Below, one piece after another: positions 1 to 64,000 of a stretch of DNA of 64,000 nucleotides. The DNA is from Nereocystis luetkeana (taxonomy: Eukaryota; Sar; Phaeophyceae; Laminariales; Laminariaceae): positions 9,722,458-9,786,457 of the forward strand of contig JARUPZ010000007.1 of the NCBI GenBank assembly GCA_031213475.1. Reading direction: 5' to 3'. The position numbers and the translations under genes were made by a program. Every line of letters begins with the position of its first letter. Position 1 is the first letter of the stretch. The notes under the pieces were generated by a model that was given only the letters and a program-made list of their open reading frames with translations, did no database searches and was not told the DNA's origin.

Positions 1-1000
1 GGTTAAGGTTGCCAATATCACCGAACAGCACTGTGTTTTCGGAAAGATCCGTTCGAGAGCCTTCCGATTCTATAACGTACCTGGTACGACCTTCAGCACC
101 CTTACCGTTGTTGAGAAAACTACCAACAACGAGGAATAGAAAGCAGAAACGATGACAACTACACTAAAGACGAAAGGCAAAACGTTAGGTTATCATACCG
201 TGTACCTGGTATGTTATAGACTGAAAAGACACGAGGTGCAAACACGGAACAAACAAACGACAAGAGGGCCCAAAAGGCTAGAAAGACACAACAAGACAAC
301 AATCAGCAGCAAGAAAACAGCACCGTGATGAGCATTTACGTCTTGGTACTACAGTCGTAGCATAGATAGTTTGTGCTTCACATATCCCACCGCCTTGGGG
401 GAGGCTGCCGACACCTATCACACACAGGAAGGTCCTTTTCGTTCCTCCTTTCTTTAGTACGCTCGGCGTAAATATAGCATACTCGTCCACGAGATGAGGG
501 CGGAGTCTTCGAAAACGCGTGACGTTCTTAAGGTTGGCCATTGAACACATCGAACAGTAGTGACCAGACGTATGCTACGACACGGATTGCAACCTGGAGC
601 ACAGTACCTTTTTTTGTTGAAGTTAGGGTACAAGTACCTTTTCCGTTGTAATTAGGAGTAATGTACCTTTCTGGTTGAAATGATGTGTACTGTACCCTGG
701 TTTGGCCAAACTATCAATGACCGACGGGGCTCCTAAACCGACAAGTCATCCTACAGCAATATACCACTGGAATACTTCTATTAATAGTGGCCTATGTTCT
801 ACTGCATTGCTCATCGTACGCCTAGCCCGTGGGGTGATTGTCCATCTCGGGTTGTTGTCCATCTCTTTCTTTTCTTGATACGATACGATACCTTGTCTTT
901 TCTCCTCTGTTTTTCCTACACGGGGCTTTTCTTTTCTTGAAACGATGCATCACGATATATACGTGTCTTTCCTTCATTTGTTTTTCTTTTGTTTTCTCAC

Positions 1001-1149
1001 CGCACGTCATACCGAAGTCGGCAACCTTGGCCGTCAAAGTCGTCTCGTCGCCTTCTCCCACGACGATGATGTTCCCCGCCTTGATGTCCCTGTGGACCTT
1101 CCCCTTGCCGTGCATGTGGCTCACTCCACACGCCGTCTCGTACAAGAGC
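1001..1149 (-). CDS. Kinase exon 6 (left copy): catalytic loop and DFG
   Basis: 149 nt after acceptor CCACTTTTATTGTAG, ending at donor TGCG/GTGAGA. It encodes LLYETACGVSHMHGKGKVHR, DIKAGNIIVVGEGDETTLTA and KVADFGMTC. HRDIKAGN supplies the catalytic Asp and Mg-binding Asn, and DFG the Mg-binding Asp. The leftover G plus AC from exon 7 makes Asp803. Confidence 0.9.
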
Positions 1150-4100
1150 CTACAATAAAAGTGGAGGGCAAGGGACACGGGCAGAGCAGGACCGGAGCAA
1201 GCACACCATAGCATGTGTCGGTCGGCAAAATAATAACTTTGATCAGAAGGCGGCGCGCAAGCGATTTTCGTGAAGAGTTTACCTGGTGCTAGATACCTGG
1301 TATGTATGTAGATTACCACACTTCGGACAGATCATGATCTGAAACGCATACCTGGTACCTTGGTAAGGTAGATCAACTTCATCTATTAATACTACTGTAG
1401 ATCCTACATTTCCATAGTTGCCGGATATGAAATGTTGCACAAAAAAAGCGATATCCTACAGATAGATCTCACCGGTCAACCATGTAGCACAAGAGTCATG
1501 CCATACACAGATCACACCCGGCAAGCGGGAGGATCTCAAAAGTAGATCATGCAAATCCTATAAATCAGGGACACACATACATACGTTTCTGCCCCCGCAA
1601 TATTGATGTACATCATGAGATGAGGATCTGATTCGATTCGTGCGATGGATGATACTGGAGACTCCAACATCGATGATCAGGCAAGGTCGCGGGGACACTG
1701 TTTCTCCAAAGTCGAGCTGAATACGAACATACAGCAGTTGACGCCCGCCACCCTCAAGAAATACCTGGTACCAAGTAGCGGAGTCAAGACATGTGGCTCG
1801 GCGATCACGAACAACCACAACGAATTTCGTGTGAGAAACACACATCAAGGTTGGGTGGGCAACAAGATAACAACCAGTCGCATAAAACACGGTGTGTAAG
1901 AAGCCGTTTCTCCAACGTCGAGCTGTATGAAATAATACGGGTACGATATGAAAACTTGTTTGGTGCGTCTGCCCGTTCGCCCCCTATTCCGCTCGCCCGA
2001 ACTTGCCCCCCCCCCCTGGCGTAGGGCCTTATTAGTGAGGAAACCTCAGTGCCAATGGAGATATGGGGCACAATCATACCATATCATATCATATTTAGTT
2101 GTATCACATCATAGCATAGCAAAGCATATCATACATTATCATATCATAAGTGGGAGCGTTTTTACTGTAGGAAACAAAATCCAAATACGTCAGCTGTGAC
2201 ACCAAAAAACAAAATCTAAAACCTTTGAAACTCTCGTCTTCGAAACGCAAGGTGCGTGCGTGTGTATGTGATATGTAGATACCAGGTATGACACTTCCGT
2301 TTCTTGGTACTCGACATTTACCGAACTCGCCTGATCTTAGCCGCCATGGATATATCAGCGTCATAAATGACGTCGAACATGTCCCTCGACCCAGCCTCCA
2401 TCATAATGGGCATCGTGGGGAGCGTGGGGTCCATAGCCACCACACGGATAATGTTCGCGTGATCCGACACACTTCGCGGCAAGGGGCAAGCCACGCAAGG
2501 CAACATCCATCGCACGAGCAGAAATGGGAAACGCGTACGTGAGGGCCGGCGTGGGCGTGGACGTGAGCGTGGCGGGTGGAGGCGGGAGTGGGGTTGGGGG
2601 TGGCGGTACGGGTGCCGGTGGAGGCGGGGGTCGGGGCGGGGGGGGGGTACAGGTGGGGGGCGTGTGCAAGAAAGAAGTGTCAATCAACATAGTGGGCGTT
2701 GCCTCGCGTCTCAACACAAAGTGTGTCGGACCACGCCAGCATCATCCGAGTGGTGGCCATGGACCACACGCTCCCTAGCATGCTTATCATGATAGAGGCT
2801 GGCTCCATATATATGCCAGCGTCACACATGATGTATGACGCTGGCATATCTATGGAGCCAGCCCCCATCATGATCGGCATGGTGGGGAGTGTGTGGTTCA
2901 TGGTCATCACTCGGTTGATGCTGGGGTGGTCCCACACGCTTTGTGGTAAGACGCTAGGGAACATCGCCCGTAGAGAAAGGGGAAATGCGCCAAGGCGCCA
3001 TAAACTGCGCATGTGGGGGCGGGGGTTACCGAGGTATGGATGGAGTTTGGGGGTGGAGGTGGGGGTAGGAGAAAGAAGTACTAGAGCTGTAACGTGGCAA
3101 TCTCCGCAAACCTCCGAGGTGCATTTCTACGTATCGGTGCTACTACTGCTGTATGGTACGTAGCATGGATGCTTTAATTTAGAGCGGTGGTCAGGACAGA
3201 AGTGTGGGTGGCGGGCGATCAACCACTACACTCCTTGCGCCGCAAAGACAATAAAAGGGTATTACGGTAGAGGGCGGTTGGTTGGGTGTGCTAATTACAT
3301 CACATTGAACAGGTTTCCACAAACAAGATGCGGTGATGATTTTACGACACCCACAATTATCCCTCCTTCACTCGTACGTACCACCCGACTTGTACCAACT
3401 ACACACCACCTTTCAGCAGCGCACACACTACTCACTGGTACCTCTCAACGAGAAATACCCTCGCAGGAAACGCATCCTGAAACTACAGTATAATTTGGGC
3501 TGCACGTCCAGCATTATCTGAGGCTCCTCAATTGATTGTACTGTATACTGTATGTAGCGTAGGAGCTCTCCTCCTCGACCAAAATCTGACGAAAACAAAT
3601 CAAGGTTGACAACCCCATGGCAAAAATCGGCAAGAAAGGCGCCGCGACAAATCTAAAACCATTAGGACAAAAATGGTCACCTCTGTCTTAGGGCGAGTCC
3701 AGAGACCGGCCACACACTAAACGTAGTGCGGAACACACTCTTAGCGAAAAAGAAGGTCTATAGCCTGGGCTGGTATCCCGTATTTTTTACGAACCCTCCC
3801 AAGGCAAACTGCAGTCCCGTTGTGGGGACGAAACACTCAAATTATGAGCAGTTCGTCCCCAAAACGGGACTGCAGTTTGCCTTAGAAGCGTTGATAGAGG
3901 GCCGGTATCCCGGCTTCTTAAATGACCGCCGGTAGCCCGGTTCCCCAACAGAGGGCCGGTTCTGATACAGCGTATTCTCGTGGGACGGCTTCGTCCGATG
4001 CCATATTTACTAACTCGAAAAAAGCAACAGCTGTGAGATAGAGGACTTCGTCGACACCCATCTCCGCAAGATGTGTGTGACACTTCGATCGTGCGTACGG

Positions 4101-7100
4101 CGGGTTTCGTATGGCCTCATGCAGGAACTACAGTCCGCATACGTATGAGGAAGACAAAATCTGAAGCTGCAGAATTCCAAGGAGTGGGAGTGTCTATCTA
4201 TAGCACGCGCACTAGACGTGGCATCCTGTGAACGCAATTTCGTTCTCATGCATATTACCATGCACGCATAAGCATACACACGCAACAGACTGGCATTGCT
4301 GCATTCGTCAAATACTTGAGGGGGAGACATGACACGTACCAAATACCAGCAGCTGCATCGATATTCTCACCTCAGTATTGTCTCCATTTCGTTGCGGGCG
4401 GACTGCTGTTCTTCCTCACCGGCCTCCTATAGCAGTAAAGGAACGAAATAGCGAGAAACGTGGGGGGGCTATAAACGTCAAATCAGAGGCAAGACACACG
4501 CGGCATACCGCTAATACTTCACAGAACACAAAACAATATAACCTTCTATTAATAATCTATACCTGGTATATTTAATACCAAGTATAAATACATACACGAG
4601 TGTACGTAGAAACAACGAAACCCTCACCTCGATTAGCTCCTTCACAGCATAGCGCCCGAATTCGTGCAGAACGAGGGAAACGCGTCCGAACTGCCCCTCG
4701 CCGAGGACCTCGTGCCATATCAGGTCCACGTTATCCTCGCACCGCGAAAGCGAGCAGTTCCGCGCGAGGTACTCCCCGGGGGCGGCCACCTGCGGGTCGT
4801 CGAGGCCGCGCAGAATCTCGACAAGCCGGGTAGTCATGCCTAAATGCTCTTCTTTAGTCGATATCCTCACGGCGGAGACCGGCAGCGCCAAGGAGTTGCC
4901 CAGCCCCTCCTCCTCCTCCTCCTCCTCCTCTCCCTCGTCCTCGCCCTCGTCTTCCTCTTCACCTTCGCTCGATTGAAAAAGGAAGCTGTCAGCCCCCGAA
5001 CTGCCGGACCGAGCACAGCCGCCACCGCCACTGTCGCCGCCGCCGCTGCCGCCGCCGTGGACACCAAAGACACCGTCGCTTTCGTACGCGACGATCTCGG
5101 GTTCTGCTCCGATAACCTCGTCTGCTAGACTGATGGAGTGAACTACCGCCGCCGAAGACGCCGCCGAAGCCCACGACGACGGCGGGAACGCGACCCCTAG
5201 GCTGAGCGGCGAGCTGCTTCTGCTGCTTCTGCTGCTGCTGCTGCCGCTGCTGCTGTTGCTGGACCCAATCTGCGAGAGGAAAAGCCCCAGCTCCTTCTCC
5301 TCTTCCTCATGCCCCTCCTGTTTCTCCTCGCTTACCAAGGACAGAGTCTGTAAAAACGTTGACCTCGCGGAAAACACCGGCGTCGACGAAGCAATAGCGG
5401 GTGAGAAACCTGCCAGGATGGAGGACTGCGCCATATTGTCGCTGCCCATCATCATTTCTGGCGCTAGCCCTGCCAGGACGGAGGACTCCACCGTGCAGTT
5501 AGTGTTAGTCGTTTCTGACGCAAACCCTGCCGGGATAAAGGACCCCGCCATGTCACCGTAGTTGTTAGTCGTTGCGGCAGGCGAACCCCCTGCTAGGATG
5601 GAGGACCCCGCCATGTCGCAACAGTTGCCCGTCGGTTCCGGCAAAGAAACTCCTGCCAGGATGGAGGACTCCGTGTCCATGTCGTTGCTGTTGTTGTCCG
5701 TCGCCGTCTCTGCTTGGGCGCGCCCGGTGTTCTCTTCCTTGGCCTTGAAGCTGTTGTGCGAGGCACCAGCGGCGGCAGCGTTGACCGCGGATGGCGACGG
5801 AAGCAACAAGCACATGTCTTCTCCTTGTTGTTGTTGTTGTTGTTCTTCTTCTTCTATCACAGGGTGTGTGCGGCTGCTCTGGCTGGAGGGGCGGGCCACG
5901 TGATCGTCCAAGAAACGCTGTGGGGCGAAAAGCAAAAGGGGGTGGGAAGTGTCAAGTCCGAATGGAGAGGAGAGGGGAGGAGAGGAGAGGAGAGGAGAGG
6001 AGAGGAGAGGAGAGGAGAGGAGAGGAGAGGAGAAGAAAGAAAAGAAAATGTACGCGGTGAAGCCGGCAGCAACGGAGTACAACACGAACGCCTCGATTTT
6101 GGAGGTACATTCACAGACTACTGCAGACTAAACTGGACTCTATGCTTACTGTAGTTAGGAATACGATTTCCAATTGCGTACATGTATGGGGTGTGAGTTG
6201 TATGCACTCTCCCCCTCTAGATCTGCCTCCACGTTGTGTACGGAACAATCTACTTCGGTTTGTGTGGGATAAGGTTTGCAGCAGTGACTTACATACAGTA
6301 CAACAACACACACACACCTGCGTTTCCGCCGGCATGTCACAATCCGCGATGCTCCCAAAGCAACAACCCTCCGCCTCGTCAGCACGAGCGGAGTCTTCAT
6401 CTTCGTCCAAAGCGAGGGACGAACAAGGCGTTTTCCACCACGGCTCGCGGAAGCCTCGCACGCTGTTCTGAAGCACCTCGTCGACGCTCCGAGAGGAGGA
6501 AGGGCGGGGCCGGGGAGAGGCGAGGCTGGGTGCGTGAGGGGAGAGGGGGCTGGGCTGGAGGCTAGCCCCCCCAGTCTCGGCGTACTCGGTGCCTGCTCCG
6601 GGGTGGCTGCTGAGCCCGAACACCATCGTCTTCTCCCTGCGCTTCGCTCGAGACCCCGTCGATGTCCGCAGGCTCTGCCTGATGGTGACCGACGTAGCAT
6701 ACTTGAGGGAAACAAACTGCTCCTCGGACGTGTTGATCAAGCATGGTTGGCTCTCGAGATCATCGAGAAGACCGGGGTCGAGCTCTCCTCCTCCTGCACA
6801 CGATGATCCAGCGTCGCTAAAGTGACCGCTGCCGCCCTTCTTCTTTTTCCTGTTCTTTCTCGTGTTCTTGTTCTTCAGTGAAAAAAAGCTGTACCCACCA
6901 ATCGTTATTCCCTCCACTCCACGTCGGCCGGAGACCCACCACCTCCAAAAAGCCAGGAGAGCAAAGAAGATGAGCAGGAAACAGTTGGGAACCTACCAGG
7001 TGCATGGTATTGTGCCACACATACAGACAGCCGAAGGAAACAGAGAAGGGCGCAATGGAAACGTTGAGTGAGTGAGTGAGTGCGTGAGTGAGTGAATGAG

Positions 7101-8440
7101 TGAGTGAGTGAGTGAATGAGTGAGTGAGTGAGTGAGTGAGTGAGTGAATGAGTGAGTGAGTGAGTGAGCGAGTGTCGCGGTGGTCATGAACGCCCGCGTG
7201 TGGACATTTGGACATACATGTCTGCTGTATTTCATCGTGAATCCGAGTGCACTACGTACAGTAGGATAAGTCCGCAAAAACACACACATGTGAGCATGCA
7301 TGCCATCGAATATACAATATACCAACATGCTACGAAAGACGCGGAACGTTTGTGTGCTATTCATATTATTACAGTATCTATATACTTCGAAGTACAAACG
7401 AAGCCAATATATTGCGGGAGGAATTTCTGTATTATGGACGTTACTCTAAACCCGTGTTTTCCCCCAGTAACGACTTACCGGTGGGAACGCAAGGCGAAGA
7501 TCCTCTTTAGACCCCTTACATACAACTTTTTTTGTTGTTGCGAAATGTTTGGCGGTTTCCTGAACGAAAAATGAGGCATTCTTGTTGGGGTGGTTGAACA
7601 CACGCGTCCGTGCGCGAGGCAAACTAGCTGGTGCTCACGGCGCGATTCAATGGCGCCATAAAAAATGCGGTCAGTCGTATAGGGTGAACTAAATATTTTT
7701 TGCTGAGTGCCCGTCGAACCTCATTTCATCGCCCGCTGTTCTGGTATATCAGCAGTCTCTACAATAAAAAGCTATTCATAGAGTACCACTCGATAACGCT
7801 CACAACTACAAAATTACGGCTCCTATATACATAAATGCCTGCATTTCGCATGATCGGCTAGACCATCTTCAGAGCACAGAGAAAAACTGTGCATCGAAGA
7901 AGTTCACGTCACTGCCCACTAAAATCGCAGTATTATACCGGTGTATCGTAGAGAGCTACTATTGATAATCCCTTTCGGCCTTGAGGACTGCACTCCCATC
8001 GTGGGGACAAAACCCTTGCAATAAGAGTCAGATTTAGGTACATGAGCAGCACTGCAGCACTAAACGCACCCGTCGAGAATGTGCAAGGCAATCAGTATAG
8101 ACCGAAACATAACGACCGTTCGGTAATTGATATTCATACCAAACAGTCTCCACATGTGTGGACAAAGTGATACATAATTACGTCTCGTACATGCGTATGT
8201 AAATTTTCGGATGAAAAGCACGAACACGCATATTATATTAGCACAGAAAAGCAACCATCGAACGGGGGCGTAACAATCACGCTTCAGCGTGGACACAGCT
8301 GGTCATCAGACCTGTGCTTCCTATACGTGAAGGGCAGCACCAGTTGCCCTCACCTGCCGGTTAGAAGAGAAGCTCCCGAAGCGGGACGGGATCGAGTCCT
8401 CCTCAAGCCGCGCCTGGCGAGACCTGTCGAAGGCCAGCAT
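1001..8440 (-). CDS. Membrane-anchored protein kinase, left copy, exons 1-6, running off the left edge
   Basis: Exons 8440-8354, 6992-6318, 5917-4628, 4426-4371, 2471-2322 and 1149-1001 repeat the right-hand gene from the N-terminus to DFG. Here the exon 5 donor is intact (G followed by GTAAATG at 2321-2315), so as far as can be seen this copy is open and spliceable. Its activation-loop and C-lobe exons would lie left of base 1, where a further unit of the duplication may stand. Amino-acid differences from the right copy that I noticed sit mainly in the SSILAG repeats; the Gly loop and catalytic loop are unchanged. Confidence 0.75.
2322..2471 (-). CDS. Kinase exon 5 (left copy): subdomains IV-V and hinge
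   Basis: 150 nt: one base completing Ser703, 49 codons, then two bases of an Arg codon finished by exon 6. It reads VSDHANIIRVVAMDPTLPTM, then PIMMEAGSRDMFDVIYDADI and SMAAKIRRV. HANII and MMEAGSRDMF match beta4/beta5 and the hinge of a kinase; AAKIRRV joins to LLYETACGVSHMH as helix E. The acceptor is CGCGAAG after a pyrimidine-rich run; the donor is G/GTAAATG. Without splicing the frame reaches TAA one codon later. Confidence 0.8.
2530..2665 (+). other. G-rich tract in kinase intron 4 (left copy)
   Basis: GTGGGCGTGG passes into runs of GGGG with short spacers, ending in a run of about ten G. Many windows fit four runs of three or more G (G-quadruplex). On the transcribed product it is C-rich and lies between the decoy exon 5 pair and the real exon 5 acceptor. 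Copy at 47340-47475. Confidence 0.7.
2722..2829 (+). pseudogene. Decoy copy of kinase exon 5, plus strand, left arm of a palindrome (left copy)
   Basis: On the plus strand an AG-ended stretch is followed by VSDHASIIRVVAMDHTLPSM and LIMIEAGSIYM, clearly exon 5 (VSDHANIIRVVAMDPTLPTM). It stops at the palindrome centre near 2830, so the second half of exon 5 and its donor are missing. It lies antisense in intron 4 of the kinase. Confidence 0.8.
2831..2938 (-). pseudogene. Decoy copy of kinase exon 5, minus strand, right arm of a palindrome (left copy)
   Basis: After CCACAAAG the minus strand encodes VWDHPSINRVMTMNHTLPTM and PIMMGAGSIDM, a second degenerate exon 5 in gene orientation. It is the mirror partner of 2722-2829 (the two starts sum to a centre at 2830). 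The acceptor phase would fit exon 4, but the donor half is replaced by the other arm, so productive use is unlikely. Confidence 0.8.
3801..3883. repeat. 83-bp fold-back (left copy)
   Basis: AAGGCAAACTGCAGTCCCGT at one end and ACGGGACTGCAGTTTGCCTT at the other are perfect complements, continued by GGGGACGAA/TTCGTCCCC around a loop of about 20 nt. Weaker relatives containing AAGGACTGCACTCCCA occur near 7985 and 42268. Confidence 0.85.
4371..4426 (-). CDS. Kinase exon 4 (left copy): alpha-C helix micro-exon
   Basis: A 56-nt exon between acceptor TTTACTGCTATAG and donor CTGAG/GTGAGA. It encodes EAGEEEQQSARNEMETIL plus AG, the first two bases of a Ser codon finished by exon 5. NEMETIL followed by SVSDHANII reads as the alpha-C helix and the H-x-N motif of subdomains III-IV, so the salt-bridge Glu lies here. 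It was found only by requiring phase continuity between exons 3 and 5. Confidence 0.8.
4628..5917 (-). CDS. Kinase exon 3 (left copy): SSILAG repeats, acidic tract, Gly loop and catalytic lysine
   Basis: 430 codons in phase 0. The acceptor (TTCGCCCCACAG) follows a long pyrimidine tract made by a TCTCC microsatellite; the donor is GAG followed by GTGAGGG. Contents in order: Glu/Gln run, five imperfect repeats of about 20 residues built on SSILAG (roughly 5405-5690), Ser-rich tract, Gly-rich tract, a Glu/Asp run, then a leader (CSLSRCEDNVDLIWHEVL) into GEGQFGRV and YAVKELIE. These are kinase subdomains I and II. The long low-complexity N-terminus suggests a flexible regulatory region; that is inference. 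Confidence 0.85.
5964..6035. repeat. GGAGA microsatellite (left copy), pyrimidine tract of kinase intron 2
   Basis: About fourteen GGAGA units. On the coding (minus) strand this is TCTCC, sited about 50 bp before the exon 3 acceptor. The right copy is 40 bp shorter (50777-50808). Confidence 0.9.
6318..6992 (-). CDS. Kinase exon 2 (left copy): hydrophobic segment and Ser/Pro-rich linker
   Basis: Exactly 225 codons, from an AG acceptor (weak pyrimidine tract, within a TACCTGGTA-like motif) to a strong donor, CAG followed by GTGTGTGTG. It starts with a hydrophobic run (CFLLIFFALLAFW) flanked by basic residues, which reads like a signal anchor or single membrane span. A Lys/Arg-rich stretch (RKNRKKKK), Ser/Pro-rich low-complexity sequence and an acidic patch (DEDEDSARADEAEG) follow. 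The reading frame continues upstream of the GTG at 6917 to a TAG at 6993-6995, just outside the acceptor. Start and membrane role are inferred. Confidence 0.6.
7064..7172. repeat. GTGA tetranucleotide microsatellite (left copy)
   Basis: GAGT units with scattered GAAT and GCGT variants, in intron 1 of the kinase. The THSL-repeat ORFs on the minus strand are an artefact of this. Copy at 51838-51945. Confidence 0.9.
8354..8440 (-). CDS. Kinase exon 1 (left copy), putative start
   Basis: Opens at ATG 8440-8438 and encodes 29 residues (MLAFDRSRQARLEEDSIPSR and nine more) before a good donor, CAG followed by GTGAGG. No AG acceptor with a pyrimidine tract lies just upstream, which is why I take the ATG as a start. 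It ends in phase 0, matching exon 2. An upstream exon cannot be excluded. Confidence 0.45.
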
Positions 8441-8914
8441 ATACGGGAACATTTACATTTGCATTTACATGATATCATATGTGCGTGTTTCAACAGCAGC
8501 AGCAGGAGATCAGAAAAAGAGAGCCAATTGAGGATAATACCGATCGCCGAACGCCAAGCAAATCGTCCTCAGAGCAGTCCATCGTGCGGACGCGTTTTTC
8601 ATGACACCCCGATCGAGGAGAGACAACGTCTATATAGCGCTGCTGCTGCACTGAGTCACGTTTAATCATCATCGTTTCGAGCCTAATTCTAGCAGCACCT
8701 CCCCCCCCCCCGACGACGCGTGCGTGTTTGGAAATCGAATAACACAGAAGAGACGTACCGGGTACGTCTGTTTGTGGTTCGAATTCCACAGCACGCTCCA
8801 CGCACATACAACTCGCCCCGATCGAACACAGGGCGACGTCTGTCTGTATTATGCAAGAGCTTCTGCCCTAGGGCGGCAAAGAGTGCCGTTCTTCAAACGT
8901 GGTGATTCTGGGGT

Positions 8915-10055
8915 TACCCTCGACCCCAATACCGGGGGTACCGGTATCAATTCCGTACGGCCTCGATACCCTACTGAACAACCCAGTATGGTTCGGTACA
9001 ACTCGATGCAGATACCCGACAGTTCGGTAGGTTTGGTGCACCCACCCCAATATACCCCGGGTACCATCATGCCCCCGACTGCGATACCGGGAGTACAGGT
9101 ATTTGGTCGGTGCGCCTTCGATACCGGTACACGACACTTCTGTAAGTTCGGGATTTTTCCCATATCGGTACCCGACTCTTCGATAAATTCGGTATGCATT
9201 CGATACCGGTACGGTAAGTTCGGTATTTTTCTATTACTGGCAGCCGCCACTTCGGTCAGTTCGGAACGCCCACCGCAATGTACCCCGGGTACCGATATAC
9301 CCTCCAACACCATACCGGATGTACCGGTTTTTGTTCGGTACTAGGCTCGATATCCCACCGAACACTCCGGTATGTTCGGTACCTTTGAAATATCGTTACC
9401 CGACACTCCCGTGAGTTCGGTACTTTCGACATACCGGCACCGGACACTCCCGTAAGTTCGGTATTTTTGACATAACGGCACCGGACACTTCGGTAAGTTC
9501 GGTACGCCCACCAAAAATACCCCCGGTACCGGTATACCCTACCGAACGCTCCCTTGGAAACTTCAGTAAGTTTTGTGTGAATTCGATACCGGTACCCTGG
9601 GTACCGGTATGCCCTCGTCCGCAATGCCGGGGGTACGGGTATTTGTTCGGTATGTCCTCAGTACCATACCGAAAACTCCGGTATGATTCGGTACGAAGTC
9701 ATATACCGGTACCCGATATTTCGGTAAGTTGCGATACGAACTCACTAGATATCGGTAGCCGACACTTCGGTTAGTTCGGTATGAAACCGATACCGATGCC
9801 CCAGGTACCGGCATACCCTCCACCACAATACCGGGGGTATCGGTATTTTTTCGGTACGGCCTCAATAACATACCAAACACTCCGGTATGATTCGGAAAGT
9901 ACGAATTCAATACAAGTTAATACCGGTACCCGACATTTCGGTAAGCTCGGAACGACCTCAGTACCGGTACTCAGCATTTCCTTAGGTTCGGTACGCCGAT
10001 AAAAAATACCCCGGATATCGGTTTACCCTACCGAACGTACCCTTCGGTTTTTCGA
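8915..10055. repeat. TACCGGTA-rich degenerate satellite, block 1 (left copy)
   Basis: Dense repetition of ATACCGGTACCCGACACTTC and CGGTAAGTTCGGTAC with spacing of roughly 30-40 bp. The core words TACCGGTA and GGTACC are palindromic, so translated ORFs on both strands repeat RYR/TYR-like strings without meaning. It lies about 0.5-1.6 kb upstream of kinase exon 1 in gene orientation. Confidence 0.85.
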
Positions 10056-10649
10056 CCGCGGCCTCTTCCGCAGCATGGTCTGACAGACTATTATACATGC
10101 GTATCTGAGTACCGAGTCGATGCCAGTGGAACTTTGTGTCTATCACATACATCTCACACAACAAATATAGCAGTATCGTTCTCGTACATCAGTTTTACGG
10201 TTGCACTTTCGTGCATGTTTCATCACACACCAGGTACGTACACATCATGTGGCCATTGTTATATACTATGACGCCGCGGGCACTGGCAGGGTCTGCTCCA
10301 CCGTGTACTTAGCCGCCACTGCTGCTGCTGTGTACCTGGTAAGTATACAGCCAATTGCGTTTCCCGGATCGGGGCTGAGTAATCTCAGAGCACAGGCGCG
10401 TCGAAACGGCATGTACTGACGCTTTCGTACCCAAGCAAATCGCCATACCATACAGTACAAAACCCAATATCCTGTTGAGTCCGACATGTACGTATCATAG
10501 CTCCCTGCGTTTCCCGTATCGGGGTTGAGGGCGCAATGCCGATGGCGTGGGCTCTACAGCAGTCAGCAGTACTACTGCTTGTAGCGGAAGTCGCGTTGAC
10601 TCCCGATATGAGATGCTCCATTTCAAGGGTGTGTTCGTTAGGGTGCGTA

Positions 10650-11090
10650 CCGAAGTACACCGGGCGTAGATGCCCTACCGAAGTCCTCGGTCAGGTTCGG
10701 TACGGCCTCATAACCCTACCGAACATTCCGGTAAGGTTCGGTACGGTGCGGTACGAACTTGATACCGGTACTCAACACTTCGGTGAGTTCGGTAGGACCT
10801 CAATACCGGTACCCGACACTTCTGTAAGTCCGGTACGACTGCACTTTCCGATACCCGACAATTCGGTAAGGGCATACGGCGGGTATTTACCCTATCAAAA
10901 AGCGGTTCGGTACGGCCTCCATACCCTACCGAACATTCCGGTATGGTCCGGTACAAACTCGATAATACCGTTACCCGACCCTTTGGTAACTTTGGTACAT
11001 ACTCAATAATACCGGTACCCAACACTTCGATAAGTTCGGTACGCCCACCGAAAATACCCCGGGTACCGGCATACCTTACCGAACATACAC
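10650..11090. repeat. TACCGGTA-rich degenerate satellite, block 2 (left copy)
   Basis: The same repeat as at 8915-10055 resumes after about 0.6 kb of other sequence (10056-10649, in which I recognise nothing but a TACCTGGTA motif at 10333) and ends near ACCGAACATACAC. Confidence 0.8.
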
Positions 11091-11589
11091 TTGGTCGAGG
11101 CTTGGGCATTCCCCGTGCAAACTGATTCACGGCACCGCGTTCAGCACAGAAAGCTTCGTCGTTGTCTTTCCGAAACATTGTTGCGTTTTGCTGTTCTTGA
11201 CGAAAAATCGAAAATTCAAGCGCTCGAAAAACCGACTCGAGGAAAGACAAAATAGAGCCTCCAGCGCCCAGCTGGCATCTCGCTCGTTCCGGGTTTGTGA
11301 TTGCGGTTGATGCCATCAAAAATTATATCGTACTAGGTGTGAACCAGGTACATGTTACATATTACAGCGTAAAGCGCGGGTAGTGGCACTTGACTGCCGT
11401 TGCTCTCTCATCCTTCTTGTTGCTCGTTGACCTCTACATGTACGAGGCAAAGAGAAAGATAGGTGAGAGATGAGTGTTCGACGAAACTCTCGAGTCACAA
11501 TATGCGGTGCAATCAATTTCAGCCAGAGCCAACCGGGCACACTCGGCCGCACGGCACTACACCACACAACACACAGAATCGGAACTCAC

Positions 11590-11705
11590 CTGGCGTCCAG
11601 GCCTTCTGGGTCCAGTGGTAGACCCCGTAGCCTCGGCGTCGATGGCTGGGAACATCGGCGGCGGAGGCAAACCGAACGCGATACGTAGACGAGGTTGGTC
11701 TACTG
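11590..11705 (-). CDS. Possible exon of an unrecognised minus-strand gene
   Basis: A 116-nt stretch between AG (TACGTACAG) and a strong donor, CCAG/GTGAGTTCC. One frame is open and reads YRVRFASAADVPSHRRRGYG then VYHWTQKAWTP. I recognise no family. Phase to kinase exon 1 is undetermined, so it may be a separate gene. Copy at 56363-56478. Confidence 0.25.
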
Positions 11706-11943
11706 CTGTACGTACCCGTGTTATACTCATATATAGAAGGGCCAAACCACGAAAACAAGAACAAGCTGAAAGCATGCCACCCTTCAGCGCAGGGGCAGAG
11801 ATGCAGCAGGTAGGGGACGGCACAGGTGGAAGTCGCGGCGTGAGAGGGTCGTCATAGGGAGTGCCGATCCTGTCTGGGAGTGGGCACGCCGCTCCGAAGA
11901 CTCCATATATACGAGTGCGCTCCAACCTTGCACGTCGGTCGGT

Positions 11944-12180
11944 CCACACAGCATGATACACGTCAAAAACAAAGATCGGTTGACGGCCTAGCTACTAGTT
12001 TTGACCCGTCAAAGGCGTCTATAGGGCTAATACTGTACTACGTGGTATTTCCTTGACGACCGTCCGTCAAGCGGCAAGAGTGTCGTCAAGGTGACAAACG
12101 TTTTGATATATATGCTATGTTTAGTATAGGGATTCCCATGAAGGCTCTCCGTCAAGAGGCAAGAATGCCGTCAGCTCCGT
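11944..12180. promoter_or_regulatory. Cluster of CGTCA/TGACG words (left copy)
   Basis: CGTCA or its complement appears about nine times in some 240 bp, including two related segments (CCGTCAAGCGGCAAGAGTGT and CCGTCAAGAGGCAAGAATGC). TGACG is the core bound by many bZIP factors, so a control region is possible; a degenerate repeat is equally possible. Copy at 56717-56953. Confidence 0.25.
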
Positions 12181-12817
12181 CACGGCGATAAATCATACGC
12201 GGCGTATTTATTGGCCAATGGGGTCCGCACGTGGACTAAAGGAGCAAAAAAACAAAGATCGCAGTCGTCTGCGTTTCGAGTTCTGCTGATCGTCGTTTCT
12301 CCTCTCCTCATCCTCTTATTTTTTACCAGGTACTTCGTCTATTAATAGTATGAAGCTCTCAACTGCACCCGGGTTTCGACACATGACCTAGGATTAGACT
12401 CGGATACGTTTTGAGAAACGCTGGAAGTTTTTTTCACACAGTCGGTCGATTGTTTTGTTGTCTCGCCTTTCTTGTGCTTGCCCATCCACCGCGCCGCTAC
12501 GGCGAGACAAAACGCACACGCACAAGCTGTCAGCCCTGTACTTCGCAGCTACGTACACGGGTAGCTTCCGTACAGTAGTGTGGGCTCGTTCGCCTATACT
12601 ACCCAGCGAGGCTACCAAGACTTTCCGGCCAGATTGAAACAAATCAGACGTAAACGAAATGACCTCCAGGGTACCTACCCCACGAAATCGAAACTTACCG
12701 CGGTCTTGAACACGAGCGAGCGCCCGACAGCCACATGCCCCCGCGGTTGAAAAACGCGACACATACATAGATACCTCCTCCGCGCCTACCTTCTCCGCCG
12801 CTGCTCCACCCACTCAC

Positions 12818-12848
12818 CTGGAGGTTGCCGATCGACTCGCCGGCCGGA
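12818..12848 (-). CDS. Possible 31-nt micro-exon
   Basis: TCCGGCCGGCGAGTCGATCG plus 11 nt lies between a good acceptor (GTGTTTGTTTTCAG) and a good donor (CAG/GTGAGTGG) on the minus strand. A degraded relative (TTTGTTTCAATCTGGCCGG) occurs about 200 bp downstream at 12600-12645, as if this exon too had been duplicated. Copy at 57591-57621. Confidence 0.3.
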
Positions 12849-13010
12849 CTGAAAACAAACACGCGTAAACGATGATGATCCCAGCCTTGTTTGATCCACC
12901 AAAAACTAGAAAATAATTACTGCGGCGAACGCCCCACCACCTATGCCCCCCCGACCATATTTGAACACACACCACGTACACCGACACAGAGTATACACAC
13001 ACATCAGCAC

Positions 13011-13150
13011 CTTGTCTGCGGCGCGGCGGCTTCGATAGCGGAGGTTGCGATGGGGGTGACTGCCTCCTTCCATGGTCGAGTCGAGTTCGGCCGACGTGTC
13101 GCCGTAAGACCTATAAACGTGGTAGTAGTTGTGGTATTTGTAGGACGGTA
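13011..13150 (-). CDS. Possible exon of an unrecognised minus-strand gene
   Basis: Open frame reading KYHNYYHVYRSYGDTSAELD then STMEGGSHPHRNLRYRSRRA and ADK before the donor-like AAG/GTGCTG. The 5' boundary is uncertain. No family recognised. Copy from 57784. Confidence 0.2.
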
Positions 13151-13744
13151 GACGCGCGTGAAGGCGCGGTCTCGAACAGTCTCGAAGGCGTGACAGGTCG
13201 CCTTGTGGTCCGTGACCCTTTTGTCGGTGATTGGCGTCGGCGCAGGTAGTAGATATCGGGGTCGGTCTTCTTGCTAAGGAGGAAAGGCTGGGAAAAAGTA
13301 AAGTGAAAGAGGGGGGAGGGCGTCAACCTACGCGAACGAAATGCAAAAACATGGAACAAAGCGTTGATTGAGGATGTTGAACCGAGGAACGGTGTGAAAC
13401 CCTTTTGACCAATAATATTCGTCGAGCATGAATGATCGAGTTTAGCTGACACGGCGGCAACTCGCGCCGGTGGTACACTACCCGCGTTTGTCGTGACGCG
13501 TGATCGATTCACGAATAATAGTCGATTGAGCGGGGTCCGTCGTGATTCAGCATATCGTATTGCTCCTCTATCAAGCATGATTGCCCTGTGCTGCTGCTGC
13601 TGTTCTTGTTGTTCACGTTTTGCTTGCCGTCTACGAGCAATGTGTACATACAACACATACATACCTGTACGTTATAATTTCAGTATAAATCTTTAACCTG
13701 ACACCACGAGTCGAGTCTCGAGTGCTCTCCCTTGCCTACGGCAT

Positions 13745-14320
13745 CTGTGAAGGTGTTACCTACTGAGCTATAGGGGTAAAAGATTGATCGATTACCCAGT
13801 CCAGGGTAATCCTTGTATCACCCCCCCCCCTCCCTCTGAACGGCGGGATCTTTGGGGCGTCGGAACCGTATACATCTGTACTCTGACCTACCCGCTTCGC
13901 TTCATCACCCAGGGAACCAGGGAGATAGATGTGGTTTTAGGCACGCGCAAGCGTTTCTATAGAGAAACGTTCGAAGTGAGGTTCGAACCCGTGACCTGGA
14001 TGATGTCAAACGGAAAGGTGTTATCTACTGAGCTATAGGGGTAAAAGATCGATCGATTAAACCCTAGCCAAGAGTATACCTTATTACACTCTCCCCGCCT
14101 CTGAACGGCGGGATCTTTGGGGCGTCGGAACCGTATACGTCTGTATGCTGACCTACCCGCTTCGTTTCATTACCTGAGGAACCAGGGAGATGTGTTTTTA
14201 GGCACGCGCAAGCGTTTCTATAGAGAAACGTTCGAAGTGGGGAGCAAACCCGTGTCCTCGACGATGTCAAATGCGCATGTCTTACCTACTGAGCTAAAAG
14301 GGGTAAAATATCGATCGATT
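13745..14320 (-). repeat. Tandem 263-bp repeats with tRNA-like promoter boxes (left copy)
   Basis: The words CTACTGAGCTATAGGGGTAA recur at about 13761, 14026 and 14287. Read on the minus strand, each has an A-box-like TAGCTCAGTAG and, 50 bp on, a B-box-like GGGTTCGAACC (GGGTTTGCTCC in the third). Anticodon and T stems do not pair well, so these are tRNA-derived relics or a SINE head, not working tRNA genes. Confidence 0.6.
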
Positions 14321-15896
14321 ACCCAGCCCAGGGTATCCTTGTAACACATCCCGTCTATCACTCTTGCCCGCACTTCTGTTGCTCGAAAGTTTCAGTACGA
14401 AACCCCAACTACATAACCCCCCCTCATACGAGTGGTTATCGTTACCCTGCGTCACACCTCCTACCGTGGGTTGAAATCGGCCGCGTCTCAGTGTTTCGTG
14501 CTGATGTGCCAATCAATGGTGTGACCCACTAATCATCATCACACGCATGATACCATCCATGATGATAACGTGCGGTGTTCTATGTTTACTCCCGCTCCCA
14601 ACGTTAACACGGCCATGTTATGATCAGAGGTCGGGACACTTTGTATCCCAGGACAGGTTGCCTATTAAGTCGGTACTCTTTGGTACTCACGTGGGTTGTT
14701 TGCTTAGGGATAGAAGAAGAGCAGCTATATTCCTTTCTTGCACGCGGAGACTAAGAGCCAAGCTCGTGTCTCGCTGGGAAAACCCCTGGTTTTCCATCTC
14801 TAAGAAACGCCTCCCAAGTACTACAACTACGATCCCAATACTTGATCCCAGGTAGTTACCGGCAGCATCATTACACTAGCCCACTCTGATTAACCGTATA
14901 AGCAGAATTATGAAAAATTCATGGAAACCCCGATTCCACGAAATAGAACATGAGTCGAAGATGCGGCTCCTCAAAACCCACTCCCACACCTCTGAATGGC
15001 GAGGCAACGAAGCCGACAGGGTACGTATAACAACAAGAGAAATGAAGGAAGGCCTAACCGTGAGTGACTGGAAGAAATCGTCAACGAAAGGGCACTACGG
15101 CTACATTGTCGGGGTTTTTCTTTCGCTCGCGAGAGTTCGTATCTAGAGCTGCAGAATAATATTGAACTCAACGATTTAGCAAACCCTTCTCATCCTTATT
15201 CTCCCCATGTTCAAACAGAACCAAGATCGTCGTCTCTGGTGGGTGTGTGTCCAGTACTTTTATTTCCCTCCCTAGAGACTACTTCGTATGGTCCTTCAGG
15301 GGGATTTTCCGTATTCCTATACGTATAATCGTAAGGATTCACTCGTGTTTTCCCCGCCTGCACGTTTTTTGTCGTTTTTTTTTCGTGGCATATATTGTTT
15401 TCGTTCTCGATCGGGGTTTCTGATGTGCCCATCCAGTGTAATCCACGCTGACTCAGGAAAGAGGCTGGGACAAGCAGAACCGGGTCGACCCTACTTGTAC
15501 TATATGTAGCACTTTACACGAAGCGATACACAACATATGAAGCATGCAACAACGAGAAGCAAAGCTCAAACACGAAAAAAAACGTATATACGAGGTGTAC
15601 GAAAACTCACTGCACTACAGTGAGGGGGCATGTTGAGGTATTTCCCCCTTCTAAACCTGTGAATACAATGCATTCTACCTTATAAAGACAAATCATACCC
15701 ATACGGCAAGCAACGTAAGCACAGGTAAACTGCAGAGTGGTTGTCGAGAGGCATTCTAGCAACGAGAAAATGTTTCCCCTCGACTCTAACGGAGCAGAAG
15801 AATCAAGAGCAGATTTGAGTCGCCATAAGTAGTGTACACTTCCTTCGAAATAATAGCACCAGATATCAGGAACCAGGTGTATTGTCAACGTGCATA

Positions 15897-15944
15897 CACT
15901 CCCCCCCCTCCCCCCATGATCAAACGGGGGGGGGGGGGGGGGTA
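15897..15944. repeat. C-tract/G-tract palindrome (left copy)
   Basis: Runs of C flank CATGATCAAACGG and then a run of about 18 G, giving a palindrome of homopolymers. Counterparts are at 25345-25383 and 60725-60766, with different tract lengths; in the right copy one tract is interrupted by an A. Confidence 0.85.
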
Positions 15945-16280
15945 TATTGAAATAGTTCAATAAAAAATATGCATAGTGACCGACTGATGATGTACAGTAG
16001 TAGAATACTGCTGTCCAGCGACCGCGAAGAAAAATCGTTTCCTTATTATCTGTTTACGGTGAGAGGCATGTGGAGGCACCCCGTGTGGTCTACAGTGAGA
16101 GGCGTGTGTACGCGAGCATGTACTGTCTTGTATACACTCCGCATGCACGTCACATGAAAAGACACATACGTATTTGTGTGTTGTACCGTTTCTTTGGCTC
16201 CGGTAAGCTTCGCCGCCTACAAAAAACGTGAACACACTCCCTCCTCGTCAACACATTTGGGCAACACTATTATACCATTA

Positions 16281-16403
16281 AAAAGACGGGAAAATACAGT
16301 CTTCAGAACCAAATATGCCTATTGATGGATAAAATACTGGAATGTGTAGGTTTTTGAGCATATGATGGGTCCTGATTACTATGGTCCCCCGTAATAGTAG
16401 TAT
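16281..16403. mobile_element. MITE-family end, inside the inversion
   Basis: GGGTCCTGATTACTATGGTC followed by CCCCGTAATA matches the family terminus; I see no matching inverted end on the other side. Counterparts are near 24887-25010 and 60269-60392. Confidence 0.5.
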
Positions 16404-17498
16404 CATTTGGTAATGAATACATATTTTTGGGTAATGGGCGCGGTGAATACCCAGACGAACACCTGATGATGGTGACGCTGGTTCGGTGAGGCAAAACTAT
16501 CATACCCTTCGCCCACCTTCTGGTCTTGCTTTTTCTTAGGCTTGGTTGGGGACGGGTTTTTGCGTATTTTGACCTGCCTACCCCCCCGCTCAGTGTCGGG
16601 GCTGGTCTGGGTAATCGGGCGACTCATTTTGTGGCACATGGCGCGTTTTCAGGGATGTCGGTTGGGTTTAGGTGGTTCTTGGCGTATTCCGTGCTATTTT
16701 TTCTTCTCCTTTTTGGTATTCACTTTTCGCTTTTCCATCGCCGCCGCCTGCCCCTTAAGCCGATTTAGGATAGTAACCAGGACAACCTACGGACCGGGTA
16801 GAAATGTACCACGCCCCACCCCCTCTATTTCGTCTAGTCGCGTGGGAAAATATATCGATAAGTAGATAGGATATCGAAGTAGATAGGATATCTCGATTAT
16901 CTCTCTTCCTCCTTTTCCTCTTCCGCAGGGGTAGGCGAAACAACCACACACACCAGCAAGCAAAAGGCAGACGCATATAAACTACGAGGTAGGGAGGCGC
17001 CTAATTTCTGAGACTCCTATCTCATGGCGAGCTCTACTATTAATAGGTCTTTCACCCTCAAAACTGGTTTTTGAGGAACGCTTGGTGCCTTTTGATGAAA
17101 ACAAGTCCACGGCCGAGGTATGTGCACTACTATGCAAAATTGTTCCACGGACACCGTTGGTTGTTTTGCGGCGGACGCGCGTAACGTAAACTTCCAACGG
17201 ATACAAGAAAATGAAAATGAGACCGTTGGCGGCGTGGCGCATAGTGGGACCAACAACACATGATGATGAGTCATGCTAAGTTTTCTTAGTTTTCTATTCA
17301 TAGCACCGGGAGCTCTATATGCCTCATTCGAAAACAGAAAATTCCCTCGAGGAAACAAATTGTTAGTGTGATGATGAAGAAGACGGTGATGGTCGATGCG
17401 AGGTAAATTCATTTTTATCGAAAGGCTGCTGCGGACTAGCCGAAACATGGACGAGAGAACCGAGCAGAAATAGGGCCTACTAATACTGCATTGATATT

Positions 17499-17900
17499 GC
17501 CCTCGATGAAATACATTCGAGCGCTGTTCTTAGTTTGCTTGCCTTTTTTTGTGAAGTGGCAGTTGGAGTCGGTGCCAGCGTGGAGAGAGATCAGCCGGCA
17601 CCGGCACAGACGGCGCCGAAACATGGACGAGAGAACCGCGCAGAAATATGGCCTACTAATACTGCATTGATATTGTCCTCGATGAAATGCATTCGAGAGC
17701 TGTTCTCAGAGCGCTTGCCTTTTTTTATGTGAAGTGGCAGTTGGAGTCGGTGCGAGCGTGGAGAGAGATCAGTCGGCACCGGCACAGACGCACCCCAGCA
17801 GGCAGGGTTTGGCTCTCAGACTGAACGTCTGCTTTTCTTCCTTGAAAAACCAAGAACAAAGGGCTCGCGCTTCACGCTCGCGCGCCTCATTGTAAAAGAC
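17499..17900. repeat. S element, two tandem copies
   Basis: CCTCGATGAAATGCATTCGAG to GGCACCGGCACAGACG occurs at 17499-17612 and again from 17670, the second continuing through CTGAACGTCTGCTTTTCTTC. Other copies: 20140-20360, 26945-27178, 30846-31057, 62331-62732. Non-coding dispersed repeat of unknown class. Confidence 0.7.
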
Positions 17901-18260
17901 GGATACCATATTACGGGGCAGAGTGGTATGCTCGTACAGCAGTACGATAGCACGGCGGGAGCAGGACGCCCCACCCCCCAACATCCATCAATAGGTTGTG
18001 GTTTGCCTGGTCCATGCGGCGGTTATATATACGGGAAAACACGTCTGTTGCTTTTACTCGTCGTCACATGGTCATCATGTCTACGTACCTGGTATGTATA
18101 TACAAAGTCGGTGGGGATGGTGGAGGGTGGAGGTGGCGATATTTTCTTTCGAACGGCGAACTGACTGCTTGATTGTGAGCGAAGTAGATAGAATAGGACC
18201 TACGTAAGACCGACCAAAAGGAACGAGAAAATGTAAGAGTACGTAATCTCGAGTTGTTAG

Positions 18261-18378
18261 TATTACGGGGGGTCATAGTTAATAGGGCCAAATATTGTTA
18301 GTAAAAATGAGTAAATACATACCTGGTAGGGTTTTGTGTGTACCGTAGGTCCTATTTACTATGTGGTCCCCCGTAATA
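18261..18378. mobile_element. MITE-like element (left copy)
   Basis: About 118 bp with terminal inverted repeats: TATTACGGGGGGTCATAG at one end and CTATGTGGTCCCCCGTAATA at the other, with AATAGG...CCTATT extending them. There is no coding capacity. Related elements lie in units 1 and 2. Copy at 63093-63210. Confidence 0.75.
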
Positions 18379-19256
18379 ATATTCAATAATAATAGTAGAT
18401 ATCTTGCACCGCAGGGGGGAAGGGATGAACAGACATACATCCATATAGCGCACGTTGCTGTGATGGTTTTGGTTGTTATTGTTTACGGTGTTGCAAAAGG
18501 CGTTGGTGATATTATACGTGGTGGTAGCAGTAGTGGCGGCGGTGGTTGTTGTTGTTGGTGATGATATGATGGGTTTTTTTTCAACAATGCGTATTAATAC
18601 CGGTACCTTCTTTTTAATAAACGAGGCAACAATATCATACTGTTGGCTCATCCTTGGATGCACGTATCAGCTTTTCGCGCTCGGAGCCTCTATTCTTACG
18701 TTCAATCATGATCAAGTAGTAGTGGGCAAAATAGTTTCGATCGGAAATGTTTTTGGCCATTTCTCCGATGAAATATTTGAAATCCCATCCTAAAGAAAAC
18801 GTCCATCCTAAACTTTATCTCGCAATGTTTAGTATAGATGACGGGCTCGAAGATATGAGGTACACATTCGACAGACTGGCATGTATTTTCAACTGCCAGG
18901 TTACTATTTGCGAGTACCGAAACATGCGATGAGGATCGCAAAACACAAAATAAAGGCGAAAAGTAGAACGTAATGAATGTTTAAAAAGACCTACGATAGC
19001 ATGCACTTTTTTTTGCCATTCGAGACGGATACAGCAGTAGGACTCGTAGATAATTTGCTGTGGCACAAAAAGTAACCCATTCCTTACTGTTGTTGTACTG
19101 TAAAAGACCTGCTATATATAGTATGCGATTGGAAGCGCGAAGTACACAAAGTCTTCTTTCAGCTCGTGCGACGATAGACGATAGACGCTCGATCTCGACA
19201 GAGACTGAGCCCACGCCCAACCCCCACTCGGTGGCGGGCAAGATCAACTAATAATA

Positions 19257-19400
19257 TAGATGACGAGCTCGAAGAAATGAGGTGGATGCATCCTCTAGGG
19301 GGCAAGAGCTTGCCGGCGACGTCCTACGGTATCCTCAAACACCTGAAAAAAAAATCATTTTTTTTCCATTCGAGACGGATACAGCAGTTACTGCTGTGAG
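19257..19400. repeat. R element
   Basis: GATGACGAGCTCGAAGAAAT, GGGGGCAAGAGCTTGCCGGC and CCATTCGAGACGGATACAGC mark a dispersed repeat of about 120-140 bp. Other copies start at about 22273, 28189, 28944, 29996 and 32766, with a partial one at 18836. Its inner AAGAGCTTGCC can pair weakly with itself. No coding function is assigned. Confidence 0.65.
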
Positions 19401-19649
19401 TAGTAGTGCTCGTATCTATTGTTTTTCGTCTATTTTGAGCACACCAGCGGGCAACGCGCTGCACCATTGAGCGTAGGACCCAAGCGTCTGAGCCAACCCT
19501 GACTGCCTTTCTTTGATCTGGCGAACAGCAGTGCTCGACGTACATACTCTGTATTCATCGCCACCCTTGCACAACAACACCGCACTACAGCAGTAGCAGG
19601 CACCTGGTCTGGTGTTTAGACGTCTCCCCAACTCTGACTGCCTTACACG

Positions 19650-20080
19650 GTATGGGATACCTGGTATGGTATATGTTGGTGGTATATTGTATATGGGAAT
19701 ATGGGATATATGTTGGTAGTATGGTATATATATGGGAATATGGGAGAACCACCGTACCTGGTATGTGGTGTGGTATGTGTTGACGGTATGGTACGGGAAA
19801 AACACAGTATATGGTTTGGTACGTTTGCGGTATGGTACCCTGGTACGATGTCGTGGATATTTTTTACGGCTAAATTTACCTGGGGGTATGGTATGTTTTA
19901 GTATATAAGGTCCGTAAGGGTCAAACACGTCGTACGAATATCATCGGTAAAGCGCTTATATATCGGCCATTTGGAAAGTGTTCGAAAATATAAACCTTGC
20001 GGACAGACAGACAGACAGACAGATTTGCAGTTACCAAAACAGAGACTCAGTTCTACAAACTGAGATTACCACTCCGTCCC
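19650..20080. repeat. GGTATGG-rich repeat ending in GACAGACA, copy 1
   Basis: AT-rich GGTATATGGGAATATGGG words are followed by GTGTTGACGGTATGGTACGG, a GACA tract, and the hairpin CTCAGTTCTACAAACTGAG. Three further copies: 23285-23684 (truncated, at the unit junction), 30371-30790, 33772-34205 (at the end of unit 2). Confidence 0.75.
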
Positions 20081-21055
20081 TAATCATTAGGACGGTTTGT
20101 CCATCAATATACGATCAAAACGGTCTTTATCACTGTTATTGCCCTCGATGAAATGCATTCGAGCGCTGTTCTCACAGTTTGCTTGTACGTACTGGTATTT
20201 TTTTTGTGAAGTCGCAGTTGGAATTGGTGCGAGTGTGGAGAGAGACCAGTCGGCACCGATACAGACGGCACCTTGGCTCTCAGACTGAACGTCTGCTTTT
20301 CTTCCTTGGAACCAAGAACAAAAAGCTCATGCTTCGCGCTCGCGCGCCTCATAGTAAAATACGGTTACAATATTACGGGACAGAGTGGTATGCCAGTACA
20401 GCAGTACGATAGCACGGCGAGAGCAGGACGCCCCACCCCCCAACAGCCATCAAGAGGTTGTGGTTTGCCTGGTCCATACGGCGGTGATGTATACGGGAAA
20501 GCACGTCTTCTGCCGAGATCTGTTTGTCGCAGAATATCCCCTCTCGCCTCTAAGAAAAGCCCACACGGCTCAGCAGTTTAAACGTGACAAGCGCACTAAG
20601 ACACTGAAAAATCTTTGAAATACTCCCTGTAAATAAATGTTGCAGCAGATGTTGACGTACCAGCACATACATGATGAGTACGTACGTACGTGTTTGATGG
20701 TGAGTCCCACTATAGTATGATATTCGTACATGTATGTTCTTGGCTTCTCTTCTGCTCTTGATATATATATGAAAAACGCAGTATGCACACACCTACCTGT
20801 AAGATTGCAGGGAGGGGTGGTCCAACAGCGCAGGGGGTGATACTCGTGATTTCTGTAGGCAGGCTAGCGAGCGGCGCATTGTGATCCTGCAGCTCTTTGT
20901 TTCTTAAATCGGGGGGACGGAATATACGAGGGTAACAAACAAAGTGATCGACACTGGGACGAACATACTACATGTCTGTACTACACAGAGGGTTGGAAAG
21001 TAAAAGCGAAGTACTTTTCGTCTTGAAGTTGATGCGAAATAGACTTTTACAGCAT

Positions 21056-21179
21056 ATTACTACAGGGGCCCATAGTAAATAGGACCAAGTATTGTTATTA
21101 ATAGTAAAAATATAGGGAAATATATAGGCTTTTGTATCCACTGTATAGGTCCTGGTATTGAATATGGTCCCCCGTAATA
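21056..21179. mobile_element. MITE-like element, second locus in unit 1
   Basis: Ends CCCATAGTAAATAGGACC and GGTCCT...ATATGGTCCCCCGTAATA are inverted repeats of the same family. Confidence 0.7.
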
Positions 21180-22195
21180 GAAAAGTGGGAAAGACGAAGA
21201 AAGTGAAAGATCTATCTACCGTGATTGTCATTCCCATTGATTGGTGAAACAGCAGCAGCAGCAGTGGTCTGATGGGGGGTGCGTTTGTACGCACGACGGT
21301 TACAAAGTAATCAACCCGATACTCGTGGTCGTACTATAATAAATAATAGTAGAATACTGCCGCGCTTTTGTTCTGGAGAGTTCTTCACTTTCTGTTATTA
21401 TAGTCGTTTATTAGAACAACACTACACATTGTCGGATGGCAAGCATAATAATAATAATAAATAATACCTCGTACCAGGTAACCGACAGCCTCTCGTATTA
21501 TTAATAGTAACAAGTACCCTGGTACTCGTAAGCGAATTACTTTTTTTCGTCTTAAAGTTGATGCGAATTAGACTTTACAGTTTGTTGTCCAGTGAAAACC
21601 TTGTGGTGGGTTGTTCACACGTTCATACATCATTCGACAGATTGACATGTTTTTTCAACTGCCGGGTTATTTACGAATACCGAAATACGACGAGGGTCGC
21701 AAGACATTAATATAGGCGAAGTAAAAAGTAATTCACTGCTGTGCTGTCCCCGTACCGCCGCTGTTTTTGTACCGCCGCTGTTTTCAGCTGCAGGCGGCGC
21801 AAATTTGTTTTTTCTCGTCGCAAAGTGTCAATACGCTGCTGGTGCAGATCAGCTCATGCGACGATAGACGCTTGCTCTCGACATAGACTCAGCCCACGGC
21901 CAACCCGTTTCGTGGCGGGCAAGGACAATTATTAGTCTAGACGATTTTTATTTTTATTTTAGTCATCACTTCTACTTTCCAGCCTTGCGTACTCGTGGGA
22001 GGTTTTACCCTCAACGAGCTTCTGGACAAGCCGTGGTTACAGGTGTCCACGCTTCTCTCCCCCGGTACGTGCCTTTATTTGTTTGTCGCGCATAGGGTTC
22101 AGCATTCCCACTGCTCGTCGATTTTCATCGAATGTAGCTAACTCACGCTCTCGCGCTTTCCGCTAATCAATTTCTTTTTTGCATGAAAAAGCCAG

Positions 22196-22275
22196 GAGCA
22201 TGCACTCGGTGAGACTTGAACCCACGAAATTGATATTGATAGGCACGCGGACCACCCACCAAGCCACCGGCGGGG
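22196..22275 (-). other. tRNA-like sequence in unit 1
   Basis: On the minus strand GGTGGCTTGGTGGGTGG resembles a D arm/A box, and GTGGGTTCAAGTCTCAC forms a complete T arm (5-bp stem with one G-T pair, 7-nt loop). The middle does not fold into an anticodon arm. A copy lies at 32690-32765. It is probably a decayed tRNA or SINE head. Confidence 0.4.
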
Positions 22276-22894
22276 ACGATGGACTCGAAGAAATCAGGTC
22301 GATCGATGCTCTAGGGGGCAAGAGCTTGTCGGCGGCGTCCTGCGGTATCCTCCCAAACCTGAAAAAAACTATTCTTCGCAATTCGAGACGGATACGTAGA
22401 GATTTTTTTCCATCCATCTCCCCGCATTGCCTCTACTTCCAGCACAATTTCATTTAAATCAGCTCTCGTACTGCATTGCTACTATTGATACTACAGCTGC
22501 TACTACAACTACTACTGCTACTATTACAACAACTACCACTATTAATACGACAGCGGCCAATAGTTTTTTATCATACACCTGACCAGAGCCCGCCTCACGT
22601 CACCAGCCATTGTGTGTTGTAGTTGTTGCTCGTATTTACTGGGCGCGCACAGACGCGAGCAAACGCCGAGACAAACTCTCCTGTTGTTGTGGTCTGGTAC
22701 CGCGAAGAGACGCGCTGGGTGCGCTGCACTGCGCGTAGGACCCAAGCGTCTGTGCCATCTCTGATTGCATTTCTTTGGTCTGGCGGCGGAGAGACGTGCC
22801 GAGTCAACTCGTCCTGGTGCTTTGTACTTCACAATATGACTGACTGCTGCTGCTACTGGTGTTGATGCTGTGCCGCTCCTGCTGTGGTCTACGA

Positions 22895-23165
22895 GTACGT
22901 ATCCACCGAGAGTTGCGCGCCGCGTGCGCTTCTCTTGGTAGCCAAACCCGCGCCAGCCGACTGTTGTAGTGGCCACAGAGAGATGCGCCTCCCGCTGACC
23001 GCTGCTGTGCCGCTGCTGCTGTAGTCTACGGGTACGTATCCACCGAGACGTGCGCGCCGCGTGCGCTTCTCTTGGTACCCAAACCCACGCCAGCCGACTG
23101 TTGTAGTGGCCACGGAGAGATGGTCCCCCCGCTGACCGCGCGTCGGGCGGGAAGCAACGACGCTA
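22895..23165. repeat. Two tandem copies of a 137-bp repeat (unit 1)
   Basis: TACGTATCCACCGAGAG...GGTAGCCAAACC...GTAGTGGCCACGGAGAGATG is repeated once in tandem. The minus-strand ORFs over it differ in frame and length between the units, so I treat it as non-coding repeat. Confidence 0.8.
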
Positions 23166-23638
23166 GATAGTATACAGTTTTTGTCACCATCCAACTCATA
23201 GATCGTTCTGCTACTGCTCGTTGTCAAGGAGAATATCTTGGGTTCAGAGAGCTTGCTCTTCTCGTGTACCTATTTGGTGTGATATCATAATATGTTGGTA
23301 CATGGTATGAGGGCACTACGCGGCTTGATATATACTATATGGAACAAACACGGTATGGGATACGGGATATGTTGGTGATATGGTATATGGGAATATGGGA
23401 AAACCACCGTATGTGGTATGGACTGTGTTGACGGTATGGGACGGGAAAAACACAGTATATGGTATGGTACGTTTGCGGTATGGTACCATGATACGATGTC
23501 GTGGATCTATTACAAGGCTAAAATTTGCCTGGTACTTCAGTATATAAGGTCTGTAAGGGTCGAATATGCTGTACGAATATCATCTGTAACGAGCTTATAT
23601 ATCGGCCATTGGAAAGTGTTCGAAAATTTAGGCCTTGC

Positions 23639-23677
<39 letters not shown>

Positions 23678-26600
23678 TTTGCATTATCAGGGGTAAAATA
23701 TCGATCGATTACCCAGCCCAGGGTAATCCTTGTAACACATCCCGTCTATCACTCTTGCCCGCACTTCTGTTGCTCGAAAGTTTCAGTACGAAACCCCAAC
23801 TACATAACCCCCCCTCATACGAGTGGTTATCGTTACCCTGCGTCACACCTCCTACCGTGGGTTGAAATCGGCCGCGTCTCAGTGTTTCGTGCTGATGTGC
23901 CAATCAATGGTGTGACCCACTCATCATCATCACACGCATGATACCATCCATGATGATAACGTGCGGTGTTCTATGTTTACTCCCGCTCCCAACGTTAACA
24001 CGGCCATGTTATGATCAGAGGTCGGGACACTTTGTATCCCAGGACAGGTTGCCTATTAAGTCGGTACTCTTTGGTACTCACGTGGGTTGTTTGCTTAGGG
24101 ATAGAAGAAGAGCAGCTATATTCCTTTCGTGCACGCGGAGACTAAGAGCCAAGCTCGTGTCTCGCTGGGAAAACCCCTGGTTTTCCATATCTAAGAAACG
24201 CCTCCCAAGTACTACAACTACGATCCCAATACTTGATCCCAGGTAGTTACCGGGATTTCAGCCTCATACGAGGCAGCATCATTACACTAGCCCACTCTGA
24301 TTAACCGTATAAGCAGAATTATGAAAAATTCATGGAAACCCCGATTCCACGAAATAGAACATGAGTCCAAGATGCGGCTCCTCAAAACCCACTCCCACAC
24401 CTCTGAATGGCGGGGCAACGAAGCCGACAAGGTACGTATAACAACAAGAGAAATGAAGGAAGGCCTAACCGTGAGTGACTGGAAGATATCGTCAACGAAA
24501 GGTATCGCCATGCCACCCGAAACGGGGGGAGGGCGACGAAGTGTCGATGGAAAAGCGAAAAGTGAATACCAAAAAGGAGAAGAAAAAATAGCACGGAATA
24601 CGTCAAGAGCCACCTAAACCCAACCGACATCTCTGAAAACGTGCCATGTGCCACAAAATGAGTCGCCCGATTACCCAGACCAGCCCCGACACTGAGCGGG
24701 GGGGTAGGCAGGACAAAATACGCAAAAACCCGTCCCCAACCCAGCCCAAGAAAAAACAAGACCAGAAGGTGGGCGAAGGGTATGATAGTTTTGCCTCACC
24801 GAACCAGCGTCACCATCATCAGGTGTTCGTCTGGGTATTCACCGCGCCCATTGCCCAAAAATATGTATTCATTACCAAATGATACTACTATTACGGGGGA
24901 CCATAGTAATCAGGACCCATCATATGCTCAAAAACCTACACATTCCAGTATTTTATCCATCAATAGGCATATTTGGTTCTGAAGACTGTATTTTCCCGTC
25001 TTTTTAATGGTATAATAGTGTTGCCCAAATGTGTTGACGAGGAGGGAGTGTGTTCACGTTTTTTGTAGGCGGCGAAGCTTACCGGAGCCAAAGAAACGGT
25101 ACAACACACAAATACGTATGTGTCTTTTCATGTGACGTGCATGCGGAGTGTATACAAGACAGTACATGCTCGCGTACACACGCCTCTCACTGTAGACCAC
25201 ACGGGGTGCCTCCACATGCCTCTCACCGTAAACAGATAATAAGGAAACGATTTTTCTTCGCGGTCGCTGGACAGCAGTATTCTACTACTGTACATCATCA
25301 GTCGGTCACTATGCATATTTTTTATTGAACTATTTCAATATACCCCCCCCCCCCCCCCGTTTGATCATGGGGGGGGGGGGGGGAGTGTATGCACGTTGAC
25401 AATACACCTGGTTCCTGATATCTGGTGCTATTATTTCGAAGGAAGTGTACACTACGTATGGCGACTCAAATCTGCTCTTGATTCTTCTGCTCCGTCAGAG
25501 CCGAGGGGAGAACATTTTCTCGTTGCTAGAATGCCTCTCGACAACCACTCTGCAGTTTACCTGTGCTTACGTTGCTTGCTGTATGGGTATGATTTGTCTT
25601 GATAAGGAAGAATGCATTGTATTCACAGGTTTACAAGGGGGAAATACCTCAACATGCCCCCTCACTGTAGTGCAGTGAGTTTTCGTACACCTCGTATATA
25701 CGTTTTTTTTCGTGTTTGAGCTTTGCTTCTCGTTGTTGCATGGTTCATATGTTGTGTATCGCTTCGTGTAAAGTGCTACATATAGTACAAGTAGGGTCGA
25801 CCCGGTTCTGCTTGTCCCAGCCTCTTTCCTGAGTCAGCGTGGATTACACTGGATGGGCACATCAGAAACCCCGATCGAGAACGAAAACAATATATGCCAC
25901 GAAAAAAAAACGACAAAAAACATGCAGGCGGGGAAAACACGAGTGAATTCTTACGATTATACGTATAGGAATACGGAAAATCCCCCTGAAGGACCATACG
26001 AAGTAGTCTCTAGGGAGGGAAATAAAAGTACTGGACACACACCCACCAGAGACGACGATCTTGGTTCTGTTTGAACACGGGGAGAATAAGGATGAGAAGG
26101 GTTTGCTAAATCGTTGAGTTCAGTATTATTCTGCAGCTCTAGATACGAACTCCCGCGAGCGAAAGAAAAACCCCGACAATGTAGCCGTAGTGCCGCCGCC
26201 TGCCCCTTAAGCCGATTTAGGATAGTAACCAGGACAACCTACGGACCGGGTAGAAATGTATCACGCCCCACCCCCTCTATTTCGTCTAGTCGCGTGGGAA
26301 AATATATCGATAAGTAGATAGGATATCGAAGTAGATAGGATATCTCGATTATCTCTCTCCCTCCTTTTCCTCTTCCGCAAGGGTAGGCGAAACAACCATA
26401 CACACCAGCAAGCAAAAGCAGACGCATATAAACTACGAGGTAGGGAGGCGCCTAATTTCTGAGACTCCTATCTCATGGCGAGCTCTACTATTAATAGGTC
26501 TCTCACCCTCAAAACTGGTTTTTGAGGAACGTTTGATGCCTTTTGATGAAAACAAGTCCCCGGCCGAGGTATGTGCACCATGCAAAATTGTTCCACGGAC

Positions 26601-27549
26601 ACCGTTCATTGTTTCGCGGCGGACGCGCGTAACGTAAACTTCCAACGGATACAAGAAAATGAGAATGAGACCGTTGGCGGCGTGGCGCATAGTGGGACCA
26701 ACAACACATGATGATGAGTCATGCTAAGTCTTCTTAGTTTTCTATTCATAGCACCGGGAGCTCTATATGCCTCAGTCGAAAACAGAAATTCCCTCGAGGA
26801 AACAAATTGTTAGTGAGATGATGAAGAAGACGGTGATGGTCGATGCGAGGTAAATTCATTTTTATCGAAAGGCTGCGGCGGACTAGCCGAAACATGGACG
26901 AGAGAACCGAGCAGAAATAATGGCGTACTAATACTGTAGTGATATTGCCTTTGATGAAATGCATTCTAGCGCTGTTCTCAGAACGCTTGCCTTTTTTTGT
27001 GAAGTGGCGGTTGGAGTCGGTGCGAGCGTGGAGAGAGATCAGTCGGCACCGGCACAGACGGCACCCCAGCAGGCGGGGTTTGGCTCTCAGACTGAACGTC
27101 TGTTTTTTTCCCTTGAAAAACCAAGAACAAAAGGCTCGCGCTTCACGCTCGCGCGCCTCATTGTAAAATACGGATAACATTTTACGGGACAGAGTGGTAT
27201 CCTCGTACAGCAGTACGATAGCACGGCGGGAGCAGGACGCCCCACCCCCCAACAGCCATCAATAGGTTGTGGTTTGCCTGGTCCATGCGGCGGTTATATA
27301 TACGGGAAAACACGTCTGTTGCTTTTACTCGTCGTCACATGGTTATCATGTCTACGTACCTGGTATGTATATAGAAAGTCGGTGGGGATTGTGGAGGGTG
27401 GAGGTGGCGATATAATCAGTTTCGAACGGCGAACTGACTGCTTGATTGTGAGCGAAGTAGATAGAATAGGACCTACCTAAAAACAACACTGAGTAACACC
27501 GACCAAATGGAACGAGAAAATATAAGAGTACGCAATCTCGAGTTGTTAG

Positions 27550-27660
27550 TATTACGGGGGATCATAGTTAATAGGACCAATTATTGTTAGTAAAAATAAG
27601 TAAATACATAGGGTTTTGTGTGTACCGTAGGTCCTATCTACTATGTGGTCCCTCATAGTA
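27550..27660. mobile_element. MITE-like element (unit 2), decayed right end
   Basis: TATTACGGGGGATCATAG at the left, but the right end reads GTGGTCCCTCATAGTA, so one terminal repeat has decayed. It corresponds in position to 18261-18378. Confidence 0.65.
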
Positions 27661-28550
27661 GAATTAAATAATACCAGGTACCTGGTAGTGGATATCTTGC
27701 ACCGTACCTGGTAGGGGGGAAGGGGTGAACATACATCCATCCATATAGCACACGTTGCTGTGGTAATTGTGTTTCTTATTGTTTACGGTGTTGCAAAAGG
27801 CGTTGCGATATTATGCGTGATGGTAGCAGTAGTGGTGGCGGTGGTTGTTGTTGTTGGTGATGGTCTGATTTTTTTGTCTTCAACAATGCGTATTAAGACC
27901 TATGCCAATGGAAACGCGAAGTTCGAAAGTTTTTTTTCAAATATATTGCATAAAAAAACAGCTGAAAAATTTCACGTACCGCCGCTGTGGGAAAAAAAGA
28001 GAAAAATGTTTGATTGTTTCTTTTTTTCCCCCCAACGGCTGCAGGCGGCGCAATTTATGTTTTTCTGGTTGCAAATTGGCAACACGGTGATCGAAACCAG
28101 CTCGTGCGACGATCGACGCTCGATCTCGACATAGACTCAGCCCACGGCCAACCCGCTCGGTATCTGGCAAGGCCAACGAATACAGATGACAGCCTCGATG
28201 ATATCAGGTGGATCCATGGTCTAGGGCGCGAGAGCTTGCCGGCGGCGTCCTACGGTATCCTCCCAAACCTGAAAAAAAACTATTTTTTGCCCTTCGAGAC
28301 GGATGGAGAAGTTTTGTCTTCTATTTTGTGCAAACCAGCGGCCAAATGTTTTTTATCGTGCGCCTGGTCAGCTCCCGCCACATGACACCGGCCATGGTGT
28401 GAAGACGGTGACCCTAGGGTGGGTCGGAGCCCCTTGCGAGCGCACTCCGTTCAGAATTCATGACGCAATCGTTGGTTTTATTGATCGATGTCTGTCGAGG
28501 ACTCGGAATCTCGCCGCTTCGAACCAAAGATCGGCCTGAGTTTTTCTCAA

Positions 28551-28573
28551 GCCGATGTTGGCCCAACATCGGC
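28551..28573. repeat. 23-bp perfect palindrome in the unit 2-specific block
   Basis: GCCGATGTTGG, one central base, then CCAACATCGGC. It lies within 27895-28690, which unit 1 lacks. It has no run of T after it and no known role. Confidence 0.7.
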
Positions 28574-31500
28574 CCCAGATTTGCTTTTTTCGGGCTTTTC
28601 CAAAAGTTAGGAACTTTTTTTTTTTACGTGGCCCATAGGAAGCTTGTTCTGAATTGTTTTGGCTAACTTCACTGTCCCATTGGCATAGGTCTATACCGGT
28701 ACCTTTTTTTAATATCAATGACCAAAAAACGAGGCAACAATATCATACTGTTGGCTCATCCTTGGATGCACGTACCAGCTTTTCGCGCTCGGAGCCTCTA
28801 TTCTTACGTTCAATCATGATCAAGTAATGGGCAAAATAGTTTCGATCGAAAATGTTTGTGACCATTTCTCCGATGAAATATTTGAAATCCCATCCTAAAG
28901 AAAACGTCCATCCTAACTTCTATCTCGCAATGTTTAGTATAATAGATGACGGGCTCGAAGAAATGAGGTGGATGCATGCTCTAGGGGGCAAGAGCTTGCC
29001 GGCGGCGTCCTACGGTATCCTCTCCCAAACCTGAAAAAAAAATGCCATTCGAGACGGATATACAGCAGTATTAATAGTACTTGAAGATAATTTTGCTGTC
29101 GCACAAGAAGTAATCCACTCCTGTTGTTGTACTGTAAAATGCCTGCTATAGTATGCGAATGACGACGCTTTGTTGGCCAATGAAAAACATGTTGTAGGTT
29201 GTTACACATTCGACAGATTGACATGTATTTTCAACTGCCAGGTTATTATTTGCGAGTACCAAAACATACGATGTGAGGATCGCAAAATACAAATCAAGAG
29301 CAGAAGAGGCCAAGAACATGTACGATAGTGAGACTCACCAACAAACACGTGCGTACTCATGTACTGGTACGTCAAGATCTGCTGCAACATTTCCAGGGAG
29401 TATATTGAACAATTTTCATGGTGTCGGTGTGCCCGTCTGTGTTGTCAACCAACTTTCGATTATATTTTGTACCCCGACCTTCGCGTGTCGATCTGCTGTT
29501 TCAGTGTACGAAATGGTACAAGTGTTATCGTCTCGTCGACCCTGGTAGCATTCAGGGGAGTCACCGGCCAGTAGTAGTCAATCGCTAGGGAAATAATGGA
29601 AAACGCGCGGTCGGTTCACGCAGCTTGCAAAGTTGAGTATCGATCGATCTGCCGATCGGTTGTGAACTCACAGCTGACGTACTCTTTTAGTTTCTTATAA
29701 AATATAAAGGCGAAAAGTAGAAAGTAATCCACTGCTGCTGTTGTATTAAGACCTACGATAGTATGCAATTTTTTTGCCATTCGAGACGGATACAGCAGTA
29801 GTATTCGCAGATAACTTTGCTGTGGCACTCCTGTTGTGTTGTACTGTAAAATACCTGCTATAGTATGCGAATGGAAACGCGAAGTACACAAAAGTCTTCT
29901 TTCAGCTCGTGCGACGATAGACGATAGACGCTCGATCTCGACAGAGACTGAGCCCACAGCCAACCCGCTCGGTGGCGGGCAAGATCAACTAGTATAGATG
30001 ACGGGCTCGAAGAAATGAGGTGGATGTATGCTCTAGGGGGCAAAAGCTTGCCGGCGGCGTCCTACGGTATCCTCAAAAACCTAAAAAAAAACATTTTTTG
30101 CCATTCGAGACGGATACAGCAGTAGTAGTGCTCGTAGATCATGTTTTTCGTCTATTTTGTGCACACCATCGGCCAATGCGCTGCACTGAGCGTAGGACCC
30201 AAGCGTCTGAGCCAACTCTGACTGTCTTTCTTTGATCTGGCGAACAGCAGTGCTCGACGTACATACTCTGTATTCATCGCCACCCATGCACAACAACACC
30301 GCACTACATCAGTAGCAGGCACCTGGTCTGGTGTATAGACATCTCCCCAACTCTGACTGCCTTACACAGTAGTGTATGGGATATGGTATATGTTGGTGGT
30401 ATTGTATATGGGAATATGGGATATGTTGGTGGTATGTTATATGGGAATATGGGAGAACCACCGTATGTGGTATGGTATGTGTTGACGGTATGGTACGGGA
30501 AAAACACAGTATATGGTATGGTACGTTTGCGGTATGGTACCCTGGTCACGATGTCGTGGATGTATTATATGGCTAAATTTGCCTGGTGGTATGGTATGTT
30601 TCAGTATATAAGGTCCGTGAGGGTCAAATACGTCGTACAAATATCATATGTAACGCGCTTATATATCGGCCATGTGGAAAGTGTTCGAAAATATAAGCCT
30701 TACGGACAGACAGACAGACAGACAGTTAGACTTGCAGTTACCAAAACAGAGACTCAGTTCTACAAACTGAGATTACCACTCCGTCCCTAATCATTGGGAC
30801 GGTTTGTCCATCAATATACAATCAAAACGGTCTTTATAATTGTTATTGCCCTCGATGAAATGCATTCGAGCGCTGTTCTCAGTTTGCTTGTAATTTTTTT
30901 TGTGAAGTCGCAGTTGGAATTGGTGCGAGTGTGGAGAGAGACCAGTCGGCACCGGTACAGACGGCACCTTGGCTCTCAGACTGAACGTCTGCTTTTCTTC
31001 CTTGGAACCAAGAACAAAAAGCTCACGCTTCGCGCTCGCGCGCCTCATTGTAAAATACGGTTACTCTATTACGGGACAGAGTGGTATGCCAGTACTACAG
31101 GACGATAGCACGGCGAGAGCAGGACGCCCCACCCCCCAACAGCCATCAAGAGGTTGTGGTTTGCCTGGTCCCTACGGCGGTGATGTATACGGGAAAGCAC
31201 GCCTTCTGCCGAGATCTGTTTGTCGCAGAATATCCCCTCTCGCCTCTAAGAAAAGCCCACACGGCTCAGCAGTTTAAACGTGACAAGCGCACTAAGACAC
31301 TGAAAAATGTTTGAAATACTCCCTGTAAATGTTGCAGCAGATGTTGACGTACCAGCACATGATGAGTACGTACGTACGTGTTTGATGGTGAGTCCCACTA
31401 TAGTATGACATTCGTACATGTATATTCTTGGCTTCTCGTCTGCTCTTCTTCTTGATATATGAAAAACGCAGTATGCACACACCTGTAAGATTGCAGGGGT

Positions 31501-31737
31501 GGTCCAACAGCGCAGGAGGTGATACTCGTGATTTCTGTAGGCAGGCTAGCGAGCGGCGCATTGTGATCCTGCAGCTCTTTGTTTCTTAAATCGGGGGGAC
31601 GGAATATACGAGGGTAACAAACAAAGTGATCGACACAGGGACGAACATACTACATGTCTGTACTACACAGAGGGTTGGAAAGTAAAAGCGAACTACTTTT
31701 CGTCTTGAAGTTGATGCGAAATAGACTTTTACAGCAT

Positions 31738-31850
31738 ATTACTACGGGGGCCCATAGTAAATAGGACCGAGTATTGTGAGTAAAAATAGGGAAATATGTA
31801 GGTTTATGTATCCACTGTATAGGTCCTATTGAATATGGTCCCCCGTAATA
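31738..31850. mobile_element. MITE-like element, second locus in unit 2
   Basis: Same position as 21056-21179. Ends ACTACGGGGGCCCATAGTAA and TATGGTCCCCCGTAATA. Confidence 0.7.
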
Positions 31851-32689
31851 ATAGAAAAGTGGGAGTGACGAAGAAAGCGAAAGATCTATCTACCGTGATT
31901 GTCATTCCCATTGGTGACACAGCAGCAGCAGTGGTCTGCGGGTGCGTTTGTACGCACGACGGTTACAAAGTAACCAACCCTGTACTCGTGGTCGTACTAT
32001 AATACATAATACCAGGTAACCGACAGCTCTCGTATTATTAATAGTAACAAGTACCCTGGTACTCGTAAGCGAATTACTTTTTTTCGTCTTAAAGTTGATG
32101 CGAATTAGACTTTACAGTTGTCCAGTGAAAAAGTTGTGGTGGGTTGTTCACACGTTCACACATCATTCGACAGATTGACATGTTTTTTCAACTGCCGGGT
32201 TATTTACGAATACCGAAATACGACAAGGGTCGCAAGACATTGATATAGGCGAAGTAAAAAGTAATTCACTGCTTTGCTGTCCCCGTACCGCCGCTGTTTT
32301 CGGCTGCAGGCGGCGCAAATTTGTTTTTTCTCGTCGCAAAGAGTCAATACGCTGCTGGTGAAGATCAGCTCATGCGACGATAGACGCTTGCTCTCGACAT
32401 AGACTCAGCCCACGGCCAACCCGCTTCGTGGCGAGCAAGGGCAATTAGTCTAGAAGTTTTTTTTTTTTTCAATCATCCCTCCTACTTTCCAGCCTTACTC
32501 ATGGGAGGTTTTACCCTCAACGAGCTTCTGGACAAGCCGTCCACCCTTCTCCCCCCCGGTACGTGCCTTTATTTTTTTGTTGCGCGTAGGGTTCAGCATT
32601 CCCACTGCTCGTCGATTTTCATCGAATGTAGCTAACTCACGCTCTCGCGCTTTCCGCTAATCAATTTCTTTTTTGCATGAAAAAGCCAG

Positions 32690-32765
32690 GAGCATGCACT
32701 CGGGGAGACTTGAACCCACGAAATTGATATTGATAGGCACGCGGACCACCTACCAAGCCACCGGG
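32690..32765 (-). other. tRNA-like sequence in unit 2
   Basis: Counterpart of 22196-22275 with the T arm kept. The A-box side has lost bases (CCGGGG for CCGGCGGGG). Confidence 0.4.
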
Positions 32766-33374
32766 GACGATGGACTCGAAGAAATCAGGTGGATCGATGC
32801 TCTAGGGGGCAAGAGCTTGCCGGCGGCGTCCTACGGTATCCTCCCAAACCTGAAAAAAAAACTATTCTTTGCAATTCGAGACGGATACCTCGAGATTTTT
32901 TTCCATCCCCCCGAATTACCTCTACTTCCAGTACAATTTCATTTAAATCAGCTCCCGTACTGCATTGCTACTATTGATACTACAGCTGCTACTACTGCTA
33001 CTGCTACTATTACAACAATTACCACGATTAATACGACAGCGGCCAATAGTTTTTTATCATACACCTGACCAGAGCCCGCCTCACGTCACCAGCCATTTTG
33101 TGTTGTAGTTGTTGCTCGGATTTACTGGGCGCGCACAGACGCGAGCAAACGCCGAGACAAACTCTCCTGTTGTTGTGGTCTGGTGCCGCGAAGAGACGCG
33201 CTGGGTGCGCTGCACTGCGCGTAGGACCCAAGCGTCCGTGCCATCTCTGACTGCCTTTCTTTGGTCTGGCGGCGGAGAGACGTGCCGAGTCAACTCGTCT
33301 TGGTGCTTTGTACTTTACAATATGACTGACTGCTGCTGCTACTGGTGTTGCTGCTGTGCCGCTGCTGCTGTGGT

Positions 33375-33650
33375 CTACGAGCACGTATCCACCGAGAGGT
33401 GCGCGCCGCGTGCGCTTCTCTTGGTAGCCAAACCCGCGCCAGCCGACTGTTGTAGTGGCCACGGAGAGATGCGCCTCCCGCTGACCGCTGCTGTGCCGCT
33501 GCTGCTGTAGTCTACGAGTACGTATCCACCGAGAGGTGCGCGCCGCGTGCGCTTCTCTTGGTACCCAGACCCACGCCAGCCGTCTGTTGTAGTGGCCACG
33601 GAGGGATGGTCGCCCTCCTGACCGCGCGTCGGGCGGGAAGCAACGACGCT
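33375..33650. repeat. Two tandem copies of the 137-bp repeat (unit 2)
   Basis: Counterpart of 22895-23165. Here a 218-residue minus-strand ORF (33028-33684) crosses the repeat; in unit 1 it is broken, arguing against coding. Confidence 0.8.
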
Positions 33651-33771
33651 GGACAGTATACAGTTGTGTCACCATCCAACTCATAGATCGTTCTGCTACT
33701 GCTTGTTGTCATGGAGATCATCTTGGGTTCAGAGAGCTTGCTCTTTTCGTGTACCTATCTGGTGTGATATA

Positions 33772-34205
33772 CATAATATGTTGGTACATGGTATGAGGGC
33801 ACTACGCGGCTTGATATATACTATCTGGAACAAACACGGTATGGGATACGGGATATGTTCGTGGTATAGTATATGGGAATATGGGAAAACCACCGTATGT
33901 GGTATGGACTGTGTTGACGGTATGGGACGGGAAAAACCCAGTATATGGTATGGTATGTTTGCGGTATGGTACCATGGTACGATGTCGTGGATCTATTACA
34001 TGGCTAAAATTTGCCTGGTGCTTCAGTATATAAGGTCCGTAACGGTCGAATACGCAGTACGAGCATCACCTGTAACGAGCCTATATCTCGGCCATTGGAA
34101 AGTGTTCGAAAATATAGGCCTTGCGGACAGACAGGCAGACAGGCAGACTGACAGACAGATTTGCATTTACCAAAACAGAGACTCAGTTCTACAAACTGAG
34201 AATTA
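33772..34205. repeat. GGTATGG-rich repeat, copy at the end of unit 2
   Basis: Same order of blocks as 19650-20080, ending in CTCAGTTCTACAAACTGAG at the point where homology to unit 1 stops. Copies of this repeat stand at both edges of unit 2. Confidence 0.75.
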
Positions 34206-34394
34206 GGGGCAAAGTGGCATATATAACCTATGCTAGTGGGATTAATCGGCATCAGCTGGCCATGATAGCGTACTATATACTTTTCCCAAATGCCAGACAC
34301 GTTCTGTGATCGGGGGTACCAAATGTCTGCGAAGTTTACTGACGATTATATTTAGTCTATCTACGCACCGTAGCAACGACCAGCATTCGCCTAA

Positions 34395-34620
34395 CGTTAT
34401 TGGCCTCAATTGTCTGAAAAAGAAAAAAGTACAAGTCTTACCATCTGTACTGTATATATACATTGTATGCAGCGTTGAACGAAATAAATCAACTAACGTT
34501 ATTGGCCTCAATGGTCTGAGAAGGAAAAAAAGTTCCATTGGCCTCAATGGTCTGAACAAGAAAAAAGTGCCTCTGCATTGTATATATGCATTGTATGCAG
34601 CGTTGAATGAAATAAAAAGG
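34395..34620. repeat. Two to three copies of a repeat with ATTGGCCTCAATGGTCTGA
   Basis: TTATTGGCCTCAAT...CTGA recurs three times (34398, 34498, 34536) and TGTATGCAGCGTTGAA twice (34467, 34592). The region separates unit 2 from single-copy DNA. No gene was recognised. Confidence 0.75.
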
Positions 34621-37384
34621 AGAGTTCGATCGGCGCGCGTCATCGTGCAGTACTAGCCTCAGTGGCGTAAGAGGCGAAAAAATGGTCGACCTTTCTGCCG
34701 TTTTGAACGAACGATCAGCAACATCATATCATCTCTCATTATTTTGCTGACCCATCGCGACCCCCCGTTCGCCAACATAGCTACTCAGTTAATCTCAGGA
34801 GATATCCCCTCCTTAGTCACTGCGACAACAGCACTATTAACAGTACTCTGACACTGACACCACAATGCCATGTACACTATCAGCACATCAGCACGTACGT
34901 AATACAGAACGTCGATACTACGATATGGAACACAGAACTTCGTTACAAACCACCTTGTAGTACTTCGTTACAAACTACTCGGTACACCGCAGTACTTCGT
35001 TACTACCGTGGAATAGACACACACCTGGACTACGTAGACACTACGATATCAGGAGTATTACATACGTCACGAGTACCAGATAGGCGGTACTAACGGTTAA
35101 TATCTGAGAACATATAACGAAGCCCTCCCCGCTGTGTGCCACAGCCTCACAAAAAGTGGCAGCAGTGAGCACCGGCTCCGACCCCGCCTTAGCACTACTC
35201 CCGAAAAACACTTACCAGGTACTCTACACGCCCAAGCACATCCGTGCATACACACAGACACATAAAATGCATTGCAATCAGCTTTGTAACGTAACGCCGT
35301 ATTTCGGTCCATATGGATGAACTCACGGCTACTGCAATGCAGCCGACACGGCGTGTTTGCCATGAACAAAAAAAACAAAAAATACTAACTGGTACTCTAC
35401 AACCAACAAGAAGAGCAGATCAAGAGCAGAGGTACTACTGCAGGCAAACAAGAGTATAGAGGTCCCACAACAGCGGCAGGCAGTATGCTCTGTGCATCAA
35501 AACGTACAGTATCCGATCATCCTGTCACGAGTACAGAGAGGTGAGTAGACTAGACTTGAGAATACAGGAATCAATGTAGACTTACAACCACACCGAGCAG
35601 CGGCACAAAACAGCAGCAGCAGAGCACTACAGTAGACATGGTACAGAAAAAATGCTATGCACATTCCTGTCTACGGTACAGCAATACTGATGGGAACAAC
35701 GAAGCTTATCGGCAAACACATCACAACATTCCAACGCACCCCCCCCACCACCCACCCCCCCAAAAAATCCGAGCCTATATCAGTTAAGGGACACTTACGA
35801 TACTTTCACAACTGAAAGGGAAATACCAGGTACCTACTATTAATACTATCACGATACGACAACCAAACCCACTAGACTAATAGTCGATCGTATCATACAG
35901 TATGAGTAGAATAAAAAAAATAAAACCGGCAGCGAAGCGAATGAAAAGCTAAAGCAAAAATAAAAGCATCGCTAGTAATGACAGAATGGAAGTGGATGTG
36001 CTTTTCGCCCGCTAGCCGACTAAACTAAAAACTAAAAAAACCCATCCCCTCTCTTCTCTTCCAAACAAAATCGTCCGCATGCATGCATCATTATTATGCG
36101 GCATGCTTAAACCGCGGACCGAAAAGAGCTCCCCCCCCCTCCCCTTCCCTCCCACGTATAAAGGGCTAACGTTTATGTTTCCCCTTTCTTGTTGCGCTAT
36201 ACACTCGCACTCTGTTCGGAGATATAAGCACAATTTGAGCACCAATAAGAACACCCAAACAGTCCTTACATTTCCGGACAAACTAGTACCAAAGGTACCA
36301 TTCTACTAGCTCGTTACCACAACAAAAAGCGATCTGCATCGTTTTTCTTTGGCGTACCCGTTCAGTGGTTACGGTAGTGCTCTTAGGGAGGCCTGTAAAA
36401 GCCGAGGATGTGTGCCTATCAAGCAACCTCTTCTGAAACAAAAAAACGAGCCAGTAAATAAGAGTAACCGCTATTAACACATTATTACTACCAGAGTACC
36501 AGTACAACAGTATACCAGGTTCGGGGGTACATATTTCCTCCCGAAACAAAACACAACAACCAAGACGAATTTTTGGGGAGGAAATAAAAAGCAAAACCTG
36601 TGTTTGGCTGCATCCCGATCGCCGCCCCCCTCCCCCCCCCCCCTACACCCCCCTACACCCTCCTCGTGAGAGGCGCCCACCGGTTTCAACCGGCAAGCAG
36701 GTACTAGTGGTACAGTAGCAGCAGCTGCTCTACGATGGCTACAGCAACGACCAACCAACCATGGCAACAACACTACCACTCTGGTCGGAAATATAAGGCA
36801 TATTTAGACATTAATACGAAGGCCAAGCGGTCCTTATATTCACCGTCAAAGTGGTACGAGAAGAACGCGCATAACGCCACAATGGAGAGCTACACATAAA
36901 AAACAAAAAACGATCGTCCTGTGTGGACGGACGGACGGTCGAACTGCCGTGGACGGGTGTGGTATAACGTTAAAATCCTGTCGCTCGGTATAGTATATAT
37001 ATGCTGTTCGTGGACGGCATTTGATTCGACAGCACATGCTGCAGAAAACGCCGTCAGACCGTGAAATGACCTTCCCAACACCCACACACCCACCCGTCTA
37101 ACCATCCATCCATCCCCCTATCTACGCACCCACCCATCCCGATCCCGCGACACTCGATCTAGGCACGCCTCCTCCCGGGCAAACTCTTGTCAGCAGGCGA
37201 CAGAAAACAGAAGGACCACAACAATAAGGAAAAGAGAGATTCAACAAAACAGCTACCAGTAGGGTAGACTTTAGACTATAATACTGTATTTGCTGCGGTG
37301 TGTGCTATATATAGATACGTCTATCATAGGTTTACGATGTTTCTTCTCTCTCACTCCCTAGGGATGGATCGCGGTGCTGCTACT

Positions 37385-37427
37385 GGTGGTGGTGGTGGTG
37401 GTGGTGGAGGTGGTGGTGTCGGTGGTT
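37385..37427. repeat. GGT microsatellite in the kinase 3' UTR
   Basis: About fourteen GGT/GGA units immediately 3' of the kinase stop codon on the minus strand (ACC repeats in the transcript). Confidence 0.85.
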
Positions 37428-37430
37428 GGA

Positions 37431-37535
37431 TCAATCGTCAATGGCGAGTAGGTCCAGTAGCATGCCTGCCACGGCCTTCATGGTGGGACGCATGCCGCGT
37501 TCCGTGGAGAGGCAGCGCCACAGCCACTCGCACAC
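37431..37535 (-). CDS. Kinase exon 9: subdomain XI and stop
   Basis: After acceptor CCTTTGGGCAG the exon reads VCEWLWRCLSTERGMRPTMK, then AVAGMLLDLLAIDD and TGA at 37433-37431. W-R-C plus the RPT motif is the standard end of a TKL/Tyr-kinase-like or related Ser/Thr kinase domain, with the conserved Arg of subdomain XI. A GGT microsatellite (37385-37427) begins just after the stop, in the presumed 3' UTR. Confidence 0.88.
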   Translation of the reverse strand: MCEWLWRCLSTERGMRPTMKAVAGMLLDLLAIDD

Positions 37536-40500
37536 CTGCCCAAAGGAAAGTTTCACGTACAACATGTACCGGCACAACACGCAAGGCACAACAAGGTTAC
37601 TTACAAAAGGGCTAGTATGCGCGGAGGCATTTTTCCGACACCGAACGAATCATTTCTGAGGGGAAGAAAGCTACGGTGCCATTCTGGTGGGAAATACAGG
37701 GTGCACTTACATGGCCACAAAAAGGTCCGAATGCACTATTTTTTAACGATCAGACTGGAACTCGTGTACATGTACTCTGCATTTCCCGGCACAAATCAAT
37801 CGCCATCGCATTAGAACGGCCACAAGAAGAGCACAGCAGAACAGCTCACTATCAATGCCAATCACAATAATAGTGGCGAAACGAGAAATGTGACTCACGC
37901 GTGACTTGTTGGGCACCGAGTCGTCCAGCCTCTCCGGCAGCAGCATGATCTCGTCGAACGAGCCGTCATACATGCTCCTCTCCTTCACTGCGCACTGTTA
38001 AATTGTAGGAGTTGCAAGGCGGGTAGTATGGGTTCTGTGTGTTTTGTATGCGTTGTATGCGCGCAATGCGGGACTGTGTGTTTGTATGCATTGTATGCGC
38101 GTTGTATGAGAATGTGTGCTAGTATGCGTTGCATGCGCACAGTATGAGCACTGTGTGAGTTTTTATTAGTAATATGCCCGTAGTATGAGCACTGTGTGAG
38201 TTTTTATTAGTAATATGCTCGTAGCATGAGCACTGTGCGTGTCTGTGGGCATGCACGTAGTATGAGCATCTCATTAGAATCATAATCGACACAGAAAGGC
38301 AAGGAGCACAACGAAAAATGACGAGATAACGCAATAAATAGAAGATGAACAACGTGAAGGGGGGAGGGGGGGTGTACCCGATAGGAGTGATGGTACTCGA
38401 TATCATGCATGGCCGTAGTCGTATGGCCATAGACCCTCGCATCCTCATTGTGCCGAGGCGGAGCGCGTCGGGTGTTCACCGACCAGGCAGACATTGCTTG
38501 TACCAAGCGCGAAGCGCCGTGAGGGGGCGAGTCGCATGAAGGGTGAGCTGCATCCCACTAAAATCCGCTTGTGAGGCGGACTTGCATAATGACAGCTTCA
38601 ATTAGTTAAGTTAGTTTCCGGTGTCGCCACTTCCAGAGACAGCAATGGGAGTACTATGTAACTAACTGCCTCTTGGGTGCCTTACCATAAACACTACGTG
38701 ATACGACCATGCCCCGAATGCGGACTAAAAGTTATTTACCTCGCACTTATGATCACACTCGACCATCAGCTGTGACCGACCCACAAAAAACAAAAAGTAC
38801 CCTGGTTGTCTAGCTCACGTAGTGAGCGGCATGTTTTACAGTGTCGTTGCCAACCGACGCCAACCCAACCTGCAGTATACCTGGTATATAATAGGGGAGG
38901 GGGGGGGGGGGGCGTTCGTAGAAAGTGAGGGGGTGGAAGGGGAGAGAGGAGACCTGACTGACGGTTTCATCGAGAAATGTATTATGCGGCATGTAGACTA
39001 CTGTAAGTGCTGTACTCTGCACGACGAGAGCGCAAGAAACATCCTTAGGTTAATAAAGCGGGATGAACTTTAGTCCGGCAACGGAAGGACCATTGGGATA
39101 TGCATATTGTGACCCATACGGTCCTTACCTCTCAGCACATCATGATACCAGGTGGTAGAACTCACGTGCAACGAGTTCACGCGAACTAGACGCAGACCCG
39201 GCTAACTAGTATCATACCTACGTAAGGAAATGGAATATGCGATAACTTTTGGTTCCATATAAGCACAAAAAGAACCCGGGGATGATGCCAGGGGATGGAG
39301 GGCTATATGTAAATTCGGTCGATATTTCGATATATCGAGACGTGTCTTCCTTCTTTTTGGTTTCCCTCGGCTTTTCTCTTCCTTCGGGGAATGTTTATGA
39401 GTGGTCAACGTTCAAGATATTGTAGTCCAGAAGGCTACTGTAGTCCAATAGGCTAATGTAGTCCAATATTATACTGTGGTCCAATAGGATACCGTGGTCT
39501 GTTAATAGCCCAATAGTGTTTCTTCTTCTCTCGGGGAATGCAGGAGTGGTCAACGTTGAAGCTTTTGTAGTCCAAAAGGCTACTGTGGTCCAATAGGCTA
39601 CTGTAGTAGTTCAACAGGCTACTGTGGTCTAATCCAAGAGGTTTTCTTCTTCTTTCGGGGAATGTTTATGAGTGGTCACCGTTTCAGCTCATCATTATGC
39701 TGCACATTTTAGGATGGCAAACGCAACAAATAAAAAGTCTTCCTAATAGTACATAAATACGACACGTGATGCAAATAAATAAAGTAACAAAACTTCCTGC
39801 TAGGTACACCATATCCAAAACTGCCAGTATATATGCTTGAAATAAATACTAGACATACCTGAAAGTGGAAGATCTCTGACGCGTCCCCCCCATCATTGTA
39901 TATTTCTTGTAGTTCCATCGGTTCTTGGTCTATCATGAGGAGCTGCTCACATTAACATTGATATTACATAAAATAGCGGTCGCGCCAGAGAGCACGGGGA
40001 AGGGAAGGGAAGGGAAGGGAAGGGAAGGGAAGGGAAGGGAAGGGAAGGGAAGGGAAGGGAAGGGAAGGGAAGGGAAGGGAAGGGAAGGGAAGGGAAGGGA
40101 AGGGATGGGAAGGGAAGGGAAGGGAAGGGAAGGGAAGGGAAGGGAAGGGAAGGGAAGGGAAGGGAAGGGAAGGGAAGGGAAGGGAAGGGAAGGGAAGGGA
40201 AGGGAAGGGAAGGGAAGGGAAGGGAAGGGAAGGGAAGGGAAGGGAAGGGAAGGGAAGGGAAGGGAAGGGAAGGGAAGGGAAGGGAAGGGAAGGGAAGGGA
40301 AGGGAAGGGAAGGGAAGGGAAGGGAAGGGAAGGGAAGGGAAGGGAAGGGAAGGGAAGGGAAGGGAAGGGAAGGGAAGGGAAGGGAAGGGAAGGAAAGGGA
40401 AGGGAAGGGAAGGAAACGTGAAACAGACGAATGTCAACATATTCTTGTTTTCATGCCAGACGACAATCAATGCGCAGTGTAAGCTTTGACGTCGATCACT

Positions 40501-43500
40501 CGCACAAAAAAGCGGGCATATCGACCACGAAGGGAAACCTTAAACCTTATTCGCGCATCGGACAGAGCATGTCCTAAACCATCATGTACAGACAGACCAT
40601 CTACAGAAACATCTACAGATACATCGTCTACAGGTATGTCATCTACATAAAGTTCCTCTACAGATAGATCCTAAGCCGCCGTACCGTGTGAGTTGTTGCA
40701 CAGGATATGTATATAGCGCAGATCCAATCCAGGAAACACGTTCTCGATCATACCGGAATACGGCTCCCATTCGGTAACATGAGCTAGATCATATAGATCA
40801 TACAGATCATACAGATCATTCATCTATTTGCCCTGAAATATCTCGATCACGAAGTAGGAATCGCCGATCTGTCCGACGTGTGAGCTTAGTGGACACGAAA
40901 ATCTTGTTTCACTTTCTAAAAGTTGCCTTCTACCTCCCAATTTCTCGAGTGCTTTTTACCTCCCGATTTCTTAATTATCACGGGCTACCAATTTCTTAAG
41001 CTGGTTTATAACTCCCAATTTCTTGAGTTTGTTTCCCATTCCCGACTTCTTAAGCTGCATACTAACTCCCAATTTCTCAAGTTGAATTACTAACTCTCGA
41101 TTTCTCAAAGGTGCTTACCAACTGCCAACTTCTTAAGTTTCGTTCTAACTCCCAAATTCTTAGGTTACTAACTCCCGATGTCTTACGTCTTTGTCTCACT
41201 CCCAATCTATCACGTTGCTTTCTCGCACTGCACTGCTGTACAATTGTTCCTTCTTAATATTTTCGTAGAATTAATGGTTTCGTAGAACGTGTATGTCGTG
41301 CGTGTCGTATCCAGTAAGAGACATGGCATTGCGTTGTCTACTCTGCTTACGGCCAACGTAGTATCTCTGTGGCGTATGTTTGTGACCACTGAACTTGAAG
41401 CTCTCTAGGATTGAAGAATAGGCACGGACACTGGTTCTGCTGTATGTCGACGGGTAGAAAGAACGGTTTTATGTTAAGAACACACACCCAGATCTAGACT
41501 ACAGCAGCAGCAAGTGCTCTTTCTACTGCAGTCTACCTGGTATACTTGTATATTGCTGGACTGTTGCTCTCACCGTGTGCGCGAACATGTTGTTCTCCCT
41601 TAGCTCCCGCCGAAAGAAAACGTAGACCATCACAACGGCGAACGAAAAGACGTCGCCATCAGGGCCGGCATGAATTGCGCTGTTCAGATTTTCCACCGGG
41701 ATGTACCCGGGGCTCCCCGTTCTTGCCTCAGTATTCGCGCCGATGTCTATCAAAGTACAAGGTATTGCACAAGGTGTTTGCGCGGTATTTTGAGGCAGGG
41801 AATCACGGGGGGGGCAGGCGCATGCATACATCATGCGGAAGGGGGTATCAGGGCGTAGGGGATCGGGGTCACGCTCGTTACTGCTGTGTGCTGTTGAAAA
41901 CCTGCAGGACAGGGATAGGAGGTTGGGGGATCACGCCTTTCTCTTCTTGTTCGTTGCTGTTGATGTCTGGTGTGACATTTACCTTTGGTATGTTCAGTAT
42001 GTTTTCCTGATTTGTTCTCTCTTTAGTCTATACGTGTGCACGGAATATCAGCCTATTGATAGCCGAGTATCTTTTGTCTTTGAAAATAGTATAGTCATTC
42101 TGTCAATCTTCTTTTCCTTGCTCTTCTTGCTTGGAGCAGACTATTACCTGGTAAGTCCTACTATTCATCGTAGAAACGCCAATCAACAGTTTTTTCTAAT
42201 CGCGCGCCATGCCGAATTCGCCAACCTTGGCAGTCAACATTGTCTCTTTCCCTCCTACTAACCAGTTAAGGACTGCACTCCCAACCTGGGGACAAATCAC
42301 TTGTATTTAGAGTCCGATATATGCGTATAGTACAGTGCAGTAATAAAAGGGGTGGCTATACCGACACTGATGCTGCCCGCTTTTACATCCCTGTGGGCCT
42401 TTCCCTTGGCGTGCATGTGGTTCACCCCGCATGCGGTCTCGTGCAGGAGTCTGCAAGAGGGCACTGCACTTCTCTGTCCGTGCCTCTTTCGCAGGCTCGT
42501 GCACGAGGGCGCATAATGCGCGCTGAGCCGCATGCACGACAACAAGAGAAGGCCACAGGGACATAGAAGCGCGCGTGTGTGCGTGTCGCGACATCACTGT
42601 TGTAGAAGGCGGCGACGAAACAACTTTTGACAGCTAAGGTCAAGGTCGCCGACTTCTTCGGCACAGCGTGCGAGCGATGAGAAAACAAATCACGCGCTTC
42701 AGAAGTGGCATCCCTTGTCGAACCCAACAAAAAAACAACAAAAAAGGCAGGGGGGGGGAAGGCAAATCATGACAAAGACCCCAAGACCAAAGATAAAGAC
42801 TGCTGGTATAGACTAGTTTTCTATCATACTGTGTACCAAGTATAAACAACCTAAGAAGGCAAACGACACCAAGCTGGACAGACGAAAGACAAAGCACAAG
42901 ATACCAAAAAGACAAAAGACACGCAAGACAACAAGCAACAGCGACACCGACAAGACACCAAAACGTTGCGACCACCCGACCCCCGACCCCTGCCCTCGAG
43001 TCTTCAACCATAGAAGCACCGGAAAACGTTTTTTCTCTATGCTCATCTAAAATAACAGAAGGCGTGACCTCCCATCCCTGATCGTCTGGATACCCCCATC
43101 CGCATGTATGCATGCGCCTGCACCCCCCGTGATTCCCTGCCTCAAAATGCCGCGCAAACCTTGTGCAATACCTTGTACTTTGATAGACATCGGCGCGAAT
43201 ACAGAGGCAAGAACGGGGAGCCGCAGGTACATCGCGGTGGAAAATCTGAACAGCGCGGTCGAGGCCGGCCCCGATGGCGACGTCTTTTAGTTCGCCGTTG
43301 TGATGGTCTACGTTTCTTTCGGCCGGAGCCCAGGGAGACCAGCGTGTTGGTATTAACTCTCAACATGTTGTTCTCCCTCAGCTTCGGCCGGAAGCAAACG
43401 TAGACCATGAGAACGGTGGACGAAAAGACGTCGCCATCCGGACTAGCCTCGATCGCGCTGTTGAGATTTTCCACCGGGAGGTACCCGGAGCATCCCGCGC

Positions 43501-46500
43501 TCGCTTCCGTTCTCGCTCCGACGTCTATCAAAGTACAAGGTGTTATACAAGGTTTGCTGCGGCATTTTGAGGCCGGGAGACACGGGGGGGCGCAGGCGCA
43601 CGTATACATGCGGATGAGGTAGGGGATCGGGGATGGGGGTTGGGGGGTCGCGCCTTCTGTAGTCATAGAGGAGCATATAAAAAAATAATCCGCTACTACT
43701 GCGTGAGTTAGCTTGAAATCTTCAGGACAGGGATCGGGGGTCGGGGGTCACGCTTTTTTCTTCGTCGTTGCCGTTGCTCCCGTTGTTGCTGTTGTTGTCA
43801 CTATCCTGCCTGTCTTCTGCGTATCTTGCCTTCTAGTCTCTTTGTCTTTTTTTCTGCCCAGCTTTTTACCGTTTGTCTTCTAAGCTTCTACTTGGTACAC
43901 GGTGGGATAGACTACGTACATAGTCTTTCATCGTTTGTTTTCAGATTTGATGTCAATAATTTTGGCATTTTCCCCCAACACTTGTTGTTCTTGTGGTTGG
44001 GTTCGATAGGGGATGCCCCTTCTGCAATGTCTCATCTTGATTTTCTCATCGCACGCCATGGCAAAGAAATCAGCAAAACCTAAACCTTGGCAGTCAAAGT
44101 TGTCCCGTCCCCCTCCTCCACCTACAATGATGTCGCCCTCTTTCGCATCCCTGCGGGCCTTTCCCTTGGCTTGCACGCGGCTCAGCCCGCTTGTGGCCTC
44201 GTGCTGGGGTCCCCAAGAGGCATGGCAGACTGCCTAGAGGCAGGGCAGACTGCCTCTTGAGGGCTCCTGCTTGAGGCCGCACGCGAGGTGAGCCACATGC
44301 ACGCTCAGGAAAAAACGTATAGGGACGTGGAAGCAGGCAACGTCATTATCGTCGGAGAAGGAGGCGAGTGACAGCGTTGACTGCCAACGCTACACCGACT
44401 TCTTCGGCCTGGCGTGCGATGACGAAAACAAATAAAATCGATAAGACACGTTACACTACTCGTACAGCACATTTCAATGGTTTCCCTGATTACGTTAGCG
44501 TGATACTTTCTGTCCGACGGGACTCCCTTTACCCAAAACTCGTGGGAGTTCTATTCTTATTTTTGCCAAATTGCAGTGTTCGTGCACCTAGGCTATAGGG
44601 CTATTCATTCATCAACCATTGACTGGACTGTCATTTTTGGTAAAGTCAGTTTATGGGTGACTTCGAAATAAGAGCTCCTTAAGGGCAAGTGAGGAGCCTC
44701 ACAAAAAAATGGTGCACCTCTGCTCTACCTATGACCTCAGAACCGTTGGCTTCTCGCAGGGGTGTGTGCGATCGTTTTTCAGCGCTCTATCGCCAGAACG
44801 GGAAGGTTAAGGTTGCCAATATCACCGAACAGCACTGTGTTTTCGGAAAGATCCGTTCGAGAGCCTTCCGATTCTATAACGTACCTGGTACGACCTTCAG
44901 CACCCTTACCGTAGTTGAGAAAACTACCAACAACGAGGAATAGAAGGCAGAAACGATGACAACTACACTAAAGACGAAAGGCAAAACGTTAGGCTATCAT
45001 ACCGTGTACCTAGTATGTTACAGACTGAAAAGACACGAGGTACAAACACGGAACAAACAAACGTAAAGAGGGCCCAAAAGGCTAAAAAGACACAACACGA
45101 CAACAATCAGCAGCAAGAAAACAGCACCGTGATGAGCATTTACGTCTTGGTACTACAGTCGTAGCATAGATAGTTTGTGCTTCACATATCCCACCGCCTT
45201 GAGGGAGGCTGCCGACACCTACCACACACAGGAAGGTCCTTTTCGTTGCTCCTTTCTTTAGTACGCTCGGCGTAAATATAGCATACTCGTCCACGAGATG
45301 AGGGCGGAGTCTTCGAAAACGCGTGACGTTCTTAAGGTTGGCCATTGAACACATTGAACAGTAGTGACCAGACGTATGCTACGACAAGGATTGCAACATG
45401 GAGCACAGTACCGTTTTTTGTTGAATTTAGGGTACAAGTACCTTTTTCGTTATAATTAGGAGTGATGTACCTTTTTCTGGTTGAAATGATGTGTACTGTA
45501 CCCTGGTTTGGCCTAACTATTAATGACCGACGGGGCTCCTAAACCGATAAATCATCCTACAGCAATATACCACTGGAATACTTTTATTAATAGTGTCCTA
45601 TGTTCTACTGCATTGCTCATTGTACGCCTAGCCCGTGGGGTGATTGTCCATCTCGGGTTGTTGTCCATCTCTTTTTTTTCTTGATACGATACGATACCTT
45701 GTCTTTTCTTCTCTGTTTTTCCTACACGGGGCTTTTCTTTTCTTAAAACGATGCATCACGATATATACGTGTCTTTCCTTCATTTTTTTGTTCTTTTGTT
45801 TTCTCACCGCACGTCATACCGAAGTCGGCAACCTTGGCCGTCAAAGTCGTCTCGTCGCCTTCTCCCACGACGATGATGTTCCCCGCCTTGATGTCCCTGT
45901 GGACCTTCCCCTTGCCGTGCATGTGGCTCACCCCACACGCCGTCTCGTACAAGAGCCTACAATAAAAGTGGAGGGCAAGGGACACGGGCAGAGCAGGACC
46001 AGAGCAAGCACACCATAGCATGTGTCGGTCGGAAAAATAATAACTTTGATCAGAAGGCGGCGCGCAAGCGATTTTCGTGAAGAGTTTACCTGGTGCTAGA
46101 TACCTGGTATGTATGTAGATTACCACACTTCGAACAGATCATGATCTGAAACACATACCTGGTACCTTGGTAAGGTAGATCAACTTCATCATCTATTAAT
46201 ACTACTGTAGATCCTACATTTCCATAGTTGCCGGATATGAAATGTTGCACAAAAATAGCGATATCCTACAGATAGATCTCACCGGTCAACCATGTAGCAC
46301 AAGAGTCATGCCATACACAGATCACACCCGGCAAGCGGGAGGATCTCAAAAGTAGATCATGCAAATCCTATAAATCAGGGACACACATACATACGTTTCT
46401 GCCCCCGCAATATTGATGTACATCATGAGATGAGGATCTGATTCGATTCGTGCGATGGATGATACTGGAGACTCCAACATCGATGATCAGGCAAGGTCGC

Positions 46501-49500
46501 GGGGACACTGTTTCTCCAAAGTCGAGCTGAATACGAACATACAGCAGTTGACGCCCGCCACCCTCAAGAAATACCTGGTACCAAGTAGCGGAGTCAAGAC
46601 ATGTGGCTCGGCGATCACGAACAACCACAACGAATTTCGTGTGAGAAACACACATCAAGGTTGGGTGGGCAACAAGATAACAACCAGTCGCATAAAACAC
46701 GGTGTGTAAGAAGCCGTTTCTCCAACGTCGAGCTGTATGAAATAATACGGGTACAATATGAAAACTTGTTTGTTGCGTCTGCCCGTTCGCCCCCTATTCC
46801 GCTCGCCCGAACTTGCCCCCCCCCCCTGGCGTAGGGCCTTAGTAATGAGGAAACCTCAGTGCCAATGGAAATATGGGGCACAATCATACCATATCATATC
46901 ATATTTAGTTGTATCACATCATGGCATAGCAAAGCATATCATACATTATCATATCATAAGTGGGAGCGTTTTTACTGTAGGAAACAAAACCCAAATACGT
47001 CAGCTGTGACACCAAAAAACAAAATCTAAAACCTTTGATACTCTCGTCTTCGAAACGCAAGGTGCGTGCGTGTGTATGTGATATGTAGATACCAGGTATG
47101 ACACTTCCGTTTCTTGGTACTCGACATCTAGCCAACTCGCCTGATCTTAGCCGCCATGGATATATCAGCGTCATAAATGACGTCGAACATGTCCCTCGAC
47201 CCAGCCTCCATCATAATGGGCATCGTGGGGAGCGTGGGGTCCATAGCCACCACACGGATAATGTTCGCGTGATCCGACACACTTCGCGGCAAGGGGCAAG
47301 CCACGCAAGGCAACATCCATCGCACGAGCAGAAATGGGAAACGCGTACGTGAGGGCCGGCGTGGGCGTGGACGTGAGCGTGGCGGGTGGAGGCGGGAGTG
47401 GGGTTGGGGGTGGCGGTACGGGTGCCGGTGGAGGCGGGGGTCGGGGCGGGGGGGGGGTACAGGTGGGGGGCGTGTGCAAGAAAGAAGTGTCAATCAACAT
47501 AGTGGGCGTTGCCTCGCGTCTCAACACAAAGTGTGTCGGACCACGCCAGCATCATCCGAGTGGTGGCCATGGACCACACGCTCCCTAGCATGCTTATCAT
47601 GATAGAGGCTGGCTCCATATATATGCCAGCGTCACACATGATGTATGACGCTGGCATATCTATGGAGCCAGCCCCCATCATGATCGGCATGGTGGGGAGT
47701 GTGTGGTTCATGGTCATCACTCGGTTGATGCTGGGGTGGCCCCACACGCTTTGTGGTAAGACGCTAGGGAACATCGCCCGTAGAGAAAGGGGAAATGCGC
47801 CAAGGCGCCATAAACTGCGCATGTGGGGGCGGGGGTTACCGAGGTATGGATGGAGTTTGGGGGTGGAGGTGGGGGTAGGAGAAAGAAGTACTAGAGCTGT
47901 AACGTGGCAATCTCCGCAAACCTCCGAGGTGCATTTCTACGTATCGGTGCTACTACTGCTGTATGGTACGTAGCATGGATGCTTTAATTTAGAGCGGTGG
48001 TCAGGACAGAACGCGTGGGTGGGGGGCGATCAACCACTACACTCCTTGCGCCGCAAAGACAATAAAAGGGTATTACGGCAGAGGGCGGTTGGTTGGGTGT
48101 GCTGATTACATCACATTGAACAGGTTTCCACAAACAAGATGCGGTGATGATTTTACGACACCCACAATCATCCCTCCTTCACTCGTACGTACCACCCGAC
48201 TTTTACCAACTACACACCACCTTTCAGCAGCACACACACTACTCACTGGTACCTCTCAACGAGAAATACCCTCGCAGGAAACGCATCCTGAAACTACAGT
48301 ATAATTTCAGGGCTGCACGTCCAACATTATCTGAGGCTCCTCAATTGATTGTACTGTATACTGTATGTAGCGTAGGAGCTCTCCTCCTCGACCAAAATCT
48401 GACGAAAACAAATCAAGGTTGACAACCCCATGGCAAAAATCGGCAAGAAAGGCGCCGCGACAAATCTAAAACCATTAGGCCAAAAATGGTCACCTCTGTC
48501 TTAGGGCGAGTCCAGAGACCGGCCACACACTAAACGTAGTGCGGAACACACTCTTAGCGAAAAAGAAGGTCTATAGCCTGGGCTGGTATCCCGTATTTTT
48601 TACGAACCCTCCCAAGGCAAACTGCAGTCCCGTTGTGGGGACGAAACACTCAAATTATGAGCAGTTCGTCCCCAAAACGGGACTACAGTTTGCCTTAGAA
48701 GCGTTGATAGAGGGCCGGTATTCCGGCGTCTTAAATGACCGCCGGTAGCCCGGTTCCCCAACAGAGGGCCGGTTCTGTTACAGCGTATTCTCGTGGGACG
48801 GCTTCGTCCGATGCCATATTTACTAACTCGAAAAAAACAACAGCTGTGAGATAGAGGACTTCGTCGACACCCATCTCCGCAAGATGTGTGTGACACTTCG
48901 ATCGTGCGTACGGCGGGTTTCGTATGGCCTCATGCAGGAACTACAGTCCGCATACGTATGAGGAAGACAAAATCTGAAGCTGCAGAATTCCAAGGAGTGG
49001 GAGTGTCTATCTATAGCACGCGCACTAGACGTGGCATCCTGTGAACGCAATTTCGTTCTCATGCATATTACCATGCACGCATAAGCATACACACGCAACA
49101 GACTGGCATTGCTGCATTCGTCAAATACTTGAGGGGGAGACATGACACGTACCAAATACCAGCAGCTGCATCGATATTCTCACCTCAGTATTGTCTCCAT
49201 TTCGTTGCGGGCGGACTGCTGTTCTTCCTCACCGGCCTCCTATAGCAGTAAAGGAACGAAATAGCGAGAAACGTGGGGGGGCTATAAACGTCAAATCAGA
49301 GGCAAGACACACGCGGCATACCGCTAATACTTCACAGAACACAAAACAATATAACCTTCTATTAATAATCTATACCTGGTATATTTAATACCAAGTATAA
49401 ATACATACACGAGTGTACGTAGAAACAACGAAACCCTCACCTCGATTAGCTCCTTCACAGCATAGCGCCCGAATTCGTGCAGAACGAGGGAAACGCGTCC

Positions 49501-52500
49501 GAACTGCCCCTCGCCGAGGACCTCGTGCCATATCAGGTCCACGTTATCCTCGCACCGCGAAAGCGAGCAGTTCCGCGCGAGGTACTCCCCGGGGGCGGCC
49601 ACCTGCGGGTCGTCGAGGCCGCGCAGAATCTCGACAAGCCGGGTAGTCATGCCTAAATGCTCTTCTTTAGTCGATATCCTCACGGCGGAGACCGGCAGCG
49701 CCAAGGAGTTGCCCAGCCCCTCCTCCTCCTCCTCCTCCTCCTCTCCCTCGTCCTCGCCCTCGTCTTCCTCTTCACCTTCGCTCGATTGAAAAAGGAAGCT
49801 GTCAGCCCCCGAACTGCCGGACCGAGCACAGCCGCCACCGCCACTGTCGCCGCCGCCGCTGCCGCCGCCGTGGACACCAAAGACACCGTCGCTTTCGTAC
49901 GCGACGATCTCGGGTTCTGCTCCGATAACCTCGTCTGCTAGACTGATGGAGTGAACTACCGCCGCCGAAGACGCCGCCGAAGCCCACGACGACGGCGGGA
50001 ACGCGACCCCTAGGCTGAGCGGCGAGCTGCTTCTGCTGCTTCTGCTGCTGCTGCTGCCGCTGCTGCTGTTGCTGGACCCAATCTGCGAGAGGAAAAGCCC
50101 CAGCTCCTTCTCCTCTTCCTCATGCCCCTCCTGTTTCTCCTCGCTTACCAAGGACAGAGTCTGTAAAAACGTTGACCTCGCGGAAAACACCGGCGTCGAC
50201 GAAGCAATAGCGGGTGAGAAACCTGCCAGGGTGGAAAACTGCGCCATATTGTCGCTGTCCATCATCATTTCTGGCGCTAGCCCTGCCAGGATGGAGGACT
50301 CCACCGTGCAGTTAGTGTTAGTCGTTTCTGACGCAAATCCTGCCGGGATAAAGGACCCCGCCATGTCACCGTAGTTGTTAGTCGTTGCGGCAGGCAAACC
50401 CCCTGCTAGGATGGAGGACCCCGCCATGTCGCAACAGTTGCCCGTCGGTTCCGGCAAAGAAACTCCTGCCAGGATGGAGGACTCCGTGTCCATGTCGTTG
50501 CTGTTGTTGTCCGTCGCCGTCTCTGCTTGGGCGCGCCCGGTATTCTCTTCCTTGGCCTTGAAGCTGTTGTGCGAGGCACCAGCGGCGGCAGCGTTGACCG
50601 CGGATGGCGACGGAAGCAACAAGCACATGTCTTCTCCTTGTTGTTGTTGTTGTTGTTCTTCTTCTTCTATCACAGGGCGTGTACGGCTGCTCTGGCTGGA
50701 GGGGCGGGCCACGTGATCGTCCAAGAAACGCTGTGGGGCGAAAAGCAAAAGGGGGTGGGAAGTGTCGAATCCGAATGGAGAGGAGAGGAGAGGAGAGGAG
50801 AGGAGAAGAGAGAAAAGAAAACGTACGCGCTGAAGCCGGCAGCAATGGAGTACAACATGATCGCCTCGATTTTGGAGGTACATTCACAGACTACTGCAGA
50901 CTAAACTGGACTCTATGCTTACTGTAGTTAGGAATACGATTTCCAATTGCGTACATGTATGGGGTGTGAGTTGTATGCACTCTCCCCCTCTAGATCTGCC
51001 TCCACGTTGTGTACGGAACAATCTACTTCGGTTTGTGTGGGATAAGGTTTGCAGCAGTGACTTACATACAGTACAACAACACACACACACCTGCGTTTCC
51101 GCCGGCATGTCACAATCCGCGATGCTCCCAAAGCAACAACCCTCCGCCTCGTCAGCACGAGCGGAGTCTTCATCTTCGTCCAAAGCGAGGGACGAACAAG
51201 GCGTTTTCCACCACGGCTCGCGGAAGCCTCGCACGCTGTTCTGAAGCACCTCGTCGACGCTCCGAGAGGAGGAAGGGCGGGGCCGGGGAGAGGCGAGGCT
51301 GGGTGCGTGAGGGGAGAGGGGGCTGGGCTGGAGGCTAGCCCCCCCAGTCTCGGCGTACTCGGTGCCTGCTCCGGGGTGGCTGCTGAGCCCGAACACCATC
51401 GTCTTCTCCCTGCGCTTCGCTCGAGACCCCGTCGATGTCCGCAGGCTCTGCCTGATGGTGACCGACGTAGCATACTTGAGGGAAACAAACTGCTCCTCGG
51501 ACGTGTTGATCAAGCATGGTTGGCTCTCGAGATCATCGAGAAGACCGGGGTCGAGCTCTCCTCCTCCTGCACACGATGATCCAGCGTCGCTAAAGTGACC
51601 GCTGCCGCCCTTCTTCTTTTTCCTGTTCTTTCTCGTGTTCTTGTTCTTCAGTGAAAAAAAGCTGTACCCACCAATCGTTATTCCCTCCACTCCACGTCGG
51701 CCGGAGACCCACCACCTCCAAAAAGCCAGGAGAGCAAAGAAGATGAGCAGGAAACAGTTGGGAACCTACCAGGTGCATGGTATTGTGCCACACATACAGA
51801 CAGCCGAAGGAAACAGAGAAGGGCGCAATGGAAACGTTGAGTGAGTGAGTGAGTGCGTGAGTGAGTGAATGAGTGAGTGAGTGAGTGAATGAGTGAGTGA
51901 GTGAGTGAGTGAGTGAGTGAATGAGTGAGTGAGTGAGTGAGCGAGTGTCGCGGTGGTCATGAACGCCCGCGTGTGGACATTTGGACATACATGTCTGCTG
52001 TATTTCATCGTGAATCCGAGTGCACTACGTACAGTAGGATAAGTCCGCAAAAACACACACATGTGAGCATGCATGCCATCGAATATACAATATACCAACA
52101 TGCTACGAAAGACGCGGAACGTTTGTGTGCTATTCATATTATTACAGTATCTATATACTTCGAAGTACAAACGAAGCCAATATATTGCGGGAGGAATTTC
52201 TGTATTATGGACGTTACTCTAAACCCGTGTTTTCCCCCAGTAACGACTTACCGGTGGGAACGCAAGGCGAAGATCCTCTTTAGACCCCTTACATACAACT
52301 TTTTTTGTTGTTGCGAAATGTTTGGCGGTTTCCTGAACGAAAAATGAGGCATTCTTGTTGGGGTGGTTGAACACACGCGTCCGTGCGCGAGGCAAACTAG
52401 CTGGTGCTCACGGCGCGATTCAATGGCGCCATAAAAAATGCGGTCAGTCGTATAGGGTGAACTAAATATTTTTTGCTGAGTGCCCGTCGAACCTCATTTC

Positions 52501-53213
52501 ATCGCCCGCTGTTCTGGTATATCAGCAGTCTCTACAATAAAAAGCTATTCATAGAGTACCACTCGATAACGCTCACAACTACAAAATTACGGCTCCTATA
52601 TACATAAATGCCTGCATTTCGCATGATCGGCTAGACCATCTTCAGAGCACAGAGAAAAACTGTGCATCGAAGAAGTTCACGTCACTGCCCACTAAAATCG
52701 CAGTATTATACCGGTGTATCGTAGAGAGCTACTATTGATAATCCCTTTCGGCCTTGAGGACTGCACTCCCATCGTGGGGACAAAACCCTTGCAATAAGAG
52801 TCAGATTTAGGTACATGAGCAGCACTGCAGCACTAAACGCACCCGTCGAGAATGTGCAAGGCAATCAGTATAGACCGAAACATAACGACCGTTCGGTAAT
52901 TGATATTCATACCAAACAGTCTCCACATGTGTGGACAAAGTGATACATAATTACGTCTCGTACATGCGTATGTAAATTTTCGGATGAAAAGCACGAACAC
53001 GCATATTATATTAGCACAGAAAAGCAACCATCGAACGGGGGCGTAACAATCACGCTTCAGCGTGGACACAGCTGGTCATCAGACCTGTGCTTCCTATACG
53101 TGAAGGGCAGCACCAGTTGCCCTCACCTGCCGGTTAGAAGAGAAGCTCCCGAAGCGGGACGGGATCGAGTCCTCCTCAAGCCGCGCCTGGCGAGACCTGT
53201 CGAAGGCCAGCAT
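37431..53213 (-). CDS. Membrane-anchored protein kinase, nine exons, right copy (probably damaged at exon 5)
   Basis: Joining 53213-53127, 51765-51091, 50730-49441, 49239-49184, 47281-47132, 45956-45808, 41746-41574, 37994-37899 and 37535-37431 gives 2781 nt, or 926 residues plus TGA. Seen in order: hydrophobic segment (about 33-48), Lys-rich and Ser/Pro-rich linker, five imperfect SSILAG repeats, Ser and Glu tracts, Gly loop GEGQFGRV (660-667), Lys680, alpha-C Glu697 or 699, HRDIKAGN (772-779), DFG (797-799), PVE (819-821), Asp834 in DGDVFSF, Arg908 in RPT. Every catalytic residue of a Ser/Thr-type kinase is present. Split codons at exon joins 4/5, 5/6 and 6/7 fit. The substrate is unknown. 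The exon 5 donor is lost in this copy, so its transcript would probably read into TAG. The exon 1-2 join is the weakest. The kinase family is not resolved. Confidence 0.75.
37899..37994 (-). CDS. Kinase exon 8: C-lobe subdomain X
   Basis: 32 codons (CAVKERSMYDGSFDEIMLLP then ERLDDSVPNKSR) between acceptor CAATTTAACAG and donor CGC/GTGAGT, phase 0 on both sides. This is the variable segment between helix F and the RP motif. The preceding 3.6-kb intron contains a GGGAA microsatellite and several minisatellites. Confidence 0.85.
38040..38265. repeat. Tandem repeat around GTATGAGCACTGTGTG
   Basis: Two near-perfect copies of a 45-bp unit (GTATGAGCACTGTGTGAGTT plus TTTATTAGTAATATG) follow several shorter TTGTATGCGC copies. 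It starts about 45 bp upstream of kinase exon 8 and lies in intron 7. Confidence 0.8.
39378..39690. repeat. Compound minisatellite: 18-bp GTAGTCCAATAGGCTACT within 130-145 bp units
   Basis: The words TTCGGGGAATG...AGTGGTCA recur at about 39384, 39533 and 39657, and the intervals are filled with 18-bp copies of GTAGTCCAATAGGCTACT. Located in intron 7. Confidence 0.8.
40000..40411. repeat. GGGAA pentanucleotide microsatellite, about 80 units
   Basis: An almost pure purine strand of GGGAA for about 410 bp with single-base variants (GGGAT near 40104, GGAAA near 40393). It lies in intron 7 of the kinase (between 41573 and 37995). The 185- and 168-residue ORFs across it are repeat artefacts. Such a mirror-type homopurine tract can form triplex DNA. 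Confidence 0.95.
40915..41215. repeat. Degenerate 25-30 bp minisatellite, CTCCCAATTTCTTAAG
   Basis: About ten imperfect copies of AACTCCCAATTTCTTAAGTT separated by variable 5-10 bp, in intron 7 of the kinase. The upstream stretch (40590-40830) has shorter tandem words, ACATCTACAGAT and GATCATACA. Confidence 0.8.
41574..41746 (-). CDS. Kinase exon 7: activation segment and helix F
   Basis: 173 nt between acceptor CTTTGATAG and donor ACACG/GTGAGAG. It encodes (D)IGANTEARTGSPGYIPVENL, NSAIHAGPDGDVFSFAVVMV and YVFFRRELRENNMFAHT. GSPGYIPVE corresponds to GTxxYxAPE with PVE in place of APE; DGDVFSF holds the helix-F Asp. Of the three exon 7 copies at 41.5-43.6 kb this is the only one with open frame, acceptor and donor all intact, and the nearest to exon 8. 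Confidence 0.85.
42201..42450 (-). pseudogene. Degenerate exon 6 copy a, interrupted by an insertion
   Basis: After acceptor-like CCCTCTTGCAG the minus strand reads LLHETACGVNHMHAKGKAHR and DVKAGSISVG. Homology then stops for about 95 bp (roughly 42260-42355) and resumes as MLTAKVGEFGMAR. The inserted piece contains a dispersed motif (AAGGACTGCACTCCCA...) also seen at 3801 and 7985. The donor GTGAG has become ATTAG. It pairs with the intact exon 7 at 41574-41746 as unit a. Confidence 0.75.
42495..42671 (+). pseudogene. Degenerate exon 6 copy b, plus strand
   Basis: Following CTCTTTCGCAG, the plus strand carries frameshifted remnants of exon 6 (EPHARQQEKATGT, then LLTAKVKVADFFGTACER). It stands head-to-head with copy a about 45 bp away. 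Multiple frameshifts and loss of the GT donor mark it as dead. Confidence 0.75.
43187..43345 (+). pseudogene. Degenerate exon 7 copy b, plus strand
   Basis: After TACTTTGATAG the plus strand reads IGANTEARTGSRRYIAVENL and NSAVEAGPDGDVF, then an in-frame TAG where exon 7 has Ser. GSPGYIPVE has become GSRRYIAVE. It belongs with exon 6 copy b as an inverted E6-E7 unit and meets copy c tail-to-tail near 43345. Confidence 0.8.
43352..43524 (-). pseudogene. Exon 7 copy c, minus strand, donor lost
   Basis: Acceptor CTTTGATAG is kept and the frame is open: VGARTEASAGCSGYLPVENL, NSAIEASPDGDVFSSTVLMV, YVCFRPKLRENNML. The exon 7 donor (ACACG/GTGAGAG) is replaced by GAGAGTTAATACC at the palindrome centre. 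Its phase would fit exon 6, so it could be a relic of an alternative exon, but no usable donor is seen. Confidence 0.75.
44050..44208 (-). pseudogene. Degenerate exon 6 copy c, minus strand
   Basis: The minus strand reads MQAKGKARRDAKEGDIIVGG, then FDCQGLGFADFFAMACDEK. The catalytic HRD has become RRD and the conserved Asn (AGN) is Asp. The donor TGCG/GTGAG reads TGCG/ATGAG. It forms unit c with exon 7 copy c. Confidence 0.75.
44262..44420 (+). pseudogene. Degenerate exon 6 copy d, plus strand
   Basis: The plus strand reads EVSHMHAQEKTYRDVEAGNV and IIVGEGGE, then a stop and frameshifted remnants of the DFG region ending GCGTGCGATGACG. It is head-to-head with copy c across about 55 bp. No exon 7 follows it, so the array ends here. 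Confidence 0.7.
44689..44943 (+). CDS. Possible plus-strand exon with stop, unrecognised
   Basis: An acceptor-like CTTCTCGCAG (about 44751-44760) precedes GVCDRFSALYRQNGKVKVAN, then ITEQHCVFGKIRSRAFRFYN and a stop after TTNNEE. The last part is kept at 1-139, where the one difference I saw (GTT/GTA) is synonymous. Composition looks protein-like but no family is recognised, and it lies antisense in the kinase intron. Confidence 0.2.
   Translation: MRSLTKKWCTSALPMTSEPLASRRGVCDRFSALYRQNGKVKVANITEQHCVFGKIRSRAFRFYNVPGTTFSTLTVVEKTTNNEE
45808..45956 (-). CDS. Kinase exon 6 (right copy): catalytic loop and DFG
   Basis: Same protein as 1001-1149, with both splice sites intact. It is the only copy of exon 6 in this gene with a GT donor. 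Four degenerate copies of exon 6 lie in the 4.06-kb intron downstream and all have lost the donor. The frame joins exon 7 at 41746. Confidence 0.9.
47132..47281 (-). CDS. Kinase exon 5 (right copy) with destroyed splice donor
   Basis: Colinear with 2322-2471, but the bases around the donor differ: left copy TTCGGTAAATG, right copy TTGGCTAGATG. The invariant GT has become CT, and unspliced reading gives GTT GGC TAG at once. No other donor that would keep phase with exon 6 is visible nearby. The kinase would be cut before helix E unless an unusual site is used. Confidence 0.75.
47532..47639 (+). pseudogene. Decoy copy of kinase exon 5, plus strand (right copy)
   Basis: Counterpart of 2722-2829 in intron 4 of the right-hand gene, with the same sequence as far as I compared. 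Confidence 0.8.
47641..47748 (-). pseudogene. Decoy copy of kinase exon 5, minus strand (right copy)
   Basis: Counterpart of 2831-2938. One visible change (GTCCC to GGCCC on the plus strand) turns VWDH into VWGH, consistent with no constraint. Confidence 0.8.
48614..48696. repeat. 83-bp fold-back (right copy), one stem mismatch
   Basis: As 3801-3883, but CTGCAG in the right arm is CTACAG, leaving a mismatch in the stem. Confidence 0.85.
49184..49239 (-). CDS. Kinase exon 4 (right copy): alpha-C helix micro-exon
   Basis: Same 56 nt and splice sites as 4371-4426. The next intron (49183-47282, about 1.9 kb) contains the inverted pair of decoy exon 5 copies and a G-rich tract. Confidence 0.8.
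49441..50730 (-). CDS. Kinase exon 3 (right copy)
   Basis: Same length (430 codons) and splice sites as the left copy. Amino-acid differences cluster in the SSILAG repeats (for example SSVLAG/SSILAG, SSILAG/FSTLAG, GSDNMA/DSDNMA), while the Gly loop and Lys region are identical. Confidence 0.85.
50777..50808. repeat. GGAGA microsatellite (right copy), shortened
   Basis: About six units against about fourteen in the left copy. The flanking bases also differ (GAATCCG/AAGTCCG). The exon 3 acceptor itself is unchanged. Confidence 0.9.
51091..51765 (-). CDS. Kinase exon 2 (right copy)
   Basis: Encodes the same protein as 6318-6992, 225 codons in phase 0 on both sides. The 360-bp intron that follows ends in the short GGAGA microsatellite (50777-50808), which acts as the pyrimidine-rich stretch before exon 3. 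Confidence 0.6.
51838..51945. repeat. GTGA microsatellite (right copy)
   Basis: Same repeat, same interruptions and same length as 7064-7172, unlike the GGAGA tract, which changed length. Confidence 0.9.
53127..53213 (-). CDS. Kinase exon 1 (right copy)
   Basis: Appears identical to 8354-8440: 29 residues from ATG to a CAG/GTGAGG donor. The 1.36-kb intron that follows carries a GTGA microsatellite at 51838-51945. Confidence 0.45.
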
Positions 53214-53687
53214 ATACGGGAACATTTACATTTGCATTTACATGATATCATATGTGCGTGTTTCAACAGCAGCAGCAGGAGATCAGAAAAAGAGAGCCAA
53301 TTGAGGATAATACCGATCGCCGAACGCCAAGCAAATCGTCCTCAGAGCAGTCCATCGTGCGGACGCGTTTTTCATGACACCCCGATCGAGGAGAGACAAC
53401 GTCTATATAGCGCTGCTGCTGCACTGAGTCACGTTTAATCATCATCGTTTCGAGCCTAATTCTAGCAGCACCTCCCCCCCCCCCGACGACGCGTGCGTGT
53501 TTGGAAATCGAATAACACAGAAGAGACGTACCGGGTACGTCTGTTTGTGGTTCGAATTCCACAGCACGCTCCACGCACATACAACTCGCCCCGATCGAAC
53601 ACAGGGCGACGTCTGTCTGTATTATGCAAGAGCTTCTGCCCTAGGGCGGCAAAGAGTGCCGTTCTTCAAACGTGGTGATTCTGGGGT

Positions 53688-55863
53688 TACCCTCGACCCC
53701 AATACCGGGGGTACCGGTATCAATTCCGTACGGCCTCGATACCCTACTGAACAACCCAGTATGGTTCGGTACAACTCGATGCAGATACCCGACAGTTCGG
53801 TAGGTTTGGTGCACCCACCCCAATATACCCCGGGTACCATCATGCCCCCGACTGCGATACCGGGAGTACAGGTATTTGGTCGGTGCGCCTTCGATACCGG
53901 TACACGACACTTCTGTAAGTTCGGGATTTTTCCCATATCGGTACCCGACTCTTCGATAAATTCGGTATGCATTCGATACCGGTACGGTAAGTTCGGTATT
54001 TTTCTATTACTGGCAGCCGCCACTTCGGTCAGTTCGGAACGCCCACCGCAATGTACCCCGGGTACCGATATACCCTCCAACACCATACCGGATGTACCGG
54101 TTTTTGTTCGGTACTAGGCTCGATATCCCACCGAACACTCCGGTATGTTCGGTACCTTTGAAATATCGTTACCCGACACTCCCGTGAGTTCGGTACTTTC
54201 GACATACCGGCACCGGACACTCCCGTAAGTTCGGTATTTTTGACATAACGGCACCGGACACTTCGGTAAGTTCGGTACGCCCACCAAAAATACCCCCGGT
54301 ACCGGTATACCCTACCGAACGCTCCCTTGGAAACTTCAGTAAGTTTTGTGTGAATTCGATACCGGTACCCTGGGTACCGGTATGCCCTCGTCCGCAATGC
54401 CGGGGGTACGGGTATTTGTTCGGTATGTCCTCAGTACCATACCGAAAACTCCGGTATGATTCGGTACGAAGTCATATACCGGTACCCGATATTTCGGTAA
54501 GTTGCGATACGAACTCACTAGATATCGGTAGCCGACACTTCGGTTAGTTCGGTATGAAACCGATACCGATGCCCCAGGTACCGGCATACCCTCCACCACA
54601 ATACCGGGGGTATCGGTATTTTTTCGGTACGGCCTCAATAACATACCAAACACTCCGGTATGATTCGGAAAGTACGAATTCAATACAAGTTAATACCGGT
54701 ACCCGACATTTCGGTAAGCTCGGAACGACCTCAGTACCGGTACTCAGCATTTCCTTAGGTTCGGTACGCCGATAAAAAATACCCCGGATATCGGTTTACC
54801 CTACCGAACGTACCCTTCGGTTTTTCGACCGCGGCCTCTTCCGCAGCATGGTCTGACAGACTATTATACATGCGTATCTGAGTACCGAGTCGATGCCAGT
54901 GGAACTTTGTGTCTATCACATACATCTCACACAACAAATATAGCAGTATCGTTCTCGTACATCAGTTTTACGGTTGCACTTTCGTGCATGTTTCATCACA
55001 CACCAGGTACGTACACATCATGTGGCCATTGTTATATACTATGACGCCGCGGGCACTGGCAGGGTCTGCTCCACCGTGTACTTAGCCGCCACTGCTGCTG
55101 CTGTGTACCTGGTAAGTATACAGCCAATTGCGTTTCCCGGATCGGGGCTGAGTAATCTCAGAGCACAGGCGCGTCGAAACGGCATGTACTGACGCTTTCG
55201 TACCCAAGCAAATCGCCATACCATACAGTACAAAACCCAATATCCTGTTGAGTCCGACATGTACGTATCATAGCTCCCTGCGTTTCCCGTATCGGGGTTG
55301 AGGGCGCAATGCCGATGGCGTGGGCTCTACAGCAGTCAGCAGTACTACTGCTTGTAGCGGAAGTCGCGTTGACTCCCGATATGAGATGCTCCATTTCAAG
55401 GGTGTGTTCGTTAGGGTGCGTACCGAAGTACACCGGGCGTAGATGCCCTACCGAAGTCCTCGGTCAGGTTCGGTACGGCCTCATAACCCTACCGAACATT
55501 CCGGTAAGGTTCGGTACGGTGCGGTACGAACTTGATACCGGTACTCAACACTTCGGTGAGTTCGGTAGGACCTCAATACCGGTACCCGACACTTCTGTAA
55601 GTCCGGTACGACTGCACTTTCCGATACCCGACAATTCGGTAAGGGCATACGGCGGGTATTTACCCTATCAAAAAGCGGTTCGGTACGGCCTCCATACCCT
55701 ACCGAACATTCCGGTATGGTCCGGTACAAACTCGATAATACCGTTACCCGACCCTTTGGTAACTTTGGTACATACTCAATAATACCGGTACCCAACACTT
55801 CGATAAGTTCGGTACGCCCACCGAAAATACCCCGGGTACCGGCATACCTTACCGAACATACAC
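53688..55863. repeat. TACCGGTA-rich satellite, both blocks (right copy)
   Basis: Copy of 8915-11090 with no difference noticed. Perfect identity in a satellite that is itself highly degenerate points to very recent copying or conversion. Confidence 0.85.
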
Positions 55864-58517
55864 TTGGTCGAGGCTTGGGCATTCCCCGTGCAAACTGATT
55901 CACGGCACCGCGTTCAGCACAGAAAGCTTCGTCGTTGTCTTTCCGAAACATTGTTGCGTTTTGCTGTTCTTGACGAAAAATCGAAAATTCAAGCGCTCGA
56001 AAAACCGACTCGAGGAAAGACAAAATAGAGCCTCCAGCGCCCAGCTGGCATCTCGCTCGTTCCGGGTTTGTGATTGCGGTTGATGCCATCAAAAATTATA
56101 TCGTACTAGGTGTGAACCAGGTACATGTTACATATTACAGCGTAAAGCGCGGGTAGTGGCACTTGACTGCCGTTGCTCTCTCATCCTTCTTGTTGCTCGT
56201 TGACCTCTACATGTACGAGGCAAAGAGAAAGATAGGTGAGAGATGAGTGTTCGACGAAACTCTCGAGTCACAATATGCGGTGCAATCAATTTCAGCCAGA
56301 GCCAACCGGGCACACTCGGCCGCACGGCACTACACCACACAACACACAGAATCGGAACTCACCTGGCGTCCAGGCCTTCTGGGTCCAGTGGTAGACCCCG
56401 TAGCCTCGGCGTCGATGGCTGGGAACATCGGCGGCGGAGGCAAACCGAACGCGATACGTAGACGAGGTTGGTCTACTGCTGTACGTACCCGTGTTATACT
56501 CATATATAGAAGGGCCAAACCACGAAAACAAGAACAAGCTGAAAGCATGCCACCCTTCAGCGCAGGGGCAGAGATGCAGCAGGTAGGGGACGGCACAGGT
56601 GGAAGTCGCGGCGTGAGAGGGTCGTCATAGGGAGTGCCGATCCTGTCTGGGAGTGGGCACGCCGCTCCGAAGACTCCATATATACGAGTGCGCTCCAACC
56701 TTGCACGTCGGTCGGTCCACACAGCATGATACACGTCAAAAACAAAGATCGGTTGACGGCCTAGCTACTAGTTTTGACCCGTCAAAGGCGTCTATAGGGC
56801 TAATACTGTACTACGTGGTATTTCCTTGACGACCGTCCGTCAAGCGGCAAGAGTGTCGTCAAGGTGACAAACGTTTTGATATATATGCTATGTTTAGTAT
56901 AGGGATTCCCATGAAGGCTCTCCGTCAAGAGGCAAGAATGCCGTCAGCTCCGTCACGGCGATAAATCATACGCGGCGTATTTATTGGCCAATGGGGTCCG
57001 CACGTGGACTAAAGGAGCAAAAAAACAAAGATCGCAGTCGTCTGCGTTTCGAGTTCTGCTGATCGTCGTTTCTCCTCTCCTCATCCTCTTATTTTTTACC
57101 AGGTACTTCGTCTATTAATAGTATGAAGCTCTCAACTGCACCCGGGTTTCGACACATGACCTAGGATTAGACTCGGATACGTTTTGAGAAACGCTGGAAG
57201 TTTTTTTCACACAGTCGGTCGATTGTTTTGTTGTCTCGCCTTTCTTGTGCTTGCCCATCCACCGCGCCGCTACGGCGAGACAAAACGCACACGCACAAGC
57301 TGTCAGCCCTGTACTTCGCAGCTACGTACACGGGTAGCTTCCGTACAGTAGTGTGGGCTCGTTCGCCTATACTACCCAGCGAGGCTACCAAGACTTTCCG
57401 GCCAGATTGAAACAAATCAGACGTAAACGAAATGACCTCCAGGGTACCTACCCCACGAAATCGAAACTTACCGCGGTCTTGAACACGAGCGAGCGCCCGA
57501 CAGCCACATGCCCCCGCGGTTGAAAAACGCGACACATACATAGATACCTCCTCCGCGCCTACCTTCTCCGCCGCTGCTCCACCCACTCACCTGGAGGTTG
57601 CCGATCGACTCGCCGGCCGGACTGAAAACAAACACGCGTAAACGATGATGATCCCAGCCTTGTTTGATCCACCAAAAACTAGAAAATAATTACTGCGGCG
57701 AACGCCCCACCACCTATGCCCCCCCGACCATATTTGAACACACACCACGTACACCGACACAGAGTATACACACACATCAGCACCTTGTCTGCGGCGCGGC
57801 GGCTTCGATAGCGGAGGTTGCGATGGGGGTGACTGCCTCCTTCCATGGTCGAGTCGAGTTCGGCCGACGTGTCGCCGTAAGACCTATAAACGTGGTAGTA
57901 GTTGTGGTATTTGTAGGACGGTAGACGCGCGTGAAGGCGCGGTCTCGAACAGTCTCGAAGGCGTGACAGGTCGCCTTGTGGTCCGTGACCCTTTTGTCGG
58001 TGATTGGCGTCGGCGCAGGTAGTAGATATCGGGGTCGGTCTTCTTGCTAAGGAGGAAAGGCTGGGAAAAAGTAAAGTGAAAGAGGGGGGAGGGCGTCAAC
58101 CTACGCGAACGAAATGCAAAAACATGGAACAAAGCGTTGATTGAGGATGTTGAACCGAGGAACGGTGTGAAACCCTTTTGACCAATAATATTCGTCGAGC
58201 ATGAATGATCGAGTTTAGCTGACACGGCGGCAACTCGCGCCGGTGGTACACTACCCGCGTTTGTCGTGACGCGTGATCGATTCACGAATAATAGTCGATT
58301 GAGCGGGGTCCGTCGTGATTCAGCATATCGTATTGCTCCTCTATCAAGCATGATTGCCCTGTGCTGCTGCTGCTGTTCTTGTTGTTCACGTTTTGCTTGC
58401 CGTCTACGAGCAATGTGTACATACAACACATACATACCTGTACGTTATAATTTCAGTATAAATCTTTAACCTGACACCACGAGTCGAGTCTCGAGTGCTC
58501 TCCCTTGCCTACGGCAT

Positions 58518-59093
58518 CTGTGAAGGTGTTACCTACTGAGCTATAGGGGTAAAAGATTGATCGATTACCCAGTCCAGGGTAATCCTTGTATCACCCCCCC
58601 CCCTCCCTCTGAACGGCGGGATCTTTGGGGCGTCGGAACCGTATACATCTGTACTCTGACCTACCCGCTTCGCTTCATCACCCAGGGAACCAGGGAGATA
58701 GATGTGGTTTTAGGCACGCGCAAGCGTTTCTATAGAGAAACGTTCGAAGTGAGGTTCGAACCCGTGACCTGGATGATGTCAAACGGAAAGGTGTTATCTA
58801 CTGAGCTATAGGGGTAAAAGATCGATCGATTAAACCCTAGCCAAGAGTATACCTTATTACACTCTCCCCGCCTCTGAACGGCGGGATCTTTGGGGCGTCG
58901 GAACCGTATACGTCTGTATGCTGACCTACCCGCTTCGTTTCATTACCTGAGGAACCAGGGAGATGTGTTTTTAGGCACGCGCAAGCGTTTCTATAGAGAA
59001 ACGTTCGAAGTGGGGAGCAAACCCGTGTCCTCGACGATGTCAAATGCGCATGTCTTACCTACTGAGCTAAAAGGGGTAAAATATCGATCGATT
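58518..59093 (-). repeat. Tandem 263-bp repeats with tRNA-like boxes (right copy)
   Basis: Copy of 13745-14320 with no difference noticed. Unit 2 starts at the end of this repeat (23691) and keeps only its last few bases, so the nested duplication broke here. Confidence 0.6.
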
Positions 59094-62000
59094 ACCCAGC
59101 CCAGGGTATCCTTGTAACACATCCCGTCTATCACTCTTGCCCGCACTTCTGTTGCTCGAAAGTTTCAGTACGAAACCCCAACTACATAACCCCCCCTCAT
59201 ACGAGTGGTTATCGTTACCCTGCGTCACACCTCCTACCGTGGGTTGAAATCGGCCGCGTCTCAGTGTTTCGTGCTGATGTGCCAATCAATGGTGTGACCC
59301 ACTAATCATCATCACACGCATGATACCATCCATGATGATAACGTGCGGTGTTCTATGTTTACTCCCGCTCCCAACGTTAACACGGCCATGTTATGATCAG
59401 AGGTCGGGACACTTTGTATCCCAGGACAGGTTGCCTATTAAGTCGGTACTCTTTGGTACTCACGTGGGTTGTTTGCTTAGGGATAGAAGAAGAGCAGCTA
59501 TATTCCTTTCTTGCACGCGGAGACTAAGAGCCAAGCTCGTGTCTCGCTGGGAAAACCCCTGGTTTTCCATCTCTAAGAAACGCCTCCCAAGTACTACAAC
59601 TACGATCCCAATACTTGATCCCAGGTAGTTACCGGGATTTCAGCCTCATACGAGGCAGCATCATTACACTAGCCCACTCTGATTAACCGTATAAGCAGAA
59701 TTATGAAAAATTCATGGAAACCCCGATTCCACGAAATAGAACATGAGTCGAAGATGCGGCTCCTCAAAACCCACTCCCACACCTCTGAATGGCGAGGCAA
59801 CGAAGCCGACAGGGTACGTATAACAACAAGAGAAATGAAGGAAGGCCTAACCGTGAGTGACTGGAAGATATCGTCAACGAAAGGTATCGCCATGCCACCC
59901 GCAACGGGGGGAGGGCGACGAAGTGTCGATGGAAAAGCGAAAAGTGAATACCAAAAAGGAGAAGAAAAAATAGCACGGAATACGCCAAGAACCACCTAAA
60001 CCCAACCGACATCCCTGAAAACGCGCCATGTGCCACAAAATGAGTCGCCCGATTACCCAGACCAGCCCCGACACTGAGCGGGGGGGTAGGCAGGTCAAAA
60101 TACGCAAAAACCCGTCCCCAACCCAGCCTAAGAAAAAGCAAGACCAGAAGGTGGGCGAAGGGTATGATAGTTTTGCCTCACCGAACCAGCGTCACCATCA
60201 TCAGGTGTTCGTCTGGGTATTCACCGCGCCCATTACCCAAAAAGATGTATTCATTACCAAATGATACTACTATTACGGGGGACCATAGTAATCAGGACCC
60301 ATCATATGCTCAAAAACCTACACATTCCAGTATTTTATCCATCAATAGGCATATTTGGTTCTGAAGACTGTATTTTCCCGTCTTTTTAATGGTATAATAG
60401 TGTTGCCCAAATGTGTTGACGAGGAGGGAGTGTGTTCACGTTTTTTGTAGGCGGCGAAGCTTACCGGAGCCAAAGAAACGGTACAACACACAAATACGTA
60501 TGTGTCTTTTCATGTGACGTGCATGCGGAGTGTATACAAGACAGTACATGCTCGCGTACACACGCCTCTCACTGTAGACCACACGGGGTGCCTCCACATG
60601 CCTCTCACCGTAAACAGATAATAAGGAAACGATTTTTCTTCGCGGTCGCTGGACAGCAGTATTCTACTACTGTACATCATCAGTCGGTCACTATGCATAT
60701 TTTTTATTGAACTATTTCAATATACCCCCCCCCCCCCCCGTTTGATCATGGGGGGAGGGGGGGGAGTGTATGCACGTTGACAATACACCTGGTTCCTGAT
60801 ATCTGGTGCTATTATTTCGAAGGAAGTGTACACTACTTATGGCGACTCAAATCTGCTCTTGATTCTTCTGCTCCGTTAGAGTCGAGGGGAAACATTTTCT
60901 CGTTGCTAGAATGCCTCTCGACAACCACTCTGCAGTTTACCTGTGCTTACGTTGCTTGCCGTATGGGTATGATTTGTCTTTATAAGGTAGAATGCATTGT
61001 ATTCACAGGTTTAGAAGGGGGAAATACCTCAACATGCCCCCTCACTGTAGTGCAGTGAGTTTTCGTACACCTCGTATATACGTTTTTTTTCGTGTTTGAG
61101 CTTTGCTTCTCGTTGTTGCATGCTTCATATGTTGTGTATCGCTTCGTGTAAAGTGCTACATATAGTACAAGTAGGGTCGACCCGGTTCTGCTTGTCCCAG
61201 CCTCTTTCCTGAGTCAGCGTGGATTACACTGGATGGGCACATCAGAAACCCCGATCGAGAACGAAAACAATATATGCCACGAAAAAAAAACGACAAAAAA
61301 CGTGCAGGCGGGGAAAACACGAGTGAATCCTTACGATTATACGTATAGGAATACGGAAAATCCCCCTGAAGGACCATACGAAGTAGTCTCTAGGGAGGGA
61401 AATAAAAGTACTGGACACACACCCACCAGAGACGACGATCTTGGTTCTGTTTGAACATGGGGAGAATAAGGATGAGAAGGGTTTGCTAAATCGTTGAGTT
61501 CAATATTATTCTGCAGCTCTAGATACGAACTCTCGCGAGCGAAAGAAAAACCCCGACAATGTAGCCGTAGTGCCGCCGCCTGCCCCTTAAGCCGATTTAG
61601 GATAGTAACCAGGACAACCTACGGACCGGGTAGAAATGTACCACGCCCCACCCCCTCTATTTCGTCTAGTCGCGTGGGAAAATATATCGATAAGTAGATA
61701 GGATATCGAAGTAGATAGGATATCTCGATTATCTCTCTTCCTCCTTTTCCTCTTCCGCAGGGGTAGGCGAAACAACCACACACACCAGCAAGCAAAAGGC
61801 AGACGCATATAAACTACGAGGTAGGGAGGCGCCTAATTTCTGAGACTCCTATCTCATGGCGAGCTCTACTATTAATAGGTCTTTCACCCTCAAAACTGGT
61901 TTTTGAGGAACGCTTGGTGCCTTTTGATGAAAACAAGTCCACGGCCGAGGTATGTGCACTACTATGCAAAATTGTTCCACGGACACCGTTGGTTGTTTTG

Positions 62001-64000
62001 CGGCGGACGCGCGTAACGTAAACTTCCAACGGATACAAGAAAATGAAAATGAGACCGTTGGCGGCGTGGCGCATAGTGGGACCAACAACACATGATGATG
62101 AGTCATGCTAAGTTTTCTTAGTTTTCTATTCATAGCACCGGGAGCTCTATATGCCTCATTCGAAAACAGAAAATTCCCTCGAGGAAACAAATTGTTAGTG
62201 TGATGATGAAGAAGACGGTGATGGTCGATGCGAGGTAAATTCATTTTTATCGAAAGGCTGCTGCGGACTAGCCGAAACATGGACGAGAGAACCGAGCAGA
62301 AATAGGGCCTACTAATACTGCATTGATATTGCCCTCGATGAAATACATTCGAGCGCTGTTCTTAGTTTGCTTGCCTTTTTTTGTGAAGTGGCAGTTGGAG
62401 TCGGTGCCAGCGTGGAGAGAGATCAGCCGGCACCGGCACAGACGGCGCCGAAACATGGACGAGAGAACCGCGCAGAAATATGGCCTACTAATACTGCATT
62501 GATATTGTCCTCGATGAAATGCATTCGAGAGCTGTTCTCAGAGCGCTTGCCTTTTTTTATGTGAAGTGGCAGTTGGAGTCGGTGCGAGCGTGGAGAGAGA
62601 TCAGTCGGCACCGGCACAGACGCACCCCAGCAGGCAGGGTTTGGCTCTCAGACTGAACGTCTGCTTTTCTTCCTTGAAAAACCAAGAACAAAGGGCTCGC
62701 GCTTCACGCTCGCGCGCCTCATTGTAAAAGACGGATACCATATTACGGGGCAGAGTGGTATGCTCGTACAGCAGTACGATAGCACGGCGGGAGCAGGACG
62801 CCCCACCCCCCAACATCCATCAATAGGTTGTGGTTTGCCTGGTCCATGCGGCGGTTATATATACGGGAAAACACGTCTGTTGCTTTTACTCGTCGTCACA
62901 TGGTCATCATGTCTACGTACCTGGTATGTATATACAAAGTCGGTGGGGATGGTGGAGGGTGGAGGTGGCGATATTTTCTTTCGAACGGCGAACTGACTGC
63001 TTGATTGTGAGCGAAGTAGATAGAATAGGACCTACGTAAGACCGACCAAAAGGAACGAGAAAATGTAAGAGTACGTAATCTCGAGTTGTTAGTATTACGG
63101 GGGGTCATAGTTAATAGGGCCAAATATTGTTAGTAAAAATGAGTAAATACATACCTGGTAGGGTTTTGTGTGTACCGTAGGTCCTATTTACTATGTGGTC
63201 CCCCGTAATAATATTCAATAATAATAGTAGATATCTTGCACCGCAGGGGGGAAGGGATGAACAGACATACATCCATATAGCGCACGTTGCTGTGATGGTT
63301 TTGGTTGTTATTGTTTACGGTGTTGCAAAAGGCGTTGGTGATATTATACGTGGTGGTAGCAGTAGTGGCGGCGGTGGTTGTTGTTGTTGGTGATGATATG
63401 ATGGGTTTTTTTTCAACAATGCGTATTAATACCGGTACCTTCTTTTTAATAAACGAGGCAACAATATCATACTGTTGGCTCATCCTTGGATGCACGTATC
63501 AGCTTTTCGCGCTCGGAGCCTCTATTCTTACGTTCAATCATGATCAAGTAGTAGTGGGCAAAATAGTTTCGATCGGAAATGTTTTTGGCCATTTCTCCGA
63601 TGAAATATTTGAAATCCCATCCTAAAGAAAACGTCCATCCTAAACTTTATCTCGCAATGTTTAGTATAGATGACGGGCTCGAAGATATGAGGTACACATT
63701 CGACAGACTGGCATGTATTTTCAACTGCCAGGTTACTATTTGCGAGTACCGAAACATGCGATGAGGATCGCAAAACACAAAATAAAGGCGAAAAGTAGAA
63801 CGTAATGAATGTTTAAAAAGACCTACGATAGCATGCACTTTTTTTTGCCATTCGAGACGGATACAGCAGTAGGACTCGTAGATAATTTGCTGTGGCACAA
63901 AAAGTAACCCATTCCTTACTGTTGTTGTACTGTAAAAGACCTGCTATATATAGTATGCGATTGGAAGCGCGAAGTACACAAAGTCTTCTTTCAGCTCGTG
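59074..64000. repeat. Third copy of the nested unit (first 4.9 kb), inside the right 44.8-kb copy
   Basis: Counterpart of 14301-19168. It is nearly identical to unit 1 where orientation agrees, so it arose with the 44.8-kb duplication, while unit 2 is older. Confidence 0.9.
63093..63210. mobile_element. MITE-like element (right copy)
   Basis: Same element as 18261-18378, carried with the 44.8-kb duplication. Confidence 0.75.

Follow-up and report, generated by a model that had tools for sequence, protein, structure and literature searches.

Alternating inverted copies of kinase exons 6 and 7 within an intron of their own gene in Nereocystis luetkeana

The window analysed here is a stretch of 64,000 nt from the brown alga Nereocystis luetkeana (contig JARUPZ010000007.1 of assembly GCA_031213475.1, positions 9,722,458-9,786,457, forward strand). 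It carries a protein kinase gene: a query of hand-joined exons matches PF00069 with an E-value of 1.7e-18, and the Pkinase domain contains the HRD and DFG motifs. The gene is tandemly duplicated, and self-comparison places its left tandem copy inside the window as well. Live exon 6 is bounded by TTGTAG and GTGAG, live exon 7 by GATAG and GTGAG (Table 1).

Intron 6 of this gene holds four extra copies of exon 6 and two of exon 7 in alternating orientation, the intron shared by the pair included. The array reads E7- E6- / E6+ E7+ / E7- E6- / E6+ (partial), followed by live E6-, and it ends inside the host gene. Searching the window with nhmmer profiles recovers the exon 6 copies at E-values of 3e-40 to 4e-47 and the exon 7 copies at 3e-62 to 2e-65; these profiles were built from the array copies themselves, so independent support comes from protein-level hits and from self-comparison of the window, a check proposed from the outset. 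The original prediction had placed extra exons 6 at 42201-42450(-), 42495-42671(+), 44050-44208(-) and 44262-44420(+), and exons 7 at 41574-41746(-), 43187-43345(+) and 43352-43524(-). Each is recovered near these places by nhmmer, and the predicted layout, units of about 0.9 kb in the order minus, plus, minus, plus (partial), joined head-to-head and tail-to-tail, holds by nhmmer and self-comparison. Unit U4, described as partial, does carry its plus-strand exon 6, and to this we add the 5' part of the intron; past it, no exon 7 relic matches above shuffled sequences. Matches between array intron and the intron adjoining live exon 6 have scores reached by 11, 18 and 60 of 200 shuffles and are not counted.

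Table 1 Features of the kinase locus, in window coordinates.
Feature	Position	Strand	Evidence
Live exon 6, left tandem gene copy	992..1158	-	nhmmer profile
Exon-5 palindrome, left tandem gene copy	2698..2962	.	self-comparison
Live exon 7 (U1)	41574..41746 (nhmmer match 41564-41760)	-	profile, protein-level matches, splice sites
Intron 6, array host	41747..45807	-	sequence, splice sites
Intron copy of U1	41747..42191 (nhmmer match to 42200)	-	nhmmer
Dead exon 6 of U1, AT donor, ~100 bp insertion	42192..42460	-	nhmmer, alignment
Dead exon 6 of U2, head-to-head with U1	42486..42685	+	nhmmer, alignment
Intron copy of U2	42686..43172 (nhmmer match 42677-43186)	+	nhmmer
Dead exon 7 of U2, with a stop and a deletion of 1 bp, joined tail-to-tail to U3	43173..43346 (nhmmer match to 43352)	+	nhmmer, protein-level match, alignment
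Dead exon 7 of U3, open frame and acceptor but no donor	43347..43538	-	nhmmer, alignment
Intron copy of U3	43539..44040 (nhmmer match 43525-44049)	-	nhmmer
Dead exon 6 of U3	44041..44220	-	nhmmer, alignment
Dead exon 6 of U4, head-to-head with U3	44253..44427	+	nhmmer, alignment
Remnant, 5' part of U4 intron	44920..45136 (weak partial nhmmer match 44989-45136)	+	nhmmer, shuffle-tested alignment
Live exon 6 (U0), HRD and DFG motifs	45808..45956 (nhmmer match 45799-45965)	-	profile, protein-level matches, splice sites
Live exon 5 region	47172..47319	-	protein-level matches, sequence comparison
Inverted pair of partial exon 5 copies, the second such exon pair in the gene, tail-to-tail about a centre at 47640	47508..47772	.	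self-comparison, palindrome scan
Upstream kinase exon region with P-loop, ...YAVKELIE then GTGAG donor	49441..50883	-	sequence

Ordinary tandem exon duplication repeats the same exons within a gene; in contrast, self-comparison and nhmmer show that the copies do not share one orientation, and the array is alternating and apparently non-coding. The copies carry the kinase's own intron, and an origin from unrelated kinases, which would have overturned the initial reading, is not borne out.

In the alignments, all four extra exons 6 have AT in place of the GT donor, just as the loss of every GT had been claimed; the window gene and its paralogs L014, L015, L016 and L017 all have GT at live exon 6. 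This one change, common to all four copies, implies that an already-dead exon was amplified. By eye, a TTC-type insertion is also common to the exons 6 of U2, U3 and U4. The pattern of exon 6 sites is star-like, with 57 of 84 variable ungapped columns unique to one sequence. The exon 6 copy of U1 is long because of its insertion, which over 56 bp matches 7981-8036 at 82%. Only the terminal exon 7 keeps frame, acceptor and donor, as first stated; exon 7 of U3 retains the first two. Along with the exon 7 copies A2, A3 and A5 it still reads open, a state disfavoured by pure neutral decay, and a third-position excess in exon 6 could mark past coding constraint on the copies.

The original prediction included neither the tandem gene duplication nor the exon-5 palindrome at 47508-47772. 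The window contains six palindromic centres, all in the two copies of the kinase gene, and 40 kb of background contain ten, in six of the ten stretches sampled. Palindromes are therefore common in this genome, and we dropped the idea that the kinase gene is enriched for them as such.

A genome search with exon 6 hits six C7 tandem gene copies, which differ by about 1%, and four unplaced contigs, and all of these contain the array; the unplaced contigs match copies C or E at 100% of aligned columns and are probably redundant. Copy A has one more inverted dimer than the other tandem copies, a direct repeat with a period of about 1.8 kb, and its live exon 7 is open, with acceptor and donor present. 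The paralogs L014 and L015 possess only a head-to-head exon 6 pair, and L016 an inverted relic of the exon 6 3' end (score 65 against a shuffle mean of 24; none of 300 shuffles as high). The distant L017 gives no clear trace: queries from three other loci find no inverted exon 6, and its own exon 6 gives a gappy alignment scoring 39, which none of 300 shuffles reached but which we do not regard as clear. Since paralogs show one, the initial head-to-head step may predate this gene. The U4 tail resembles the inverted arm of L014 (score 76 against a shuffle maximum of 47), which is not decisive because independent inversions of the same intron also look alike; the junctions differ, and we do not claim the pair as a single ancestral event in the C7 paralogs. 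Within one genome, loci with no clear trace, with a relic, with a head-to-head pair, with three and a half units and with five and a half units may record successive stages of an inverted exon array growing inside an intron, the exons of the gene itself remaining open. The course of inverted amplification at sub-kilobase scale becomes a testable question.

Judging from sequence comparison, this is probably a non-spliced array of pseudo-exons, grown by inverted duplication, with template switching as the putative means, and reshaped by conversion. An exon 6 copy already deprived of its donor (GT to AT) would have been duplicated in inverted orientation, and growth would then have gone by whole inverted dimers, E6-intron-E7 plus its mirror image, a polymerase presumably having changed template to its own complementary strand close to where exon 6 starts and exon 7 ends. 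The latest step would be the direct repeat of an inverted dimer in copy A, so ordinary unequal exchange also seems to contribute. Later, the copies would have decayed largely neutrally while still exchanging sequence among themselves. Copy order and orientation agree with the original claim of repeated inverted duplication of one exon pair, and the inverted junctions are compatible with its suggested template switching at foldbacks. Nearby inverted copies are joined across short spacers: innermost stems of at least 6 bp leave 2 to 54 nt, a geometry only loosely foldback-like. No microhomology signature was established at the junctions. Short palindromes are visible by eye at unit ends, CTCGTGCACGAG in U2 and AACATGTT in live exon 7. 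Replication template switching, as described in the MMBIR model (PMC2621351) and for short-range switches in great apes (PMC7954356), likewise yields nearby inverted templated copies and potential hairpins. In the gold-standard great-ape set, templated length has a median of 12 and a maximum of 128 (PMC7954356), whereas the kinase units measure about 0.9 kb, are repeated and closely track exon boundaries.

Ordinary stepwise rearrangement, in which tandem duplication, small inversions and unequal crossing-over of direct dimers act without any replication template switching, is a possible but rather unlikely route to the same structure. It accommodates the direct repeat in copy A and the one that self-comparison detects between U1 and U3 at 1.78 kb. 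However, every head-to-head or tail-to-tail junction would require a separate inversion with nearly coincident ends, and the star-like exon 6 pattern suggests that the copies arose close in time.

Very strong folds are predicted for RNA of the U2-U3 pair (-444.7 kcal/mol, z -28, 20 shuffles) and of the exon-5 palindrome (-210.2 kcal/mol, z -20, 200 shuffles). In the predicted MFE structure, U3 pairs with U2 and exon 6 of U4 with the dead exon 6 of U1, and live exon 7 forms no pairs with other units. A pseudo-exon array of the preferred kind may be tolerated for this reason, the extra units pairing together and leaving live exon 7 free. By prediction the transcript is long and self-complementary, as at a miRNA or hairpin-siRNA locus, and every tandem copy found retains the array; we nevertheless doubt that it is a selected hairpin source of small RNAs, in which intronic dsRNA from the inverted exons would be processed and target the kinase family. 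One study (PMC4513859) places 75% of Ectocarpus miRNA loci within protein-coding genes and suggests intronic hairpins as a source, but reports no evidence that these miRNAs derive from protein-coding genes. The units are about 64-92% identical, not near-perfect, and retention across gene copies that are so similar requires no selection. Regular mismatch spacing in the hairpins, a sign of selection, was rejected (p 0.06 and 0.83). Allen et al. 2004 reportedly proposed an inverted duplication origin for plant miRNA genes. There likewise, a gene's own exons, copied in inverted orientation, can fold into a long hairpin; the kinase array differs in being multi-unit and inside the same gene's intron, its hairpin being predicted from sequence. 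Whether intronic exon hairpins feed brown-algal small-RNA pathways becomes testable here.

Identity between units is uneven: U1 and U2 share 89% in exon 7, 92% in the adjoining 3' intron, 72% in exon 6 and 64% over the whole intron. In copy A, ~600 bp (3452-4051) across the exon 6/exon 6 centre are 90-100% identical to the other such stretch, against 70% immediately either side. A sharp 47%-to-96% step between U1 and U2 proved alignment-dependent; once realigned, the 47% stretch sits within a 92% region. Conversion between array copies is likely on these comparisons: they seem to exchange sequence among themselves and, possibly on one occasion, with a live exon in copy B, a sister gene. In copy B, live exon 7 contains a 16-bp patch equal to the inverted dead U2 copy at all six differing sites, which are contiguous among the discriminating sites and flanked by live-type sites at 41644 and 41699; it changes Ile-His to Val-Glu. 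None of 20000 random placements of the 36 differences put six within 16 bp. The dead exon 7 of U2 (43173..43346) is the likely donor in what was apparently one exchange into live exon 7; the patch might instead stem from a polishing error, and an older state could account for four of its six bases. Differences also cluster outside exon 7: two further groups of four lie among the arrays of different copies (45790-45781 and 44513-44498).

An archive of exon variants would mark a live exon with a templated patch that matches one of the silent copies. It is improbable that the intron is a store of silent mirror-image catalytic exons, homogenised by conversion and able to rewrite short stretches of the live exon, as a self-amplifying archive built from palindromes; that the inverted dead copies act as conversion donors diversifying live exon 7 seems a shade less probable still. 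The copy B patch, with its two amino-acid changes, speaks for it. Against it, this is the single patch among placed gene copies, and live exon 6 (at most one base from the window copy in 10 copies) and live exon 5 (identical in 8) show no other; one patch beside near-invariant live exons 5 and 6 gives no sign of sustained diversification. Editing of live exons by dead inverted ones can at least be put to the test at this locus.

A foldback or MITE-type transposon with captured kinase exons is highly improbable. The genome is rich in palindromes, and the one at 48655 in the kinase gene has a core also found in the background; yet the units keep exon-intron-exon order, and all 21 exon 6 and 32 exon 7 matches listed (the latter without exon 7 of L014-L017) fall in kinase loci or contigs, with no dispersed copy outside kinase loci among them. 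An assembly artefact is unlikely to the point of being hardly credible: near-identical tandem genes and palindromes are difficult to assemble and the unplaced contigs duplicate copies C or E, but the array stands in every tandem copy found, where an artefact would have undone the original reading, units differ by about 8-36%, more than read-error chimeras would, the structure of copy A is distinct, and the database proteins P0009 (U3/U2 junction) and P0015 (exon-5 palindrome) derive from a 13,124-base contig, while no contig of listed length among the exon 6 matches is of that size. P0012 and P0014 point to additional head-to-head pairs of exon 6.

Among the matches listed for PMC papers under CC0, CC BY or CC BY-SA, no title concerns alternating inverted exon arrays in an intron. 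Exon shuffling of LRR exons in brown-algal ROCO genes (PMC11378527) has in common with the array the brown algae, repeated exons per gene and a proposed diversification; the words 'inverted' and 'orientation' are absent from the text searched. There, the LRR exons are described as coding, in phase, 72 bp long and subject to alternative splicing (PMC11378527), whereas the kinase copies are devoid of donors and alternate in orientation.

In gene order, intron 6 of the minus-strand kinase gene (45807-41747) reads live exon 6 (E6), then the units U4 (partial), U3, U2 and U1, the last including the live exon 7 (E7). Every copy was located by profiles with E-values far below chance, and the alternating E6/E7 copies of the original prediction were confirmed independently of them, by comparing both the region and the whole window with themselves. 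Against the live exons, identity is 69-78% for the extra E6 copies and, for E7, 89% in U2 and 77% in U3; no exon 7 was detected beyond U4. This is a real, old pseudo-exon array, made by inverted duplication of the gene's own exons inside its intron; apparently it is still being reshaped.

The window occupies positions 9722458-9786457 of contig C7 in a 465-Mb genome. Joining the minus-strand P-loop exon and exons 6 and 7 by hand gives a query that hits PF00069 at 1.7e-18. The two species-labelled database relatives both come from brown algae: P0002 from Hapterophycus canaliculatus and P0007 from Laminaria digitata. A weak match (E 0.97) at 49236-49183 suggests a further kinase exon; exon numbers are those of the original prediction, and the gene model is partial. 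Between exons 7 and 8, a GGGAA pentamer is repeated 83 times (39997-40413).

Features of the kinase gene, its exon array and the TGGGGAC-type palindromes (L030, L031 and L034 are random background stretches)
Feature	Position	Strand	Description
Exon 5	near 47280-47134	-	matches P0002 and P0007
Exon 6	45808-45956	-	matches P0002 and P0007
Exon 7	41574-41746	-	matches P0002 and P0007
Exon 8	near 39942	-	matches P0002 and P0007
Exon 9	near 37997-37893	-	matches P0002 and P0007
U4			inverted E6 and 5' part of intron
U3			E6-intron-E7, gene orientation
U2			inverted E7-intron-E6
U1			dead E6, intron, live E7
TGGGGAC-type core palindrome	48601-48705; 3788-3892		window
TGGGGAC-type core palindrome	L030 1267; L031 2586; L034 667		background

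The array is present in all six tandem gene copies found on C7 (A to F, 34-45 kb apart) and in four of four unplaced contigs. The latter are 100% identical to copy C or E over the aligned array columns and probably redundant with the placed copies, so that six arrays count as independent. Over the array, copies B to F share 98.5-99.9% identity. Copy A (locus L009) has one inverted dimer more; judged by E6, its units A1 and A3 are nearest to U1, A2 and A4 to U2, A5 to U3 and A6 to U4. The window contains copy E and part of copy D, and its stretches 1-15091 and 44805-59884 are direct copies, 99% identical, belonging to this cluster. A 1.65-kb segment (98.5-99.8% identical) recurs at 24545-26194 and 59927-61574 and, inverted relative to these, at 15091-16740.

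A dispersed element is disfavoured, because all listed genome matches (at least 21 for E6 and at least 32 for E7, the latter without the diverged exon 7 of the paralogous kinase loci L014-L017) fall in kinase loci or contigs. By the same criterion, 10 palindromic centres occur in 40 kb of background from ten contigs, versus 6 in the window. Palindromic repeats are thus abundant in this genome, and what distinguishes the kinase gene is its inverted exons, not its palindromes. By eye, a TGGGGAC-type core is present in three of the ten background palindromes and at 48655; a 30-bp part of this palindrome resembles 7987-8016 (83%) and, weakly, the U1 exon 6 insertion (77%, E 0.3). Perfect or near-perfect background palindromes (44-45 of 45) lie at L029 1403, L033 1855 and L034 1890.

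Head-to-head pairs also occur in paralogs. L014 and L015, 0.4 Mb distant on C7, each contain live E6, a head-to-head pair (an inverted E6 and a second one), part of the intron and one E7. L016 has plain E6-E7 order, yet its intron contains about 53 bp of E6 3'-end sequence as an inverted relic (score 65 against a shuffle mean of 24, reached by 0 of 300 shuffles); L017, on C20, shows no clear inverted-E6 relic. Among the matches listed for 20 loci compared, P0012 and P0014, from database contigs, show no more than 79% identity, along part of the protein; as we read their peptides, they would run through other head-to-head E6 pairs with junctions within the exon. Intron 6 of L014 holds a further self-inverted stretch (6474-6584), resembling sequence just past exon 7. 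A second inverted exon pair, the exon-5 palindrome, is found in all eight gene copies examined, and one exon 5 was found in each of the four paralogs. The inverted joins most likely originated by template switching; later growth of the array would have proceeded through unequal exchange. Among the matches listed from the open-licence literature, no title describes such an array.

The donor position reads AT in all four extra E6 copies, bearing out the predicted loss of GT, which live E6 retains in the window gene and in L014, L015, L016 and L017. Being common to all four, the loss is older than the amplification. An inserted TTC-type triplet, seen by eye, is common to U2, U3 and U4 and absent from U1 and live E6. 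In 57 of the 84 variable ungapped E6 columns a single sequence stands apart, 13 columns are two-versus-three splits and 14 show more than two states; the copies thus seem to have separated within a short time and to have diverged afterwards. Differences from live E6 at codon positions 1/2/3 number 6/9/18 in U1, 11/11/20 in U2, 11/13/19 in U3 and 15/9/22 in U4. We read this pattern as the probable result of near-neutral decay in the copies combined with synonymous substitution along the live branch; past coding constraint on the copies may be an alternative source. Several dead E7 copies still have an open reading frame.

Predicted folding energies are -444.7 kcal/mol for the U2|U3 segment (z -28, 20 shuffles) and -210.2 kcal/mol for the exon-5 palindrome (z -20, 200 shuffles). 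The minimum-energy structure predicted for the 2.9-kb transcript has U2 base-paired to U3 and the dead exon 6 of U1 base-paired to exon 6 of U4. Live exon 7 (173 bases) then has 60 bases unpaired, 61 paired with its own unit's intron, 44 paired within the exon and 8 paired outside the named regions. Folded pairwise alone, U2 with the live E7 block is stronger (-509) than U2 with U3 (-431), so that the result for live exon 7 is a prediction on nested folding only.

Sequence exchange has probably left patches of high identity. Between U1 and U2, identity reaches 89% in E7 and 92% in the 3' intron next to it, against 72% in E6 and 64% along the entire intron; U3 is without this excess. Copy A has two blocks over an E6|E6 centre that agree at 90-100% along some 600 bp (3452-4051 in one of them); identity is 70% directly on either side and 55-98% in the rest. 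Six sites within 16 bp (41661-41676) set the live exon 7 of copy B apart from that of the eight other non-A copies, of which four are probably redundant. Copies B and C differ by 36 substitutions over the aligned array, and 0 of 20000 random placements gave six in 16 bp; clusters of four differences occur twice elsewhere among the copies. U2 has the patch base at all six sites, and the discriminating sites on either side, 41644 and 41699, are live-type; a seventh difference, at 41786, has the U2 state, also that of the other non-live copies. The simplest reading, one among others, is that U2 was the donor: outside the patch, base 41675 is found in U2 of copies B to F alone, and 41673 in none but dead copies. 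The remaining four bases are present in copy A's live exon 7 as well, and copy B may have retained them from an older state. Polishing with misplaced short reads could also have produced the patch. Its effect is to change Ile-His to Val-Glu.
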